DNA of 64,000 nucleotides from Oasisia sp. SBJ-2009 (taxonomy: Eukaryota; Annelida; Polychaeta; Sabellida; Siboglinidae): assembly GCA_964017155.1 (NCBI GenBank), contig OZ024856.1:45810110-45874109 (forward strand). Reading direction: 5' to 3'. Positions 1 through 64,000 of the stretch are shown here, piece after piece (the first letter of the stretch is position 1; each line of letters opens with the position of its first letter). The position numbers and the translations under genes were made by a program. Below the pieces are notes generated by a model, which saw nothing but the letters and a program-made list of their open reading frames with translations, did not search any database and had not been told where the DNA came from.

Positions 1-402
1 GCGTGGCTGGTGGCGTCGGCGGGTGTGTGAATGCGCGCGATGTTTCCGCCGAAAATTTGGCTCGTCTGTGTTTGTGACGTACAACACGCGGCATTCTGGA
101 TCACGAGCACGCGTGTTCCGGGTGTGCGTAGCGGTAGCGACGGTGGAGAACAGAAACGCGATTCACGATTGCAGACATCTGAAAACGCAATACATCTAAA
201 AAAAAAAAAAGCAAACGCATCATATAAATGTTGGGCCAATTTTGAATTCGAACTGTTTTATCTACATAGATGCTTACATTGTTGTTGCCCGAGAGCGGTG
301 GTAACCATGGCATGGCGGCATTGGCAGCGACAACTTGATCTTTGTCAGTTTGTGGAGGGAAGACGGCGATGAAATGGTGTGTTCAATCGCTCAGAACATA
401 GG
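1..402. other. Unannotated flank
   Basis: I see no gene or recognisable repeat here. Short open frames on both strands lack domains and have ordinary composition. The stretch ends at a TA dinucleotide at 403-404, the proposed target site of the next element. Confidence 0.4.
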
Positions 403-417
403 TAGGGGAGAGTGATC

Positions 418-1475
418 TATATTGGACCCGTATATATATTGGACCACGGCGATTTCACAGCTTTACGCCAATACAGCAACTAGTGGCGCCGAATAGGGTA
501 TTAGCGGCAAAGCAAGTTATCGATTGGCTGATTCAAAGTGGAGGAATGCGCGCGCAAAAAAAAAACGGTGTGGATTTCTTTATTTGTCATGCTGTTGTTG
601 TAATGGGCTTCCACAAATCCACGTGGATTTATTTGCATGTTTTGCTGAACGCTTGTTTAAATCATCCTCAATTAGCTATTTACCGTGCAGGCGCGTAGCG
701 AGCGAGAGTTTGTATGTTGGCATGCCGTATGCGTGGTCAATAGACAGAACAGCATGCCGTATGTTCAATAGACAGAACAGCCAAAACAACGCCATCTTAG
801 TTCCGCGACGTTTCATCGACTGTAAATGTACATTAATGTAGATAGTATGCTTTCATATTGGCGGACATGTTATACGATATCAATATTTAACTATGTCTGA
901 AGACGTAGTACTCTCGTGTGATGCATACGGTGAGCTATAGATGATTTGAAACATCCTTTCCGGTATCGAGCCAGCAAACCTGTCGTCGGGCCACCAGTCG
1001 ACGTTCCATCGGTTGTAAATGTTCATTAATGTACATATTATACCTTCACATTGACGGACATGTCAGAGTGTATCCATATTTAGTTATGTGTGAGGCTTCG
1101 GAGCCATGCGAGTTCAACAGCTGATTGTAGGATGATTTAAACAAGCGTTCCACAAAATGTTTGGAAAACAGTGCCGCATTTTACACACGTCAAGAATACG
1201 TAAAAGACGGCACACAGACCCTTGTTGTGGTACCTCATTGTATCGCAATTTCAAGCGTGTGCCTCTCTGTATCTATTGATCCTGCATCAGTGGGATTTGC
1301 TTGTCGGGTGTTTGAGGGTCTTTTATAATCACAGTTAAGCTCAGAAAGTGTCACTCCAAATAACTCAGGAGAACTACATCCGAAAACCGGAAGTGTCGTG
1401 TTACCGATATTGGACCAGCAGAAGGGACATATATTGGACCGGTGGATCAATATATATCTCAGGCGGTCCGATATA
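418..1475. repeat. Left subterminal ATATTGGACC motif cluster
   Basis: Copies of TATATTGGACC or its complement occur near 418, 434, 1410, 1430 and 1463. Matching copies lie near 3808, 3831, 3850 and 4003 at the other end. Such subterminal repeats often bind transposase, but that role is inferred. The bases between carry only short open frames. Near 820-845 and 1010-1045 a TTCATTAATGTACAT-like phrase is repeated. Confidence 0.45.
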
Positions 1476-1559
1476 GATTCCGACGCTTATGTAAAGGAAA
1501 GTTGTAAAATCAATATCAAATTATTTCAATATATGTTTTAAATGTTAATATAGCCTTAT

Positions 1560-2960
1560 TCAAGATTCAATTCAAAAAACTTTATTATCCGTTTAAAAAC
1601 ATATTAAAAACGGAAAATTTTCTTTAGTCACACATAAAATGACAGTAATAAAAACATTGGTGAATCATATCTACAATTGTCAATACAATATAAAATGATA
1701 GTAAATATAGTCATCACTAAAATATCATAATAAATTACGAATAAAAATAGCTACTAAGATAAATAAATAAATAAATAAATAAGCATGTATAATTTCTTAA
1801 AATGGGTCTCTGATTGGAGACAAGAACATTAGCAATAACATAATACTAAAATTGATAAATAAATAAGATTAAATAAAGAGTTACCATAAGAATATATCAG
1901 ACACATAAAATGTAAAAATTAATTAATGACTCGTTGAAAACAGCATTATCATTTAGCATTTAAAATTAAAATAGCAGAGGGTACAAACGATTTTTTGAAG
2001 AGATTTTTTTGGTTAATGGCACTTTTAGGCGTCTCCCTGATGGCAGTTTCTGAAGGGCTTGATTAAGAGGATGAGCAGGATCATAGAGAATTTGAGTGGA
2101 TTTCATTTTCTACGCGAGCAAGCTTTACTTTATTTTTTTCACTGACATTGCCATACCATGTAATTAGATTAAAAGAAAGAACGCTCTCTATCAAACTTCT
2201 GTAGACAAGTTGGAGAATGTGCTGGCTAACATCAAAGCTTTTCAGCTTTCTCAGTAGAAAAAGTCGTTGTTGGGCTCTCTTGTATACATAATCGACATGT
2301 TCACAGAACGACAGCCTCTCATCTAGCACAGTACCTAAATACTTGAAGCTTTTGACTATTTCAACTTCTTGATTATTTATCAATATCGGTTCCGGTGTCT
2401 GACTAATCCTTCCTCCTCCAAACACTAACTCTTTCGTTTTCGTTGTATTCAGTTTAGGAAAGGTGGAGGTAAACTGGGAAGCTAGCGCATCAACTTGGAG
2501 ACGGTACTCAAAAAGAGATAATTCATCATTAAGGCGGCCTACAAGTGCCATGTCATCTGCGTATTTGATTAGGGTGAGAGATGAGTTGTTACATGATATG
2601 TCATTCGTATAAATGGAAAAGATAATTGGTGAAAGGACACATCCCTGTGGAGCTCCGGTATTTACTATAACCTCATCTGACAACACGCCCAGAGAGCCGT
2701 TCAATCTGACGCGCTGTGGCCGATCACATAGAAACTGCCTAATCCATAGAATAAGGTCAGGATTTACCTCAAGGGTCAACAACTTCTTAATCAGAACATG
2801 TGGTTGTATAGTATTGAAAGCTGACGAAAAGTCAATAAATAAGACCCGGACGGTAGTTCCAGATGTGTCTAGGTGACTGGCAATTAAGTTGAACAGAGTT
2901 AATGTTGCGTCCTCTACTCCTCTCTTAGCTCTATATGCAAACTGTAGGGGATCCATGTAT
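1560..2960 (-). pseudogene. Non-LTR retrotransposon fragment (reverse transcriptase C-terminal half)
   Basis: An open frame at 2956-2081 (291 codons) reads as the core and C-terminal part of a LINE reverse transcriptase. It has the DPLQFAYR lead-in, IDFSSAFNTI (catalytic Asp of motif A), GAPQGCVLSP (motif B) and YADD (motif C). A further conserved C-terminal stretch (LYDPAHPL then LQKLPSGRRLKVPL) is readable in shifted frames down to about 1975, so a frameshift and stop break the gene. The endonuclease half is missing, so the copy is 5-prime truncated. An A/T-rich 3-prime region with a TAAA-type repeat near 1760-1785 follows. The sequence resembles the CR1/L2/Rex1 group; the exact clade is uncertain. 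Confidence 0.8.
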
Positions 2961-3100
2961 ATAATCGTACTTCCGATTAACCATTCTACACGATGCTACT
3001 TCATTTATTTACTCCCGCACGCCCACAATCGCGCCCGCCCCCTCCGTTTGTCTGCTCAGGGAGAGAATGCTAGACAAAATCTGATGTTTATTATGAGCAC

Positions 3101-3253
3101 ATATGGACTGAAGAAGACTTGGACCGAGCCTTAACTGCTCTTCAAAACGGAGACGTAGGCTTAAATGCCATCGCCAAGACTTAGGGGTTCCGAAGGCAAC
3201 ACTCAAAAGGCATCTTGACAGCGGCAACAAATATGCTAATGGCAGTAATACTT
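3101..3253 (+). pseudogene. Pipsqueak/pogo-type helix-turn-helix relic
   Basis: From 3104 the frame reads WTEEDLDRALTALQNGD followed by a second helix, then, one base out of register, GVPKATLKRHLDSGN. This is the pattern of HTH_psq DNA-binding domains at the N-terminus of pogo/Tigger-class transposases. The register change is explained by one missing base in the codon before GVPK. No DDE catalytic domain follows within the remaining 800 bases, so the transposase is broken and mostly lost. The location inside a TA-flanked element supports the assignment. Confidence 0.55.
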
Positions 3254-4031
3254 AAATCGGCTGTCCTCATACCTATAATTTGACAACAAAATTACTGCTC
3301 TAGATGGCGTAGGACATGAGATATAGGATCATTAATCTTGGCGGCCGCCATCTTTAAAAATGGCGGATGTGAATGTCGGAGAAGGTCAAAAGTTATATAT
3401 TTGAAATGATGGTCCCCGAAAACCTATATTAGATACCAAAACTACTGATTTACTTGAAGCAGTTGTTAAGATATGAGAAAATGTGTTTACGGCGGCCATC
3501 TTGGAAAATGGCCGCCAACGCCTTCAACGGCGAAAACTGAGATGGCCCTATATCCAAATATTTTTGTCATTATATGCTCTACATTTGTGCAAAATTTCAT
3601 GCTTGTATCGTAAAACGCACAATTCATTCACACTGGGCTATATTGCAGTATGTAAGCTAATCAGAGACAATCCATCAGTTAACACTTGTAGCGTGTCCAG
3701 TCCATACAAAATGGACTAATTATCATTGTAGGCCTTACGTGACATATTTGTGTAAGTCTAAACAGTGTATCCTGGCATGTGCTATAATTTGTAATGCAAT
3801 GACTACCGGTCCAATATTTATCCCGGGGTGGTCCAATATATAGATCTGTGACTTATATTGGACCGGTGTGACATTTACTTGTTTCTTTTTTCTGACAAGA
3901 AATGCGTAACAATAGATCAATATGGTGGGACATGTGGATACCCTAGGTGGTTACCACCTAAATCTATCAATGCGCTATGGTGCAATTTATCAAGATGCTT
4001 AGGTGGTCCAATCTCGGTCATCCTCCCCCTA

Positions 4032-5080
4032 CTCCGTGTCTCCAGGCTTGCACGCGTTGCCGCTATAACGTTCGACCGCTTCCGTTGTTGTAGCGCGAAT
4101 GTCCAAGCTCGACAAATAATAATAACCTACATCCGAAGTCCTTTTCGCGTTAGCTTCTCTGTTTGAGCTTCTGAACGTCTTGCTAGCTCGATGAGTTGCG
4201 CTCAACTGATTTCCTTAGGCTTAAATAAACGATCAAAATCCACGTTTAACGTTACTCAGTCGAAGGCTTTGATTGGCTAATATGGAACCCCTGTTTAACT
4301 AACCAATCATAAGGAATTGTCGGAACATCCTGCAGAACGTTCTAGAATGAAAGACTGTTCAACAGATTAATGAGAACGTTCGTGTCAAAACTGATTGACC
4401 TAACCAAAACGGCTTTTCCAGTGAAGGCTTTTTGGATATGGCACAAACAAAGTGACGTTTTTGAAGACGAAACTGGTCGTTTCTATGCAATTTTGCGTTT
4501 CTTGAAATAAGACTGGCTTAGCGTTTGGATGGTTTTGCGCTGCTGGTTAATGAAACCAAACGTAAGAGTTTGTTGCATTTAACAACTATCCCGTCGTGAT
4601 CAATGGACTGGCCCGTGAAAGCCAGAACGCGCAAACGTTTGATTACGCATGCGCTCGCGGTGACGTGTTTGATTTGACATAGGCTTATAATGGATCGCGA
4701 AAAAACGACTTCCTCTCTATGTCGACAAAACGCGGGTCCTTCGATATAATTGCTTCCTCTGTACAACTTTAAATTCCGACGCTGAAAACTACTAATAAAT
4801 GCATAAGAAAACCTAACCTATTTCTGCATCACTAAAATAGTGCTTTGTATTTGTGAATAAAAAATATGTACCTTGCGCCCCTGAGTCTACGTCCATCTGC
4901 CTGTCTTTGTGTGTCTTCCTGTATACCCTCTCTCCGTTTTTAGACGTCTGAAAGACCGCCCCCCCCCCCCCCACCAGTGATGTCCAGGAGCAAAAGTGTG
5001 ACACTGACAATAACGTGCGTGCACAGGGACGGTAACTGATTTTTAGTTATAAAACAGTCTTTCTCTGTCCGTCTATGTGT
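4032..5080. other. Unannotated spacer
   Basis: There is no convincing gene. It contains a poly-C run at about 4959-4972. Short open frames have no recognisable domains. Confidence 0.4.
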
Positions 5081-5085
5081 TTGTC

Positions 5086-5276
5086 TGTCTGCGTGTACGT
5101 GTACGTGTGTACGTGTGTACGTGTGTACGTGTGTACGTGTGTACGTGTGCACGTGTGCACGTGTGTACGTGTGTCTGTGTGTCTGTGTGTCTGTGTGTCT
5201 GTGTGTATGTGTGTCTGTGTGTCTGTGTGTCTGTGTGTCTGTGTGTCTGTGTGTCTGTGTGTCTGTATGTCTGTCT
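5086..5276. repeat. GTGTAC / GTGTCT microsatellite
   Basis: A block of about 190 bases of alternating GTGTAC then GTGTCT-type units. Several overlapping open frames here are artefacts of the repeat. Alternating purine-pyrimidine tracts like this can adopt Z-DNA. Confidence 0.9.
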
Positions 5277-5749
5277 GTCAGCCGGCCCGGCCGCCCAGCA
5301 CGTTTTGACTCACCACTTAGGTTCCGCCACAGGGCATTTGTCAACCAATGAGTAACAAGCATGTGCCCACGGCGACAGCTTCTGTTTACACCGTTCACGT
5401 GACAATGTTTCCACGTGGTTCTGCTTGTGTTTATATTGTGTTTATATTATTTACACACATCATTCATTTAATATGCAAAAAAAAAACATGACAGACAAAC
5501 TTGTGCGGGTGTCATTCAGATATCGTCCCTCCAGCAAAAATGAATTTGCACCATGACAGTTTTTATTCCAAAATATCATTCATCTTTACATATAAAAAAC
5601 AATAAATATGTGTAACACGTGAACAAAAGTAACAACATGGCGATATTTAAAAATGTCAATGAAATTACAATTATCCCGGAATAGCGTGTTTGTTGTCCGA
5701 TTCGTGTGCGGATACGTTTTGAATCGCGACATGGACCGATTCAGTTTGC

Positions 5750-5880
5750 TGCATCCGTATCCGCACCACAAACCGCATCCGTATCCGCACCACAAACCGC
5801 ATCCGTATCCGCACCACAAACCGCATCCGTATCCGCACCACAAACCGCATCCGTATCCGCACCACAAACCGCATCCGCAT
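5750..5880. repeat. 24-bp minisatellite, about five units
   Basis: The unit (GCATCCGTATCCGCACCACA plus AACC) repeats about five times with nearly perfect identity. It is open in several frames, but each just translates the repeat, so I do not call a protein. Confidence 0.9.
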
Positions 5881-6151
5881 CTGCACGTATGAAATCACTC
5901 CTATACGTTTACATTGTAGCCATTTGTCGCCGCCTACCGCATGCCGCCGCGTAGTCTCGCTTAACCGACTGCCGGTCGGCTGCAGAACTACGCCGAGAAC
6001 GCAGTCTGGTGACTTTGCCGGCTTTTGAATATTATCCGTGTGGGGCTAAACAATGCTGCCACCTCATGGATACTGGTTAATCCTACCGTAATTCATATTT
6101 TATAAACAACTGCAAAATTGTATTTCTATTTATTTTGTGTTAGTATAAGTT

Positions 6152-6156
<5 letters not shown>

Positions 6157-6223
<67 letters not shown>
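6157..6223. repeat. (TA)n microsatellite
   Basis: About 65 bases of pure alternating TA. Confidence 0.95.
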
Positions 6224-6229
<6 letters not shown>

Positions 6230-6889
6230 ACAACGTTATCTGATAAAAAAAGTATCGTTAGTTAAATTGTTATTTCTAATTCGGTCTGAGAACCAATCAG
6301 CGTCTTTGCCCTAATCCCTAATATGGGGTACGGCCGCCCTGTCGGTTACAACTGCAGCCCATTAATACCCCAGGCAGAGTTGAGGGGGCTAACAAGTGCT
6401 ACCACCTCGCGGAGCTTGGGTAACCGCATGACGCATCCGCACGATATGGAATCATAGCTTTATGGACCTATTCCACACAGACCACGATTCTCACGAATTG
6501 CCACGAATTGATACATTTTAGGATTCGCGAGGATTCGTGGAATTTTGCAATTTTTGTGTCCAAATCGTGACGCTTTACGATTCTGTTACAATGATGGAGT
6601 TACCAATATTCGTGGGATTCGGCTCGAGTCGCTCAAATATTGTCAAGAATTCACTACGATTTACAAGAATTGATTACGAATACTGCACGAACGTATTTGC
6701 ATCAGTTACGAATAAAATTGAATTCTTGACTATTCTTGACAATTCGTGGGATTTTCTCTCAAGATAGATATAAAAATGCCCTCACACTGTTTAGGTAACA
6801 GTTCCCAAATGGATGTTCAACGTAGAGCAGCTGTCGTACCAACAGTATCAACACCAGCTTCTGATAATAGCCAGAAGAAGACTGCTTCG

Positions 6890-7985
6890 AAGAAGAAGAA
6901 GAGCCTCCAGGTGGTGGGTTAAGACCGTGGCTGACACTAGCTAGAAGGTTAGAATATGGTCACTACAACAGACTGATGTAGGAGCTGAGGGTGGAAGATG
7001 AGAATGCCTTTGCCAACTATGTGAGACTGCCACCCCACATGTTTGATGAGCTACTCAACAGGATTAGCCCAGTCATCCAGAGGAGGCTCAGGGACACCCA
7101 CATAAGACGAGCCCTAGATGCCGGAATTAAGCTGGCCATGACCCTCAGACACCTGACTACAGGAGACCGGTATCACACCCTCCAGTGTGACTTCCGATGT
7201 GGCTACAACACAGTGGTACGGAGTATGCAGGATGTCTGTCAGGCCACCATACAGGAGCTGAATTATGAAATCATGCCACTACCAAGGACACAGGAGGACT
7301 GGAAGGCCATTGTCCAGCAGTTCTAAGACCGGTGAAATGTTCTTCGTGTCCTGGGGGCCTTGGATGGCAAGCACATAGCCACCAGGAAACCACACAACTC
7401 AAGCAGGGTGTTTTACAACTACAAAGGCTTCTTCTCCGTGTTACTGCTGCTGCCCCTGCTGGGTGCAAATTATAAGTTTATCTGGATAGACACTGGTGGA
7501 GAAGGTCATCAATCCGACGGGCAGCTGTTTAATGGTGCTTCAGAACTGAAAGAGTGCATTGATGACAACACCATAAACCTCCTTGACAGCGATCGCCTGC
7601 CCAATGACGACAGAGACACACCCTACTACATCCTGGGGGTGATGCCTTTCCCCTGAGGACTTTTCTCGTGAAACCGTATGGCGGGAAGGGTCTGGACAAT
7701 GACATGATGGTGGCCAACTACAGAATTTCCAGGGGCAGACGTGTAGTGGAGAATGGTTTCGGAATACTGGCTAACAGATAGAGATGCTTCCTGGGCACCC
7801 TGGAACAAGGACCTGATGTGGCGCGGTTACTGGTGGAGACAGGTGTCATCCTCCAAAATATACTGTGGATCAGGTTCCTTTCCATTGCAAATGCGGAGGT
7901 GGACCGGGAGTGTGAGGACCACAACATCATCCCTGGTGCATGGAGGGGAGACCAACAGATGGAGGAGATACCTCAGCCCCAATTC
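6890..7985 (+). pseudogene. Harbinger-type DDE transposase (DDE_Tnp_4 family), broken
   Basis: The reading runs through PPHMFDELLNRI (N-terminal region), GALDGKHIA (first catalytic Asp), DTGGEGHQSDGQLFN (second catalytic Asp region) and [14 protein letters not shown] (catalytic Glu), the order expected in PIF/Harbinger nucleases. In-frame stops occur near 6980, at 7324 and 7336, a frameshift near 7645, and another stop after ANR near 7779. The catalytic residues are therefore still visible but the protein cannot be made in one piece. I see no separate Myb-like second gene. The position between matching inverted ends supports the call. Confidence 0.85.
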
Positions 7986-8044
7986 GTAGGTATAGTTCTT
8001 ACTTGCTTCGTACCTGCTTCGGAGTGTATTCGTGGGATTCGTGA

Positions 8045-9110
8045 TGCTACTCTCACACAGTGGCGAATATATGGCGAATGGGCTTACGAATGCAATTCGC
8101 CACCAATTCGCAATGATCACAAAGTGATCGCCAGACATTCGTAGGTGTTCGTAAGCATTCGCGGTCGTTCCTGGCGTGTTGCGAATATTAGGAACATGCT
8201 CCTAATACTCGCCAGGAAAGCATATTCTTATTGTTTTCGCAACATTTTCGTAAGCAATCGCAAGACAGTCTTATTGATGGCAAGGCATCGTAAGACATTT
8301 GTAAGGATTTGCTAGCATTCATCCATACGAAGCTGTACTTCAACAGCCCAGCAGGATCAGTCCCATGGCAGGACAACATGGTGTAAGAAGTCTTCAACAA
8401 ACTAAACACAATATATTTGTTTTGGGCACCTACTATATAATGGGACTGAGACATTTTAGGACTGAAATATATTTTATGAATTTAATGTATTTAAAATATA
8501 CATATATAATTTGTGGCTTATTATATGTTTAATGTTGTAATGTTTTAAATTTGTAATGCTTTTAGGGACTATGTATTTTAACAATTCTACAATAAAACAA
8601 ACAAGGAAAAGTTCAATTACGAACAAATAACAGTCATTATTTATTTTGTACAAATAAAAGTTCAAAAACAAATAAGTAAAAGTTCAATTAAAAACAAATA
8701 ACAGTCTGGAATCCAGACTGTGACTGTAAAACTGTCAAAATAAATAATATGAATAAAACAATCTTGACTATTCAAGATAGCCTGGCGAATAAAAGTGACA
8801 CAGCGAAACATTGGCAAGGGGTTTCGCAGCGCATGCGTGGTGTATTCGTTTCATTTGTAAGGCGTTCGCAAGCATTCGCAAAATTCGCAAAGGCATTCGT
8901 AAGTATTCTTAACATTCGCAATGGATTCACAAGAAATTCGGCAAATTGATTGTTAAGTAATCGTAAGAAATTCGCAAGCATTCGTAACCATTTGTAAGGC
9001 TTCACTTGTTTCAGTAATTATCCTGGCCAATCGTATCGTTTTTGGCGAATTTGCCGCGAATATCAAATGTTTACATTCGCAAGGATATTCGCCACTGTAT
9101 GAGAGTAGCA
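8045..9110. mobile_element. Nested inverted-repeat element (1.07 kb) inside the Harbinger element
   Basis: TGCTACTCTCACACAGTGGC at 8045 matches the reverse complement of the sequence ending at 9110 with one mismatch, continuing into GAATAT. A 3-bp direct repeat TGA flanks it (8042-8044 and 9111-9113). No transposase gene is seen. Both subterminal zones carry many ATTCGCAA/ATTCGTAA words. It is probably a non-autonomous element mobilised by a Harbinger-like transposase. Confidence 0.8.
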
Positions 9111-9482
9111 TGAACATTTCGTAGCCGATTCATGGTCAAGGCTCAAGCCACGACTCCACGAATCCCCGAATGAAGTAAGAATACCTACGAATGCCTACGA
9201 ATCTATTGCGATTCAGTTACGATGCCTAAGAAGGCACTACGTCTACGAATTTGTTACGAATTAAATACGATCTTTGGGAATCGGGAATTCGTGGCCAACA
9301 TATTTTGAACAGCTCAAAACTGTTGCCACGAATTCCCGATCGCTCAAGAATTGAAAGAACTGACTACGAATAAATACGAATCAGTTAAGAACTTTACGAA
9401 CTAATTACGATTCACGTACGAATCCACAAATTTATCAATTTGTATCGATTCGTGGGAATCGTGGTCTGTGTGGAATAGGGGA

Positions 9483-10041
9483 ATTAATAAAGCGATTTGT
9501 ATTTCATTCAGAACAAAATTTGCAAACAAGCGTGCTAAATATATACCTATGTTAATCGCTAGGTGGCAGCACAAGCTCTAAAAGGTTAGCGCGTGCTTAT
9601 TATGCCAGATTTCGTATTATGCTACTTGGTAGTGACTTCTTAATTGCTAAACCACCCACGTACAAGTGCCTATCAAATGCATGTAAAACACCTAATGTCA
9701 AAAGTACCTAGCCCTAGTCCAAACCGTAACCCTAAACCTTATTTCACATAAGAGCAAAAAAATGGGTACTTGTACAACGTGGGTGGTTAGCAAGAAGCCA
9801 TTATAGTATACTATAGTCTAGCCTCTACTCTAGGCACTATCGCTTGACTTCATATTTGAGCAGACTTTGTATTTGAGCAGATTATCTGCAATAATATAAC
9901 ACGATGAATTATGATCCTAATATCGTTCTATATAATTATGTCCCTCATACCATTCCATTAATATCGTTCCATATAAAACTAGGCGCACAGTTCAACGATG
10001 ACAGTCTCTGTCCATGGCATTGGCTTTCATGCCAAATATAA
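9483..10041. other. Unannotated spacer
   Basis: No gene or clear repeat recognised. A few short telomere-like CCCTAAACC words near 9727 are too few to matter. Confidence 0.4.
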
Positions 10042-10120
10042 AACCTGTGGCTCCACCTCGCGAACTCAGTTTAATCGAGGCTGGTTACAAACGGTGGCGT
10101 CTGCAAACGGAAAGTGAATT
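10042..10120. repeat. Family X dispersed repeat, left piece
   Basis: The stretch matches the start of the family X copies at 36,105 and 62,403 (shared words such as AGTTTAATCGAGGCTGG and AAACGGAAAGTGAAT). It stops where the LINE 3-prime end begins and resumes at about 12,663, so the LINE inserted into this copy. Confidence 0.75.
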
Positions 10121-12664
10121 TAACAAGATTTAACAAGATTGCCACCTAGAGAATCAACTCTAGATGGCAGGTGGACAAGGAAGCCGTTTGGCTTATCGAG
10201 AGTCCAACCTATCTATCTAAGTATACCCCGCCCGTCTTAGGTATATGTCAATTTTATTTTTAAACATATTAACACTTCTAGCACCTACACAATCAGCTGA
10301 TAATTTGTTCCATTCGTTTACTATTCTTTGTGAAAATGAAAATTTTCTAATATCTAGTCTACACTGCTTCTTTGCTAATGCAACTCCATGTCCTCTAGTC
10401 CTTCTCTCTTCCTTGACCGTGAAAAAAATATTTCTGTCAATATTTTCATACCCATTCAATATTTTAAAAACCTCAATCTGATCTCCTCTCAATCTTCTGG
10501 TTTCTAGTGTTGTTAGACCACATTTTTTTAGACGCATTTCATAACTAATATTCCTGAGTTTTGGTATCATTTTTGTTGCTCTCCTTTGTACTCTTTCTAG
10601 CATATCAATATCCTTCTTGCGATATGGCCTCCATGCTTGTATACAATATTCTAAATGAGGCCTAACTATTGTTTTATAAAGCGGTATTATTAGTTCTTTT
10701 TCTTTGTACACTATATTTCGCCTAATTAATCCAAGAATTTGGTTTGCCTTCGCTGCTGCAATTCCACACTGCTCTGATACCTTCATGTCAGCACTAATGG
10801 TTAAACCTAAGTCCTTTTCCTTTACAGTAGTATTTAGTACAGTACCACCCATTGTATATTGTGCATTTTCATTCCCATGTCCTGTGTGGAGGCACTTACA
10901 CTTTCCAAAGTTAAACAGCATTTGCCATTTCTCAGACCATTCTATCAACTTATTTAGATCATCTTGTAAATGCTGTTTATCTGCATCACTTTTAATTTTC
11001 CTAAACACTTTTGTGTCGTCCGCAAACTTCAACACCTTGCTTGTTATGTCATCATCCAAATCATTGATATATATTAAGAATAAAATAGGTCCCAATACTG
11101 ATCCTTGCGGTACTCCACTCAAAACAGATTTCCAATTTGAAACCTCCCCATCAACTACTACTCTTTGTCTTCTATCAATAAGCCATTTTTCTATCCAGTT
11201 AATCATACTATTTCCTATGCCATGGGCCTTTAGTTTAAGTAGTAATCTTTGGTGTGGCACTTTGTCAAAGGCTTTTTTAAAATCTAAGTAGATTATATCT
11301 ACTGGTGATCCCTCATCTACCCACTTTGTGACATCTTCCAAAAAACATAACATATTTGTTAAGCATGACCTCGCTTTTAAAAACCCATGTTGAGATGTGT
11401 TTATCAATTTATTTTTAGCAAGAAAATCAACCAAGTGTTCTTTAATTAGTCTTTCTAATAGTTTACAAATCACCGATGTTAAACTCACTGGTCTATAGTT
11501 CTCTGACTTGCTTCTTGATCCTTTTTTAAATAATGGTATGATGTTTGCTTCTTTCCATTCTACCGGAACCACTCCTTCCTCTAATGCCAAATTGAACACT
11601 GTTGCAAGTGGTATGCTAATTTGTTCTACAATTTCCAGTAGTAATTTGGGAGGAATCCCATCCACTCCTGGTGATTTATTATCCTTCATATCTCTTATTA
11701 TCATAGCTACCATTTTTGGGGTTACAGTTAGTTGTCCTAAATAGTCACACTCTCTCCCTTCGAACTTAGTCTCTAGTACTGGTAATGTACTAATATCTTC
11801 CCTGGTAAACACAGAACTAAAGTATTCATTTAGGTTTTCTGCCATTAAGAATCCCTCCGTTATTATGTTTCCATCACTACCTTCTAGTGGCCCGACCTTA
11901 TCTTGAACTTTCTGTTTACTTCGAACATACGCATAAAAACTCTTGCTGTCATGTTTTATGTTGAAAGCTATTTTTTGTTCATAGCTTCTCTTCGAATTTC
12001 TAATTTCAGCTGTAGCTTGATTAAGTGCTTCTTTATAAATGGCATAGTCTTCTTCACTTCCAGTATGTCTATATGTCTTCCACATCATTTGCTTGTACTT
12101 GATTTTTCTAATGGCTTCCTTCGATAAGTGTTTCTTCCTTGACCTTTTCCCCTGTTTTTTCAAGGGGACAAATTTGTCAACGACGCAGTCAATTTCCCTC
12201 TTTAAGATATTCCAGCATTCTGTTGCTGTCTTATTCTTCAGTGTGTTATTCCAGTCTATCTTCGCTAAATATTCCCTCATGTCCTTATATCTTCCTTTGT
12301 GAACATTTTTCCTGTACCGTATTTTTCTGTTGCGTTCTCCTTTTACTTTGATGATAAAATGTATCTGGTTATGATCACTACATCCCAGTGGCTCACATAT
12401 ATTGACATTATCAACAAATTCCTTCTGTGAGCTCAAAACTATGTCCAACACGTTCTTGTCCCTGGTTGGTTCTAACACATGTTGAAAAAGGAAACTATCT
12501 TGTACTAAATTTAAAAACTCTTGATCCTCTCTCCCAGTACTCTGTAGAGATGTCCACTGTATATGCCCATGGTTAAAATCCCCCATAATAATACAGTCCC
12601 GTTTACTCACTTCTTTTATAGCGTTGTGCATTTTTTTCTTGGTATTGGTAAATAGTCCAACGAG
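10121..12664 (-). mobile_element. CR1-like LINE, 5-prime truncated, open reading frame intact
   Basis: The insertion interrupts family X and ends on its 3-prime side with a short tandem repeat of about 10 bp (TTAACAAGAT, plus-strand reading), typical of CR1/L2 3-prime ends. The 5-prime end lies inside the endonuclease domain at about 12,664. Compared with intact family X copies, about 15 bases of the target are missing and no clear target duplication is seen, which is common for CR1-type insertions. The uninterrupted frame implies a young copy. Confidence 0.85.
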
Positions 12665-12670
12665 TCCCAC
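10217..12670 (-). CDS. LINE ORF2 polyprotein: partial endonuclease plus reverse transcriptase (CR1-like)
   Basis: This frame of 817 codons has no internal stop. Residues about 1-110 are the back half of an AP-type endonuclease (GDFN, then GCSDHNQI with the catalytic His). The reverse transcriptase starts near residue 330 (SPGVDGIPPKLL) and carries DFKKAFDKVPH (catalytic Asp), SGVPQGSVLGPILFLIYIND, and FADD near 551. The C-terminal segment (HLEYCIQAWRPY, RRATKMIP, NEWNKLSA) is typical of CR1/L2 LINEs. The first few residues come from family X flanking DNA, so the apparent start is not the true one. Target-primed reverse transcription is the family role. The catalytic residues look intact, but the truncated endonuclease argues against autonomous activity. 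Confidence 0.9.
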   Translation of the reverse strand: MGLVGLFTNTKKKMHNAIKEVSKRDCIIMGDFNHGHIQWTSLQSTGREDQEFLNLVQDSFLFQHVLEPTRDKNVLDIVLSSQKEFVDNVNICEPLGCSDHNQIHFIIKVKGERNRKIRYRKNVHKGRYKDMREYLAKIDWNNTLKNKTATECWNILKREIDCVVDKFVPLKKQGKRSRKKHLSKEAIRKIKYKQMMWKTYRHTGSEEDYAIYKEALNQATAEIRNSKRSYEQKIAFNIKHDSKSFYAYVRSKQKVQDKVGPLEGSDGNIITEGFLMAENLNEYFSSVFTREDISTLPVLETKFEGRECDYLGQLTVTPKMVAMIIRDMKDNKSPGVDGIPPKLLLEIVEQISIPLATVFNLALEEGVVPVEWKEANIIPLFKKGSRSKSENYRPVSLTSVICKLLERLIKEHLVDFLAKNKLINTSQHGFLKARSCLTNMLCFLEDVTKWVDEGSPVDIIYLDFKKAFDKVPHQRLLLKLKAHGIGNSMINWIEKWLIDRRQRVVVDGEVSNWKSVLSGVPQGSVLGPILFLIYINDLDDDITSKVLKFADDTKVFRKIKSDADKQHLQDDLNKLIEWSEKWQMLFNFGKCKCLHTGHGNENAQYTMGGTVLNTTVKEKDLGLTISADMKVSEQCGIAAAKANQILGLIRRNIVYKEKELIIPLYKTIVRPHLEYCIQAWRPYRKKDIDMLERVQRRATKMIPKLRNISYEMRLKKCGLTTLETRRLRGDQIEVFKILNGYENIDRNIFFTVKEERRTRGHGVALAKKQCRLDIRKFSFSQRIVNEWNKLSADCVGARSVNMFKNKIDIYLRRAGYT

Positions 12671-12735
12671 TCGAGGTTCGCAAACTTACTAACTTCACTT
12701 GTTTAATTCAGTGAATTCTGCCTTCTGCGTTGATC
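12663..12735. repeat. Family X dispersed repeat, right piece
   Basis: AGTCCCACTCG, GCAAACTTACTAACTTCA and CTGCCTTCTGCGTTG-like words match family X around 36,208-36,275 and 62,508-62,570, continuing the copy broken by the LINE. Confidence 0.7.
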
Positions 12736-13130
12736 ACTGTATTTTTGCCAACATTTGATATTTGATTTTGTTAATTCAATCAATTATAATCATCTTGCGC
12801 ATATTTATGTTTTATAAACAGCGCGTCTTGGCATACTTTTGAATTTGAGGTCGAAAAGACAGGGCGATTTGTGCCAGTCGCAAGCGCAGCGGTGCATGTG
12901 TTACTGCGCTGTGCACATAGAATGAGCGATAAACAGTTTGTTTATGCCGACCGCGCTGTCTTTTTCGACCTCAAAATTGAGAAAAGATTTTCTTCAAGAG
13001 CTGGAAATACTGTTCAAATTTTCGCTTCTTTCCAGAGCTGCTCTGAAAATAGCCTAGGCTAAGGCTAAGCCGTTCTTGTAAGTTGTTGGCCTATTGTGCT
13101 CGTACATTCAGTCTTTGTGTGTATTTAGTT
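12736..13130. other. Spacer with a short inverted repeat
   Basis: A TGAGGTCGAAAAGACAG-like arm near 12,846 is mirrored near 12,955-12,980, giving about 20-bp arms around roughly 100 bases. No gene recognised. It may be a small foldback element. Confidence 0.35.
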
Positions 13131-13342
13131 GCAAATCGATTCTGCAGCTAGCTTTGTCAATTTCAACCTTTGCATCTTTTAACACAGAAAGTGACATTTA
13201 TTTTCATAACCTATTTTATTGATTAGTGGGATTTTAAAAGCACTTATGCAATGGAGTGTGTGCTTAGATTCATATTTTAAGATACTTGTTATTATGATGT
13301 TGTTTCAGTCTTTCAGATAACAGTAGCATCTGTCGAAAGGTG

Positions 13343-14037
13343 CATACATGCCACATTTTTTTGATGGCAATCCGTATATTTGACCTAAAATTCTGTAAGA
13401 ATCCGTATCAATCCGTATCACTAATAAGATCTCCCAGTTAACTGGCCTAAGTTATTAAGAAGGCCTTTTCAAAACGGTTTTTCACGGTTTTTACGATTAT
13501 TGGGGCCAGTTAATTGGAAGATTACCGAAGTTTTACTTCACTTCAGTATGTTTAAACTGCGTACCGCAAAACAGACAGTGTCATCAAATAATGACAATTT
13601 ATTTAAGCAGTTCGCGCGTATATCGAAGTTTCACTGGCAAGCGTCAACATTTTGAAATCAGAAATGCAGGCGTCGAGCTCCATTTCCTGCTTTTTATAGT
13701 CGTCACGTGCCTGCCACGCGCCCCCTTTCCCACCTGTTGAACAACCTGCCGCGGTTTTCAGAACTAAACTTTACCAGCACTATTACGCGCTACAATATAC
13801 TAATCGGTGTTTTAGTTCGTTCGTTTCCAATCGATTTACTTAGTCACTAACAGTAAACAATTAAGCCATTATGAAGTATAGTCTTGTGACGTACGCATAC
13901 AAGCCATAATGTGGTTAACAATAATTACTCCATAAATTTAGTTAAAATCCGTATCAAAACGGAGTACGGTCGTATCACTTCAAAAACCACCAACATCCGT
14001 ATCGGATACGGGTAATCCGTATCATGTGGCATGTATG
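13343..14037. mobile_element. 695-bp MITE with 14-bp inverted ends and 6-bp target duplication
   Basis: CATACATGCCACAT at the left end is exactly mirrored at the right end. The 6-bp sequence AAGGTG flanks both sides (13,337-13,342 and 14,038-14,043). Zinc-finger copies 2-4 show the uninterrupted site (CGAAAGGTGTT...), which confirms the insertion. AATCCGTAT words cluster near both ends. No protein is encoded. The superfamily is not clear from the ends; a 6-bp duplication is uncommon. Confidence 0.85.
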
Positions 14038-14605
14038 AAGGTGTTCACGTCAGAAGTATCTGAAATGGAGTGACAAAGCTACCAAAAATCGCACACATTC
14101 ACGACAACAATTGTCACATCATGTGACACACTAGAACGAAGGGCATCAAGTCACGTGATCAAACATCCACATTTGGGCCTTCGAGATAAAGAGAAAATGT
14201 GATTGTCGCTCGAGGAACAATCATTTATTTTCATATTTGAAGGCACCAACTAATTCAAGGATATCTTGATGTGTTATTGCATCTACAAGACATTCTTCTC
14301 AGAGTTCAGTTTGGTGCTGCGTGTGGGCACTGACATTTGTAGGAAAACATTTAATTGTGATGGTTTTGGAAACGTTTTGCAAAAGATGGTGTCTTAAAGA
14401 CTGCATTTTGGTACTAAGATTGGTGAGAAACTTCAAATGTGATGCATGTGGTTTACACACCTTGTTGAGCATTGTCCAATCAATTATTACTAGTGTCGTG
14501 ACGCGTCGTATGTAGAAGAACTTTGAAGTCACAAGTGTGCATCCACGCTGTGGTGCAAAACTAAAAGTGTGGTAAATGGAAACGGTTTCGCAGTGAAAGA
14601 ATTTT

Positions 14606-15248
14606 CAATATTGCTGTGAATGTGATATCCGTATCCACACTGGGGATAAACCATACAAATGTGATACCTGTGGTGCACAATTCTTACGATGTGGTAATTT
14701 GAAGTCCCATGTCCGTATCCACAATGGGGATAAACCATACAAATGTTATACATGTGGTGCACAATTCTCGCACGTTAGTAATTTGAAGACACATATCCGC
14801 ATCCACACTGGGTATAAACCATACAAATTTGATACCTGTGGTGCACAATTCTCGCTCAGCAGTCGGTTGATCAGACATATCCGCATCCACACTGGGGATA
14901 AACCAAACAAATGTGACACATGTGGTGCACAATTCTCACGCCGTGATGGTTTGAAGTCTCATGTCCACATCCACAATGGGGATAAACCATACAAATGTGA
15001 CACTTGTGGTGCACAATTCTCACAGAGTGGTAGTTTGAAGAGGCATGTCCGTATCCACATGGGATAAACCGTACACATGTGATACCTGTCATGCACAATT
15101 CTTGGACAGTGGTAGTTTGAAGAGGCATGTCCATATCCACACAGGGAACAAACCACACAGATGTGATACCTGTGGTGTACAATTCTCACAAAGTTGTAAT
15201 TTGAAGGTTCATGTACGTATCCACACAGGGGATGAACCATTCTTTTAA
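14606..15248 (+). pseudogene. C2H2 zinc-finger array, copy 1 (broken)
   Basis: The array encodes about eight C2H2 units of the form CDTCGAQFS...H...H joined by HTGDKPYK linkers. Comparison with copies 2-4 shows that the start codon is now ATT (14,610-14,612) and that the first finger is deleted. One finger has Phe in place of its first Cys (YKFDTC near 14,825). A two-base loss near 15,060 causes a stop; the next two fingers continue in another frame to 15,248. It is therefore a pseudogene of a DNA-binding protein. Confidence 0.85.
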
Positions 15249-15537
15249 AACCATGACCGTTTCTTCATTCGAAATTATCTTGTCAAACTTTACTTTGCAA
15301 GGTTACTACCCCTGTACTTCATGAACTGTGACCGGACATTGTCATGGACGTTGGGTGTAGTCTCAGGCCTGATGTAGATATAGGCCAGATACAGGGCGCT
15401 TTCTTTCACGTTGAATGTTTTAGTATAACCCAATGTTAACAGTAACTCTCAAATGTGATTAAACAAATGACTAAGATTGCTCCATTCGTCACTACCTATA
15501 CTACTCGCTGCAATTATAATGCTGTATATACTCTGTG

Positions 15538-15603
15538 ATATATATATATGTATATATGTATGTATGTATGTATATGTATACATATATATATATATATATA
15601 TAA
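15538..15603. repeat. (AT)n-rich tract in the zinc-finger 3-prime block
   Basis: TATATATG/TATGTATG tract. An equivalent tract lies at about 48,150-48,202 in copy 3. Confidence 0.8.
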
Positions 15604-15896
15604 TGCAATTTATAATGCTTGACTTTTTGGTGAAGTCTGTTGAACTGACCTGAATAATACAGGCAGACCCCAAACTAGAAACTCTGTGCATGTGGAGTTC
15701 TATTTTGGATATGTTATTCGGGTTATAAGTGATTAAAACACATTTGTAATTAAATGTAGGCATATAATTACATGAAATAATTATGTTGACACTAGAGATT
15801 ACTGAAAATTTGCTTACATAACTAGAGAATAATATGCTTCTTCTATCCTATCTTTCCAGACGCAGTTCCATCATTTGTTCTCTGTGAATAAACGGA

Positions 15897-16673
15897 CGAG
15901 CTAGCTGACTTGGTGGAGCGCATTGATAAGACTTCTACAGCCTTCGGCGTGCAGATCAATGCAGAAAAGACCAAACTGATGACCAACAACACCAATGGCT
16001 TCAGCACTGACATCAGGGTCAACGGCGAGAAACTAGATTGCGTCAAACGATTCAAATATCTGGGAGCAATCATTACAGATGAAGGATCTAAACCTAAAAT
16101 TCTCGCCAGGATCGCCCAGGCCACAGCAGCACTCGCCAAACTCAAGACCATTTGGAATGACAGGAATATAGCGCTCAGCTCAAAGATCAGACTGATGCGC
16201 TCCCTAGTCATGTCCATATTCCTGTACGCATGGGAGTCTTGGACATTAACAGCAGAAACCGAGAAAAGAATACAGGCCATGGAGATGAGATGCCTCAGAA
16301 AACTCCTCTGCATCACGTACAGAGAACACATCACCAACGAAGAGGTCCGAAACAGAACTCGGCAAGCCATTGGACCACACGAAGACCTCCTGACCACAGT
16401 CAAACAACGAAAACTGAGATGGTACGGCCACATAACAAGATCAACAGGGCTCGCCAAGACGATCATGCAAGGTACAGTCCAAGGAGGGAGAAGACGAGGC
16501 AGGCAGAGAAAGAGATGGGAAGACAACATCCCGGAATGGACGGGCTTGACACTGGGCGCCGCCATGAGGAATGCCGAGAGACGAGAGGAGTGGAGGGAGC
16601 TGGTTGCCAAGTCATCTGTGGTGCCCCAACGGTCCACTGAAACTACGGGATAGGCAAGGCAAGGCAAGGCAAG
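15897..16673 (+). mobile_element. 5-prime-truncated LINE tail with 10-bp target duplication
   Basis: AATAAACGGA lies on both sides (15,887-15,896 and 16,674-16,683), so this piece inserted into the Gypsy leader. The 3-prime end is a (GGCAA)n tail (about 16,652-16,673), typical of target-primed LINE insertions. An open frame over 15,910-16,653 encodes the post-catalytic C-terminus of a LINE reverse transcriptase: KRFKYLGAIITDEG, LYAWESWTL, RCLRKLLCI and the basic GRRRGRQRKRWEDNIPEW. The palm motifs are absent, so it cannot be active. The protein pattern resembles RTE-like and related LINEs; the clade is uncertain. Confidence 0.85.
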
Positions 16674-16736
16674 AATAAACGGATGTACACAAAATAGACG
16701 AGTTCTTATCTATGACGGAACTGCTTAGCCTGCAAG

Positions 16737-19127
16737 ATGCCTGAAATCGCCTGCCCCATCGAAGGACGCCCGTACAAAACTCCAGACGTGGAAGGTGTCG
16801 TCGCTGCTGCACTGATTACCACCCACGCCACGACTCACATGTCACATGCTGGTGACGGTACCTCGGCCAAGGTCGAGAAAGTCAAGCGCCCCACGATATC
16901 GTCTGCTGGAACAAGTGAGGAATGGGCATACTTTACCTCCAGATGGACCGACTATGTCGAAGCCACCCATATCACAGGCAAGGACAAGGTCATCCAGCTC
17001 CTCGAGTGTTGTGATGAACAATTGCGCAAGGACCTATCTCGCAATGCCGGAGGCTCACTCACTCACCTTGCCGTAGAAGACGTCCTCAAGGCCATCAAAC
17101 GTCTCGCTGTGCGTGAAGAAATTATCAGGGTGGCACGCGTTACACTGCACGACATGCGGCAGGATCACGACGAGCCAGTTCGAGCATTCGGTGCAAGACT
17201 CCGCGGACAAGCTGGAGTATGTAAATTCATCATCGAATGTCCACACTGCAAACACGATGTGAACTACACCGAACCAGTCCTCTGTGACAGTGTTACCCGC
17301 GGGCTCGCAGACCAGAACATACAACTGGACATAATGGGGGACCGCAACCAGAACATGAAGCTCGAGGAAATATTCCAGTTTGTGGAAGCAAAGGAATCCG
17401 GCAAGCGCTCTGCCTCACGGCTCCTTCACGCCCAGACTCAAGGAGCTGAGGCTGCTAGCAGCTCATACAGGCACAAGAAGGAAAGCCTAATCAGCAAACA
17501 CGACAACGCCGCTGGTTCTATCGAGAAGCCCGACCTATGCACCTACTGTAGCAAGAAAGGACACGGAGCGAGGTACCACATGAAACTCCGCCAGAAGGAA
17601 TGCACTGCCTACAGTCACACCTGTAAACGCTGTGGCAAGAATAATCACTTCGAGCATGTCTGCCTTGCCAGCAAGAGGAACACTTCAAGGTCGGCCAGTG
17701 ATGAACATGAAGGAGCGGTATTCGATTCTCTCTGCACCGCGTCAGATGAAGTCAGCTTTCCCAAAGTCATCAGCTTGGACCACCACCTCTACAGTCGTCT
17801 ATCTGACACATGGACCAGGACACATTCCAACCCACAGCCATTCGCCGATCTGACTGTCAGCACATCGTCGGACGACTACAGCGATCTTGGGTTCAATGTC
17901 AACATCAAGCCAAAGTCGACCATTGTCTCCTGCATGGCTGAGACAGGCTGTCAAAGTTGTCTCTCTGGCATGAAGACCATCTCGCGCCTCGGAATCGGCA
18001 CTAACAAATTCATCCCGGTAACACTTAAGATGCATGCTGCCAACAACAAAGGGATCAGAATTCTAGGAGCAGTCATCCTCAGAATCTCAGGCAAGGACAA
18101 CGATGGGAACAAATTGGAGACACGACAGGTCACGTATGTCACCGACAGCTCTGACAAGTTCTTCCTCAGCAGAGAGGCCTGCATCGAGTTGGGCATGATA
18201 TCCACCACATTCCCGTCTGTGGGCGAGATGGAAGGATCTCCAGAAACAGTCTCGGCTATCAAGGATAACAATACCGAGAGTGACAGCAGCCTCACGTCAG
18301 ACTGCCACTGCCTGCGGCGCGAGACGCCTCCACCACTACCCACAACCCTGCCATTTCCAGCTACAACAGCCAACCGCGAGAAGCTACGCCAATTCATCCT
18401 GGAGGCTTACGGCTCGAGCACGTTCAACACATGTGAACACCAGCCATTGCCAATGATGGACGGACCACCACTACACCTCATGATAGACCCAGACGCGAAG
18501 CCCGTGGCACATCATACGCCAATTCCAGTTCCAATCCCCTGGCAGGAGGACGTCAAAGCAGGACTCGACCGTGATGTCAGGCTGGGCGTACTCGAACCAG
18601 TACCTGTAGGAGAGCCGGTGACATGGTGCCATCGCATGGTTGTATGCGCGAAGAAAAATGGGAAACCTCGGCGGACGGTTGATATGCAACCCCTCAACCA
18701 GCATGCAATCAGGGAAACCCACCACACACAGTCACCTTTCCACCAGGCACGGTCAGTACCACCAGGTACACTCAAAACCGTGTTTGACGCATGGAACGGG
18801 TACCACAGCGTCCCACTGAAAAGAGAGGACCAGTACCTCACAACATTCATCACACCATGGGGAAGATACAGATACCGCACAGCGCCCCAAGGATACATCG
18901 CCTCAGGGGATGGCTACTCAAGGCGTTTCGACGAAATTGTATCGGACTTCCCCAACAAGACCAAGTGCATCGATGACACACTACTGTGGTCAGACAATCT
19001 GGACGATAGTTTCTTCCAAGCATGCAAATGGCTTGACATATGTGGACGGCACGGAATCACCATCAACCCAGAGAAATTCGTATTCGGTCAGGACATTGTT
19101 GAATTCGCCGGCTTCCAAATCACATAA
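16737..19127 (+). pseudogene. Gypsy gag-protease-reverse transcriptase polyprotein, broken
   Basis: The frame is open for 796 codons. Residues about 45-245 resemble a gag region. Cys/His-rich knuckles lie at about 265-312 (CTYCSKKGHGARYH, CKRCGKNNHFEHVC). The protease motif near 398 reads AETGCQS, where DTG is expected. The reverse transcriptase spans about 595-796, with the YxDD equivalent CIDDTLLWS near 743. A stop at 19,125 ends the frame inside the reverse transcriptase-RNase H linker. The expected continuation (VPRNITDIRSWFGLVNQV) follows at 19,167-19,370, then the MITE. Loss of the protease Asp, the stop and the MITE together show it is inactive. Confidence 0.85.
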
Positions 19128-19370
19128 GATAGTGTACAACCATGCAATCGATTCCTGAGAGCCATCATGGAATTCCCTGTTCCGCGTAACATCACCGATA
19201 TCCGCTCCTGGTTCGGACTCGTCAACCAGGTGTCATATGCATTCAGCATGACTGACCGTATGCTACCCTTTAGATCTCTCCTCAAACCTGGCACGTCATT
19301 CGAATGGGATGACACAAAGACCCAACTTTTCGAAGAATCCAAGGGAATCATCGTCAATGAGATAGAACAG

Positions 19371-19904
19371 GGGCCAGTTTCATAGCGGCTACTTACGACG
19401 TCGTAGCGGGCGATAACCCGTCGTAAGCCTAAGACGTCGTAAAGTTACACTAGTTGCGTTTCATGAGTCTGCTCCATAGTTGCACTTAGCTGCACCATGT
19501 ATTTAGTAGGCGTAACTTTACGCTGGTTGAAATATTTACGGTATGCTCCCGAAATTGAAAATGTACGGTATGCTCCCGAAGTTGAAAATGTACCGTATGC
19601 TCCCGACACGCTCACTCTCAACATTATTATTTTTAATGTATACACTGGATATCATTTACATTCATCATAGCTTCCCATTTGCTATACGAACGACAAAGGC
19701 ACAGCTAGAAAGAAAAAAGGATGCTCAGACACATCACAAATACAGGGATACCCCACCGCGACGTAAGGGGGTCAATGCTACTGGCGCGAATGCTAAATTG
19801 GTCTCATGAAACCGGCCGTACGCTGCATTGTCTATTCGCTGTTAGCTACGACCAATAGACCGCGTAATTGCGCGTAACGTTACACGGCTTCATGAAACTG
19901 GCCC
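19371..19904. mobile_element. 534-bp MITE inside the Gypsy RNase H region
   Basis: GGGCCAGTTTCAT at the left end is exactly mirrored at the right end. Flanks are CAG (19,368-19,370) and CTG (19,905-19,907), consistent with a 3-bp CWG duplication. The Gypsy protein reads across the join (NEIEQ then GVKIFDKTRPTC), confirming the insertion. Inside are a TACGACGTCGTA palindrome near 19,393 and three tandem copies of about 27 bp containing GTATGCTCCCGA (19,540-19,605). No gene. Confidence 0.8.
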
Positions 19905-19907
19905 CTG

Positions 19908-20361
19908 GGCGTCAAGATATTTGACAAGACCAGACCGACCTGCCTCGCGAGTCGCGACAGACTGGTCCAAGACTGGCATCGGATTCTGGCTCTTCCAAAA
20001 ACACTGCTCATGCACAAAAGTTGCTCTGTTCTGCTGCTCCTCGGGATGGAAAATTACACTGGTCGGCAGTCGATTCACTCATGCAGCTGAATCACGCTAT
20101 GCAACCATAGAAGGGGAAGCTCTAGCCGTCGCCGACGCCCTGGACAAGGCAAGGTATTTCGTCCTGGGATGCAAGGACCTGATCATAGCAGTTGATCACA
20201 AACCACTGCTGAAAATTGTCGGTGATCGCGCACTGGATGACATCTCGAACAACCGCCTCAGGAACCTGAAAGAGAAGACGTTGCGTTACAAGTTCACTAT
20301 GATCCATATCCCAGGCGGAAGATATCGGAAGACGGGGGCGCTGCATTGGAGAGGGTGGTAG
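19908..20361 (+). pseudogene. Gypsy RNase H domain fragment
   Basis: The frame reads TRPTC, ATDWSKTGIGFWLFQKHC, SRYATIEGEALAVADALDKA, VDHKPLLKIVGD and RLRNLKEKTLRYKF, the usual RNase H core of this Gypsy group. It carries visible Asp and Glu residues (DWSK, EGEAL). It continues the polyprotein after the MITE, and the frame ends at 20,361 without tether or integrase. Confidence 0.85.
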
Positions 20362-20606
20362 TGGTTTGATACCCGTTCGCGGCGACGTTCACAACTGAAG
20401 AATGTTCACGGCGAACGTCTTGATGTGGTGGGGGGCATTTCACCTTCGAAACGTATAGGGGATACGTTATTCTAACGAAGACATTGACTAAAAATCCACC
20501 AGGCAGAGTTGACAGGCTAAAGGTGCTGCCACCTCACGGAGTTTGGTTAATTAAGGCTAATGCCATTGTGGCGGACTACAATGTAAACGGGTCTAAGATG
20601 TTGTTC

Positions 20607-20645
<39 letters not shown>
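20362..20645. other. Junction spacer ending in (AT)n
   Basis: It contains an approximately 45-bp stretch (about 20,500-20,545: AGGCAGAGTTGA, CCACCTCACGGAGTTTGG) also found at about 6372-6418. An (AT)n run at 20,610-20,645 abuts the PolB element end. Confidence 0.45.
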
Positions 20646-20647
<2 letters not shown>

Positions 20648-20885
20648 TAGTATGTTAGGATCCTATCGTGGTACGGTTGGCGCGGGGGAATTCCCCCTGA
20701 GGAATTCCTCCGGTCAAGTGGCGCCATCTGGTGGATAGGTCGTGTACTAGTGGCGCCATCAGACGGATAGATCATGCACTAGTGGCACCGCCTGGTGGAC
20801 AAGTTACGAACTAAAACGACACAAATTCGTGCGTCTTATTATTTAACATGGCGCCTCCTGGCGGATAGGTCATGTATTAGTGTCG
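20646..20885 (+). repeat. Left terminal inverted repeat with 32-bp iterons
   Basis: After AGTAGTATGTTAGGATCCTA the repeat carries about five units resembling AGTGGCGCCATCTGGTGGAT plus 12 more bases, at about 20,715, 20,747, 20,779, 20,848 and 20,878; the last extends past the part mirrored on the right. Iterated subterminal units could be recognition sites for replication or integration proteins; that is inference. Confidence 0.75.
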
Positions 20886-20929
20886 CCCCCTTACGGATAG
20901 TTCACGAACTAGTACTGTTTACAAAACAT

Positions 20930-21191
20930 TTCAACGACAAAACACTACAGAGCCCGCTGTAACGTGTGTGGACAATACTGTGTCGTGTATTTGTTGCACC
21001 GATGTCGAGGCATCCCGGCGAAGACGATTGTGAACAGTTTCAGGAATGATCTCATCAACAATGACTGCCGTGTATTTGACTTTGTTAACAGTTGCATGCA
21101 ATGTCTGCGTTGATGACATTTGTCAAGAGTTGTATGCAATGTCCGCATTGCTGACTCGATGCGTGCGTGCGTATTTGCATACATACATACA

Positions 21192-21224
<33 letters not shown>

Positions 21225-21639
21225 GCTTGCGTGTGTGTTCGTGTATCTTCTTAATTACAATAAAAATGTCGACACCATTTTGTGAGTTTTCAATGTTTTA
21301 TTCACAAACTCAATATAACAATGTATATACAATTCTTGTGAGACACCCAAGAGGAAGTGTCAAGTATAGATATATGTAGTCACAGTATTTCATATTTTGT
21401 GAATATTATGTCCAATTTCATGACATGTCACATGATATGATATGATACATACAGGTAATGAAATTATATTTTGTTGTTGTAAATTACAACATACATACAT
21501 ACATACATAATATAATATACTATATATATATGTATTAGGAGTCAGTGGTCGGTCCGTAAACAAACAAATAAACAAACACTTCGCCTCGTATGTATATGAC
21601 ACATTATATACGTATAAATACAAATATATGTATACATAC

Positions 21640-21705
<66 letters not shown>

Positions 21706-21778
21706 ATAAATGTATATTACTATGTGTATAAATGTATATAATTATATGGTCAATGGGTTGGTTGTGAGCAATTTTACT
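20930..21778. other. Non-coding interior of PolB element with microsatellites
   Basis: Contains (CATA)n at about 21,176-21,222 and (TA)n-rich tracts at about 21,620-21,710. Only short repeat-driven open frames are present. Confidence 0.6.
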
Positions 21779-24700
21779 TTAAATGAAGCACGGGGAGGTA
21801 GAGACTCCGTCGGGTTGTACTCTTCTTTTCCCGTAAAAATATGATAGTGCCGAACGTTCCTGAACATAAGTAAAAATTGACCCGTGTGCCGTTCTAAACC
21901 CGCGATTTGTCCCCACCCCGGTTTTTCTGGACTTTAGAACATTAAGAAATACTTCCTTGTCAATTTCGTTGTTTCTTTTATTTAACCCCTTTGTACTGAA
22001 TTTATCTTTGTCGCCGAAACAATAATATGTTTTGGAGCACAACCCGACAAAACCTTTATCCTCCCATTTCACTTTAAAAAGTCCCGGTGTTCGTTTGTCG
22101 TGACGCGCACGCTCCATACAACAAGGATGGACGATCGTCCATTCCTTGCCGGCTAACCGGCAGGCGACGTATTCGGAAGCGTGCGCGTCACAACACACAC
22201 CGGGAAACCACTCCCCCATATGCCTGTAATAATGCTCTCTCTTGTCGGTAGAAACACACTCATCCAAGGATGATCTAGCTAGAGCCAAGTATGCCGAATC
22301 CGTGCCCATTTCACAATATTGAAAAAGAGGGCGCTCAATGTAAAAATCTAAAAAGTCATAATAAAACTGAAGCATTCGCAGCTCCGCGTACTGATAAACC
22401 ATAAACGCAATTTGAAGAGGGAGGTCGAATTTAATTGATTTTTTGCTTAGTGTTAGCTGGTACACGGATTCGGCAACGGGCACTAGCTGGCGAAAGCGGT
22501 GAGAGTTTATTCCTCGACTCGCCGCTTCCTCATTACAAAAAACTACATCCCTATGTTTTTTTTCTGTGGCGCACTTGCCATAGGCACTGTTGCCCACCAG
22601 CTTCATGGTGTCTGCAATAATAGTTTTGTCTGGATGCACGTCACCTTCGCGACGTGCATCCGAGACGGTGTCGGCAAAAGACGCGAAACACGGACTGGGA
22701 TCGTATTGTATAATTTGATAAATGTGAGACACGACCAGTCCGTGTTTCAGGTACCATTTTAAAAGGGGCGTTGCCAGTACTATTGTTTCTCCATAAAAGG
22801 AAGCTATTAATGACCGGCGAGGTTTTTTTAAATTTCGTGTTGCACAGCGTAAGAATACATAAATTCGCCAATGTCGTCTCTCGAAATATTTGCATTTTAA
22901 AAAATAGGTTGCATTTCTGCGAAATAAGACCTTAAGTGTTCCTGAACTGAAATATCACATCCTACTATGCCAAATAAATTTCCTTCAACAATATTTTCCA
23001 AAACTTTTTGCTGTGTCATTTCCCATTTCGTCTTACGGTTTGGAAATTTTGAATCTAAAAAGTGTTTTACATCTGGACTTGTACGCATCTTTTTCCATTT
23101 ACATTCCCACATTTCTACAACAGTGCCGTAATGATTTAAATATTCGGTGTTCTTTTTAGTCGCTGACAGAAGATCGGACATCGACTTCCCGTTGACGGTG
23201 TTGGTGTGCTCCTCTTGACACGGGCAACCGTGGAAAAAACACCCGTGAAACTGGTAAATGGTTTTGGTCTCTGCACACCACCCGTCAACGGGAAGATGAC
23301 GACGGCCGATCCTCTGTTCTTTACCGTTAAACTGGTGTTTAATAAAAATATTTTTACTATACGAAAGCCACTCTAGCCATTCTAATGTCTTTCCATTTTT
23401 ACGTGATTGTTTTGGTTTAAAGTTGGATTCGGCGGTGCGGTAGATATCACATCCGGTGGGGATTAGTTGGGAAATGGACCAAAGATATAAAGCATTTGCA
23501 TCGTATCCGACTATTGAATGGCAGGGTTTAGATTGTCTGATGGTAGTTACGTTTACTTCATGATAACTATGAAAAAAGAGGGGCCTCCGGTTATACCGTT
23601 TCTAACGAGGTCTTGTAAATGGGAGTCTTTTTTATTAAACAGGGTAAAATATATGTCTCTCGGTAAAGTATCGAACAAAAATTTCATGGTCAGACCCGGT
23701 ACACTAATCCCGTCTTTAAACATATCTATGTGGCGCAATTTGTAAAAATGGAATTGTTTCTCAATAGCTTCCAAAAACGGAACGACGTCTCTAATATTAT
23801 ACCAAATCAGAAAATCACGAAACGTTTTCATGTCGTGATCGCGCCAAATTTGTTCGCAATAAGCGAAATTTTGATCTGAAATATCTTCGTTTTTCAAATC
23901 ACTGTGAAAAGCTTCCTTAGGCGGAAGGGATTCACAGTCGAGTTTACTTAACGAAGTCACCCACTCGTAGGGAAAGAAACCTTTTGACAGAGTGCAACCG
24001 TATGCTTTTAGAAATTAAAACCGGGAGCCAAATAATTCATGATGTCCAAAAAATTTTAACTATTCGTTTTCAGACACATGAAATTAGTGTTGCGCATGAC
24101 AACGAACATAGAATTTTTAACATGTCTGTCACCGTCCGTTTTGTCATTCTCGTCGTCGTCATTGTCGTTGTCGTCGTTGTTGTCGTCTACGTGTGTTGTC
24201 AGGAGGTATGGAGCAATGTGTTTTTTAATAAGATTTAAATCATTTTAATTAAACCCAATCACTGGTAGTTCCTTAATAAATTCATTAAACGAAACAATTA
24301 ATTTATAAATATCTTTAGATGTAATTATTGAAATATCGACATCATCATTATCATCATCATCATCATCCTTATGATTATTATCATTATTAATTACGTGGCA
24401 TGATTTACCATTCGCTAATTCGCTAGCCTTAACAGTTTCTAACGCCTCTTCTAAACTGGCCAAAAAAAAATTGTAAACATTTTTTTAAATAGAGTAAGCG
24501 GCATCACTTATTTTATGTAGATAAGTCATAAACCGGTCCACCAGTTGGCTCGGGTCACCTTCGTTAATAAAACAACATGGCAAACTAAATCCGGGAACAT
24601 TTGAACAAATACTAACACTAAGAATTTCGTGTCGAGCCAACCAGTGAACCTTTGGGGAATTTGGCGGTAAATGGGAATATCAAAATAACATTCAAAGTCG

Positions 24701-24810
24701 AAAGTTGCCCGAAACGGATAAAAACATAATTCTTCTGGTACATTTATCCCCAATTCTCGCATTTTTTCAAATATGGTTTGTGCTACGTGGAAAACCCCAC
24801 CCTGGAAAAT
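21779..24810 (-). pseudogene. Polinton-type DNA polymerase B (exonuclease and polymerase domains), broken
   Basis: Minus-strand pieces read in order: RATFDFECYF (Exo I with DFE, about 24,690), PVIGFN (Exo II, about 24,250), FLIWYNIRDVVPFLEAI (Exo III, about 23,790), GLTMKFLFD, GYDANALYLWS (motif A, about 23,490), KLVGNSAYGKC (motif B, about 22,590) and EMGTDSAYLAL (motif C, about 22,300). The C-terminus ends SYFYGKRRVQPDGVST, as in family members. It is split by several stops and frameshifts, and motif C has Gly where the catalytic first Asp is expected. An Asp-rich insert (about 24,330-24,380) comes from an ATC-type microsatellite. Family members carry out protein-primed replication. This copy is dead. 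Confidence 0.85.
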
Positions 24811-25980
24811 TCATTTTATATTTATTTCACATGTTTTTTCATGTTTATTTAGAGAACTAGACCTGTGCCAAAGCTTGCCGCATTTTTTACATTTAAAAGA
24901 ATGAGTGTAAATATTAATGTTGTGTATATACGAAAAATGTGTCTTGTATAAATTCAAATTTAAGGTGTCGGGATATTTGCAAAGGGATCGCCTAAATAAG
25001 TGACACGACAAAGGATTGTCTTTATCGTTGATTAATTCATCAACATATATATTAGTATGAAATATTTTTTCGACGTTGTATAAATGCGATAACTTAAAAC
25101 CTGTAAATTCATTAATGGGAGGGGCGTCAGGGGTACATTCTTCATACATGTTATACAATGCCTCAACGTGACGTTCTAAATTATTTATGTCTGCTCCCCG
25201 ACTAAGTGCGAGACAACGGAAAAAACATAAATTGTCGTTGTAAAGAGGCATACTATGTTTTGACCGGTCGCGGACTAACACATTTAACCCTTGATTGTTT
25301 TGCACATAGTCGGGGAGCGTGATTTGTGGGCAACCAATTGGGTGATCTTTAATTAAATTAATATAAAAAGTGACATTAGTCACTAAATCGCAAACCCATT
25401 CAGAATTAGGGCGCTGAAGTAGCGCCCAACTTAAAATATCTTGTTGATAAAAAGAATCTAAAAATGTATCAAAATCACATGCATTATTAACTAAATGGGG
25501 TGCATCCAGAAACCTACCGGAAACATTTTTGGAAGAATGAAAATAACGAAGTTCACCTGAAATTTTATGGCGTAGTATAAAACCAAAACTTAAATTAATT
25601 TTGAATGCGGAAGACTGATTTCTGAAAAATTTCCACAAGGTTGGGTGAAGTGTAGTTGTGTCTAAGTTAGTCAAACGAATATTGTGGGTGGTCTGGATGC
25701 GCCCGCTACGGTCATGAGATCTAATGGAGGACCACCGACTCCTATAAAAATTAACTAAACTGTCATTCACAAAATTAAAGTCAACTAATGGAAACAAAGG
25801 GTCTTCTTCTTCTTCTTCTTGAAATACCGGTGGCAATGGCGAGGGTGGTGACGGTGGTGGTGGAGGAGGTGACGAAGGTGCTGACGCCGGCGCTGACGAA
25901 GGAGTTGGTGATGACGTTTTCGCCTTCGACGCTGACGATGCGGCTGCCGTTGACCGGCGTCGTTTGCGAGCTTTCTACAT
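24811..25980 (-). pseudogene. N-terminal region of the PolB protein: OTU-like segment plus C2H2 finger
   Basis: The frame runs open from about 25,974 to 24,814 and is in register with the exonuclease piece, separated by TGA at 24,811. An ATG at 25,980 is followed at once by TAG, then KARKRRRS and a Pro/Ser-rich stretch. Near the middle it reads YNDNLCFFRCLALSRG, close to the OTU protease motif (Asp, two residues, Cys, then FR). Near the end a THFSYI segment could supply the His. The last residues (CKKCGKLWHRSSSLNKHEKTC) form a C2H2 finger. Similar N-termini precede PolB in other Polinton-type elements. Protease activity is only a hypothesis. Confidence 0.7.
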
Positions 25981-26056
25981 AAACACATATATTGAATAAC
26001 TACATATGGGATAGTTTCGTTAACCTGAAGAAAAAAAAACTGTCTTGATTAATTTA

Positions 26057-26220
26057 ATTTAATTTAATTTAATACAATACAATACAATACAATACAATAC
26101 AATACAATACAATACAATACAATACAATACAATACAATACAATACACTACACTACACTACACTACACTACACTACACTACACTACACTACACTACACTAC
26201 AATTTAATTTAATTTAATAA
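26057..26220. repeat. Pentanucleotide arrays (AATTT)n, (AATAC)n, (ACTAC)n
   Basis: Three related 5-bp repeats follow one another, with AATTT blocks at both outer edges. This looks like serial mutation and expansion of one array. Confidence 0.95.
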
Positions 26221-26274
26221 GTACCAACACTGTATTTTTTTTCTTTTTTGACCAACATTGACACGTGGCGTGCG

Positions 26275-26436
26275 ATACTACTACTACTACTACCACTACC
26301 ACTACCACTACCACTACCACTACCACTACCACTACCACTACCACTACCACTACCACTACCACTACCACTACCACTACCACTACCACTACCACTACCACTT
26401 CCACTACCACCACCACCACCACCACCACCACCACCG
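26275..26436. repeat. (ACT/ACC)n trinucleotide array
   Basis: ACTACC-type units change to pure ACC at the right end. All frames are open, giving artefact poly-Thr, poly-His/Tyr or poly-Leu/Pro proteins. Confidence 0.95.
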
Positions 26437-26619
26437 CTATTTCTGGTATAAGCGCACCGTTTATTGCAACATTGTATCGAGTTGGATGAAAAAAAGAGCA
26501 GAGTCATATACAATATACATACGGATGGGACATATATACAATATTAAGTTACGTGATCGATTAGCCGAATACGCACACACGGACACACACGAACACTTAC
26601 GGAAACGTGCGAACATATA

Positions 26620-26703
26620 CGCGAATACACACAGGCACACAGACACACAGACACACAGACACACAGACACACAGACACACAGACACACAGACACACAGAC
26701 ACA

Positions 26704-26762
<59 letters not shown>

Positions 26763-27422
26763 ACACACATACATACATACATACATACGAACATACGCAC
26801 ATACGCACATACACACATACGAACGTACGCACATACGAACATACACACATACACACATACGCACATACGAACATACGCACACATACACACATACACACAT
26901 ACGCACATACGCGCATACGCACATACACACACACGCACATACGCACATACGCATATACACACAAACACATACACACATACATACATACGAACATACGCAC
27001 ATACGCACATACACACATACGAACGTACGCACATACGAACATACGCACATACACACATACACACATACGCACATACACACATACACATACGCACATACGC
27101 GCATACGTAAATACGCACATACGCGCATACGCACATACGCACATACGCACATACGCAAACACACACACATACACATACACATACAAACATACACACATAC
27201 ATACATACGAACATACGCACATACACACATACGAACGTACGCACATACGAACATACGCACATATACACATACGTACATACACACATACACACATACACAC
27301 ATACGAACATACGCACATACGCACATACGCTCACATACGCACATACGCGCATACGCACATACGCACATACGCACACACACACACACACACTCACACACAC
27401 ACACATACATACGAACATACGC

Positions 27423-27472
<50 letters not shown>
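26620..27472. repeat. Long ACAC/ACATACGC microsatellite complex
   Basis: About 850 bases of ACACAG, ACAC, ACAT and ACATACGC units with higher-order blocks: the GAACATACGCACATAC-type block recurs several times. Open frames over hundreds of codons on both strands are composition artefacts. Confidence 0.95.
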
Positions 27473-27569
27473 GACGGGTATAATATTAAGTCACGTGGTC
27501 GATTAGCCGAATATGTATCCGGCAGGTGACTCCACCTGTTCTTTCACCAAGTTTATAATTCGTCACCTA

Positions 27570-27812
27570 TCCACGCCATTTTGACGTAATGCATTGACCT
27601 ATCCGCCAGGAGGCGCCACTTTAAATAATAAGACGCATGAATTTGTGTAGTTTTAGTTCGTGACTTGTCCACCAGGCGGCGCCACTAGTGCATGCTCTAT
27701 CCGCCTGATGGCGACACTAGTACACGACCTATCCGCCAGATGGCGCCACTTGACCGGAGGAATTCCCCCGCGCCGCGCCAACCGTACCACGATAGGATCC
27801 TAACATACTACT
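27570..27812 (-). repeat. Right terminal inverted repeat of the PolB element
   Basis: This is the reverse complement of the left terminal repeat, with about four GGCGCCA-type iterons and an extra GCGC near the outer end. It ends at 27,812 next to an (AT)n tract. Confidence 0.75.
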
Positions 27813-27820
27813 TATCTATA

Positions 27821-27821
<1 letters not shown>

Positions 27822-27906
<85 letters not shown>

Positions 27907-27973
27907 ATATATATATTATATATATATACATATATATTATATATACATATATATTATATATATACATATATAT

Positions 27974-28064
<91 letters not shown>

Positions 28065-28172
28065 ACACGCACGTACACGCACGTGCACGCACGTACACGC
28101 ACGTACACGCACGCACGCACACGCACGCACGCACGCGCACGCACACGCACACACACACACACACACACACAC
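27822..28172. repeat. (AT)n then (CA)n then (ACGC)-type microsatellites
   Basis: AT tract to about 27,975, CA tract to about 28,062, then ACGTACACGC-type units and a final CA run. No gene. Confidence 0.95.
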
Positions 28173-28179
28173 TGAGAGA

Positions 28180-28344
28180 GCGCGGGTGGTGAAGTGGCTA
28201 CCACATTCGCCTGCCACGCCGGCGACACGGGTTCGATCCCCGGTACCGGCAGTTGTGATCTAAAAATCTGACTCTCAATTAACATTGGGGACTGTGTATC
28301 CCTCGTGAATCGGAGAATCACGTTAATGTCGGTCCCGTCTCAAA

Positions 28345-28345
<1 letters not shown>
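28180..28345 (+). mobile_element. tRNA-Gly-like SINE
   Basis: 28,180-28,250 resembles tRNA-Gly(GCC): an A-box-like GGTGGTGAAGTGGCTA, CGCCTGCCACG around the anticodon, and a B-box GGTTCGATCCCCGG. The acceptor and anticodon stems do not pair well, so it is not a working tRNA. A tRNA-unrelated segment of about 90 bases follows, and the unit is flanked by microsatellites ((CA)n before, (CACG)n after). Internal polymerase III promoter boxes are a family property. Confidence 0.65.
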
Positions 28346-28427
<82 letters not shown>

Positions 28428-28452
28428 TCGCTCGCTCGCTCGCTCGCTCGCT

Positions 28453-28484
<32 letters not shown>

Positions 28485-28487
28485 CGT
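28344..28487. repeat. (CACG)n microsatellite with (CTCG)n core
   Basis: About 140 bases of CACG units interrupted by about seven GCTC units at 28,427-28,453. A similar (ACGC)n array lies at 35,634-35,745. Confidence 0.95.
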
Positions 28488-28489
28488 AT

Positions 28490-29989
28490 TCATATAGCTA
28501 AACGGATAGCAATAATAACACGTATTATTGTAATGTTTTCTTTTTTTACTATTATTTATACGATATATTTCTCATAAATGTTTTAAAAGTAATAACACAA
28601 TATTAAATTAAGATGTTTAAAGGAATACTTATTATCTGTGGTCTTTATTTTTGTAATTCTATTAGTATTTGTTGTTATTTTTATTTGAAATATGTGTTTA
28701 ATAAATATATAAACATGTATGTTATACATAATGCATATATAGACACGTGTCATATCAGTACAATAATTCATTATAACAATCCGACAACCTGAACGTACGA
28801 CAAAAGACATAGTTTCAACCAAAAACGTCACCAGTGCTACTTGGGTGAACCCTTTTTGAGAGCGGCCCTGAACGTTAGACTTTCACCAGGAGCTGTTAGG
28901 CTGCATGCCCTAATTTTGCCCAGGCTGATTCACCACCGAAGGTTGACACTCGCAGCGACAAGGCCGGATGCGGTGTCACGTTACAGGCAGAGGGTGGAGG
29001 GGAGGCGATCTACGTAGTTTCAATTTACCATACGTACTTGTTTCGTAGAAAACAATTGACCCCAGTTTCAGCGCTACGACGTAGGTATTCATTCGTCTCT
29101 CCATAAGATGTCGTTGTCGTCAAGACAATAGTTCTACATGCTACCTATCTGGCGTCGTAGCATTCCATCACCAAAGACATCACACACTGATTTCTCCGGC
29201 GACTGCGTAGCGGAGTCTGACTTGCCAGGCCACGTCCGAGATACTTGCTGCTTGTCGATATAGCATCATACCGACGTCGTGTGAGTTAATTTGTATTGGC
29301 TATTTAAAGTAATTAAGGATATGAGTTAATGTGTATTGGCTATTTAAAGTAATTAAGCCAACGGATGAGTGTGAAAATATACTTTACAAATTGCGATGGA
29401 ATAAGCATTCGTCTAGCAGCGATGGATCAAGTACATCAACAGTTGCAATGGAAGAGTACTTCATCATACCAGACATTATGGAAGAAGTTCTTGACCATCT
29501 GTGATGGGATAAGTAGTTGCCCAGTATAGTTAGGGAACAAGTACTTGACTGTCTGCAATGGAAGAAGTACGTACTTGACCAAATCAGACATTAATTGTAT
29601 GCAAAATGATTTATAAGTACCTACACATTCAAATTGTGAGCTAATATCTCATACTATATCTTTTTACGTGGACAAAATTGGTTGGTAGTGTGTAAAAAAC
29701 CATCAAAAGTAAAAATGTGTTCTTTTTAGTAATCATTTTGCAAAATAGCATATAATATATGTTATAAAATAATATATAAAATGCCATATTAAAATAGTAG
29801 GAAGTGCAATAAAATAACCCCGGGTAAGAAGAAATTGTTTGATTTTGTAACTTAATATTAACAGTCATACTTCTATTAATAACAAAGGTATTACTCCTTA
29901 TTTACAAACACAACTTCACAGAAAATGTACTAAATATAATATTTTAGAAAATACATCGATAATGTAACTATTACATTTTCCATGGTATC
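28490..29989. other. Intergenic spacer with small tandem duplications
   Basis: No gene recognised. A 41-bp unit containing GAGTTAATKTGTATTGGCTA is duplicated at about 29,282-29,361. Degenerate units around TGCAATGGAAGAAGTAC recur at about 29,395-29,580. Confidence 0.5.
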
Positions 29990-30354
29990 AAAGTGATTTA
30001 TTGTACGCCGTGAAATACGAGACATCGAATGCCAGCGTTACCAGTGCAACTCTGTTCCTAATTATTGGTAAACTTCTGTGCTGTAAACATTTATGATTTA
30101 TTTTGTTTGTCCATATAAGAGTATTATGTCATGACACTTGTCATCAGCGTCAACATTTAGGGTGGTCGGACCCACATTTTCTTTAGGATTTTTTTTAATG
30201 TTCCCCGACAGCAGTCACCATAAGAAGTCTAATGGTATTTGTTTCGTGTATTTAAGTGAAATAGCAAACTGCAGATGTGTAAAGGTAGACATTTTGTGAC
30301 GTTTTCTGACGACTTGCTAATCTATGTAATTTTGCGTATAAACTATTATATATA

Positions 30355-30424
<70 letters not shown>

Positions 30425-30480
30425 TATATAATAGTTTATACGCAAAATTAAAATAAAAAAAATTAAGTGTATGTGTGTGT

Positions 30481-30539
<59 letters not shown>

Positions 30540-31700
30540 TACACTTAATTTTTCCCCATGGTCAGTAGATGAAATATTATCGAAACAGCAATTTAATGAA
30601 ATTTCAAATAACAAAATCTGACACTTCTGACAGAGTTTATCTTGCTAATAAATCTTTAGAATTGCTTTTATTATTTTCTTCTGATAACAGTAATTAATTA
30701 AAATGCAATGGCGCTTCCTCGAAGTACATAGATGAAATATTATAAAATTTCAATTTTACTAAAATATAATTTATTTTTTGAACATTCTATTGATTTTGTA
30801 CATTAATCACAAGAATCTTACATCTTTTCAATTATACTGGTTTTGTTGTAAACGATGATTGATGAAGGCCAATATATACCTCATTTTTTAATTCAGTTAA
30901 TATAATATATGTACCATATTTTTTCAACAATATTTAACAAATTACATTTATTTTCAACAACAAATAATATTTCATATAAAAATGTCATCAAAGAATTCCT
31001 CAGTAACGACATATAGCAGTCAAGTATAATATAATTTTTATAAACATTAATGATAAATAATCATTAATTATAATAATTAATAAATTTAATATAGCCTAAC
31101 CAACACAGAACAGTGCAAACAATATACTAAATAACTAAAAAAAAGGGAAAATAATACAGTAATGTCAATAAATAAATTAATATAAATTAGCTACATTAAA
31201 CATGGCAGTACACCTGTAATTAATTAGTTTGCACAGCCACATGTGCAGGCATAAGTACTTGCTAACTATTAATAATATTATTAATCAAAGACATCAGCTG
31301 TTGAACACGTTGGTATCTGAGTGCTTTATATGCCACAATATATTGTACACATGGGGAAAAAGTCAAAATCGCAATGTCTTTTGAGATAGGGGCTCCATAA
31401 ACGGACCTTTTGCTATCAGTTGGTGAGCTATCACTGTAATCATATTATCAAACACACAATATGCATATGAATCATGTTGAATCCAAATAAACAAATAGTC
31501 ACAAAACATTGTCGAAGATATGCCATTTTAACTGCCTAATTACTACAACTTTTTATCGACGGATTATCATGAAATTGGTGTAATCATATTAACTTATCTT
31601 TCTTCTCTTAGTAACTTTTCAAAATTGTCGTACTCATTAATACAATCTCACAAACAATTTTGAAAGAACAATGCAGATATAAAGTAAATACCGCAATGTA
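29990..31700. repeat. Family X dispersed repeat, copy A
   Basis: It begins with GTGATTTATTGTACGCCGTG and matches copies at 41,131, about 42,913 and 62,790 through an AT-rich region. Shared landmarks include CCCGACAGCAGTCACCATAAG, TAGCCTAACCAACACA and CATTAAACATGGCAGTA. It has no coding capacity. It lacks the head segment seen at 36,105 and 62,403 and contains two palindromic AT blocks absent from the others. Confidence 0.8.
30330..30553. repeat. Two adjacent AT-cored palindromes in family X copy A
   Basis: First arms: AATTTTGCGTATAAACTA at about 30,331, mirrored at about 30,432-30,450, around (AT)n. Second arms: TTAAGTGTATGTGTGTGTG at about 30,464, mirrored at about 30,530-30,550, also around (AT)n. 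Other family X copies have a single non-palindromic version of the first arm. Confidence 0.85.
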
Positions 31701-31902
31701 AAGAATAAGTAATGTCATCGCTGACGTTCGCATATAATACACATGGAGTACATCATATAGTGCATTTAAAACAAAGTAATGTCGTAGAAAAACAGTATTT
31801 GTACACTGCTGACGTTCACATAGAATAAATGTATTGAGTACATAATATGGAGTACTTGAAAAAAAATTACATAGTAAAATAGTCTAAATCCATATATATG
31901 CG

Positions 31903-32692
31903 ATTCTGCAGCCAGCTTTGTCAGTTTCAGCCTTTGCATCTTTTAACACAGAAAGTGACATTTATTTTCATAACCTATTTTATTGATTAGTGGGATTTTA
32001 AAAGCATTTATGCAATGGAGTGTGTGTTAAGCTGTGCTTAGATTAATATGTACTTGTTATTATGATGTTGTTTCAGATAACAGTATCATCTGTCGAAAGG
32101 TGTTATCATCAGATGTATCTGAAATGGAATGACAAAGCTGCCAAAAATCACACACATTCACAACAACAATTGTCACATCCTGTGACACCAGAACGGAAGG
32201 TATCAAGTCACGTGATCAAACATCCACATTTGGGCCTTTAAGAAAAATAGAAAATGTGATTGTCGCTCGAGGAACAATAATTTATTTTCGTATTTGAAGA
32301 CACCAACTCATTCAAGGATAGTCAAGCGTGACTAAATTATTCTCTGACTGATGAATCATCTTGATGTGTTAATGCATCTACAAAACATTCTTCTCAGAAT
32401 TCAGTTTGGTGCTGTGTGTGCGCACCGACATTTGTGGGAAAACATTTAATTGTGACGCTTGTGGACACGTTTTACAAAAAGATGGTGTCTTAAAGACTGC
32501 ATTTTGGCACTAACATTGGTGAGAAACTTCCAATGTGATGCATGTGGTTTACACACCTTGTTGAGTATTGTCCTGCCAAGTACTAGTGTTGTGACGCATC
32601 GAACTTTGAAGTCACAAGTGTGCATCCATGCTGTGATGTAAAACTAAAAGTGTGGTGAATGGAAACGGTTTCGCAGTGGAAATATTTTCAAT
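31903..32692 (+). other. Upstream block of zinc-finger copy 2 with splice acceptor
   Basis: Conserved with copies 1, 3 and 4. GATGTTGTTTCAG (ending 32,076) is kept in all four and looks like a splice acceptor. The downstream part contains decayed finger words in shifted frames (CDACG near 32,455 and 32,535). It probably includes 5-prime untranslated exon sequence; no promoter can be defined. Confidence 0.6.
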
Positions 32693-33751
32693 ATGGCTGT
32701 GAATGTGAACACTTGTACTATTGAGAAACCGTTCAAATGTGACACTTGTGGTAAAAGTTTTTTACACAATAATGGCTTATGGCAACATGTTTCCATTCAT
32801 ACTGGTGAGAAACCATACAAATGTAATACCTGTTGTGCAGAATTCTCACGAAATAGTAATTTGAAGAGTCATGTCCGTATCCACACTGGGGATAAACCAT
32901 ACAAGTGTGACACCTGCGGTGCACAATTCTCACAATGTGGTAATTTGAGGTCCCATGTCCGTATCCACACTGGGGATAAACCATACAAATGTAATACATG
33001 TGGTGCACAATTCTCGGGTAGTAGTAATTTGAAGAAACATATCCGCATCCACACTGGTGAGAAACCATACAAATGTGACACGTGTTATGCACAATTCTCA
33101 CAACATAGTAGTTTGAAGACACATATCCGTATCCACACTGGGGATAAACCATATAAATGTGACACCTGTGATGCACAATTCTCACGATGTGGTACTTTGA
33201 AGTCCCATGTCCGTATCCACAACGGGGATAAACCATACAAATGTTATTATACGTGTGGTGCACAATTCTCGCGCATTAGTAATTTGAAGACACATATCCG
33301 CATCCACACTGGGGATAAGCCGTACAAATGTGATACCTGTGGTGCACAATTCTCACAAAGTTGTAATTTGAAGTCCCATGTCCGTATCCACAATGTGGAT
33401 AAACCTTACAAATGTGATACTTGTGGTGCACAATTCACACAGAATGGTAGTTTGAAGATACATGTCTGTATCCACACAAGGGATAAACCGTACAAATGTG
33501 ATACCTGTAGTGCACAATTCTCGGGTACTAGTAATTTGAAGAAACATATCCGCATCCACACTGGTGAGAAACCATACAAATGTGACACGTGTTATGCACA
33601 ATTCTCACAAAATAGTAGTTTGAAGACACATATCCGTATCCACACTGGGGATAAACCGTACAAATGTGATACCTGTCATGCACAATTCTCGCACAGTGGT
33701 AGTTTGAAGAGACATGTTCATATCCACACGAGACAAATCACGCAGATGTGA
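32693..33751 (+). CDS. C2H2 zinc-finger protein, copy 2 (12 fingers)
   Basis: The protein has 352 residues: a short leader MAVNVNTCTIEKP, then 12 C2H2 fingers with HTGD/EKPYKC linkers. The role is probably nuclear DNA binding. The ATG at 32,693 is chosen because the MA(V/E)N start is shared with copies 3 and 4. Finger 7 reads CYYTC, with one extra residue between the two cysteines, which may weaken zinc binding. Backbone residues are almost constant, while helix contact positions vary between fingers. No KRAB, BTB, SCAN or SET domain is visible. The frame ends after HIHTRQITQM because of a small deletion; decayed fingers continue to about 34,040. It may be functional, but the abrupt end is suspicious. 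Confidence 0.8.
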   Translation: MAVNVNTCTIEKPFKCDTCGKSFLHNNGLWQHVSIHTGEKPYKCNTCCAEFSRNSNLKSHVRIHTGDKPYKCDTCGAQFSQCGNLRSHVRIHTGDKPYKCNTCGAQFSGSSNLKKHIRIHTGEKPYKCDTCYAQFSQHSSLKTHIRIHTGDKPYKCDTCDAQFSRCGTLKSHVRIHNGDKPYKCYYTCGAQFSRISNLKTHIRIHTGDKPYKCDTCGAQFSQSCNLKSHVRIHNVDKPYKCDTCGAQFTQNGSLKIHVCIHTRDKPYKCDTCSAQFSGTSNLKKHIRIHTGEKPYKCDTCYAQFSQNSSLKTHIRIHTGDKPYKCDTCHAQFSHSGSLKRHVHIHTRQITQM

Positions 33752-34310
33752 TACCTGTGGTGCACAATTCTCATAAAGTTGTAATTTTAAGGAGCATGTA
33801 CGTATCCACACGGGAAAAACCATTCAAACGTGATATATGTGGTGTATAATTCTCACAAAGTTGTGATTTTAAGAAGCATGTATATATATCAACATTGAAG
33901 ATAAACTATAAAATGTGATACATGTGGTGCACAATTCTCATAAAATAGTTATTTGAAAAGATATGTCTGTATCAAGAGCTATGATACCTGTATTACATAA
34001 CTCTCAAAAAGTGGTACTTTGAAGATGTCCTGGTGAGAACTCCAATAATATAATGTTGTAAGTATAGTGCACAAATCCGCACAAAGTTGTCATTTTAAGG
34101 CACATGTATGTATCTGTATCACTGTTTTTGCATTCTTTTAAATCCGTGATAGTTTCTTCATTAAAAATATTGTGTCAAACGTAACTTTGCAAGGTTACTA
34201 CTTCATAAACTGAGACCGGAAATTGTCATGGACGTTGGGTGTAGTCTCAATCCTGAGGTAGATATTGGGCAGATAAGGGCGCTTTCATTCACATAGAATG
34301 TTAACAGTAA
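33752..34310 (+). pseudogene. Decayed trailing fingers and 3-prime block of copy 2
   Basis: Finger-like segments (CDTCGAQFS followed by stops) continue to about 34,040. The common 3-prime block begins GTCATGGACGTTGGGTGTAG at 34,225 and ends near GGGCGCTTTCATTC. It matches the blocks at 15,341, 47,938, 54,743 and 56,659. Confidence 0.7.
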
Positions 34311-34314
34311 GTAA

Positions 34315-35426
34315 AATGACACTGGACAACTTTTGCCCACCATGGCCCTGGCAGTGACCACTGACCACATCGTTCATTTGCTCAGAGCCAGAGTGACCAT
34401 AGGTCAATACCCCTGTTATTCTTTATTCAAGTTCCAGGCTGGCACCAGGCTATTCTGGCCTCCAGTGTGTCTTTCAAGTGGACGTGTCACACTTCCTCAC
34501 AAGATCCTAGCAGTTGTTAGCATCGTCTCGTTTTTGGGAGGGGGTGGGCAACATAGGCATTTTATTATGGACCTCCTCGCACAACTTAACAACAACATAT
34601 TTTGGCCTTTACCTCTGTGGATACAGGTTTCTGAGTCATTTGTCACTGTCAGTTTGATGTAGTTAGCAATAACAAGATTACATAGCACTGTCTGTTGTAT
34701 TTATAAACTTGATGGCTATAGAGTAGATGACTCGATATACGATTGCTTTTCTTTTACCTATAGTAATATATTATATATACCTATATTAATATAGTAATGT
34801 ATTTGAAATACTTTACATTGTATTTAAATGCTTGTGCAGTTAACAGTATTTGTAGTTGTATTTGAATCCTCAAGAGTGTTTGTATTTCAATAAATGTCAA
34901 TGTATTTGACCCCATGTCTGACCGGTGTCACATAGAGTTCTGTCATATGTTGATTGGACGCCTCACACTGTCATTGTTGAAAGTGTCTATAATACAATTA
35001 TATATAACCACAGAACGTTGTTTTCAGTATATCTGGCAGAGTGCGCATGCATTCACATTTCACAAAAATACATCCCTACTTCGACAACAAGACGTTTTGC
35101 TTCACTAAGTTTTCACATGTGAGGAAACTTCCTCTGTTTCGGTTTTCCCCACTGAGAATGGCATATAAATGTGCCACACCATTGAAGGGCATTCATACCT
35201 GACGTACCATTGTAGGGCTTTCACACCTGACGTACCAGTGTAGGGCATTCACACCTGATGTACCAACGTAGGGCATTCACACCTGACATACCATTGTAGG
35301 GCATTCACACCTGACATACCATTGTAGGGCATTCACACCAGCCCTACCATCCTACGGCATTCATATGTGTTGTATCGTATTTATATAAACCGTACGATTG
35401 TAGAGCATTCACACATTCTGTTCCTT

Positions 35427-35479
<53 letters not shown>

Positions 35480-35560
35480 TTGTATATTACATATATATTA
35501 TATACCCGGGAACGAATCAAGAAGTGTCTTGTCAAACCATATAGTTTAAGCACCTATTCT
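34315..35560. repeat. Duplicated downstream segment (pair with 48,655-50,170)
   Basis: The segment aligns with 48,655-50,170 over most of its length (ACTGGACAACTTTTGCCCACC, TCTCGTTTTTGGGAGGGGG, GAACGAATCAAGAAGTGTC). An open frame over 34,333-34,662 is not conserved as coding in the other copy, so I treat it as non-coding. Confidence 0.75.
35165..35415. repeat. 28-bp minisatellite, site 1
   Basis: About nine degenerate units built around CATTGTAGGGCATTCACACC. The same family occurs at about 49,740-50,045, 55,165-55,265 and 57,430-57,830, each downstream of a zinc-finger copy. Confidence 0.85.
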
Positions 35561-35637
35561 ACCTCCTCCCATTCAAGTCGTCCCATTCCGAACCCGGTAG
35601 GCCTACGCTAAAATAATACGATTTATGTTACAACACA

Positions 35638-35726
<89 letters not shown>

Positions 35727-35745
35727 GCACGCACGCACGCACGCG
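35425..35745. repeat. (AT)n and (ACGC)n microsatellites
   Basis: AT tract at 35,425-35,475, then about 110 bases of ACGC at 35,634-35,745. Confidence 0.95.
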
Positions 35746-36104
35746 TGGCTTTTTATTTACATAACGATCACTCCGTTGACAGACGGCATTTGCCATGATT
35801 TGGGTCAGGTTATCATGTCAGACGGGCTTTGGGCCAAGTTATCGAAATGTGCGAAGTATTTCGGCTAACACAGGACACCAGCTATTACAGGTATAATGAA
35901 AATATGGATGTTTTACTTCGTTATTATGGAACAACTTCGTCAATTACAACCAATGGCATATTTTAAAATGCGGGTGCTAACATGAAGACATTACACACGC
36001 GCGGCACGCGTTGTTCCCGCGGTAATGTCCCTTCCTGCCAAGTGTGCGCGCGCAGAGGTAATGCCGATTTACCAAGATCCAGTGTTCTGCCATTGCTTTT
36101 GTTA
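35746..36104. other. Spacer, no gene recognised
   Basis: Short open frames near 35,963-36,283 overlap the family X head and have no domain. Confidence 0.35.
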
Positions 36105-36459
36105 GAGAGCTCACCTGTGACTCCATCTCGCAGAAACAGTTTAATCGAGGCTGGTAACAAACGGTGGCGCCTCCAAACGGAAAGTGAATTGGAAAGTAGT
36201 CTGACAAGTCCCACTCGCAAACTTACTAACTTCAGTTGTATAATTGGATACCCGTGTAATTTAGTGGATACTGCCTTCTGCATTGCTCAAGGTTTGTGTT
36301 GGGTTGTATATAGCTAGGAACAACAGTAGTGAACGTAGGATTTGTGACGCCTTGTATTAAGTTTTAAATATCAAGTTACTGCTGCGGGCGATAAATGAGT
36401 GTCCAAGTCCAAGATCAAGTTCAAACACTAGACAGTACTACTAGGCTGGCTGTGGTATC
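36105..36459. repeat. Family X head, left part of the copy split by the 4.67-kb element
   Basis: It matches 62,403-62,788 (AGTTTAATCGAGGCTGGTAA, GTGTTGGGTTGTATATAGCT, TACTACTAGGCTGGCTGTGG). At GGTATC the match breaks and resumes at 41,128, so the same copy continues after the inserted element. Confidence 0.85.
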
Positions 36460-36931
36460 TGATGTAAGACCACCAAAAGGTGCACGTCCGCCATTCCCCG
36501 ACCGAAGAGTGCCCTATAAAATCAGCATTATGCAGGTTGTGTGAATTTATGTGAGCACATATGTAGTGTGGAGTGATTATAAATGATGTTTTTGTGCAGC
36601 GTGGCATCAGAGACAGAGGGGTCAGAGCTATCAAATTATGTCAGCTGTCAGTCGGTGCATTTCTGCGTATTAATACAGTTGTCATTTTGCTTGGTGATGT
36701 AATCAGGGGCAATCCGTGGTAGGTTCAAGCAGAAATGGAGGGATGTAAGGTTTGAAAGACGTTTGTGGGAGCCTGAGGTATTAAAAGTTCACGAATTTTT
36801 CACTGAACCTCTGTCTATGGATGGTAAATATGCTGTGAAATTGTCAATAACAGAACTGATTAAGATTAATAGGAAATGAAGGAAACGTTATAATGGTCGC
36901 CTATGGAAAAATGCAAATGTGGTCTCGCTCC
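36460..36931 (+). repeat. Left terminal direct repeat
   Basis: 472 bp, nearly identical to 40,672-41,127. The main difference is 15 extra bases near 36,608. It contains a TATAAAAT box at 36,515 and an open frame at 36,703-36,876 that is in register with the endonuclease frame beyond a TGA at 36,877. Confidence 0.9.
36515..36522 (+). promoter_or_regulatory. Possible TATA box in the direct repeat
   Basis: TATAAAAT preceded by GTGCCC, about 400 bases upstream of the endonuclease open frame. The same box occurs in the right repeat at 40,727. Promoter function is inferred from sequence only. Confidence 0.3.
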
Positions 36932-37371
36932 TATTTAAATTTTGGACTATTCCATCTCCTTGCCAACGCATCATCAGAAAAAGATGGAGGACGATTTCAT
37001 TAAAAAAATACACGGCAAGGATAAAGAGGGAAACACAGCTGGCTCCAAATGGACAATGTATTATCTGGACTGGCTGTACTGCTAAGGGTAGAGGGGAGTG
37101 CTTATATGGGAAAATATATGTTACATTTTTGCGTGGTGGCAAATACAAGTGGCAGGCGTTTCGTGTCCATCATCTAGCATACATTTTGCACGTGCGAGCA
37201 GAAATCCCTGAAAATATGCACTGCAGCCATCGCTGTCACGATAGTTTGTGTGTCAATGTTGAACATCTGACCATAGAACATGCATTTGTGAACAGTAACA
37301 GGCGGTCTTGTTCTACAGCAAGGAAATGCTTTGGACACTGTGAAGCCCCATCTTACCTTTTTTTTAAATAA
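36880..37371 (+). CDS. I-PpoI-like His-Me finger (HNH-type) endonuclease, start not defined
   Basis: The open frame carries CIIWTGCTAKGRGECLYGKI, then FRVHHLAYILHVRAEIPE, then CSHRCHDSLCVNVEHL and an Asn about nine residues on (AFVNSN). This is the layout of the zinc-bound loop of I-PpoI-type homing endonucleases: catalytic His in SHRC, Cys/Cys/His zinc ligands and a downstream Asn. A second Cys-rich group (RRSC...KCFGHC) resembles the second zinc site. The function would be DNA cleavage. No ATG lies near the start, and a TGA at 36,877 separates an in-register open stretch of 58 codons. A spliced first exon, readthrough or decay are all possible. Confidence 0.7.
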   Translation, partial: RKRYNGRLWKNANVVSLLFKFWTIPSPCQRIIRKRWRTISLKKYTARIKRETQLAPNGQCIIWTGCTAKGRGECLYGKIYVTFLRGGKYKWQAFRVHHLAYILHVRAEIPENMHCSHRCHDSLCVNVEHLTIEHAFVNSNRRSCSTARKCFGHCEAPSYLFFK

Positions 37372-37835
37372 TCAGTAAATCACATGACTTGACATAAAGG
37401 TAATTGCAATTAAGTAATTAATTAATCATCAATCAATTAACTAATTAATCAAGGTAACTGTCATTACTCATCATTCATTATATAAGCTGTTTGCCTGAGT
37501 TTGTGTAATGCTTACCTCCATTCAAGTCAATCTGTGCATCTCTTGTTCATTGTGTTTGCAGATGAGGTGTGACATTCTCTCCATTGTTGATTGCTTGCTG
37601 GGGTGAGGTGAGGTGAATCAACCTGTGTGTGCTGTCGTTGACACTTCTTCAACGTCAGCTTTTTGTTGACATGACAGCCTCGTTGCGGACGGATGGATGC
37701 ATGGATACGCAGTGTGCACACTTACATGTGATATGGGTAAGTGTGGTCACCACGTCTCGATCTGTCACTGTTTGAATAATGCTGATCACTGCCGGTCTTC
37801 TTGTTGACAGCTGCTGTGTTTGTTTGGGTTTCTTT
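37372..37835. other. Spacer between the convergent genes
   Basis: AT-rich with many TTAATTAA-like words at about 37,400-37,455. No gene. Confidence 0.5.
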
Positions 37836-39855
37836 TTAAACAGGTCTGTCTAGCTGCCCTTTCTGATACGTTTCTCTTCGTGCAGCTGCCCTTGTCTCAG
37901 CAGTAGCCTCTCTTCGGCGTCTGGCAGCGCGGACAGCATCGAATTGCTTTCGTTTGTTGGACGCCAGGCGCATTCTGACTGATGGACGACGCATGTATGC
38001 CCGGTGGTACAGCGCCTCACGCTGTATTTGCCGTGTCGTGCTTGCAACACGGCCGCCTTTGCTAATAGGAGCCTTGTTTGATTCGAGTTTCCTCAACATC
38101 GAAGCTCCGGCTCCGTAGTTCAGCCGGTCAATGGCTGCACACGCACGGCCCGTGACCGTGCGTGAAAACTTGACGTTCTTTGGCAGGGTAGCAGATAGGC
38201 CGCGGTTCAGTGACTCATTTCGGTTCGTATTCAGGCACAGTTTTGTCATCGCCAGTGCCTGGGCTCCTATTCTCATCCGAATGACATTTCTCAGAGTGAC
38301 TCTGTCTCGATCAGTCATGTTCAGGTAGTGGATCTGTGCTGTCTGGAGGTGCATCGATCTGTGCCACCAACTTGTTTTTTTGCCACCTCCACACACAACT
38401 GAGTAGTACCTGCACTTTGTGCAGTCTCCGCCATAACAATTCAATGTTGTCTCGATGACGCATGGCATCAGTGCAGAAACCTTTCTGCTGTCACCGGCGT
38501 GCATATCCAGCATTTCCCTGTGGATTCTGTGGCAACGAGTCTTCACATCCAGTGAGAAATGTTTCCTCTGTTCTTTACGGATCACTGCAGTGGATCCAGG
38601 AAACATGCGGGGGCTGAACTTCGCTTTCATGCTGTTTCGAAACACAGATTGCTCCAGGTGTGTGGTATCTGCTAGACGCTCAACTACGCACGATGTACCA
38701 GCCATGCCGGCCTTCACGCCCTCGGCACTGCGAGCATCCCCGTCTGTCACTACATACCTGATGCCAACATTTTGCTTTGCAAATTGTCTCCCAATATCAA
38801 TTCCTGGTACGTACTGGTTGGTCAGCTGGCAGTGTCGCAGTGCAGTTTTTGTGACCTGGATAGGTCACGACTAGCCCTCGTCTTCGCATTGACGCACCCA
38901 GAGCACACAGTTTGTTCTGTATGCTAATGCCAACAATGTCACTGTGACCTGACTATTTTTCAACGGCAACAGCAATGGCCTGACTTGCATTTTGCCCTGC
39001 ATGGTATGCTCCTGTGATGGTTGCTGAGTTATAACGGGAATCCATTGCAATATTGATCGGTGAATCCTCAGGAAAGCCACGCAATCTGTTCACATGCTTA
39101 ACCCTTTTTCGTCTCATCGCTAAATCCTCCAGTGTCATAGTTGCGGTTGCAGCTGCAACTTTATTTGCGGTTCTCTGCATAACGCTGCGATTCGGGACGG
39201 GTAAATTCAAGCAAGTCAGGATCACACGCCCTTTCACATTGCCTGTCGTCGATTCCTGAAGTCCTACCTGCAGGCCGACATTGGGTGTCGCTGGCTTCTG
39301 ACCCCGCTTTCCCGTCTCGATTTCGTTGTACAGCTTGTATAGGCTGGATGTGAATCCACATTTTCTGCAGCGCAGAGCACACTGCCAACACAACCCGACC
39401 TTTACCTCTCTGCAAATGGTAAATTCAGGAATGGCACACTTGTTTTCCTCGGCTGAATGCAGCCGTATGCAATCATTATACATCTGTTGCATTTTCCCCT
39501 TCTCATAAAGGCGCATCTCCTCCTCGCGACTGTCGTCTGGTTTCTGGTAGGCTGACAGTAACTCGTCATCGTCGGACACACAGTGTTTCGGCCTCAATAG
39601 CTTTGCCTCGCCACATCGGCCTTCGGCATCGGGAATTTCGATGAGCCCACATGATGTCACCTTTGCCACTCGCTCGAACTCGACTTCAGTGAGACGTGAC
39701 ATCCACGTCGCCAAGCTTTCACTTTCACTTTCCTGCACAGCCCTGCTGTGCATCCTCGTGACGTATACAGCATGGCCCTTCCTAAAGCCACGTTTTCTAT
39801 CATTTTTGGGTTTCACACGTGGCTGGACATTACCAGACGCATTACTCATGATCAC
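37836..39855 (-). pseudogene. MULE-like DDE transposase, two frameshifts
   Basis: The minus-strand protein starts MIMSNASGNVQPRVKPKNDR at 39,855. It shows a zinc-ribbon-like CWQCALRCRKCGF, then NIAMDSRYNSATITGAYHAG (first Asp), VVTDGDARSAEGVKAGMAG (second Asp), a Cys cluster (CYGGDCTKCRYYSVVC) and NTNRNESLNRGL (candidate Glu). The C-terminus is rich in Arg/Lys (RRRREATAETRAAARRE). A stop (TAG, about 38,955) and a second frame change (about 38,800) break it; in between, VGISIQNKLCALGASM and PGHKNCTATLP are readable. I place it with Mutator-like transposases found in many invertebrate genomes. Its role would be cut-and-paste or copy-type transposition of its element. Confidence 0.75.
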
Positions 39856-40671
39856 AGTTATTACAGAGGCAACAGAATATTCAAACCGGGCTCAACAGAG
39901 ATGTCAGCTGTAATGACAGACTACTGCTAACCCAATATGGACATGCCAGATTTAAGAGACGGGGGCACATGATTTGCTCCAGGCTAGCTATTGGCTGCCA
40001 CCATAATGTCGTGTATATCTGAATTGTGATTTACAACCCTCACCCTTTCAAATAAGTCACATTTGGGACATCTGCCCAGCTGAACAGGACTTTTAGAGGG
40101 CAACCAATGAGACAGGCCTGTATTCTGGTGGCTCTCATTGACATGTAGCTGTGTGTGAGGTGAAACCAGGATGTTGTAAAATTGTTTGATGTGACAATTA
40201 TTTTGTACCAAAAAAATGCAACAATACACATTTTCTTTTCACACTGTCTATAATTCGTGAAGTAGAGAAGTCCCATTATGCACAGAAGTCATCTTAATAC
40301 AGGTAAATGGTCAAGATTTTGTGACGAAAAAGAGAGCGTACTGGATAATATTTTTTTTCAATAAAAAAATACACCATATATGTTGAATGAGATGCTTTCA
40401 AGGTCAATGGAGTGTATACAGTGAGGCATCGACATCAGAATGTGTATATTTATAGCACAGCAACTAATGCATGGGTCCAAAATCTTGTCGATATGCGTCA
40501 TGCATGGCACATTGGAGTTTACTGCCCAGCAGACGGGTGTCTGCTTCAAAGACATCACAATTAATATTCGCTGTATCACTCGCAATTTCCATAGACCATT
40601 TTTTGAGATGTATGCATTGCTTCAATATTATATCATTTTTGTGAAAATTTGAGACATTCAGTGAATCTATT
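39856..40671. other. Non-coding segment between transposase start and right repeat
   Basis: No domain-bearing open frame. It would hold the transposase promoter, but no clear box is visible. Confidence 0.4.
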
Positions 40672-41127
40672 TGATGTAAGACCACCAAAAGGTGCAAGTC
40701 CGCCATTCCCCGACCGAAGAGTGCCCTATAAAATCAGCATTATGCAGGTTGTGTGAATTTCTGTGAGCACATATGTAGTGTGGAGTGATTATAAATGATG
40801 TTTTTGTGCAGCGTGGCATCAGAGCTGTCAAATTATGATTGCTGTCAGTCGGTGCATTTTTGCGTATTAATACAGTTGTCATTTTGCTTGGTGATGTAAT
40901 CAGGGGCAATCCGTGGTAGGTTCAAGCAGAAATGGAGGGGTGTAAGGTTTGAAAGACGTTTGTGGGAGCCTGAGGTACTAAAAGTTCACAAATTTTTCAC
41001 TGAACCTCTGTCTATGGATGGTAAATATGCTGTGAAATTGTCAATAACAGAGCTGATCAAGATTAATAGGAAATGAAGGAAACGTTATAATGGTCGCCTA
41101 TGGAAAATGCAAATGTGGTCTCGCTCC
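40672..41127 (+). repeat. Right terminal direct repeat
   Basis: 456 bp, same orientation as the left repeat. The 58-codon open stretch is kept here too, ending at the same TGA. Differences in that stretch include three silent and two amino-acid changes. It ends exactly at the target duplication. Confidence 0.9.
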
Positions 41128-42912
41128 ATCTTGTGATTTATTGTACGCCCTGAAATAATAGACAAATTCCAGCATTACTACTGCAACTCTGTTCCTAATT
41201 ATTGGTAACGTTCTGTGCCGTAAACATTGATGATTTATTTTGTTTGTCCATATATGATATTCGCCATCACTACATCAGCGTCAAAATTTAGGGTGGTTGT
41301 AGGGTGGTCGGACCAAATTTTTCTTTCGAAAAAAAAAATAAAAAAAAAGTTCCCTGAGAGTAGTTACTATAAGAAGTATAATGGTAGTTGTTTCATGTAT
41401 TTATGTGAAATATTAAGCAAACTACAGATGTTTATTAAAGTTACAAATTTCATGAAATTTTCTGACGGTTTGCTAGGTATGTGTAATTTTGCTTATAAAC
41501 CACAAACATTAAATTGTTTCTATTTTCCACTGGTCATAATCACTAATTGAAGTGTAACTGTGCTTGTTTCAAGTATGTAGATGAAATATTAAGGAAACTG
41601 AAATGTTATGAAATTTCAAATAAAAGAAATTTCCGCCAATTTTCTTACAGATTTAATCTTGCCAATAAATCTTAGAATTGCTTTCATTTTTTCTTCTGAT
41701 AATAGTAATTAATTAAAATGCAATGGTGCTGCCTTCAATTACATAGATTAAGTATTAATGAAACTGCAATTTTATTTTATTTAAAAATTGTTTTATTTTT
41801 TCTGAACATTCTCCTATTTAATTTTATACCTAAATCACAAGATTTTTTTTTAATTATACTGATTTTGTGTAAACTGTGATAAAGGGCAATACATACCTAT
41901 TTTAAAAAATTCTATTAATTTATATAAAGTATCATAATTTTTTCAACAATAGGTTGTACAAATATTCTCAAAACTAAATACTAATTCATGTAAAACTGTC
42001 ATCAAAGAATACCCCAGTAACGACATACAAAAGTCATGTATAATATAATTTTATAAACATTAATGATAAATTATCAATTTTAATTAAAAAACATTGTATA
42101 TTTAATGTAGCCTAACCAACACACAAAAGTATGCATAGTATGCTAAAAAAGGGAAATAATACAATAATACCAATAAACAAACTAATGTAAATTAGCTACA
42201 TTAAACATGGCACTAATTAATTAGTTTACACAGTTACATGTGCTAGCGTAAGTACTTGCTAACTATTTATAATAGTATTAATCAAAGACACCCGTTGTCG
42301 ATATCAGAGTGCTTTGCATACCACAATGCATCGCACGCACAGGGAACAAGGCAAAATGGCGATGTCTTTTGAGACAGGGGCTCCATTAACGGACTTTGTG
42401 GCAATTTGTGCTATCAATTAGTAAGTCATCACTATAATCATATTATCGTCCACACAATTCTTTACACTTCTGCGTATGAAGCAAGTTGAAGCAACCAAAA
42501 TAAATAGTCACAAAACATCGTTAAACATAGGCCATTTTAATTGACTAATTACTACAACTTTTTATTTAATTTATCTTTCTTCTTTAATTATAACTTTTCA
42601 AAATTATTTTTTATCATTAACATAATCTCGCAAGCAATCTCGACAGAAGGGGCCTGTCAACATGATCCAACATGGCTGCAGGCATAAACAATGAAAATCA
42701 AATACAACACCGAGAAGAAGAAAAATCATTAACCGCTCTCTAGCATCACCAAAAAATCAGCTGTCAGCATAGAATCATGGACTGACATTATAACAACATG
42801 AAAAAATTATAAACGAACAGGTATGTTGTGTGATTATAAACTACGGCGACTAAATCCGGACCCCTGTCTCCCCATGTTGTCAGAAGGGGTGGAAAATCGG
42901 TCTGACCTCCCA
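41128..42912. repeat. Family X copy B (continuation after the insertion)
   Basis: It resumes ATCTTGTGATTTATTGTACG after the inserted element and runs through the same AT-rich landmarks as copy A. A terminal segment (CACCAAAAAATCAG to CACCATGTTGTCAGAAGG-like) repeats at the end of copy C. Confidence 0.8.
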
Positions 42913-44330
42913 AGTGGTTGAACCAAAATGTTCTTTATGTTTTTTAATGTGCCCTGACAGTAGTCACCATAAGAAGTATACTGGTAGTTGTTTCATGTAT
43001 TTAGGGGAATTTAAGGCAAACTACATGTGTAAAACTAGACATTTTGTGACATTTTCTGACGGCTTGCTAATATAACAATTAATTAATTACTATTAACTGA
43101 TAATAGTAATTAATTAATATGTAATGGTGCTTCCCTCAAGCACATAGATGACATATTAATAAAACTGCAGTTTTACAAAAATATTCATTTAGTACATTTT
43201 TCGAGCATTCTATTTGATTTTGTACAAATGTTAATCACGAGAAGCTTATATCTTTTAAATTATACTGGTTTTGTTGTAAACTATGGTGAAGGCCAATACT
43301 TATCTTATTTTTTTATTCAGTTAATATAATATTATAATGTATCATATTTTTCAACAATATTTTACAAATTACATATATACTCGATAACAAATAATATTTC
43401 ATTTCCCAGTAAAGACATACAGCAGTCAAGTATAATATAATTTTATAAACATTAATGATAAATAATCATAAATTATAATCATTAATAAATTTAGTATAGC
43501 CTAACCAACACACAAAAGTGCGAACAATATGCTAAAAAGGAAAAATTATACAATAATGCCAAAAAATAAACTAATATAAATTAGCTACATTAAACATGGC
43601 AGTAATTAATTAGTTTGCACCGACACATGTTCAGGCATAAGTACTTGCTGATTATTAATAATATTAATAATTATTAATCAAAGACATCCGCTGTCGATCA
43701 CGTTGGTATCTGAATGCTTTATATGCCACAATGCATTGCACGCACTGGGAAAAGGGCCAAATGGCAATTGGTTTTGAGACAGGGGCTCCATAAACAAACC
43801 TTGTGCATGTGTGTGCTAACAATTGGTGAGCTATCACTGTAATCATATTATCGTACACACATCTTTACACTTCCGCATATATGAATCCTGTTGAATCCAA
43901 CTAAACAAATAGTCACAAAACATTATCAATGATAGGCCATTTTTACTGCCTAATTACTACAACTTTTTATCGATCGGATATGATATTTGTGTGATCATAT
44001 TAACATATTTTTCTTCTCTTTGTAACTTTTCAAAATGGCCGTACTCATTAACACAATCTCGCCTGTCAACGTGATCCAATATGGCCACAGGCATAGACAA
44101 TGAAAATAAAAAACTACACTGAGGGAACAAAAATCATTAATCCCTTTTAAACACCACCAAAAAATCAGTTATAAGCACATAATCACCTACTGGCATTATA
44201 TCAACATACAAAAATTATAAATGAAAGATATGTTGTGTGACAATAAACTACGGCTACTAATCTCGGACCCCTGTCTCACCATGTTGTCAGAAGGAGTGGA
44301 AACTCTGTCTGATCTCCCTATCAAAATGCA
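42913..44330. repeat. Family X copy C, tandem to copy B
   Basis: It begins inside the family (GTGGTTGAACCAAAATGTTC, equivalent to about 41,290) and repeats the rest of copy B, so copies B and C are a head-to-tail tandem duplication of about 1.4-1.6 kb. Confidence 0.8.
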
Positions 44331-45425
44331 AACTGATGGACTGATAAATCACATAGACATACTCAAAGTCAGCATCACGAAAAGTGCTAAATAATTACGG
44401 AAAGCAAGAAACAAGACTATAAGCTTGAACTTTTGTCTCTCTTAAACAGGCATGTAAAAAGTTATCACAGGTTACACAGGTGAGGTTTTTCATTCTTCCA
44501 TTGGCTTCTGTAGCAGAGAGATCCTTCAGCACATGTCCTAACAGCAAGAAGACAATTGATTTTCTCAGCATTACATGACTTGGTGTTATGCGAAAGCAAT
44601 TATTCACTATGTTAACCAGTATAGGAATTCGGAACACCCACAGCAGCACCTAGTCCAAGACACGGTCTTAGTCCAATAAACATAAATTTGAGAAGGGTTC
44701 TGGAAATTAGTGCAAATCTGACCATTTTTTTTATCTAGAACAGATTAGCAATCTTTTCAGTTATACGTGGAAATAGTACTGATTTAAAATAATGTGATGC
44801 CATCAGGCCTTGTGTTTTGAGGAGCGTGATCACGGTCGTGCTCCTTCTTTTGCTTTTGGAAGGACGATATTATCAGCGCACTCTGACGTTGGAATTTTTT
44901 TGTACGTTCATTTCTTTATGTCAGTATTAGGCCTACACATTTCCGATGCCGCTATCATGTATGAAGTATGAGGCTCGTAAGGATAATGGTGTGCGCATGC
45001 ATGTGGCATCACTGCCTGAAAAATTGAAGATCTACAAGTGTCTGATAACACTGTCAGTGATTCAGCATCTGAGAGTACATCAGATGATGATAATTACCCC
45101 TCAGGTCATGAATCACACTCAGATTATGAGGAATCTGATTCAGAGTGAGACTATGGACAGTCGACTAACAAGTTTGAACCATGCTGGCAAGGGCATGATG
45201 TGACAATAAATAGTTAACAAGCTTTTAAGATTGTCATGATTGCAGCCATAAACCTGTAACTTTGAAACTTCAGTGCATATATGATAAATATATATATTCA
45301 TAATTTGTCTTTATATGGAATTAGTATATGTAGTAGTAGTACCGGTAGTAGTAATAGTAGTAGGTAGTATAGCAACCAGTCTACCTCATTTAATCATAAT
45401 GTGAGCCTCCAGGCCTGAGTTGTCA

Positions 45426-45458
<33 letters not shown>

Positions 45459-45897
45459 CACGCGTGCGTGCGTGCGTGCGTGTTAAACATGTTAATAAAA
45501 TTTCATTTTTACTTTCAGAACAGTCACTTTATTGAACAATCAAATGTTACAACAAGACAGTACTCGTACAAATGCATGCGCTATACATACATATTTCATA
45601 TATCAATAGCTCTCCTGGGCCATTTTAGGAGGACGATTTTTAGCTCTCAAATAGCTATCCTGGGCATTTTGAGGAGGACGATTTTTAGCTCTCCAATGTT
45701 TTTCAAAAGGCGAGGCCTGGTGATGTTGTTAATTGTTTTCTTTTATTGTATTGTAAAGACAAATCATTCTGAATTCAGTACTTTAATGTAAAAACAGATA
45801 TAACAGAGATAATTTGCTGATGTTACAACACTAGGTCCCACGAATCCTCTGTAAAATCACTAGATTATTGTCTCAAGAAGATACATGTCTGGAAGAT
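44331..45897. other. Spacer with short open frames and small repeats
   Basis: Contains a (GT)n/(GC)n tract at 45,425-45,482 and a duplicated 45-bp unit (GGAGGACGATTTTTAGCTCT) at about 45,609-45,700. A minus-strand frame at 44,395-44,649 and a Ser/Asp/Glu-rich plus-strand reading at about 45,028-45,148 have no recognised family. Confidence 0.4.
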
Positions 45898-46533
45898 TCA
45901 CTAACTTCACCTGATGTTGTTTCAGGTAACAGCAACATCTGTTGAAAGGTGTTCACGTCAGAAGTATCTGAAATGAAGTGACAAAGCTGCCAAAAATCGC
46001 ACACATTCACGACAACTGTCACGTCCTATGACACACCAGAACGGAGGGCATCAAGTCATGTGATCAAACATCTACATTTGGGTCTTTGAGAAAAAGTGAT
46101 TGTCGCTCGAGGAATAATCATTTATTTTAATATTTGTAGACATCAACTCATTCAAGGATATTCAAACGTGACTAAATTATTCTGTGAATGATGAATCATC
46201 TTTATGAGTTACTGCAACTACAAGACATTCTTCTCAGGGTTCAGTTTAAGCGCTGTGTGTGCGTAGTGACATTTGTGGAGGGGGAATGTAAATGTGATGC
46301 TTGTGGAAACATCTTTCAAAAAGATGGTGTCTTAAAGACTGCATTTTGGCACTATCATTGGTGAGAAACTTCAGATGTGATGCATGTGGTTTACATATCT
46401 TGTTGAGTATTGTCCAGTCAAGTACTAGAGCTCACTTGGTTGTAACACAACGCCATATGTAGAAGACACAAGTGTGGATCCACCCAGTGGTGCAAACCTA
46501 AAAGTGTGGTGAATGGAAACAGGTGTTTTCAAT
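45898..46533 (+). other. Upstream block of zinc-finger copy 3 with splice acceptor
   Basis: GATGTTGTTTCAG ends at 45,925 and is followed by GTAACAGCAACATCTGTTGA. The rest matches the upstream blocks of copies 1, 2 and 4, including the decayed CDACG words. Confidence 0.6.
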
Positions 46534-47301
46534 ATGGCTGAGAATATAAGCACTGGTACTATTGAGAAATTATTTGAATGTGACACTTGTGGTAAGCATT
46601 TTTTAAATGTTTGCATCCATGCAGGTGAAAAACCATACCAGTGTGATACATGTTGTACACAATTCTCGCAAAGTAGTAGTTTGAAGAAACATATCCATAT
46701 CAAGACTGAGGATAACCCATACAAATGTGATACCTGTGGTGCACAATTCTCAAAAAGTGATAGTTTGAAGAAACATATGCGTACCCACACAGGGGATAAA
46801 CCATATAAATGTGATACATGTGGTGCACAATTCTCACAAAGTTGTAGTTTGAAGAAACATATCCGTATCCACACAGGGGATAAACCATATAAATGTGATA
46901 CCTGTGGTGCACAATTCTCACAAAGTAGTAGTTTGAAGAAACATTTCCATATCCACAGTGGGGATAAACCGTACAAATGTGGTACCTGTGGTGCACAGTT
47001 CTCGCACAATGGAAGTTTGAAGGAACATGTCCGTACCCACACTGGTGATAAACCATACAAATGTGATACCTGTGGTGCACAGTTCTCGCAGAGGGGAAAT
47101 TTGAAGAAACATATCCGCAACCACACTGGTGATAAACCATTCAGGTGTGATACCTGTGGTGCACAATTTTCATTAAATGGTAATTTGAAGTCCCATGTCC
47201 GTATCCACACAGGGGATAAACCATATAAATGTCATACCTGTGGTGCACAATTCTCACAAAATGGTAGCTTGAAGAGACATATCCGTATCCATACGGGATA
47301 A
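46534..47301 (+). CDS. C2H2 zinc-finger protein, copy 3 (seven sound fingers)
   Basis: Starting at the conserved MAEN ATG (46,534; another in-frame ATG lies 21 bases upstream), the protein has 255 residues. Finger 1 is collapsed (CDTCGKHFLNVCIH, about nine residues missing). Finger 2 lacks its last His (HIHIKTED). Seven standard fingers follow. The frame ends HIRIHTG by a small deletion, and three more finger-like units follow in other frames to 47,589. The loss of finger 1 and the early stop suggest decay, but the core array could still bind DNA. Confidence 0.7.
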   Translation: MAENISTGTIEKLFECDTCGKHFLNVCIHAGEKPYQCDTCCTQFSQSSSLKKHIHIKTEDNPYKCDTCGAQFSKSDSLKKHMRTHTGDKPYKCDTCGAQFSQSCSLKKHIRIHTGDKPYKCDTCGAQFSQSSSLKKHFHIHSGDKPYKCGTCGAQFSHNGSLKEHVRTHTGDKPYKCDTCGAQFSQRGNLKKHIRNHTGDKPFRCDTCGAQFSLNGNLKSHVRIHTGDKPYKCHTCGAQFSQNGSLKRHIRIHTG

Positions 47302-48360
47302 ACCATACAAATATGATACCTGTGGTGCACAATTTTCAAAAATGGTAGTTTGAAGAAACATATCCGTATCCACACAGGGGACAAACAATACAAATATGAC
47401 ACTTATGGTGGAGAATTCTCACAGAGTGGTAATTTGAAGATACTTGTCTGTAGCCACACAGGGGATAAACCTTACAAATGTGACAACTGCGGCGTACAAT
47501 TCTCACAAAGTGGTAATTTGAAGGTTCATGTATGTATCCACACAGTGAATAAACTATATAAATATGATATCTGTGGTGTACAATTGTAAGACATTTTTGA
47601 TTTTAATAAGCATATATGTACCCACAATGAGGATAAACTATAAAATGTGATTCATGTAGTAAATAATTCTCACGTAATTATTTGAAAATATGTCCGTATC
47701 CACAATACTTGTATTATATAATCATCAAAAAGTGGTACTTTGAGGATGTCCTGGTGAGAAACCCAATAACATAATGTTTTAAGTATAATGCACAAAATTG
47801 CCATTTTTTTGTCATTTTAACTTTTAAGGCACATGTATGTATCTATATCACTGTTTTTGCATTCTTTTAAAACAGTGACTTTCTTCATTAGAAAATACTT
47901 TGTCAAACTCTACTTCAAGAACTGAGACCAGACAATCCTCGTGGACGTTGGGTATAGTCTCAATCCTGACGTAGATATAGGGCAGATACAGGGCGCTTTC
48001 TTTCACGTAGAATGTTTTATTATAACTCAAATTTAACAGTAACTCTCAAATGTGATTAAACAAATGACTAATATTGCTCCATTTGTTACTATCTGTACTT
48101 CGCGCTACAACTATAATGTTGTATGTTGTGATGTTAATATAATTAAATACTCTGTGATATATATATATATATATGTGATATATATGTATATATATATATA
48201 TAATGCAATTTATAATGCTTGAATTTTTTATTGGTGAATTCTGACGAACTGGCGTGAATAATACAGGCAGACCCCAAACTAGAAACTGCACGTGGAGTTC
48301 TATCTTGGATATGTTATCAGGGTTATAAGTGATTAATAAAACACATTAGTAGTTACATTG
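47302..48360 (+). pseudogene. Decayed trailing fingers and 3-prime block of copy 3
   Basis: Finger words continue in shifted frames to about 47,740 (open piece 47,350-47,589). The common 3-prime block starts near 47,938 (GGACGTTGGGTATAGTCTCA), with an AT tract at 48,150-48,202 and the AGACCCCAAACTAGAAACT segment shared with copy 1. Confidence 0.7.
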
Positions 48361-48654
48361 CAGAAAATTGCAGAGTTTTAAATTGTCAAAGAATCCCTTT
48401 AAGCAGACCAAATTAAAACAATCAGCTTAATGATTTTACCAGTGGTTACTAACTAAAGAACATTGGAAAACAAACTGTAATATATGCTTGAACAACATGT
48501 TTATGACACGTTCTACCTATATTCAATGACTGCATTGCTGTGAACAAGAAGCCTATGTAATGTGCAACTGATGTTGTATACATGGTGTTGTAGCTATAGG
48601 TCTATCATATGCTGACTGTACACCTCACACTGTCACCAAACAGTGCTTATTACT
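48361..48654. other. Spacer, nothing recognised
   Basis: No gene or repeat boundary seen. Confidence 0.3.
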
Positions 48655-50068
48655 GAAGAAGACACTGGACAGTTTTTGTCCACCCTGGCTCTGGCAGTAA
48701 CCACTGACCACATCTTTCATTTGCTCAGAGCCAGAGGATAGAGTAGCACCTGACAGTGACCATAGGTCAATATCCCTTTTCTTCTTTAGTCAGCCTCCAG
48801 GCTGGCACCAGGCTATTCTGACCTCCAGTCTGTCTTTCATGTGGACCTGTCAAATTTCCTCACACGATCCTAGCACTTGTTAACATCGTCTCGTTTTTGG
48901 GAGGGGGGGGGGGGCAACATAGGCATTTTATTATGGACCTCCTCGCATAACGTAACAACAACAACATATTATGGCCTTTACCTCTGTGGATACAGGTTTC
49001 TGAGTCATTTGTCACTGTCAGTTTGATGCAGTTAGCAATAACAAGACTACGTAGCACTGTCTGTTGTATTTATGATCTTGATGGCTATAAAGTAGATGAC
49101 TCAATATATGATTTGCTTTTCTCTTACCTGATGCCAGCATGGAGGGTATATTTGGACACGCTGCCCAGCAGCAATGACGGTAATTAGCATAATGTATAGA
49201 GTAGTGGGCGCTGCTAGTATTTATAGTGGACCAGGCTAGGCTAGGGTTAGAACAGTAGACACGGTAATAAACATTCTGACAAGTTGTTTGTATTGATATA
49301 TTTAATATAGTATTAAACAAGTAATACCATTATATTACCTATAGTAATATATCATGGAAATAAAAAGTATTTGAAATACTTTACATTGTATTTGTATTTA
49401 AATACTTGTGCATTAACAGTATTTGTAATTGTATTTGAATCCTCAGGTGTATTTGTATTTAAAAAAAGTCAATGTATTTGACCCCATGTCTGACTGGTGT
49501 CACATAGAGTTCTGTCATATGTTAAGTGGACGCCTCACACTGTCATTGTTGAAAGTGTCTACAATCTATTATATATAACAACAGAACGTTGTTTTTAGTA
49601 TATCTGGCAGAGTGCGCATGCATTCACATTTCACAAAAATACATCCCTACTTCGACAACAAGACGTTTTGCTTCACTAAGTTTTCCCATGCGAGGAAACT
49701 TCGTCTGTTTCGGTTTTTCCCACTGGGAATGGCATACAAATGTGCCACACCATTTTATGGCATTCACACCAGACGTACGAATATGGGGCTTCACACCTGA
49801 CATACCATTGTAGGGCATTCACACCTGACATACCATTGTAGGGCATTCACACCTGACATACCATTTTATGGCATTCATACCTAACGTACCAGTGTAGGGC
49901 ATTCACACCTGATGTACCAACGTTGGGCATTCACACCAGTAGTATCGTTGTAGGGCTTTCACATATGCCCTACCATCATATGGCATTCATACCTGTTGTA
50001 TCGTATTTATATAAACGGTACGATTGTAGAGCATTCACACATTCCATACCTTTGTATACATATGTATT

Positions 50069-50111
<43 letters not shown>

Positions 50112-50170
50112 ATAAACTATATATGCGGGAACGAATCAAGAAGTGTCTTGCCAAACCATATAGCTTTAAG
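48655..50170. repeat. Duplicated downstream segment (pair with 34,315-35,560)
   Basis: Same order as the first copy. It contains about 205 extra bases at 49,131-49,335 between two TTACC words, and the 28-bp minisatellite at about 49,740-50,045. Confidence 0.75.
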
Positions 50171-52240
50171 CACTTATGGTATAAATATGAACTATGTACG
50201 TCAATTTAGGAAGCGAGGAAATCCCCCCGTAGCGGGTGGTATCAGAACAGTTTTGGAGCGTTTTTCATGTCGTTCAGAGCTGCGGCCTGCGCTGTTCATA
50301 ATTTATGCGTTCAGGCGCCATTAACGTTGCGTGGCATTTGCAACGGCCAACGTGCGCGCCATGTAATCTGTGCTATCCTCATGTTATGATTATCAGTTAA
50401 ATAGTAGAAAGTTATTATTAAATATGTGTTGCATCAATAATCAAGTTTAAGAAAAACACGAAATTTCAAAACAGTTAAATTTACGGCATCAGGGCAGGTC
50501 ATCACGATTACTTGTGATTGCGTGTGCGACCTACTTCCATTTTAATCAATGCAGGAAAACATTATTAATCTGATCAATCCACATCTAAAACAGTTGTTTT
50601 TTTAGTAAATCGTGTAAACAGAACTTAATACATGTATATTATATGTGTGTCAATATTACTATTTTATTATAGAAAGTAAAGGCAGTTAATATTTCCACTT
50701 TAATATACACCACCAAATACCTGTAATTCACATTTTACCATTCAGTACCATTTTGTGTGGTATTTTATGTGAACTATTTTCGTTATTTCAATTTCATGTA
50801 GACACTCGGGAAGTGTGGTCGTGAAGAATATGGATAAGTTACAATATCAACGTTAAGTTATATACAGCTAAGTTTAATATTACATGTGTTAGTTAAAAAC
50901 CCATTTCCTGTTTAATTTTTTTATCATAGAGTTAAGTGCTGTAATTAAATTTTCTGTAATGTTGTATGTAGTATTGACTGTAATGTATTGATTTGTAGGC
51001 ATTGCTCCTGACAAGGGTCGATTCATCAGCAACTTGGAGAGGTTCCCCATGGACTAAAACAGAGAAATTGTGAACTTCAATGCATATCGCATGGACTTAT
51101 GCACAATACCTATATAGTGAAACCTGTGTGAATGTCAATGATGGCAATGCTCGCATGGGTCAAATTTCTCAAGAACTGACAACATTCGCAGTCGCTTCAC
51201 ATTCGTTGCTCAGCTCGAATTTATTTGCAATAACAGTGTATACACTGGAAGAACATTGCAGTATGGTCTTGGGAATTGTAGATACTGCTACTACAATGTT
51301 TCCATTCTTCAATAAATGGCAGAACTGTGACATCAGCAGAAATTGATGGCGTGACTGGTTTATACATAGTCTACACCTGTTGCTCAGCTGGAAGTTACGT
51401 GCAGTGAAATGTACTCATCAAAAAAGTTAATGTAAATGCAGTGGGCCAAATATAGAAAAACATAGGAATGTAGGTCAACTGTGAAGGTCATGTCAAGGTC
51501 ACCAAATAAATCGCATGTCAAAGGGTTTATCAAGATTTATGGTGAATTTATGAATTAATTATTCATTAAATTCCTGTATATAGGTCAGATGTGAAATATA
51601 GGTCAAATAATTAGGTCAAGTTCTAATAACCTCTTAACGTGTTCATAAAGTTGCTATATTGACAGTTTTGATATATAAATGTTAACAAGGGTCATTTCCT
51701 AAACAATGTCACCTAAATTATACCATTAATAGGAATTTATACCATACTGTGTCAAATCTAGGTCATATATAAAATCTAGGTCAACTTTGAAGGTCAAATC
51801 AAGGTCCAAAAAAAATTACATTTCCTAAAGGGTTGACCCATTTTGGGTTTCACATGCATAAGTTAAATGGTTCCAATGTTATTACTGGTTTCCAACCTAT
51901 TTTGTGCAGTCATTTTGCAGCCTCTGCACAAGAAATGGAACAAAATCCTATAGACAGAAATGCAGCAATTTTAAGGTTTAAAAATTGAATTTCTCCGTAA
52001 ATATTGAAGATTTCAAAAAAATTCTAAAAGTTTTATTAACTACATACTAGTATCTAGCACATGGCACCATTTAAATGATGATATAACATATTCTAATTTT
52101 TTGTTGATATACCAACATGATTATATGCCAATCCACGGATGAGTTAGATGTATTTTAACACATTATCAGACAATGGCATGTTAGCTGGTTTGAGTATAAG
52201 TACAAATTGGAGGAAAGCAGCCAAGTATCAAATTAAATGA
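50171..52240. other. AT-rich spacer
   Basis: No gene recognised. An open frame at 51,080-51,346 has no domain; it follows a TTTGTAG acceptor-like site near 50,999 and ends near an AATAAA, so a non-coding transcript is possible. Around 51,470-51,800 the phrase AGGTCAA recurs several times. Confidence 0.35.
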
Positions 52241-52265
52241 TCTGGTGATTGGAGACTTACCGACA

Positions 52266-52449
52266 ACTTTAGTGGTGTTAGAGGCACGCCCATAAGCCTG
52301 GCCATATCACTGATATAAAAATAAACTGGATTGCGGGTCAAGCGTCTCCGAGTGAAGCCACCGGATGTAGAAGCGTCGCCATTGAACCAATCCCAAAACA
52401 AAGGCACATGTGATCCACTCCTTCGGTGAGCTTGTGCTGCGGCATGCAT
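52266..52449 (-). other. Possible coding exon with splice donor
   Basis: A minus-strand frame reads MHAAAQAHRRSGSHVPLFWD through FTRRRLTRNPVYFYISDMAR and VPLTPLKLS. It then meets GGTAAGTC, a strong splice donor, at about 52,260-52,266. The region is richer in CpG than its surroundings. I recognise no family, and no matching acceptor or second exon is visible. Confidence 0.25.
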
Positions 52450-53080
52450 GCCCAGTTCAGCCAGTTCAGCGTGTATGTTTTGTTTTTGAGAATCGTCAAA
52501 TCATCCGTATAATTATACCGGGCCCTCATGTACAGCATATATATGCATCAACAGACAATCAGCCGGCAGTGGAAATTCGTTCCATTTGTAAATACAAATC
52601 AGCTATATCTAGATCTATAGTACACACAAAGAAGCATGTTGATAATGGATACCATAGCCTAGGGTAAGCAGAAAAATAACGACCCCAAAATACAAATTCA
52701 ACGGGCAATAAACACATTACCCAGCTTCCCTCTACTTTGTCAGTTCTTCTGCCAACACTTGATGTTCCAACACTTGGTGTATAATCATGATAACTGACAG
52801 TTGAAAGAATTAGAACAATTCATGTAGTAAATAATACCACTCAGATTTCCGCTTCTTTCTTGTAACTTTAAGTTACTTTTTATTATTACATGTAAAACGA
52901 ACATTCCCAGAGATTTATTTATTATTTCAACTTTTATTGTATTGTAAAGATAAATAATTCTGAATTCAGTGCTTTAATATAAAAAGAGATATAACAGTCA
53001 TAATTTACTCATGTTACAACACTAGGTCCCACGAATCCTCTCTAAAATGACTAGATTATTGTCTCAAGATGATATATGCC
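52450..53080. other. Spacer, no gene recognised
   Basis: The right end (about 52,930 onward) matches the region just upstream of copy 3 (ACACTAGGTCCCACGAATCC), so the duplication unit begins before the acceptor block. Confidence 0.4.
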
Positions 53081-53740
53081 TGTTAGATTCACTAACTTCA
53101 CCTGATGTTGTTTCAGACAACAGCAACATCTGTCGAAAAGTGTTCACATCAGAAGTATATGAAATGAAGTGACAAAGCTACCAAAAATCGCACACATTCA
53201 CAACAACAATTGTCACGTCCTGTGACACACCAGAACGGAGAACATCAAGTCACGTGATCAAACATCCACATTTGGACTTTCGAGAAAGAGAAAATGTGAT
53301 TGTCGCTCGAGGAACAATAATTTATTTTCGTATTTGAAGACACCAACTCATTCAAGGATATTCCAGTGTGACTAAAATATTCTCTGACTGATGAATCACC
53401 TTGATGTGTTATTGTATCTATAAAACATTCTTCTCAGAGTTCAGTTTAGTGCTGTGTGTGCGCACTGACATTTGTGGGAAAATATATAATTGTGATGGTC
53501 GTGGAAACGTTTTACAAAAGATGGTGTCTTAAAGTCTGCATTTCAGCATTAACATTGGTGAGAAACTTCAGATGTGATGCATTTGGTTTACACACCTTGT
53601 TGAGTATTGTCCAGTCAAGTACTAGAGCTCACTTGGTTGTGACACAACGCCATATGTAGAAGAACTTTGAAGACACAAGTGTGCATCCACCCAGTGGTGC
53701 AAACCTAAAGGTGTGGTGAATGGAAACAGGTGTTTTCAAT
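53081..53740 (+). other. Upstream block of zinc-finger copy 4 with splice acceptor
   Basis: GATGTTGTTTCAG ends at 53,116. The block aligns with the equivalents of copies 1-3 and contains the same decayed finger words. Confidence 0.6.
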
Positions 53741-54841
53741 ATGGCTGAAAATATGAGCACTAGTACTACTAAGAAATTATTTGAATGCGACACTTGTGGT
53801 AAGCGTTTTTCACGCAATAATGGCTTAATGCAACATGTCCGCCTCCATACTGGTGAAAAACCATACAAATGTGATACCTGTGGTGCACAATTCTCACTAA
53901 ATAGTCATTTAAAGACACATATCCGTATCCACACTGGGGAAAAACCATACAAATGTGATACCTGTGGTGCACAATTCTCTCAAAATAGTGGTTTGAAGTA
54001 CCATGTCCGTATCCACACTGAGGAAAAACCATACAAATGTGATACCTGTGGTGCACAATTCTCACAAAATAGTGGTTTGAAGAGACATGTCCGTATCCAC
54101 TCTGGGGATAAACCATACAAATGTGATACCTGTGGTGCACAATTCTCACAAAATAGTGGTTTGAAGTACCATGTCCGTATCCACACTGGGGATAAACCAT
54201 ACAAATGTGACACCTGTGGTGCACAGTTCTCAGGATATGGTAGTTTTAAGTACCATGTCGGTATCCACAATGGAGATAAACCATACAAATGTGATACCTG
54301 TGGTGCACAATTCACGTACGGTAGTACTTTTAAGAGACATATCCGCATCCACACTGGTGATAAACCATACAAATGTGACACCTGTGGTGCACAATTCTCA
54401 CGATATTGTCATTTGAAGAAACATATCCAAATCCACACTGGTGAGAAACCATACAAATGTGATACCTGTGGTGCACAATTCTCACACAGTAGTAATTTGA
54501 AGGTACATATCCGCATCCACACTGGGGACAAACCATACAAATGTGACACCTGTGGTGCACAATTCTCACAAAGCAGTGGTTTGAAGCACCATATCCTTAT
54601 CCACACTGGAGATAAACCATACAAATGTGATCTCTGTGGTGCCCATTTCTCACGCCGTGGTAGTTTGAAGTCCCATGTCCGTATCCACAGTGGGGATAAA
54701 CCATACAAATGTGACACTTGTGGTGCACAATTCTCACACATCGTCATGGACGTTGGGTGTAGTCTCAAGCCTGACGTAAATATAGCACAGATACAGGGGG
54801 CTTTCATCCAGGGAGAATATTTTATTATCTATACGCCCTGA
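53741..54841 (+). CDS. C2H2 zinc-finger protein, copy 4 (11 fingers, fused tail)
   Basis: From the conserved MAEN ATG the protein has 366 residues: MAENMSTSTTKKLF, then 11 complete C2H2 fingers, then half a finger (YKCDTCGAQFSH) that runs into IVMDVGCSLKPDVN. The tail is the common 3-prime block (untranslated in the other copies) read in frame, so a deletion at about 54,740 fused array and tail. Contact residues (-1, 2, 3, 6) differ widely between fingers (for example R/N/G/Q, L/S/H/T, R/C/H/K, H/S/N/V), while the framework is nearly fixed. It is the best-preserved copy and a probable DNA-binding protein. No effector domain is seen; an upstream exon could supply one. Confidence 0.8.
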   Translation: MAENMSTSTTKKLFECDTCGKRFSRNNGLMQHVRLHTGEKPYKCDTCGAQFSLNSHLKTHIRIHTGEKPYKCDTCGAQFSQNSGLKYHVRIHTEEKPYKCDTCGAQFSQNSGLKRHVRIHSGDKPYKCDTCGAQFSQNSGLKYHVRIHTGDKPYKCDTCGAQFSGYGSFKYHVGIHNGDKPYKCDTCGAQFTYGSTFKRHIRIHTGDKPYKCDTCGAQFSRYCHLKKHIQIHTGEKPYKCDTCGAQFSHSSNLKVHIRIHTGDKPYKCDTCGAQFSQSSGLKHHILIHTGDKPYKCDLCGAHFSRRGSLKSHVRIHSGDKPYKCDTCGAQFSHIVMDVGCSLKPDVNIAQIQGAFIQGEYFIIYTP

Positions 54842-55160
54842 CTATTACCAGAGCTGCTCTGGCAATAAGCGCGAAAAATCCTTATTGCCAGAGCAGAACT
54901 GGATTGATGGTGATGTGCATGCGCGTCCGGTTGGCGATATTTTTTAGCGAACACATGTCGACGTAGTAATTATTTCAGATACATATGATATGACGCCCTA
55001 ATATCGTTTTTGACTGATTTACGCGATCTTGGAGGGGAAACTGCGATAAGATCGATCCGCAGAGCTGCTCTGGCAATAAGGGCGGTGGTGTGCAAGCGTG
55101 TCCGGTTGGCGATATTATTTAGCGAACACGTCGACATAATAATTATTAAGTGCGCATGCA
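54842..55160. repeat. Hairpin and duplicated 90-bp segment
   Basis: CTGCTCTGGCAATAAG at 54,854 pairs with its mirror at about 54,881-54,896 around an 11-base loop. The segment GCTGCTCTGGCAATAAG through GTCCGGTTGGCGATATT is repeated at about 55,067-55,145. Confidence 0.7.
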
Positions 55161-55164
55161 TTCA

Positions 55165-55266
55165 CATTTCTCATTCACACATCATAGAGCATTCATACCT
55201 ATTGTATCGTTGTATGGCTTTTACATAAACTACGATTGCAGAGCATTCACACATTCCCTACATGTG

Positions 55267-55350
<84 letters not shown>
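55165..55350. repeat. 28-bp minisatellite remnant, site 3, then (AT)n
   Basis: A few degenerate GCATTCACAC units to about 55,265, followed by an 80-bp AT tract. The GACCGAATCAAGAGGTGTCA segment follows, as after the other minisatellite sites. Confidence 0.75.
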
Positions 55351-55352
<2 letters not shown>

Positions 55353-55439
55353 CCCCCGGGACCGAATCAAGAGGTGTCATGCCAAACCGTATAGCTTAAT
55401 CAAGCAAGATTGTTCGTTGTATATTGCGATATTTATTAT

Positions 55440-55756
55440 AAATCGCAATATAAAGGGGACACACCGTACAAGTGTGACACATGTGGTGCACAATTCTCAC
55501 GCCGTGGTACCTTGTCCAAGTCCAGTGTCCGTATCCACACGGGTTAAATTAGGCAGATATGATATGTGTGGTACATAATTCTCAAAACGTGGTACTGTGA
55601 AGAATCATTTCCCTTTCCGCACTGGTCAAAAACCCTATAAATGTTAAACATGTGGTGCACAAACCCTCACAAAGTGGCTGTTTTAAGTCTGTATTCATAT
55701 TACTTTTTTGCATTCTTCGAAACTGCGGCAGTGTCTCCATTAGGAAATATCGGTCC
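55440..55756 (+). pseudogene. Zinc-finger remnant, copy 5
   Basis: PYKCDTCGAQFSRRGT at about 55,460, then further finger words with stops and shifts to about 55,690. It continues into the copy-type 3-prime sequence interrupted by the next element. Confidence 0.7.
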
Positions 55757-55760
55757 TTAA

Positions 55761-56603
55761 AGGACAAAAAAGGCTACGGTTTCGTGTCATACACCTAATA
55801 GAGTTTATACAAAGTAACAATTTCCACATATACTCAATTTTTTAACGTCAGCGGTTTACTCAGAATGTGACTTTAAAGTCTAAAATTCCACGATGGTCTA
55901 GACGCCGCCATAGGTGAAGGGTTAACTTGGCTTAGCCATTCAGCGCGCGGCATTCTATATGCCGGTCAGCTTCCTGCGACGTCGTTAAGGGTCAACAACT
56001 TCGAGTCTTCGACAGTTCGTTCAGTTGGCGTGACATCTAGCAGCTGCTTATAGATGTATATCTAAATCTGTGGTTAAATCTATGGTAAACTTGAGTAATT
56101 ATGCCTTAGTGTTCGGCATACGGTTGCAATTATAGTTGAAACAACCGGTAGTATTGAAACAATGGATTCACATTGGTGACTTGCGGCCGTACTGTTTGAA
56201 ATCCCTCCAGTCCAAGTACAGTTCACTTTGCTCGGTCCATTTTGAGGAGAAATGCTTTGATGTAGACATGTATCATCAGTTGATGGGATGATTTCAGCGA
56301 TAACAATAATAAACAACTTTATATTTACCGTCATCAGCATGTTACGCGCGTTGCCGAGTTGCAGCCATTTCATGACAACAGCCAAACCTCATGCAGGGAA
56401 TCTACGTGGAGAGCGGCTCGATCACCGTCGTGACGTCATTCTTCGTCTAAGATGGGGTAGCGCATAGTATTTGGATGGCTGGGTGTTAAAAAATATTGTT
56501 CTGGTAAACCGCTGGCGTTAAAAAATTGAGTATATGTGGAAATGGTTACTTTATATTAACTCTATTAGGTGTATGCCACGAAACAGTTAACTTTGTTTGT
56601 CCT
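55761..56603. mobile_element. 843-bp TTAA-flanked element with about 105-bp inverted ends
   Basis: TTAA lies at 55,757-55,760 and 56,604-56,607. The ends start AGGACAAA and are inverted copies over about 105 bases, including GCATACACCTAATAGAGTT- and TTTCCACATATACTCAATTT-like words, roughly 85-90 percent identical. No transposase is present. The TTAA target suggests a piggyBac or Kolobok source. Confidence 0.8.
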
Positions 56604-56607
56604 TTAA

Positions 56608-57100
56608 CCTTACTTCGCAAGGTTACTACTTCATAAACCAGTCCTGAGACCAGACATCGTCATGGACGTTGGATATGGTATAAGGCGTAGATATAGGCCA
56701 TATACAGGGCGCTTTCATGCAGGTAGAATGTTTTTTCTATATTATAACCCTATATGTCCTGTCCTATATGTGATGTGGTAACAGTAACTTACAAATATGA
56801 TTAACCAAATGACTAATATAATTCATCATTGTTTTTACTTTATTATGTAATTTTAATGCTCTGTCTCATATGATGAAAGTTGTTAAAAGTAAATACTGTG
56901 AACATGCAAAATTATTATGTTTGACATATTTGTTGGTGAAGTTTGGCAAACTTAGCCGAATAGTACTGGCAAAGCACAATCGGAAATATCTTTTTGATAT
57001 GTTATCAGGGTTATAAGTGGGTAATAAAACACATTTGTAATTAAATGTATGCATAGAATAATACCAAATAATTGTGTTAAATTGATAGAAAATTGCATAC
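56608..57100 (+). other. 3-prime block of zinc-finger remnant 5
   Basis: It continues the zinc-finger 3-prime sequence (CTTCGCAAGGTTACTACTTC, then CGTCATGGACGTTGGATATG at 56,658) to the GGTTATAAGTGGGTAATAAA segment, matching copies 1 and 3. Confidence 0.7.
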
Positions 57101-58360
57101 ATTACAACGCATAAACAATTATCAAAGTACCGTTAAGCAGACCAAATTAAAACAGTGTTTTCCCATGGTTACTACAGGAAATATGAAAACTAATTCTAAT
57201 TTGTATTATTATTTGGAACAATAAAATGATTATTTCAGTATATTGGCTATAGTTTAGCACACACACACACACGCACGCACGTACGTATGTATGTATGCAT
57301 GTATGTATGTATGTATATATCTATATATACGTACGCATATAGAGAGTGTGTATTTCACACAAATACATTCATACTTTGGCAAAACTTCCTCTCCTGTTTT
57401 CAACAACGGCTTTCAACTTTAAGGCAATTCAGACATGCCCTACCAGTTTAGGGCATTCAAGCCTGCCATATTGTTCTACAGCATTCACAAATGCCCTACA
57501 ATTGTAGCGCATTAACACCTGCGTTACCAGTGTAGGGTAGTCACATAAGCCATACCATTGTTGGGAATTCCCCACATCTCCTAGCTTCATAAGGCCTTCA
57601 CACCTGATGCACCATAGGGCAATCATGTATGCCCTACCTTTATGGGGCATTCACACGTGTCATACAATTCTAGGACATTCATACATGCTGTAACATTGTA
57701 GGGTATTCACATCTACTCCACCATTGTAGAACATTCACATATGCCCCACCACTTTAGCACATTCACATCTACCCTACCACTGTAGGGCATTCACACATGT
57801 TGTGTCATATTTGAACATTCATACGTGCCTTACCAATATCTCATTCCACGCAGTTTCTTCCATATTCTGCATTCCTTTTGACAGCCTTCGTTAATTCTCT
57901 GCACGTGACCTCTATTTCTCAGTCAGTGTCTATGTTTACGTGACAGTTTCTCCTCAATTCATTGGTTCTTTCTTCTTTCTGTCATCGCTGATCTATTCTT
58001 TGGATGTCTTTGTTTTCCGCTAACTGTGGCTTCTCATGTCTTTGTAACCAGCATTTCCTGCACGGGGTGTGGGGGGGGGGGGCTGACCCGGAGAGGGTTG
58101 TTGAGGGAGGGATTTGAAGCTCACGTAAAACCTCCACGTGCATTGCCAACATAAATGAATGCGATATGTGAAAAATATCTATGTATCTTTAATATATATA
58201 TATATACACGTGTACATCCAAAACTATTTCAATAAAATACAGTTGTGCAGCCAGATGGAGGTTATAGGGGCCATACCTTTCCAATCCCGGAAAATTGGAT
58301 AGTATGGAACTAAGGACCAATAAATGGTTGCCCGATTCAAACAGTGACATAATACAGTGT
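57101..58360. other. Spacer with 28-bp minisatellite, site 4
   Basis: Degenerate minisatellite at about 57,430-57,830, mixed CA/GTAT repeats at 57,258-57,330, and a poly-G run at about 58,069-58,082. No gene. Confidence 0.6.
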
Positions 58361-58382
58361 ATTATAGTGATGCTTGTTTTGG

Positions 58383-61300
58383 TATGCAGGTATTGCAATC
58401 CAGGTATTGCAATACCTCAGGGAGTTTGACGCCCCTGCCATGCAGAGTTGTAAACCACTGCCTTATGGTACAGGTTCTTGTCAGAACCGAAGGCTAAGGG
58501 AGCAAACCCTAACCAGAAAACCATGTCACTGTGGCAGCATCAAGGGCAGTTGATGTATGGAACTCCCAACATCTCTCGACCAGCCACTGCAGGGACAAAT
58601 AGTTTGCGCCTGTCTTGACATGTTCTTGCCGGTGTGAGACCTATATTTGTTCCCCGAGAGAGTGTCGCTAGTAACTTGCAAAAGCCAGCGGCACTTCAAC
58701 AATTTTTGCTAGCAGCTTCCATGAAATGTACAACTGCACGAAACATGATACCGGATCGGCCGTCGCCCGGGTTACCAAGGACCGCGCTGCTCGACCTCAT
58801 CTTCCATCGACAGTGAAACATCAGCTAGGAAGAAGAAGACAAAGAAGACAACTACTGACAATTGGACAATGGAACGTCAGGACTCTCCTCGACCGAGAAG
58901 GAGCTAACCGACCAGAAAGACGTACGGCACTAGTAGCAATGGAACTTGCCAAATACAACATCGACATTGCTGCCCTATGTGAAACAAGGTTCTCAGAGTC
59001 TGGTAGTCTCAACGACTTGGAATACTCTTTCTTCTGGAGTGGCAAACCCGAAGGAGAAAGAAGGGAGGCTGGAGTGGGCTTTGCTATCAAAAAGGATATC
59101 GTCACAAAGCTGACAGAAATGCCACGGCCAGTAAGTGACAGAATCATGACGATGAGACTACCTCTGAGCAAGGACAACTTTGCTACAATTACCAGCGTGT
59201 ATGCTCCGACAATGACAAACCCAGATGAAAACAAGGAGGCCTTCTACAACCAGCTGGCAAGTGTGCTCAGTGGCATCCCTCGTACAGATAAGCTACTGCT
59301 GATAGGAGACTTCAATGCGAGGATAGGAAGAGACAATGACAAGTGGCCCTTGGTCATGGGCAAACATGGGATTGGGAAATGCAACTCCAATGGCGAGCTT
59401 CTACTGGCTCTGTGCTCTGAGTTCGAACTGATAGTGACGAACACCATGTTCAAGCAGAAGGATGAACGCAAGACCACCTGGATGCATCCTCGTTCCAGAC
59501 ACTGGCACATGATCGACTTCATCATCACGAGGTGCCAGGATAAGATGGACATCCACAGTACCCGAGCCATGCGTGGAGCAAACTGTTGGACCGATCACCA
59601 GATGCTGAGGTCAAAAGTGGCTTTCAGAATACGACAAAAGCACAGCAGGCAAGGAACAAGTAAGCCGACCAAGCTCAACACAGCAAAACTAAGTACCACC
59701 AGCCATAGGGAGAGTTTTGAGCAGGAGATGGACAGTGCTCTCGCCCAATGGGAGGAAAAGGAAAACTCAACACCAGACGAGAAATGGGCAGCTCTGCAGC
59801 AGGTCGTGTACAACACAGCCAAGACATATTTTGGCAAGCCAGACAGAAAACACCAGGACTGGTTCGACCCCAACGACCAGGAGCTAAAAACTCTTATGAG
59901 CAGAAGAGACCAAGCCCACCTGAGAGTGTTGCAAACCAGGAGCACTAGATCCACTACTGCAGCATATAAAGACGCCTGCAGACTGCTACAAAAACACACC
60001 CGTGCACTGAAGTCAAACTGGTGGGAAAGGAAGGCAGTGGAGCTGCAGAGAGCTGCTGACAGTAACAACATGAAGGGCTTCTACAATGGACTGAAGGAAG
60101 TGTGGGGACCCAAAAAGAAGGGACCTGTTCAACTGAAATCAGCAGATGGAATGGAGACCTTCTCTGACAGCAAGAGAGTTGTGGCAAGATGGAGTGAACA
60201 CTTCCAGAAGCTACTCAACGTCCCTGGAGACATAGATCACGAAGCTTTGGACAACATCCCGCAGCGCATTATCAAGACAAGCCTAGATGAGATTCCAACT
60301 ATGGATGAGATGGCTAAAGCAATCGCCGGCCTGAAAGATGGCAAAGCACCTGGAGGAGATGGAATTCCTGCAGAAGTATGGAAGCACGGAGGAGACAATC
60401 TGTTCAGCAGACTGCACCAACTAATCACCAATGCCTGGGAGGTGGGTTCTGTACCACAAGCATGGAAGGATGCCAGCATTGTAACCATCTACAAGAAAGG
60501 TGATCGAACAGACTGTGGGAACTATAGAGGAATCTCTCTTCTTTCCATAGCAGGCAAGATCTTCGCCAGGATCCTACTCAACAGACTATCTACCCACATA
60601 ACACCAGAGGTAGTTCCAAAGACTCAATGTGGCTTCAGAGGTAACCGGAGCACCGTGGATATGATATTTTGTCTCCGACAACTACAAGAAAAGTGCATTG
60701 AGCAGGACCGACCACTCTACATGGTATTTGTCGACTTCAGTAAGGCGTTCGATACAGTTGGGAGGACCGGGCTATGGCAGCTACTGAGGAAGTATGGATG
60801 CCCAGAGAAGTTCACAACAATGATCGAGGCACTACATACCGGAATGATGGCGAATGTTAGTGTTGGAGGGGAAGTCTCGGAATCGTTCAGTGTCACAAAT
60901 GGGGTCAAGCAAGGATGTGTACTGGCCCCCACGTTGTTCTCCATCTTCCTATCAGCAATGCTCGATGATGCTTTCCGAGACATGGGGGATGGCGTCTACA
61001 TACAGTCCAGACAGAGCGCTGACCTATTCAACGTCGCACACTTCAGAGCGAAGACCAAGACTACTCGGATACTAATGAGAGAGCTGCTATTCGCAGATGA
61101 CAGTGCACTGGTTGCACACTCTGCTGAAGAGATGCAGAATATAGTGGATGCTTTCTCCAATGCGTCAAATAAGTTTGGCCTGAAGATTAACATCAAGAAG
61201 ACCGAGGTGCTGTACCAACCCAACTCTACAAGAACCCGAGAGGAGGATATCATGGTTGATGGAAACAAGTTGAACTCTGTTCTGGAATTCACCTACCTCG

Positions 61301-61901
61301 GAAGCACTATATCAATTGATGGATGCATTGACGATGAAATACAGAGGAGGATGGCCAAGGCTAGTGCATCTTTCGGCCGGCCGACTACACCAGAGACTCT
61401 GGAACAACCACCATGTGTCCATGCGGGTTAAAGGCAAGATATACCGTGCAATCGTGCTGTCCATCCTCCTATACGGAGCCGAGGCCTGGACAGTGTACAG
61501 ACGACAGGTGAATAAGCTGCATGCCTTCATGATGCGACATCTGCGATCGATCATGAGGATAACCTGGATGGACAAAGTGACAAACAAGGAAATACTCGAA
61601 CGGACAGGGCTGCCATCTATGGAAGATCTTCTGATCAGAAAGAATCTCCGGTGGACTGGACACCTCATGAGGATGTCACCAGATAGGCTACCAAAGCAGG
61701 TTCTCTACTCCCAACTGTCTTCTGATCAGAGAAAGAGAGGGCGCCCTCGTCTCCGGTTCAAGGATACCATCAAGAGAAACCTGAAGCTGAGAGACATAAA
61801 GATCGACTCCTGGACATCACTCTCACAGCAGAGAGCTAGAATGGAGAGCAACAGTCAAGTGATGGAAGCAGTCTTGTCGCTTCGCGACCGACAGCATGAT
61901 G
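58383..61901 (+). mobile_element. Nearly full-length LINE (RTE-like) with 22-bp target duplication
   Basis: ATTATAGTGATGCTTGT and the next five bases stand at 58,361-58,382 and again at 61,902-61,923, with one mismatch over 22 bases. Between them lie a 5-prime untranslated stretch of about 340 bases, one large ORF and a very short 3-prime end (GCATGATG). The clade is judged RTE-like from the single ORF and short tail; this is not certain. Confidence 0.85.
58726..61900 (+). pseudogene. LINE endonuclease-reverse transcriptase, one frameshift
   Basis: The first 901 codons are open. An AP-type endonuclease lies at about residues 45-270 (IGQWNVRTLL, CETRF, IGDFNARIG, TWMHPRSRHWHMIDF, TDHQM). The reverse transcriptase carries GKAPGGDGIPAEVWK, VDFSKAFDTVGR (about 673), NGVKQGCVLAPTLFSIF and FADDSALV (about 788). 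The frame breaks near 61,370: GGCCGGCCG occurs where one GGCC fewer would keep the C-terminal part (VSMRVKGKIYRAIVLSILLY, RNLRWTGHLMRM) in register. That part runs in the next frame to 61,901. Apart from this 4-base duplication, motifs look intact, so the copy is young. Confidence 0.85.
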
Positions 61902-61923
61902 ATTATAGTGATGCTTGTGTTGG

Positions 61924-62402
61924 ACTTCCCTTCCCAGTTCTTCCTACTGACAAAGAAAGTGTGTATCATTCAAATAGGACTATATTTAAGTTACCCAAAG
62001 TGGTGGAATCCTCCATTTCTGTCATACTCGATAAGCAGTCTGGTGACTGCAGTTCAACAGATGACGGGGCAACGAACATGTTAAGTTACATTGCACGTTG
62101 TAAAGGTAAATTGCTGTCATTATAGTATCCAAAATTCTTATATAGTACGCAATCCTCAGGATTGCTCAGGATGTTCAATTGAACACCATCTCGGCTTCTC
62201 TGGGAAACATCCAGTCACGCTGCAGTTAATGTGCGAAGACACAATCGTATCGTATAAAAATAACCACTATGCCATATATGCAGGTACTCGTTCATTCATT
62301 AGAGTGAAGAGCAAAATCTACGCCATTGATGACGTACTATTTTATTTCAAGTTGTTCTATAGTAATATTGTAAAATGATAGTTATTATGAAACACCATCT
62401 TG
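61924..62402. other. Spacer after LINE
   Basis: Short open frames near 61,900-62,378 show no known domain. The bases just after 61,923 join directly to 58,360 when the LINE is removed. Confidence 0.4.
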
Positions 62403-64000
62403 TTAGACAGCTCACCTGTGACTCCATCTCGCGGAAACAGTTTAATCGAGGCTGGTAACAAACGGTGGCGCCTCCAAACGGAAAGTGAATGGGAATGTAG
62501 TCTGACAAGTCCCACTCGCAAACTTACTAACTTCAGTTGTATAATATTTAGTGAATACTGCCTTCTGCATTGCTCAAGGTTTGTGTTGGGTTGTATATAG
62601 CTAGGAACTACAGTAGTGAATGTAGGATTTGTGACGCCTTTGATTTAAGTTTTAAATATCAAATTACTGCTGCGGGCGATAAACGAGTGTCAGACAAAGA
62701 TAATGTTAAAACACTAGAATATAATATGTATGGCCAGGCACTAACTAAGGCAGTACAGTAGCCAGTACTACTAGGCTGGCTGTGGTATCTTGTGATTTAT
62801 TGTACGCCCTAAAATACCAGACGTCGAATGCCAGCGTTACCAGTGCAACTCTGATCCTAATTATTGGTAACGTTCTGTGCCGTAAACATTTATGATTTAT
62901 TTTGTTTGTTCATCATGTAGCGTGTGGGTACCTTTCATCGACACTGGACGACAGGGTCCCTAATGATCGACCGTTTCATAAATGCAATAACTTTGGTGTT
63001 GACTGTTACTGTACTAACATAATTGGGTAAGTATATGTGCAAACAAATATATGACATGCAACAAAAAAGAATAAAAATCATTGTTGACAAATCATTACTC
63101 AAGTTTATGTGCTGAACGGTCATTCATTAAGTATTTTGTCACCAAATTGTATCAAACTATTTTTTGGTGTTTGTTGAAATCGTCAATGAATATGCTTTGA
63201 ATAGAAAATAATTTAAATTGCGTAAATTTACATCAAAGGCGAATAAAACGCGGAAAACTACGCTTAAACGGTCGATCATAGGTCCCCCGACGCTATGTCA
63301 TGAGTGACACTCGTCATCAGCGTCAGCATTTTCTGTAGGAAATTGTTTAATGTTCCCCGACAGTAGTCACCATAAGAAATTTAATGGTAGTTATTTCATG
63401 TATTTAAGTGAAATATATCAGCAATCTACAGATGTGGAAAGTTACAATTTTTTGACGTTTTCTGACGGCTTGATCATCACTAATTGAAGGTGCTGGTTTC
63501 ATGCATGTAGATGAAATATTAACGAAACTGCAATTTTATGAAATTTCAAATAAAACAAATCTGACTCTTTTGACAGATAATAGTAATTCATTAAAATGCA
63601 ATGGTGCTTCATTCAAGTACATTTACTTATTACTTCAGCACACACGTTACAATTGCAGGATATTGAAACATCACTTTTTAGCAGTAAACTCTTGACGTCT
63701 ACATGGATGAAATATTAATAAAACTGAAATTTTACACAAATATCCATTTGGTAAATTTTATCGAACATTCTATTTGATTTTGTACATTAATCACAAGAAG
63801 CTTACTTCTGTTCAATTATACTGGTTTTGCTGTAAACTATGATGAAGGCCAATACATACCTCATTTTTTAAATCAGTTTGTATAATTTTATAATGTGTCA
63901 TATATTTTTCAACAATATTATATATACTCAACAACAAATAATATTTCATATAAAATTGTAATCAACAAATACCCCAGTACCGACATATAGAAGTCGTGTA
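62403..64000. repeat. Family X copy D (head plus tail, runs off the window)
   Basis: The head matches 36,105-36,459 and continues uninterrupted into the tail at GGTATCTTGTGATTTATTG (about 62,785), so this copy lacks the 4.67-kb element. A 336-bp MITE lies within. The copy continues past the window end. Confidence 0.85.
62953..63288. mobile_element. 336-bp MITE in family X copy D
   Basis: Inverted ends share ATGATCGACCGTTT after a variable GGGTCCC-type tip. Flanks are GAC on both sides (62,950-62,952 and 63,289-63,291). Copies A and B lack the segment. No coding capacity. Confidence 0.6.

Follow-up and report, generated by a model that had tools for sequence, protein, structure and literature searches.

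Structure of the element

The window (the whole stretch of 64,000 nt analysed from Oasisia sp. SBJ-2009) holds, at 36461..41127, an element of 4667 bp in which two long terminal direct repeats (LTDRs) enclose an internal region (INT) with two convergent genes, giving the architecture LTDR-INT-LTDR. Its features, together with those of the target site, are the following.

36457..36460: left target-site duplication, ATCT
36461..36931: left LTDR, 471 bp; boundary common to other genomic copies
36461..36473: terminal inverted repeat, outer left arm, GATGTAAGACCAC; 9/13 positions match the other arm
36932..36936: TATTT at the start of INT; same 5 bases repeated at its other end
36984..37371, + strand: His-Me finger (His-Cys box, I-PpoI-type) nuclease gene, PF05551; matching frame 37000-37368
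37725..39849, - strand: DDE transposase gene, PF20700; putatively Kolobok-type, convergent to the nuclease
40668..40672: TATTT at the end of INT
40673..41127: right LTDR, 455 bp; boundary from repeat alignment and other genomic copies
41115..41127: terminal inverted repeat, outer right arm, GTGGTCTCGCTCC; reverse complement GGAGCGAGACCAC
41128..41131: right target-site duplication, ATCT
62763..62800: empty site in a paralogous stretch; single ATCT at 62787-62790

The direct repeats noticed at both ends in an earlier, sequence-only reading are real, their lengths being 471 and 455 bp instead of the 472 and 456 bp given there. The two LTDRs are 94% identical (over 455 aligned bases they differ by 12 substitutions, and a further 16 columns are gaps). 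The outer inverted arms have diverged in this copy, to 9/13 matching positions, a level that 49 of 20,000 random segments attain; the arms share a run of 7 identical bases in register, as do 19/20,000 random segments. For the TATTT repeat at both ends of INT, the corresponding frequency (at least 5 such bases) is 38/20,000. Read in the orientation of the transposase, the termini are GG...TC, thus of the form 5'-RR, YY-3'.

The window copy is dead, with both genes broken. An early frameshift leaves the nuclease start codon at 36984 out of frame with the rest of that gene. In the transposase, comparison with an intact relative reveals two stops (38953-38955, in frame, and 37836-37838) and, near 38.8 kb, a frameshift; moreover a Tyr replaces one Cys of its CCHC motif, in a broken region. 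One window frame runs antisense to the transposase, and its counterpart is a 107-aa frame in three other copies (L009, L010, L013).

Whether the LTDRs themselves encode a protein was also considered. Of 138 candidates, 136 match, at E up to 1, a 91-aa string made by joining two LTDR frames; among the 120 of these that were listed, one frame accounts for 45, the second for 37 and both together for 38. The matching sequences shown change frame at differing places, and in the consensus of 31 LTDR copies a stop separates the two halves of the string. The matches look like DNA copies and not like a gene, and a simple gene was rejected; a spliced exon could still be involved.

Target duplication and empty site

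The paralogous stretch near 62.8 kb, already pointed out as an empty site in the sequence-only reading, runs uninterrupted through the insertion point and has ATCT once, at 62787-62790. It matches the left flank of the element in 90% of positions over 62400-62718 (against 36099-36432) and in 28/28 bases over 62763-62790 (against 36433-36460), and the sequence to the right of the element carries on the match. The duplication had been read as 3 bp, ATC. In both repeats the base ahead of GATG is a T, which makes the window copy alone compatible with ATC or ATCT; other genomic copies show that the duplication has 4 bp and that the element starts with GATG. All 17 elements with both outer ends have 4-bp duplications (14 exact, 3 after extension over mutated last bases), 5 partial or multimeric loci having been set aside from this count. 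By chance, points 4667 bp apart share at least 4 bp in 130 of 20,000 random trials. The duplicated bases differ among copies (ATCT in the window, AGTT in L009, AACT in L010, and others), TTAA occurs in none of the 14 exact ones, and the insertion sites have a mild base bias and otherwise no common sequence.

Other copies in the genome

The source genome of 764 Mb contains at least five further paired copies with the same INT between the same repeats, which answers positively the question of other full copies raised by the earlier reading. Copy counts are lower bounds and cover 29 of the 40 LTDR places scored among 2440 candidates. Full copies other than that of the window measure 4601-4674 bp, and 29 other LTDRs measure 449-465 bp (some ends extended by hand). 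Over 4.67 kb, L009 is 99.85% identical to L010, on a different contig, and 99.51% identical to L013. In these three near-identical copies each unit has both genes open, with a transposase of 713 aa and a nuclease of 127-128 aa, and apart from these two the 107-aa frame is the only ORF of at least 100 aa from ATG. At their outer ends, L014, L015 and L028 have GGCGTAAGACCAC and its exact complement, hence exact 13-bp arms. Solo LTDRs, which the earlier reading had proposed to look for, exist with duplications of their own: ten have a 4-bp duplication, seven exact and three after extension. None of the outcomes that the earlier reading had named as refuting it turned up among the copies examined: neither separate elements for the two genes, nor a chance flanking by the repeats, nor other element ends.

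The LTDR pairs of L009 and of L010 each have 0 substitutions in 455. The two LTDRs of L014, and likewise those of L015, depart from L009 together at 19-20 positions, and 2-6 further differences are confined to a single repeat. In the older copies (window, L011, L012) the pair shares 2-4 such differences and 12-15 are private, a pattern that fits decay after insertion and by itself lends no support to concerted change.

In favour of a retrotransposon-like origin (LTR or DIRS type, with later loss of the reverse transcriptase) one may cite the long direct repeats, the occurrence of solo repeats and the identical repeat pairs of the young L009 and L010. However, no match to reverse transcriptase was obtained in the three window element ORFs scanned, in agreement with the earlier reading, nor do the ORFs of at least 100 aa from ATG in L009, L010 and L013 include one. 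The ends are GA..CC or GG..CC, as opposed to the TG..CA of LTR retrotransposons (PMC9587614). We consider a retrotransposon origin extremely improbable. Reverse transcriptase ORFs do occur in the window, outside the element.

Units also occur as multimers, in L013/L029, in L033 and in arrays, and the INT-INT junction in L033 retains one TATTT. The largest of the head-to-tail (tandem) arrays, on C6 at 43.87-44.00 Mb, comprises 35 nuclease matches in 123 kb. A guess from the spacings, that this array would be free of LTDRs, was ruled out: of the 40 LTDR places scored, 25 lie inside it, each immediately ahead of a nuclease match.

The transposase

PF20700, named 'Mutator-like transposase', matches in two pieces on the - strand (E 3.2e-29 and 8.6e-14). 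The search for relatives returned 84, of which 44 were aligned; in all 44 (P0001 numbering), D272, D374/D376, E546 and the DxxH at 399-402 are invariant, as are the CCHC residues C317/C332/H335/C338 and, in a second cluster, C476/C484/C491, with C481 nearly so. The transposase tree comprises unnamed relatives and three proteins named from molluscs (P0070, P0072, P0075).

The Pfam name could favour a MuDR (Mutator-like) element with a captured nuclease and a direct repeat flanking it by chance. MULE/MuDR elements usually make duplications of 8-11 bp, not the 4 bp found here. Moreover, the direct repeats bound the same INT in five other copies (in regions picked by LTDR match), and they carry the outer ends of the element. 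That reading is accordingly very unlikely, and of the earlier label 'MULE-like' only the Pfam name stands; the DxxH, the CCHC motif, the second Cys cluster and the 4-bp duplication fit KolobokP instead.

The nuclease

The assignment to I-PpoI-like nucleases, convergent with the transposase (+ against - strand), is upheld by PF05551 (E 1.6e-9). Nuclease P0086 aligns with I-PpoI gaplessly over 37 residues at E 1.4, not significant by score, and matches it at S97, H98, C100, C105, H110, E114, N119 and C125, where C100, C105 and C125 are presumably the zinc ligands. This register of eight residues, S97-C125, is the likeness to the His-Cys box homing endonucleases of group I introns; in distinction from these, the gene sits in a DNA transposon and not in an intron. 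The text on KolobokP (PMC9587614) counts S97, H98, H110, E114 and N119 among the conserved residues.

Comparison of the window nuclease frame with solved structures gave just one chance match (E 0.55), a PDB profile search with a 4-row nuclease alignment gave no match, and the predicted structure (mean pLDDT 39.7) is too poor for use. Among viral contigs, 68 pattern matches yielded 0 confirmed. A homing site sought in the LTDR did not stand out: the best palindrome was equalled by 425/500 shuffles, and the best likeness to the I-PpoI site by 281/300.

Discussion

Based on the collective evidence, the block is almost certainly one decayed autonomous copy of KolobokP, of structure LTDR-INT-LTDR, with the DDE transposase as its most likely mover and duplications of 4 bp. 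KolobokP was described by Kojima and Bao in 2022 (Mob DNA 13:24, PMC9587614), and the supplement of that paper has 228 families. As given in its text, two LTDRs of about 450 or 660 bp, each with its own terminal inverted repeats of up to 18 bp, perfect or imperfect, flank the INT; autonomous elements of the Pacific oyster measure 4,022-4,748 bp; the termini are 5'-RR/YY-3', with duplications of 3-4 or 4-5 bp lacking strong preference; the transposase has DDD/E with DxxH, a CCHC finger past the first D and a zinc finger ahead of the E; a His-Me nuclease gene lies downstream on the complementary strand; and the element also occurs as solo LTDRs, as multimers and with INT-INT junctions that keep one TATA. 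All eight of the features from that text that we compared are found here: LTDRs near 450 bp; a full length of 4.0-4.7 kb; short inverted repeats bounding the LTDR; RR/YY termini; short duplications lacking strong preference; the DDE transposase with DxxH, CCHC finger and second zinc finger; the convergent His-Me nuclease; and solo LTDRs together with multimers. INT-INT junctions with a single INT-end repeat are shared in addition. The window copy departs in being dead and in its diverged inverted repeats.

Placement of the present element inside Kolobok is based on motifs and architecture. A DDE transposase with DxxH and zinc fingers and RR..YY ends is common to other lineages of the superfamily as that text portrays them; these differ from the present element by TTAA duplications and by having neither long direct repeats nor a His-Me nuclease (PMC9587614). 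The missing TTAA duplication of canonical Koloboks is a point on which KolobokP, by the same account, itself departs.

What the sequence-only reading had observed is thus confirmed, its interpretation partly so. That the element forms a new, undescribed class, a DDE transposon combining long direct repeats with a homing nuclease, was suggested by a combination unlike the textbook classes. Among the matches listed in the literature the KolobokP paper alone describes such an element, and its account agrees with the present one in architecture, lengths, ends, genes and derived forms (PMC9587614). The proposal of a new type is unsupported because the type was published in 2022, and we regard it as highly improbable.

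For the mechanism, the transposase, read leftwards, most likely mobilises the whole LTDR-INT-LTDR unit, and insertion would produce the 4-bp duplication; that a transposase of the window type does the moving is probable. Single LTDRs are perhaps moved too, because each bears its own inverted ends. In the model proposed by the KolobokP authors, as outlined in their text (PMC9587614), the His-Me nuclease would not choose the insertion site; it would cut the LTDRs and so provoke unequal exchange. By that model, cleavage would fall within LTDRs or at their ends, and repair from another LTDR would expand or restore the composite structure and keep both LTDRs alike.

The C6 array, with its 35 nuclease matches, is longer than any multimer named in the text of PMC9587614. 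It could suggest, as a tentative and rather doubtful extension, that by induced unequal exchange the homing nuclease drives KolobokP units into arrays of satellite scale, its own frame kept or homogenised, and behaves as a selfish gene at the level of the array, in part independently of transposition.

Lastly, the Pfam name 'Mutator-like' may mislead annotators on the KolobokP lineage. The Oasisia genome offers a clean chromosome-scale case of KolobokP, in which recently moved copies and solo LTDRs occur beside very long arrays and one insertion has its empty site, and it is suited for testing the model of nuclease-induced unequal crossover, since that model was proposed to account for multimers.

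Structure and identity of the window element

The window holds a genuine and well-formed element that belongs to a known lineage of DNA transposons, KolobokP, which the accessible part of PMC9587614 defines by the features found here (paired long terminal direct repeats, or LTDRs, around an internal region, INT, with a DDE transposase and a His-Me nuclease) and reports from 7 animal phyla in 228 families. The sequence-only reading had seen no class it knew and offered a new element type as one of two readings; given this match, as far as that part of the source goes, that reading is not supported. Its missing class is understandable, since the lineage is named in so few papers (among 5.39 million papers our literature search met the name KolobokP in PMC9587614 alone, and it listed no other paper on such an element) and the Pfam name is 'Mutator-like'.

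36461-41127, window element

The window (40% GC, eukaryotic) is located on contig C3 of the 764-Mb, 33-contig source genome. Long direct repeats at both ends are borne out, with LTDRs of 471 and 455 bp that show 12 substitutions over 455 aligned bases and 16 gap columns, and so is the empty site claimed in a paralogue: at 62.4-62.8 kb the element is absent and the sequence reads straight through a single ATCT. The Pfam scan of three ORFs places a His-Me homing-endonuclease domain on the plus strand and, on the minus strand, a PF20700 transposase split in two; both genes of this copy are dead.

Invariant among 44 aligned transposases (of 84 relatives found) are D272, D374/D376, E546, a DxxH motif, a CCHC finger and the greater part of a second Cys cluster (numbering of the database relative P0001); D272, one or other D of the DGD (D374/D376) and E546 are the predicted catalytic residues. 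The nuclease passes the PF05551 cut-off, and its best PDB match, not significant in score (E 1.4), is I-PpoI, in a gapless alignment that puts S97, H98, C100, C105, H110, E114, N119 and C125 in register.

Duplicated C2H2 zinc-finger ORFs cluster around the element (14597-15064, 32648-33748, 46513-47298 and 53720-54838, the Pfam check covering the last only). Retroelement fragments with reverse transcriptase, endonuclease and RNase H domains occur at 2084-2995 (-), 10220-12685 (-), 16716-20358 (+) and 58675-61428 (+). Both LTDRs hold an open-frame stretch (36583-36876 and 40795-41073; 58 codons after a stop) resembling ORFs called in many other contigs; an intact 93-codon frame was not found in the consensus of 31 LTDR copies.

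Copies, target duplication and movement

In the genome search with the LTDR, 40 of 2440 candidates were scored, each with at least 91% identity; 2 of the 40 are the window's own and 27 lie inside the fetched stretches examined. BLAST of LTDR and INT against these stretches revealed L009-L013 as five further copies with the LTDR-INT-LTDR structure, besides solo LTDRs, four partial copies and two short elements, L014 and L015, which are paired but differ in most of their interior. Full copies with the same ends and both genes, for which a search of the genome had been suggested, thus exist, and L009, L010 and L013, on three different contigs, have transposase and nuclease open. Over the full 4.67 kb L009 shares 99.85% identity with L010 and 99.51% with L013. 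The duplications of L009 and L010 differ, and 0 substitutions separate the LTDRs of these two copies and the solo L016 from one another, all of which points to a single unit, with both genes inside, having moved recently. P0001 and the nuclease relative P0086, being 100% identical to the genomic copies L018 and L010, are most likely from the same species and are therefore no independent witnesses.

The short elements (2983 and 2992 bp) have no ORF of at least 100 aa from ATG, and perfect 13-bp inverted arms form the outer ends of both, as they do in the solo L028. L013 forms with L029 a rearranged multimer (C10, 33045800-33056300), in which LTDR-INT-LTDR is accompanied by 1.6 kb of a second INT fused to an LTDR fragment in inverted orientation; one of the LTDR/INT junctions has additional bases.

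By itself the window copy is compatible with ATC or ATCT, because T precedes GATG in both repeats. We scored 17 elements with both outer ends present in the window or in stretches fetched from the source genome (the window copy, 4 other full copies, 2 short, 10 solo), leaving out L013, L018, L019, L022 and L025 as partial or multimeric. In the short elements and in some of the solos the ends given by BLAST were lengthened by a few bases. An exact 4-bp duplication is present in 14 at the set ends, and L017, L021c and L027 show one once 1-6 more mutated bases are counted in. The duplication is therefore 4 bp, not the 3-bp ATC first read, and the element starts at GATG; in transposase orientation its ends, GG...TC, conform to RR..YY. 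The duplicated sequence varies between sites with mild bias (among the exact ones, first base A in 12/14, last base A or T in 14/14).

The copies show that insertion duplicates 4 bp, that paired as well as solo forms carry duplications of their own, and that one INT can be joined to another. INT carries TATTT at both ends (at least five common end bases occur in 38 of 20,000 random segments), and in L033 two INTs are joined through a single TATTT without an LTDR, in the same way as in the INT-INT junctions with TATA described for KolobokP in the accessible part of PMC9587614. The LTDR thus behaves like a transposon inside INT, with its own duplication. Relative to L009, the short elements have 19-20 differences common to both LTDRs versus 2-6 private to one, and members of an LTDR pair seem to change in concert; the older copies W (window), L011 and L012 have 2-4 common and 12-15 private differences, as would be expected of repeats alike at insertion and decayed since. 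Mechanistically, the DDE enzyme would move the element, and nuclease cuts in the LTDRs may promote exchange; palindrome and I-PpoI-site scans of the LTDR found no cut site.

Tandem arrays of related units

Relatives of the nuclease at about 49-58% identity are arranged as tandem arrays (150 of 328 candidates scored).

C6, 43871855-43995401, array of 35 nuclease matches over 123 kb, mostly 3616-3633 bp apart
C13, 20922315-21079013, arrays of 9, 13 and 10 nuclease matches, frames some open, some broken
C14, 9623506-9700606, arrays of 15 and 4 nuclease matches, frames some open, some broken

C12 has a looser cluster of 8 closer relatives (77-87% identity). Of the 35 nuclease matches in the C6 array, 34 lack a stop, and at least 25 units have an LTDR directly upstream (40 of 1896 LTDR candidates scored). 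One C13 array holds two units that show no difference over 3396 bp. That the homing nuclease itself expands units into arrays, via induced unequal exchange, is improbable: a stop is present in all 13 nuclease matches of another C13 array and in 8 of the 15 matches of a C14 array, and identical units may mean recent growth only. The largest structures named in the accessible part of PMC9587614 hold four INTs, for example LTDR-(INT)4-LTDR, and tandem insertions are, according to that text, under-counted. It is the scale of the arrays that merits following up.
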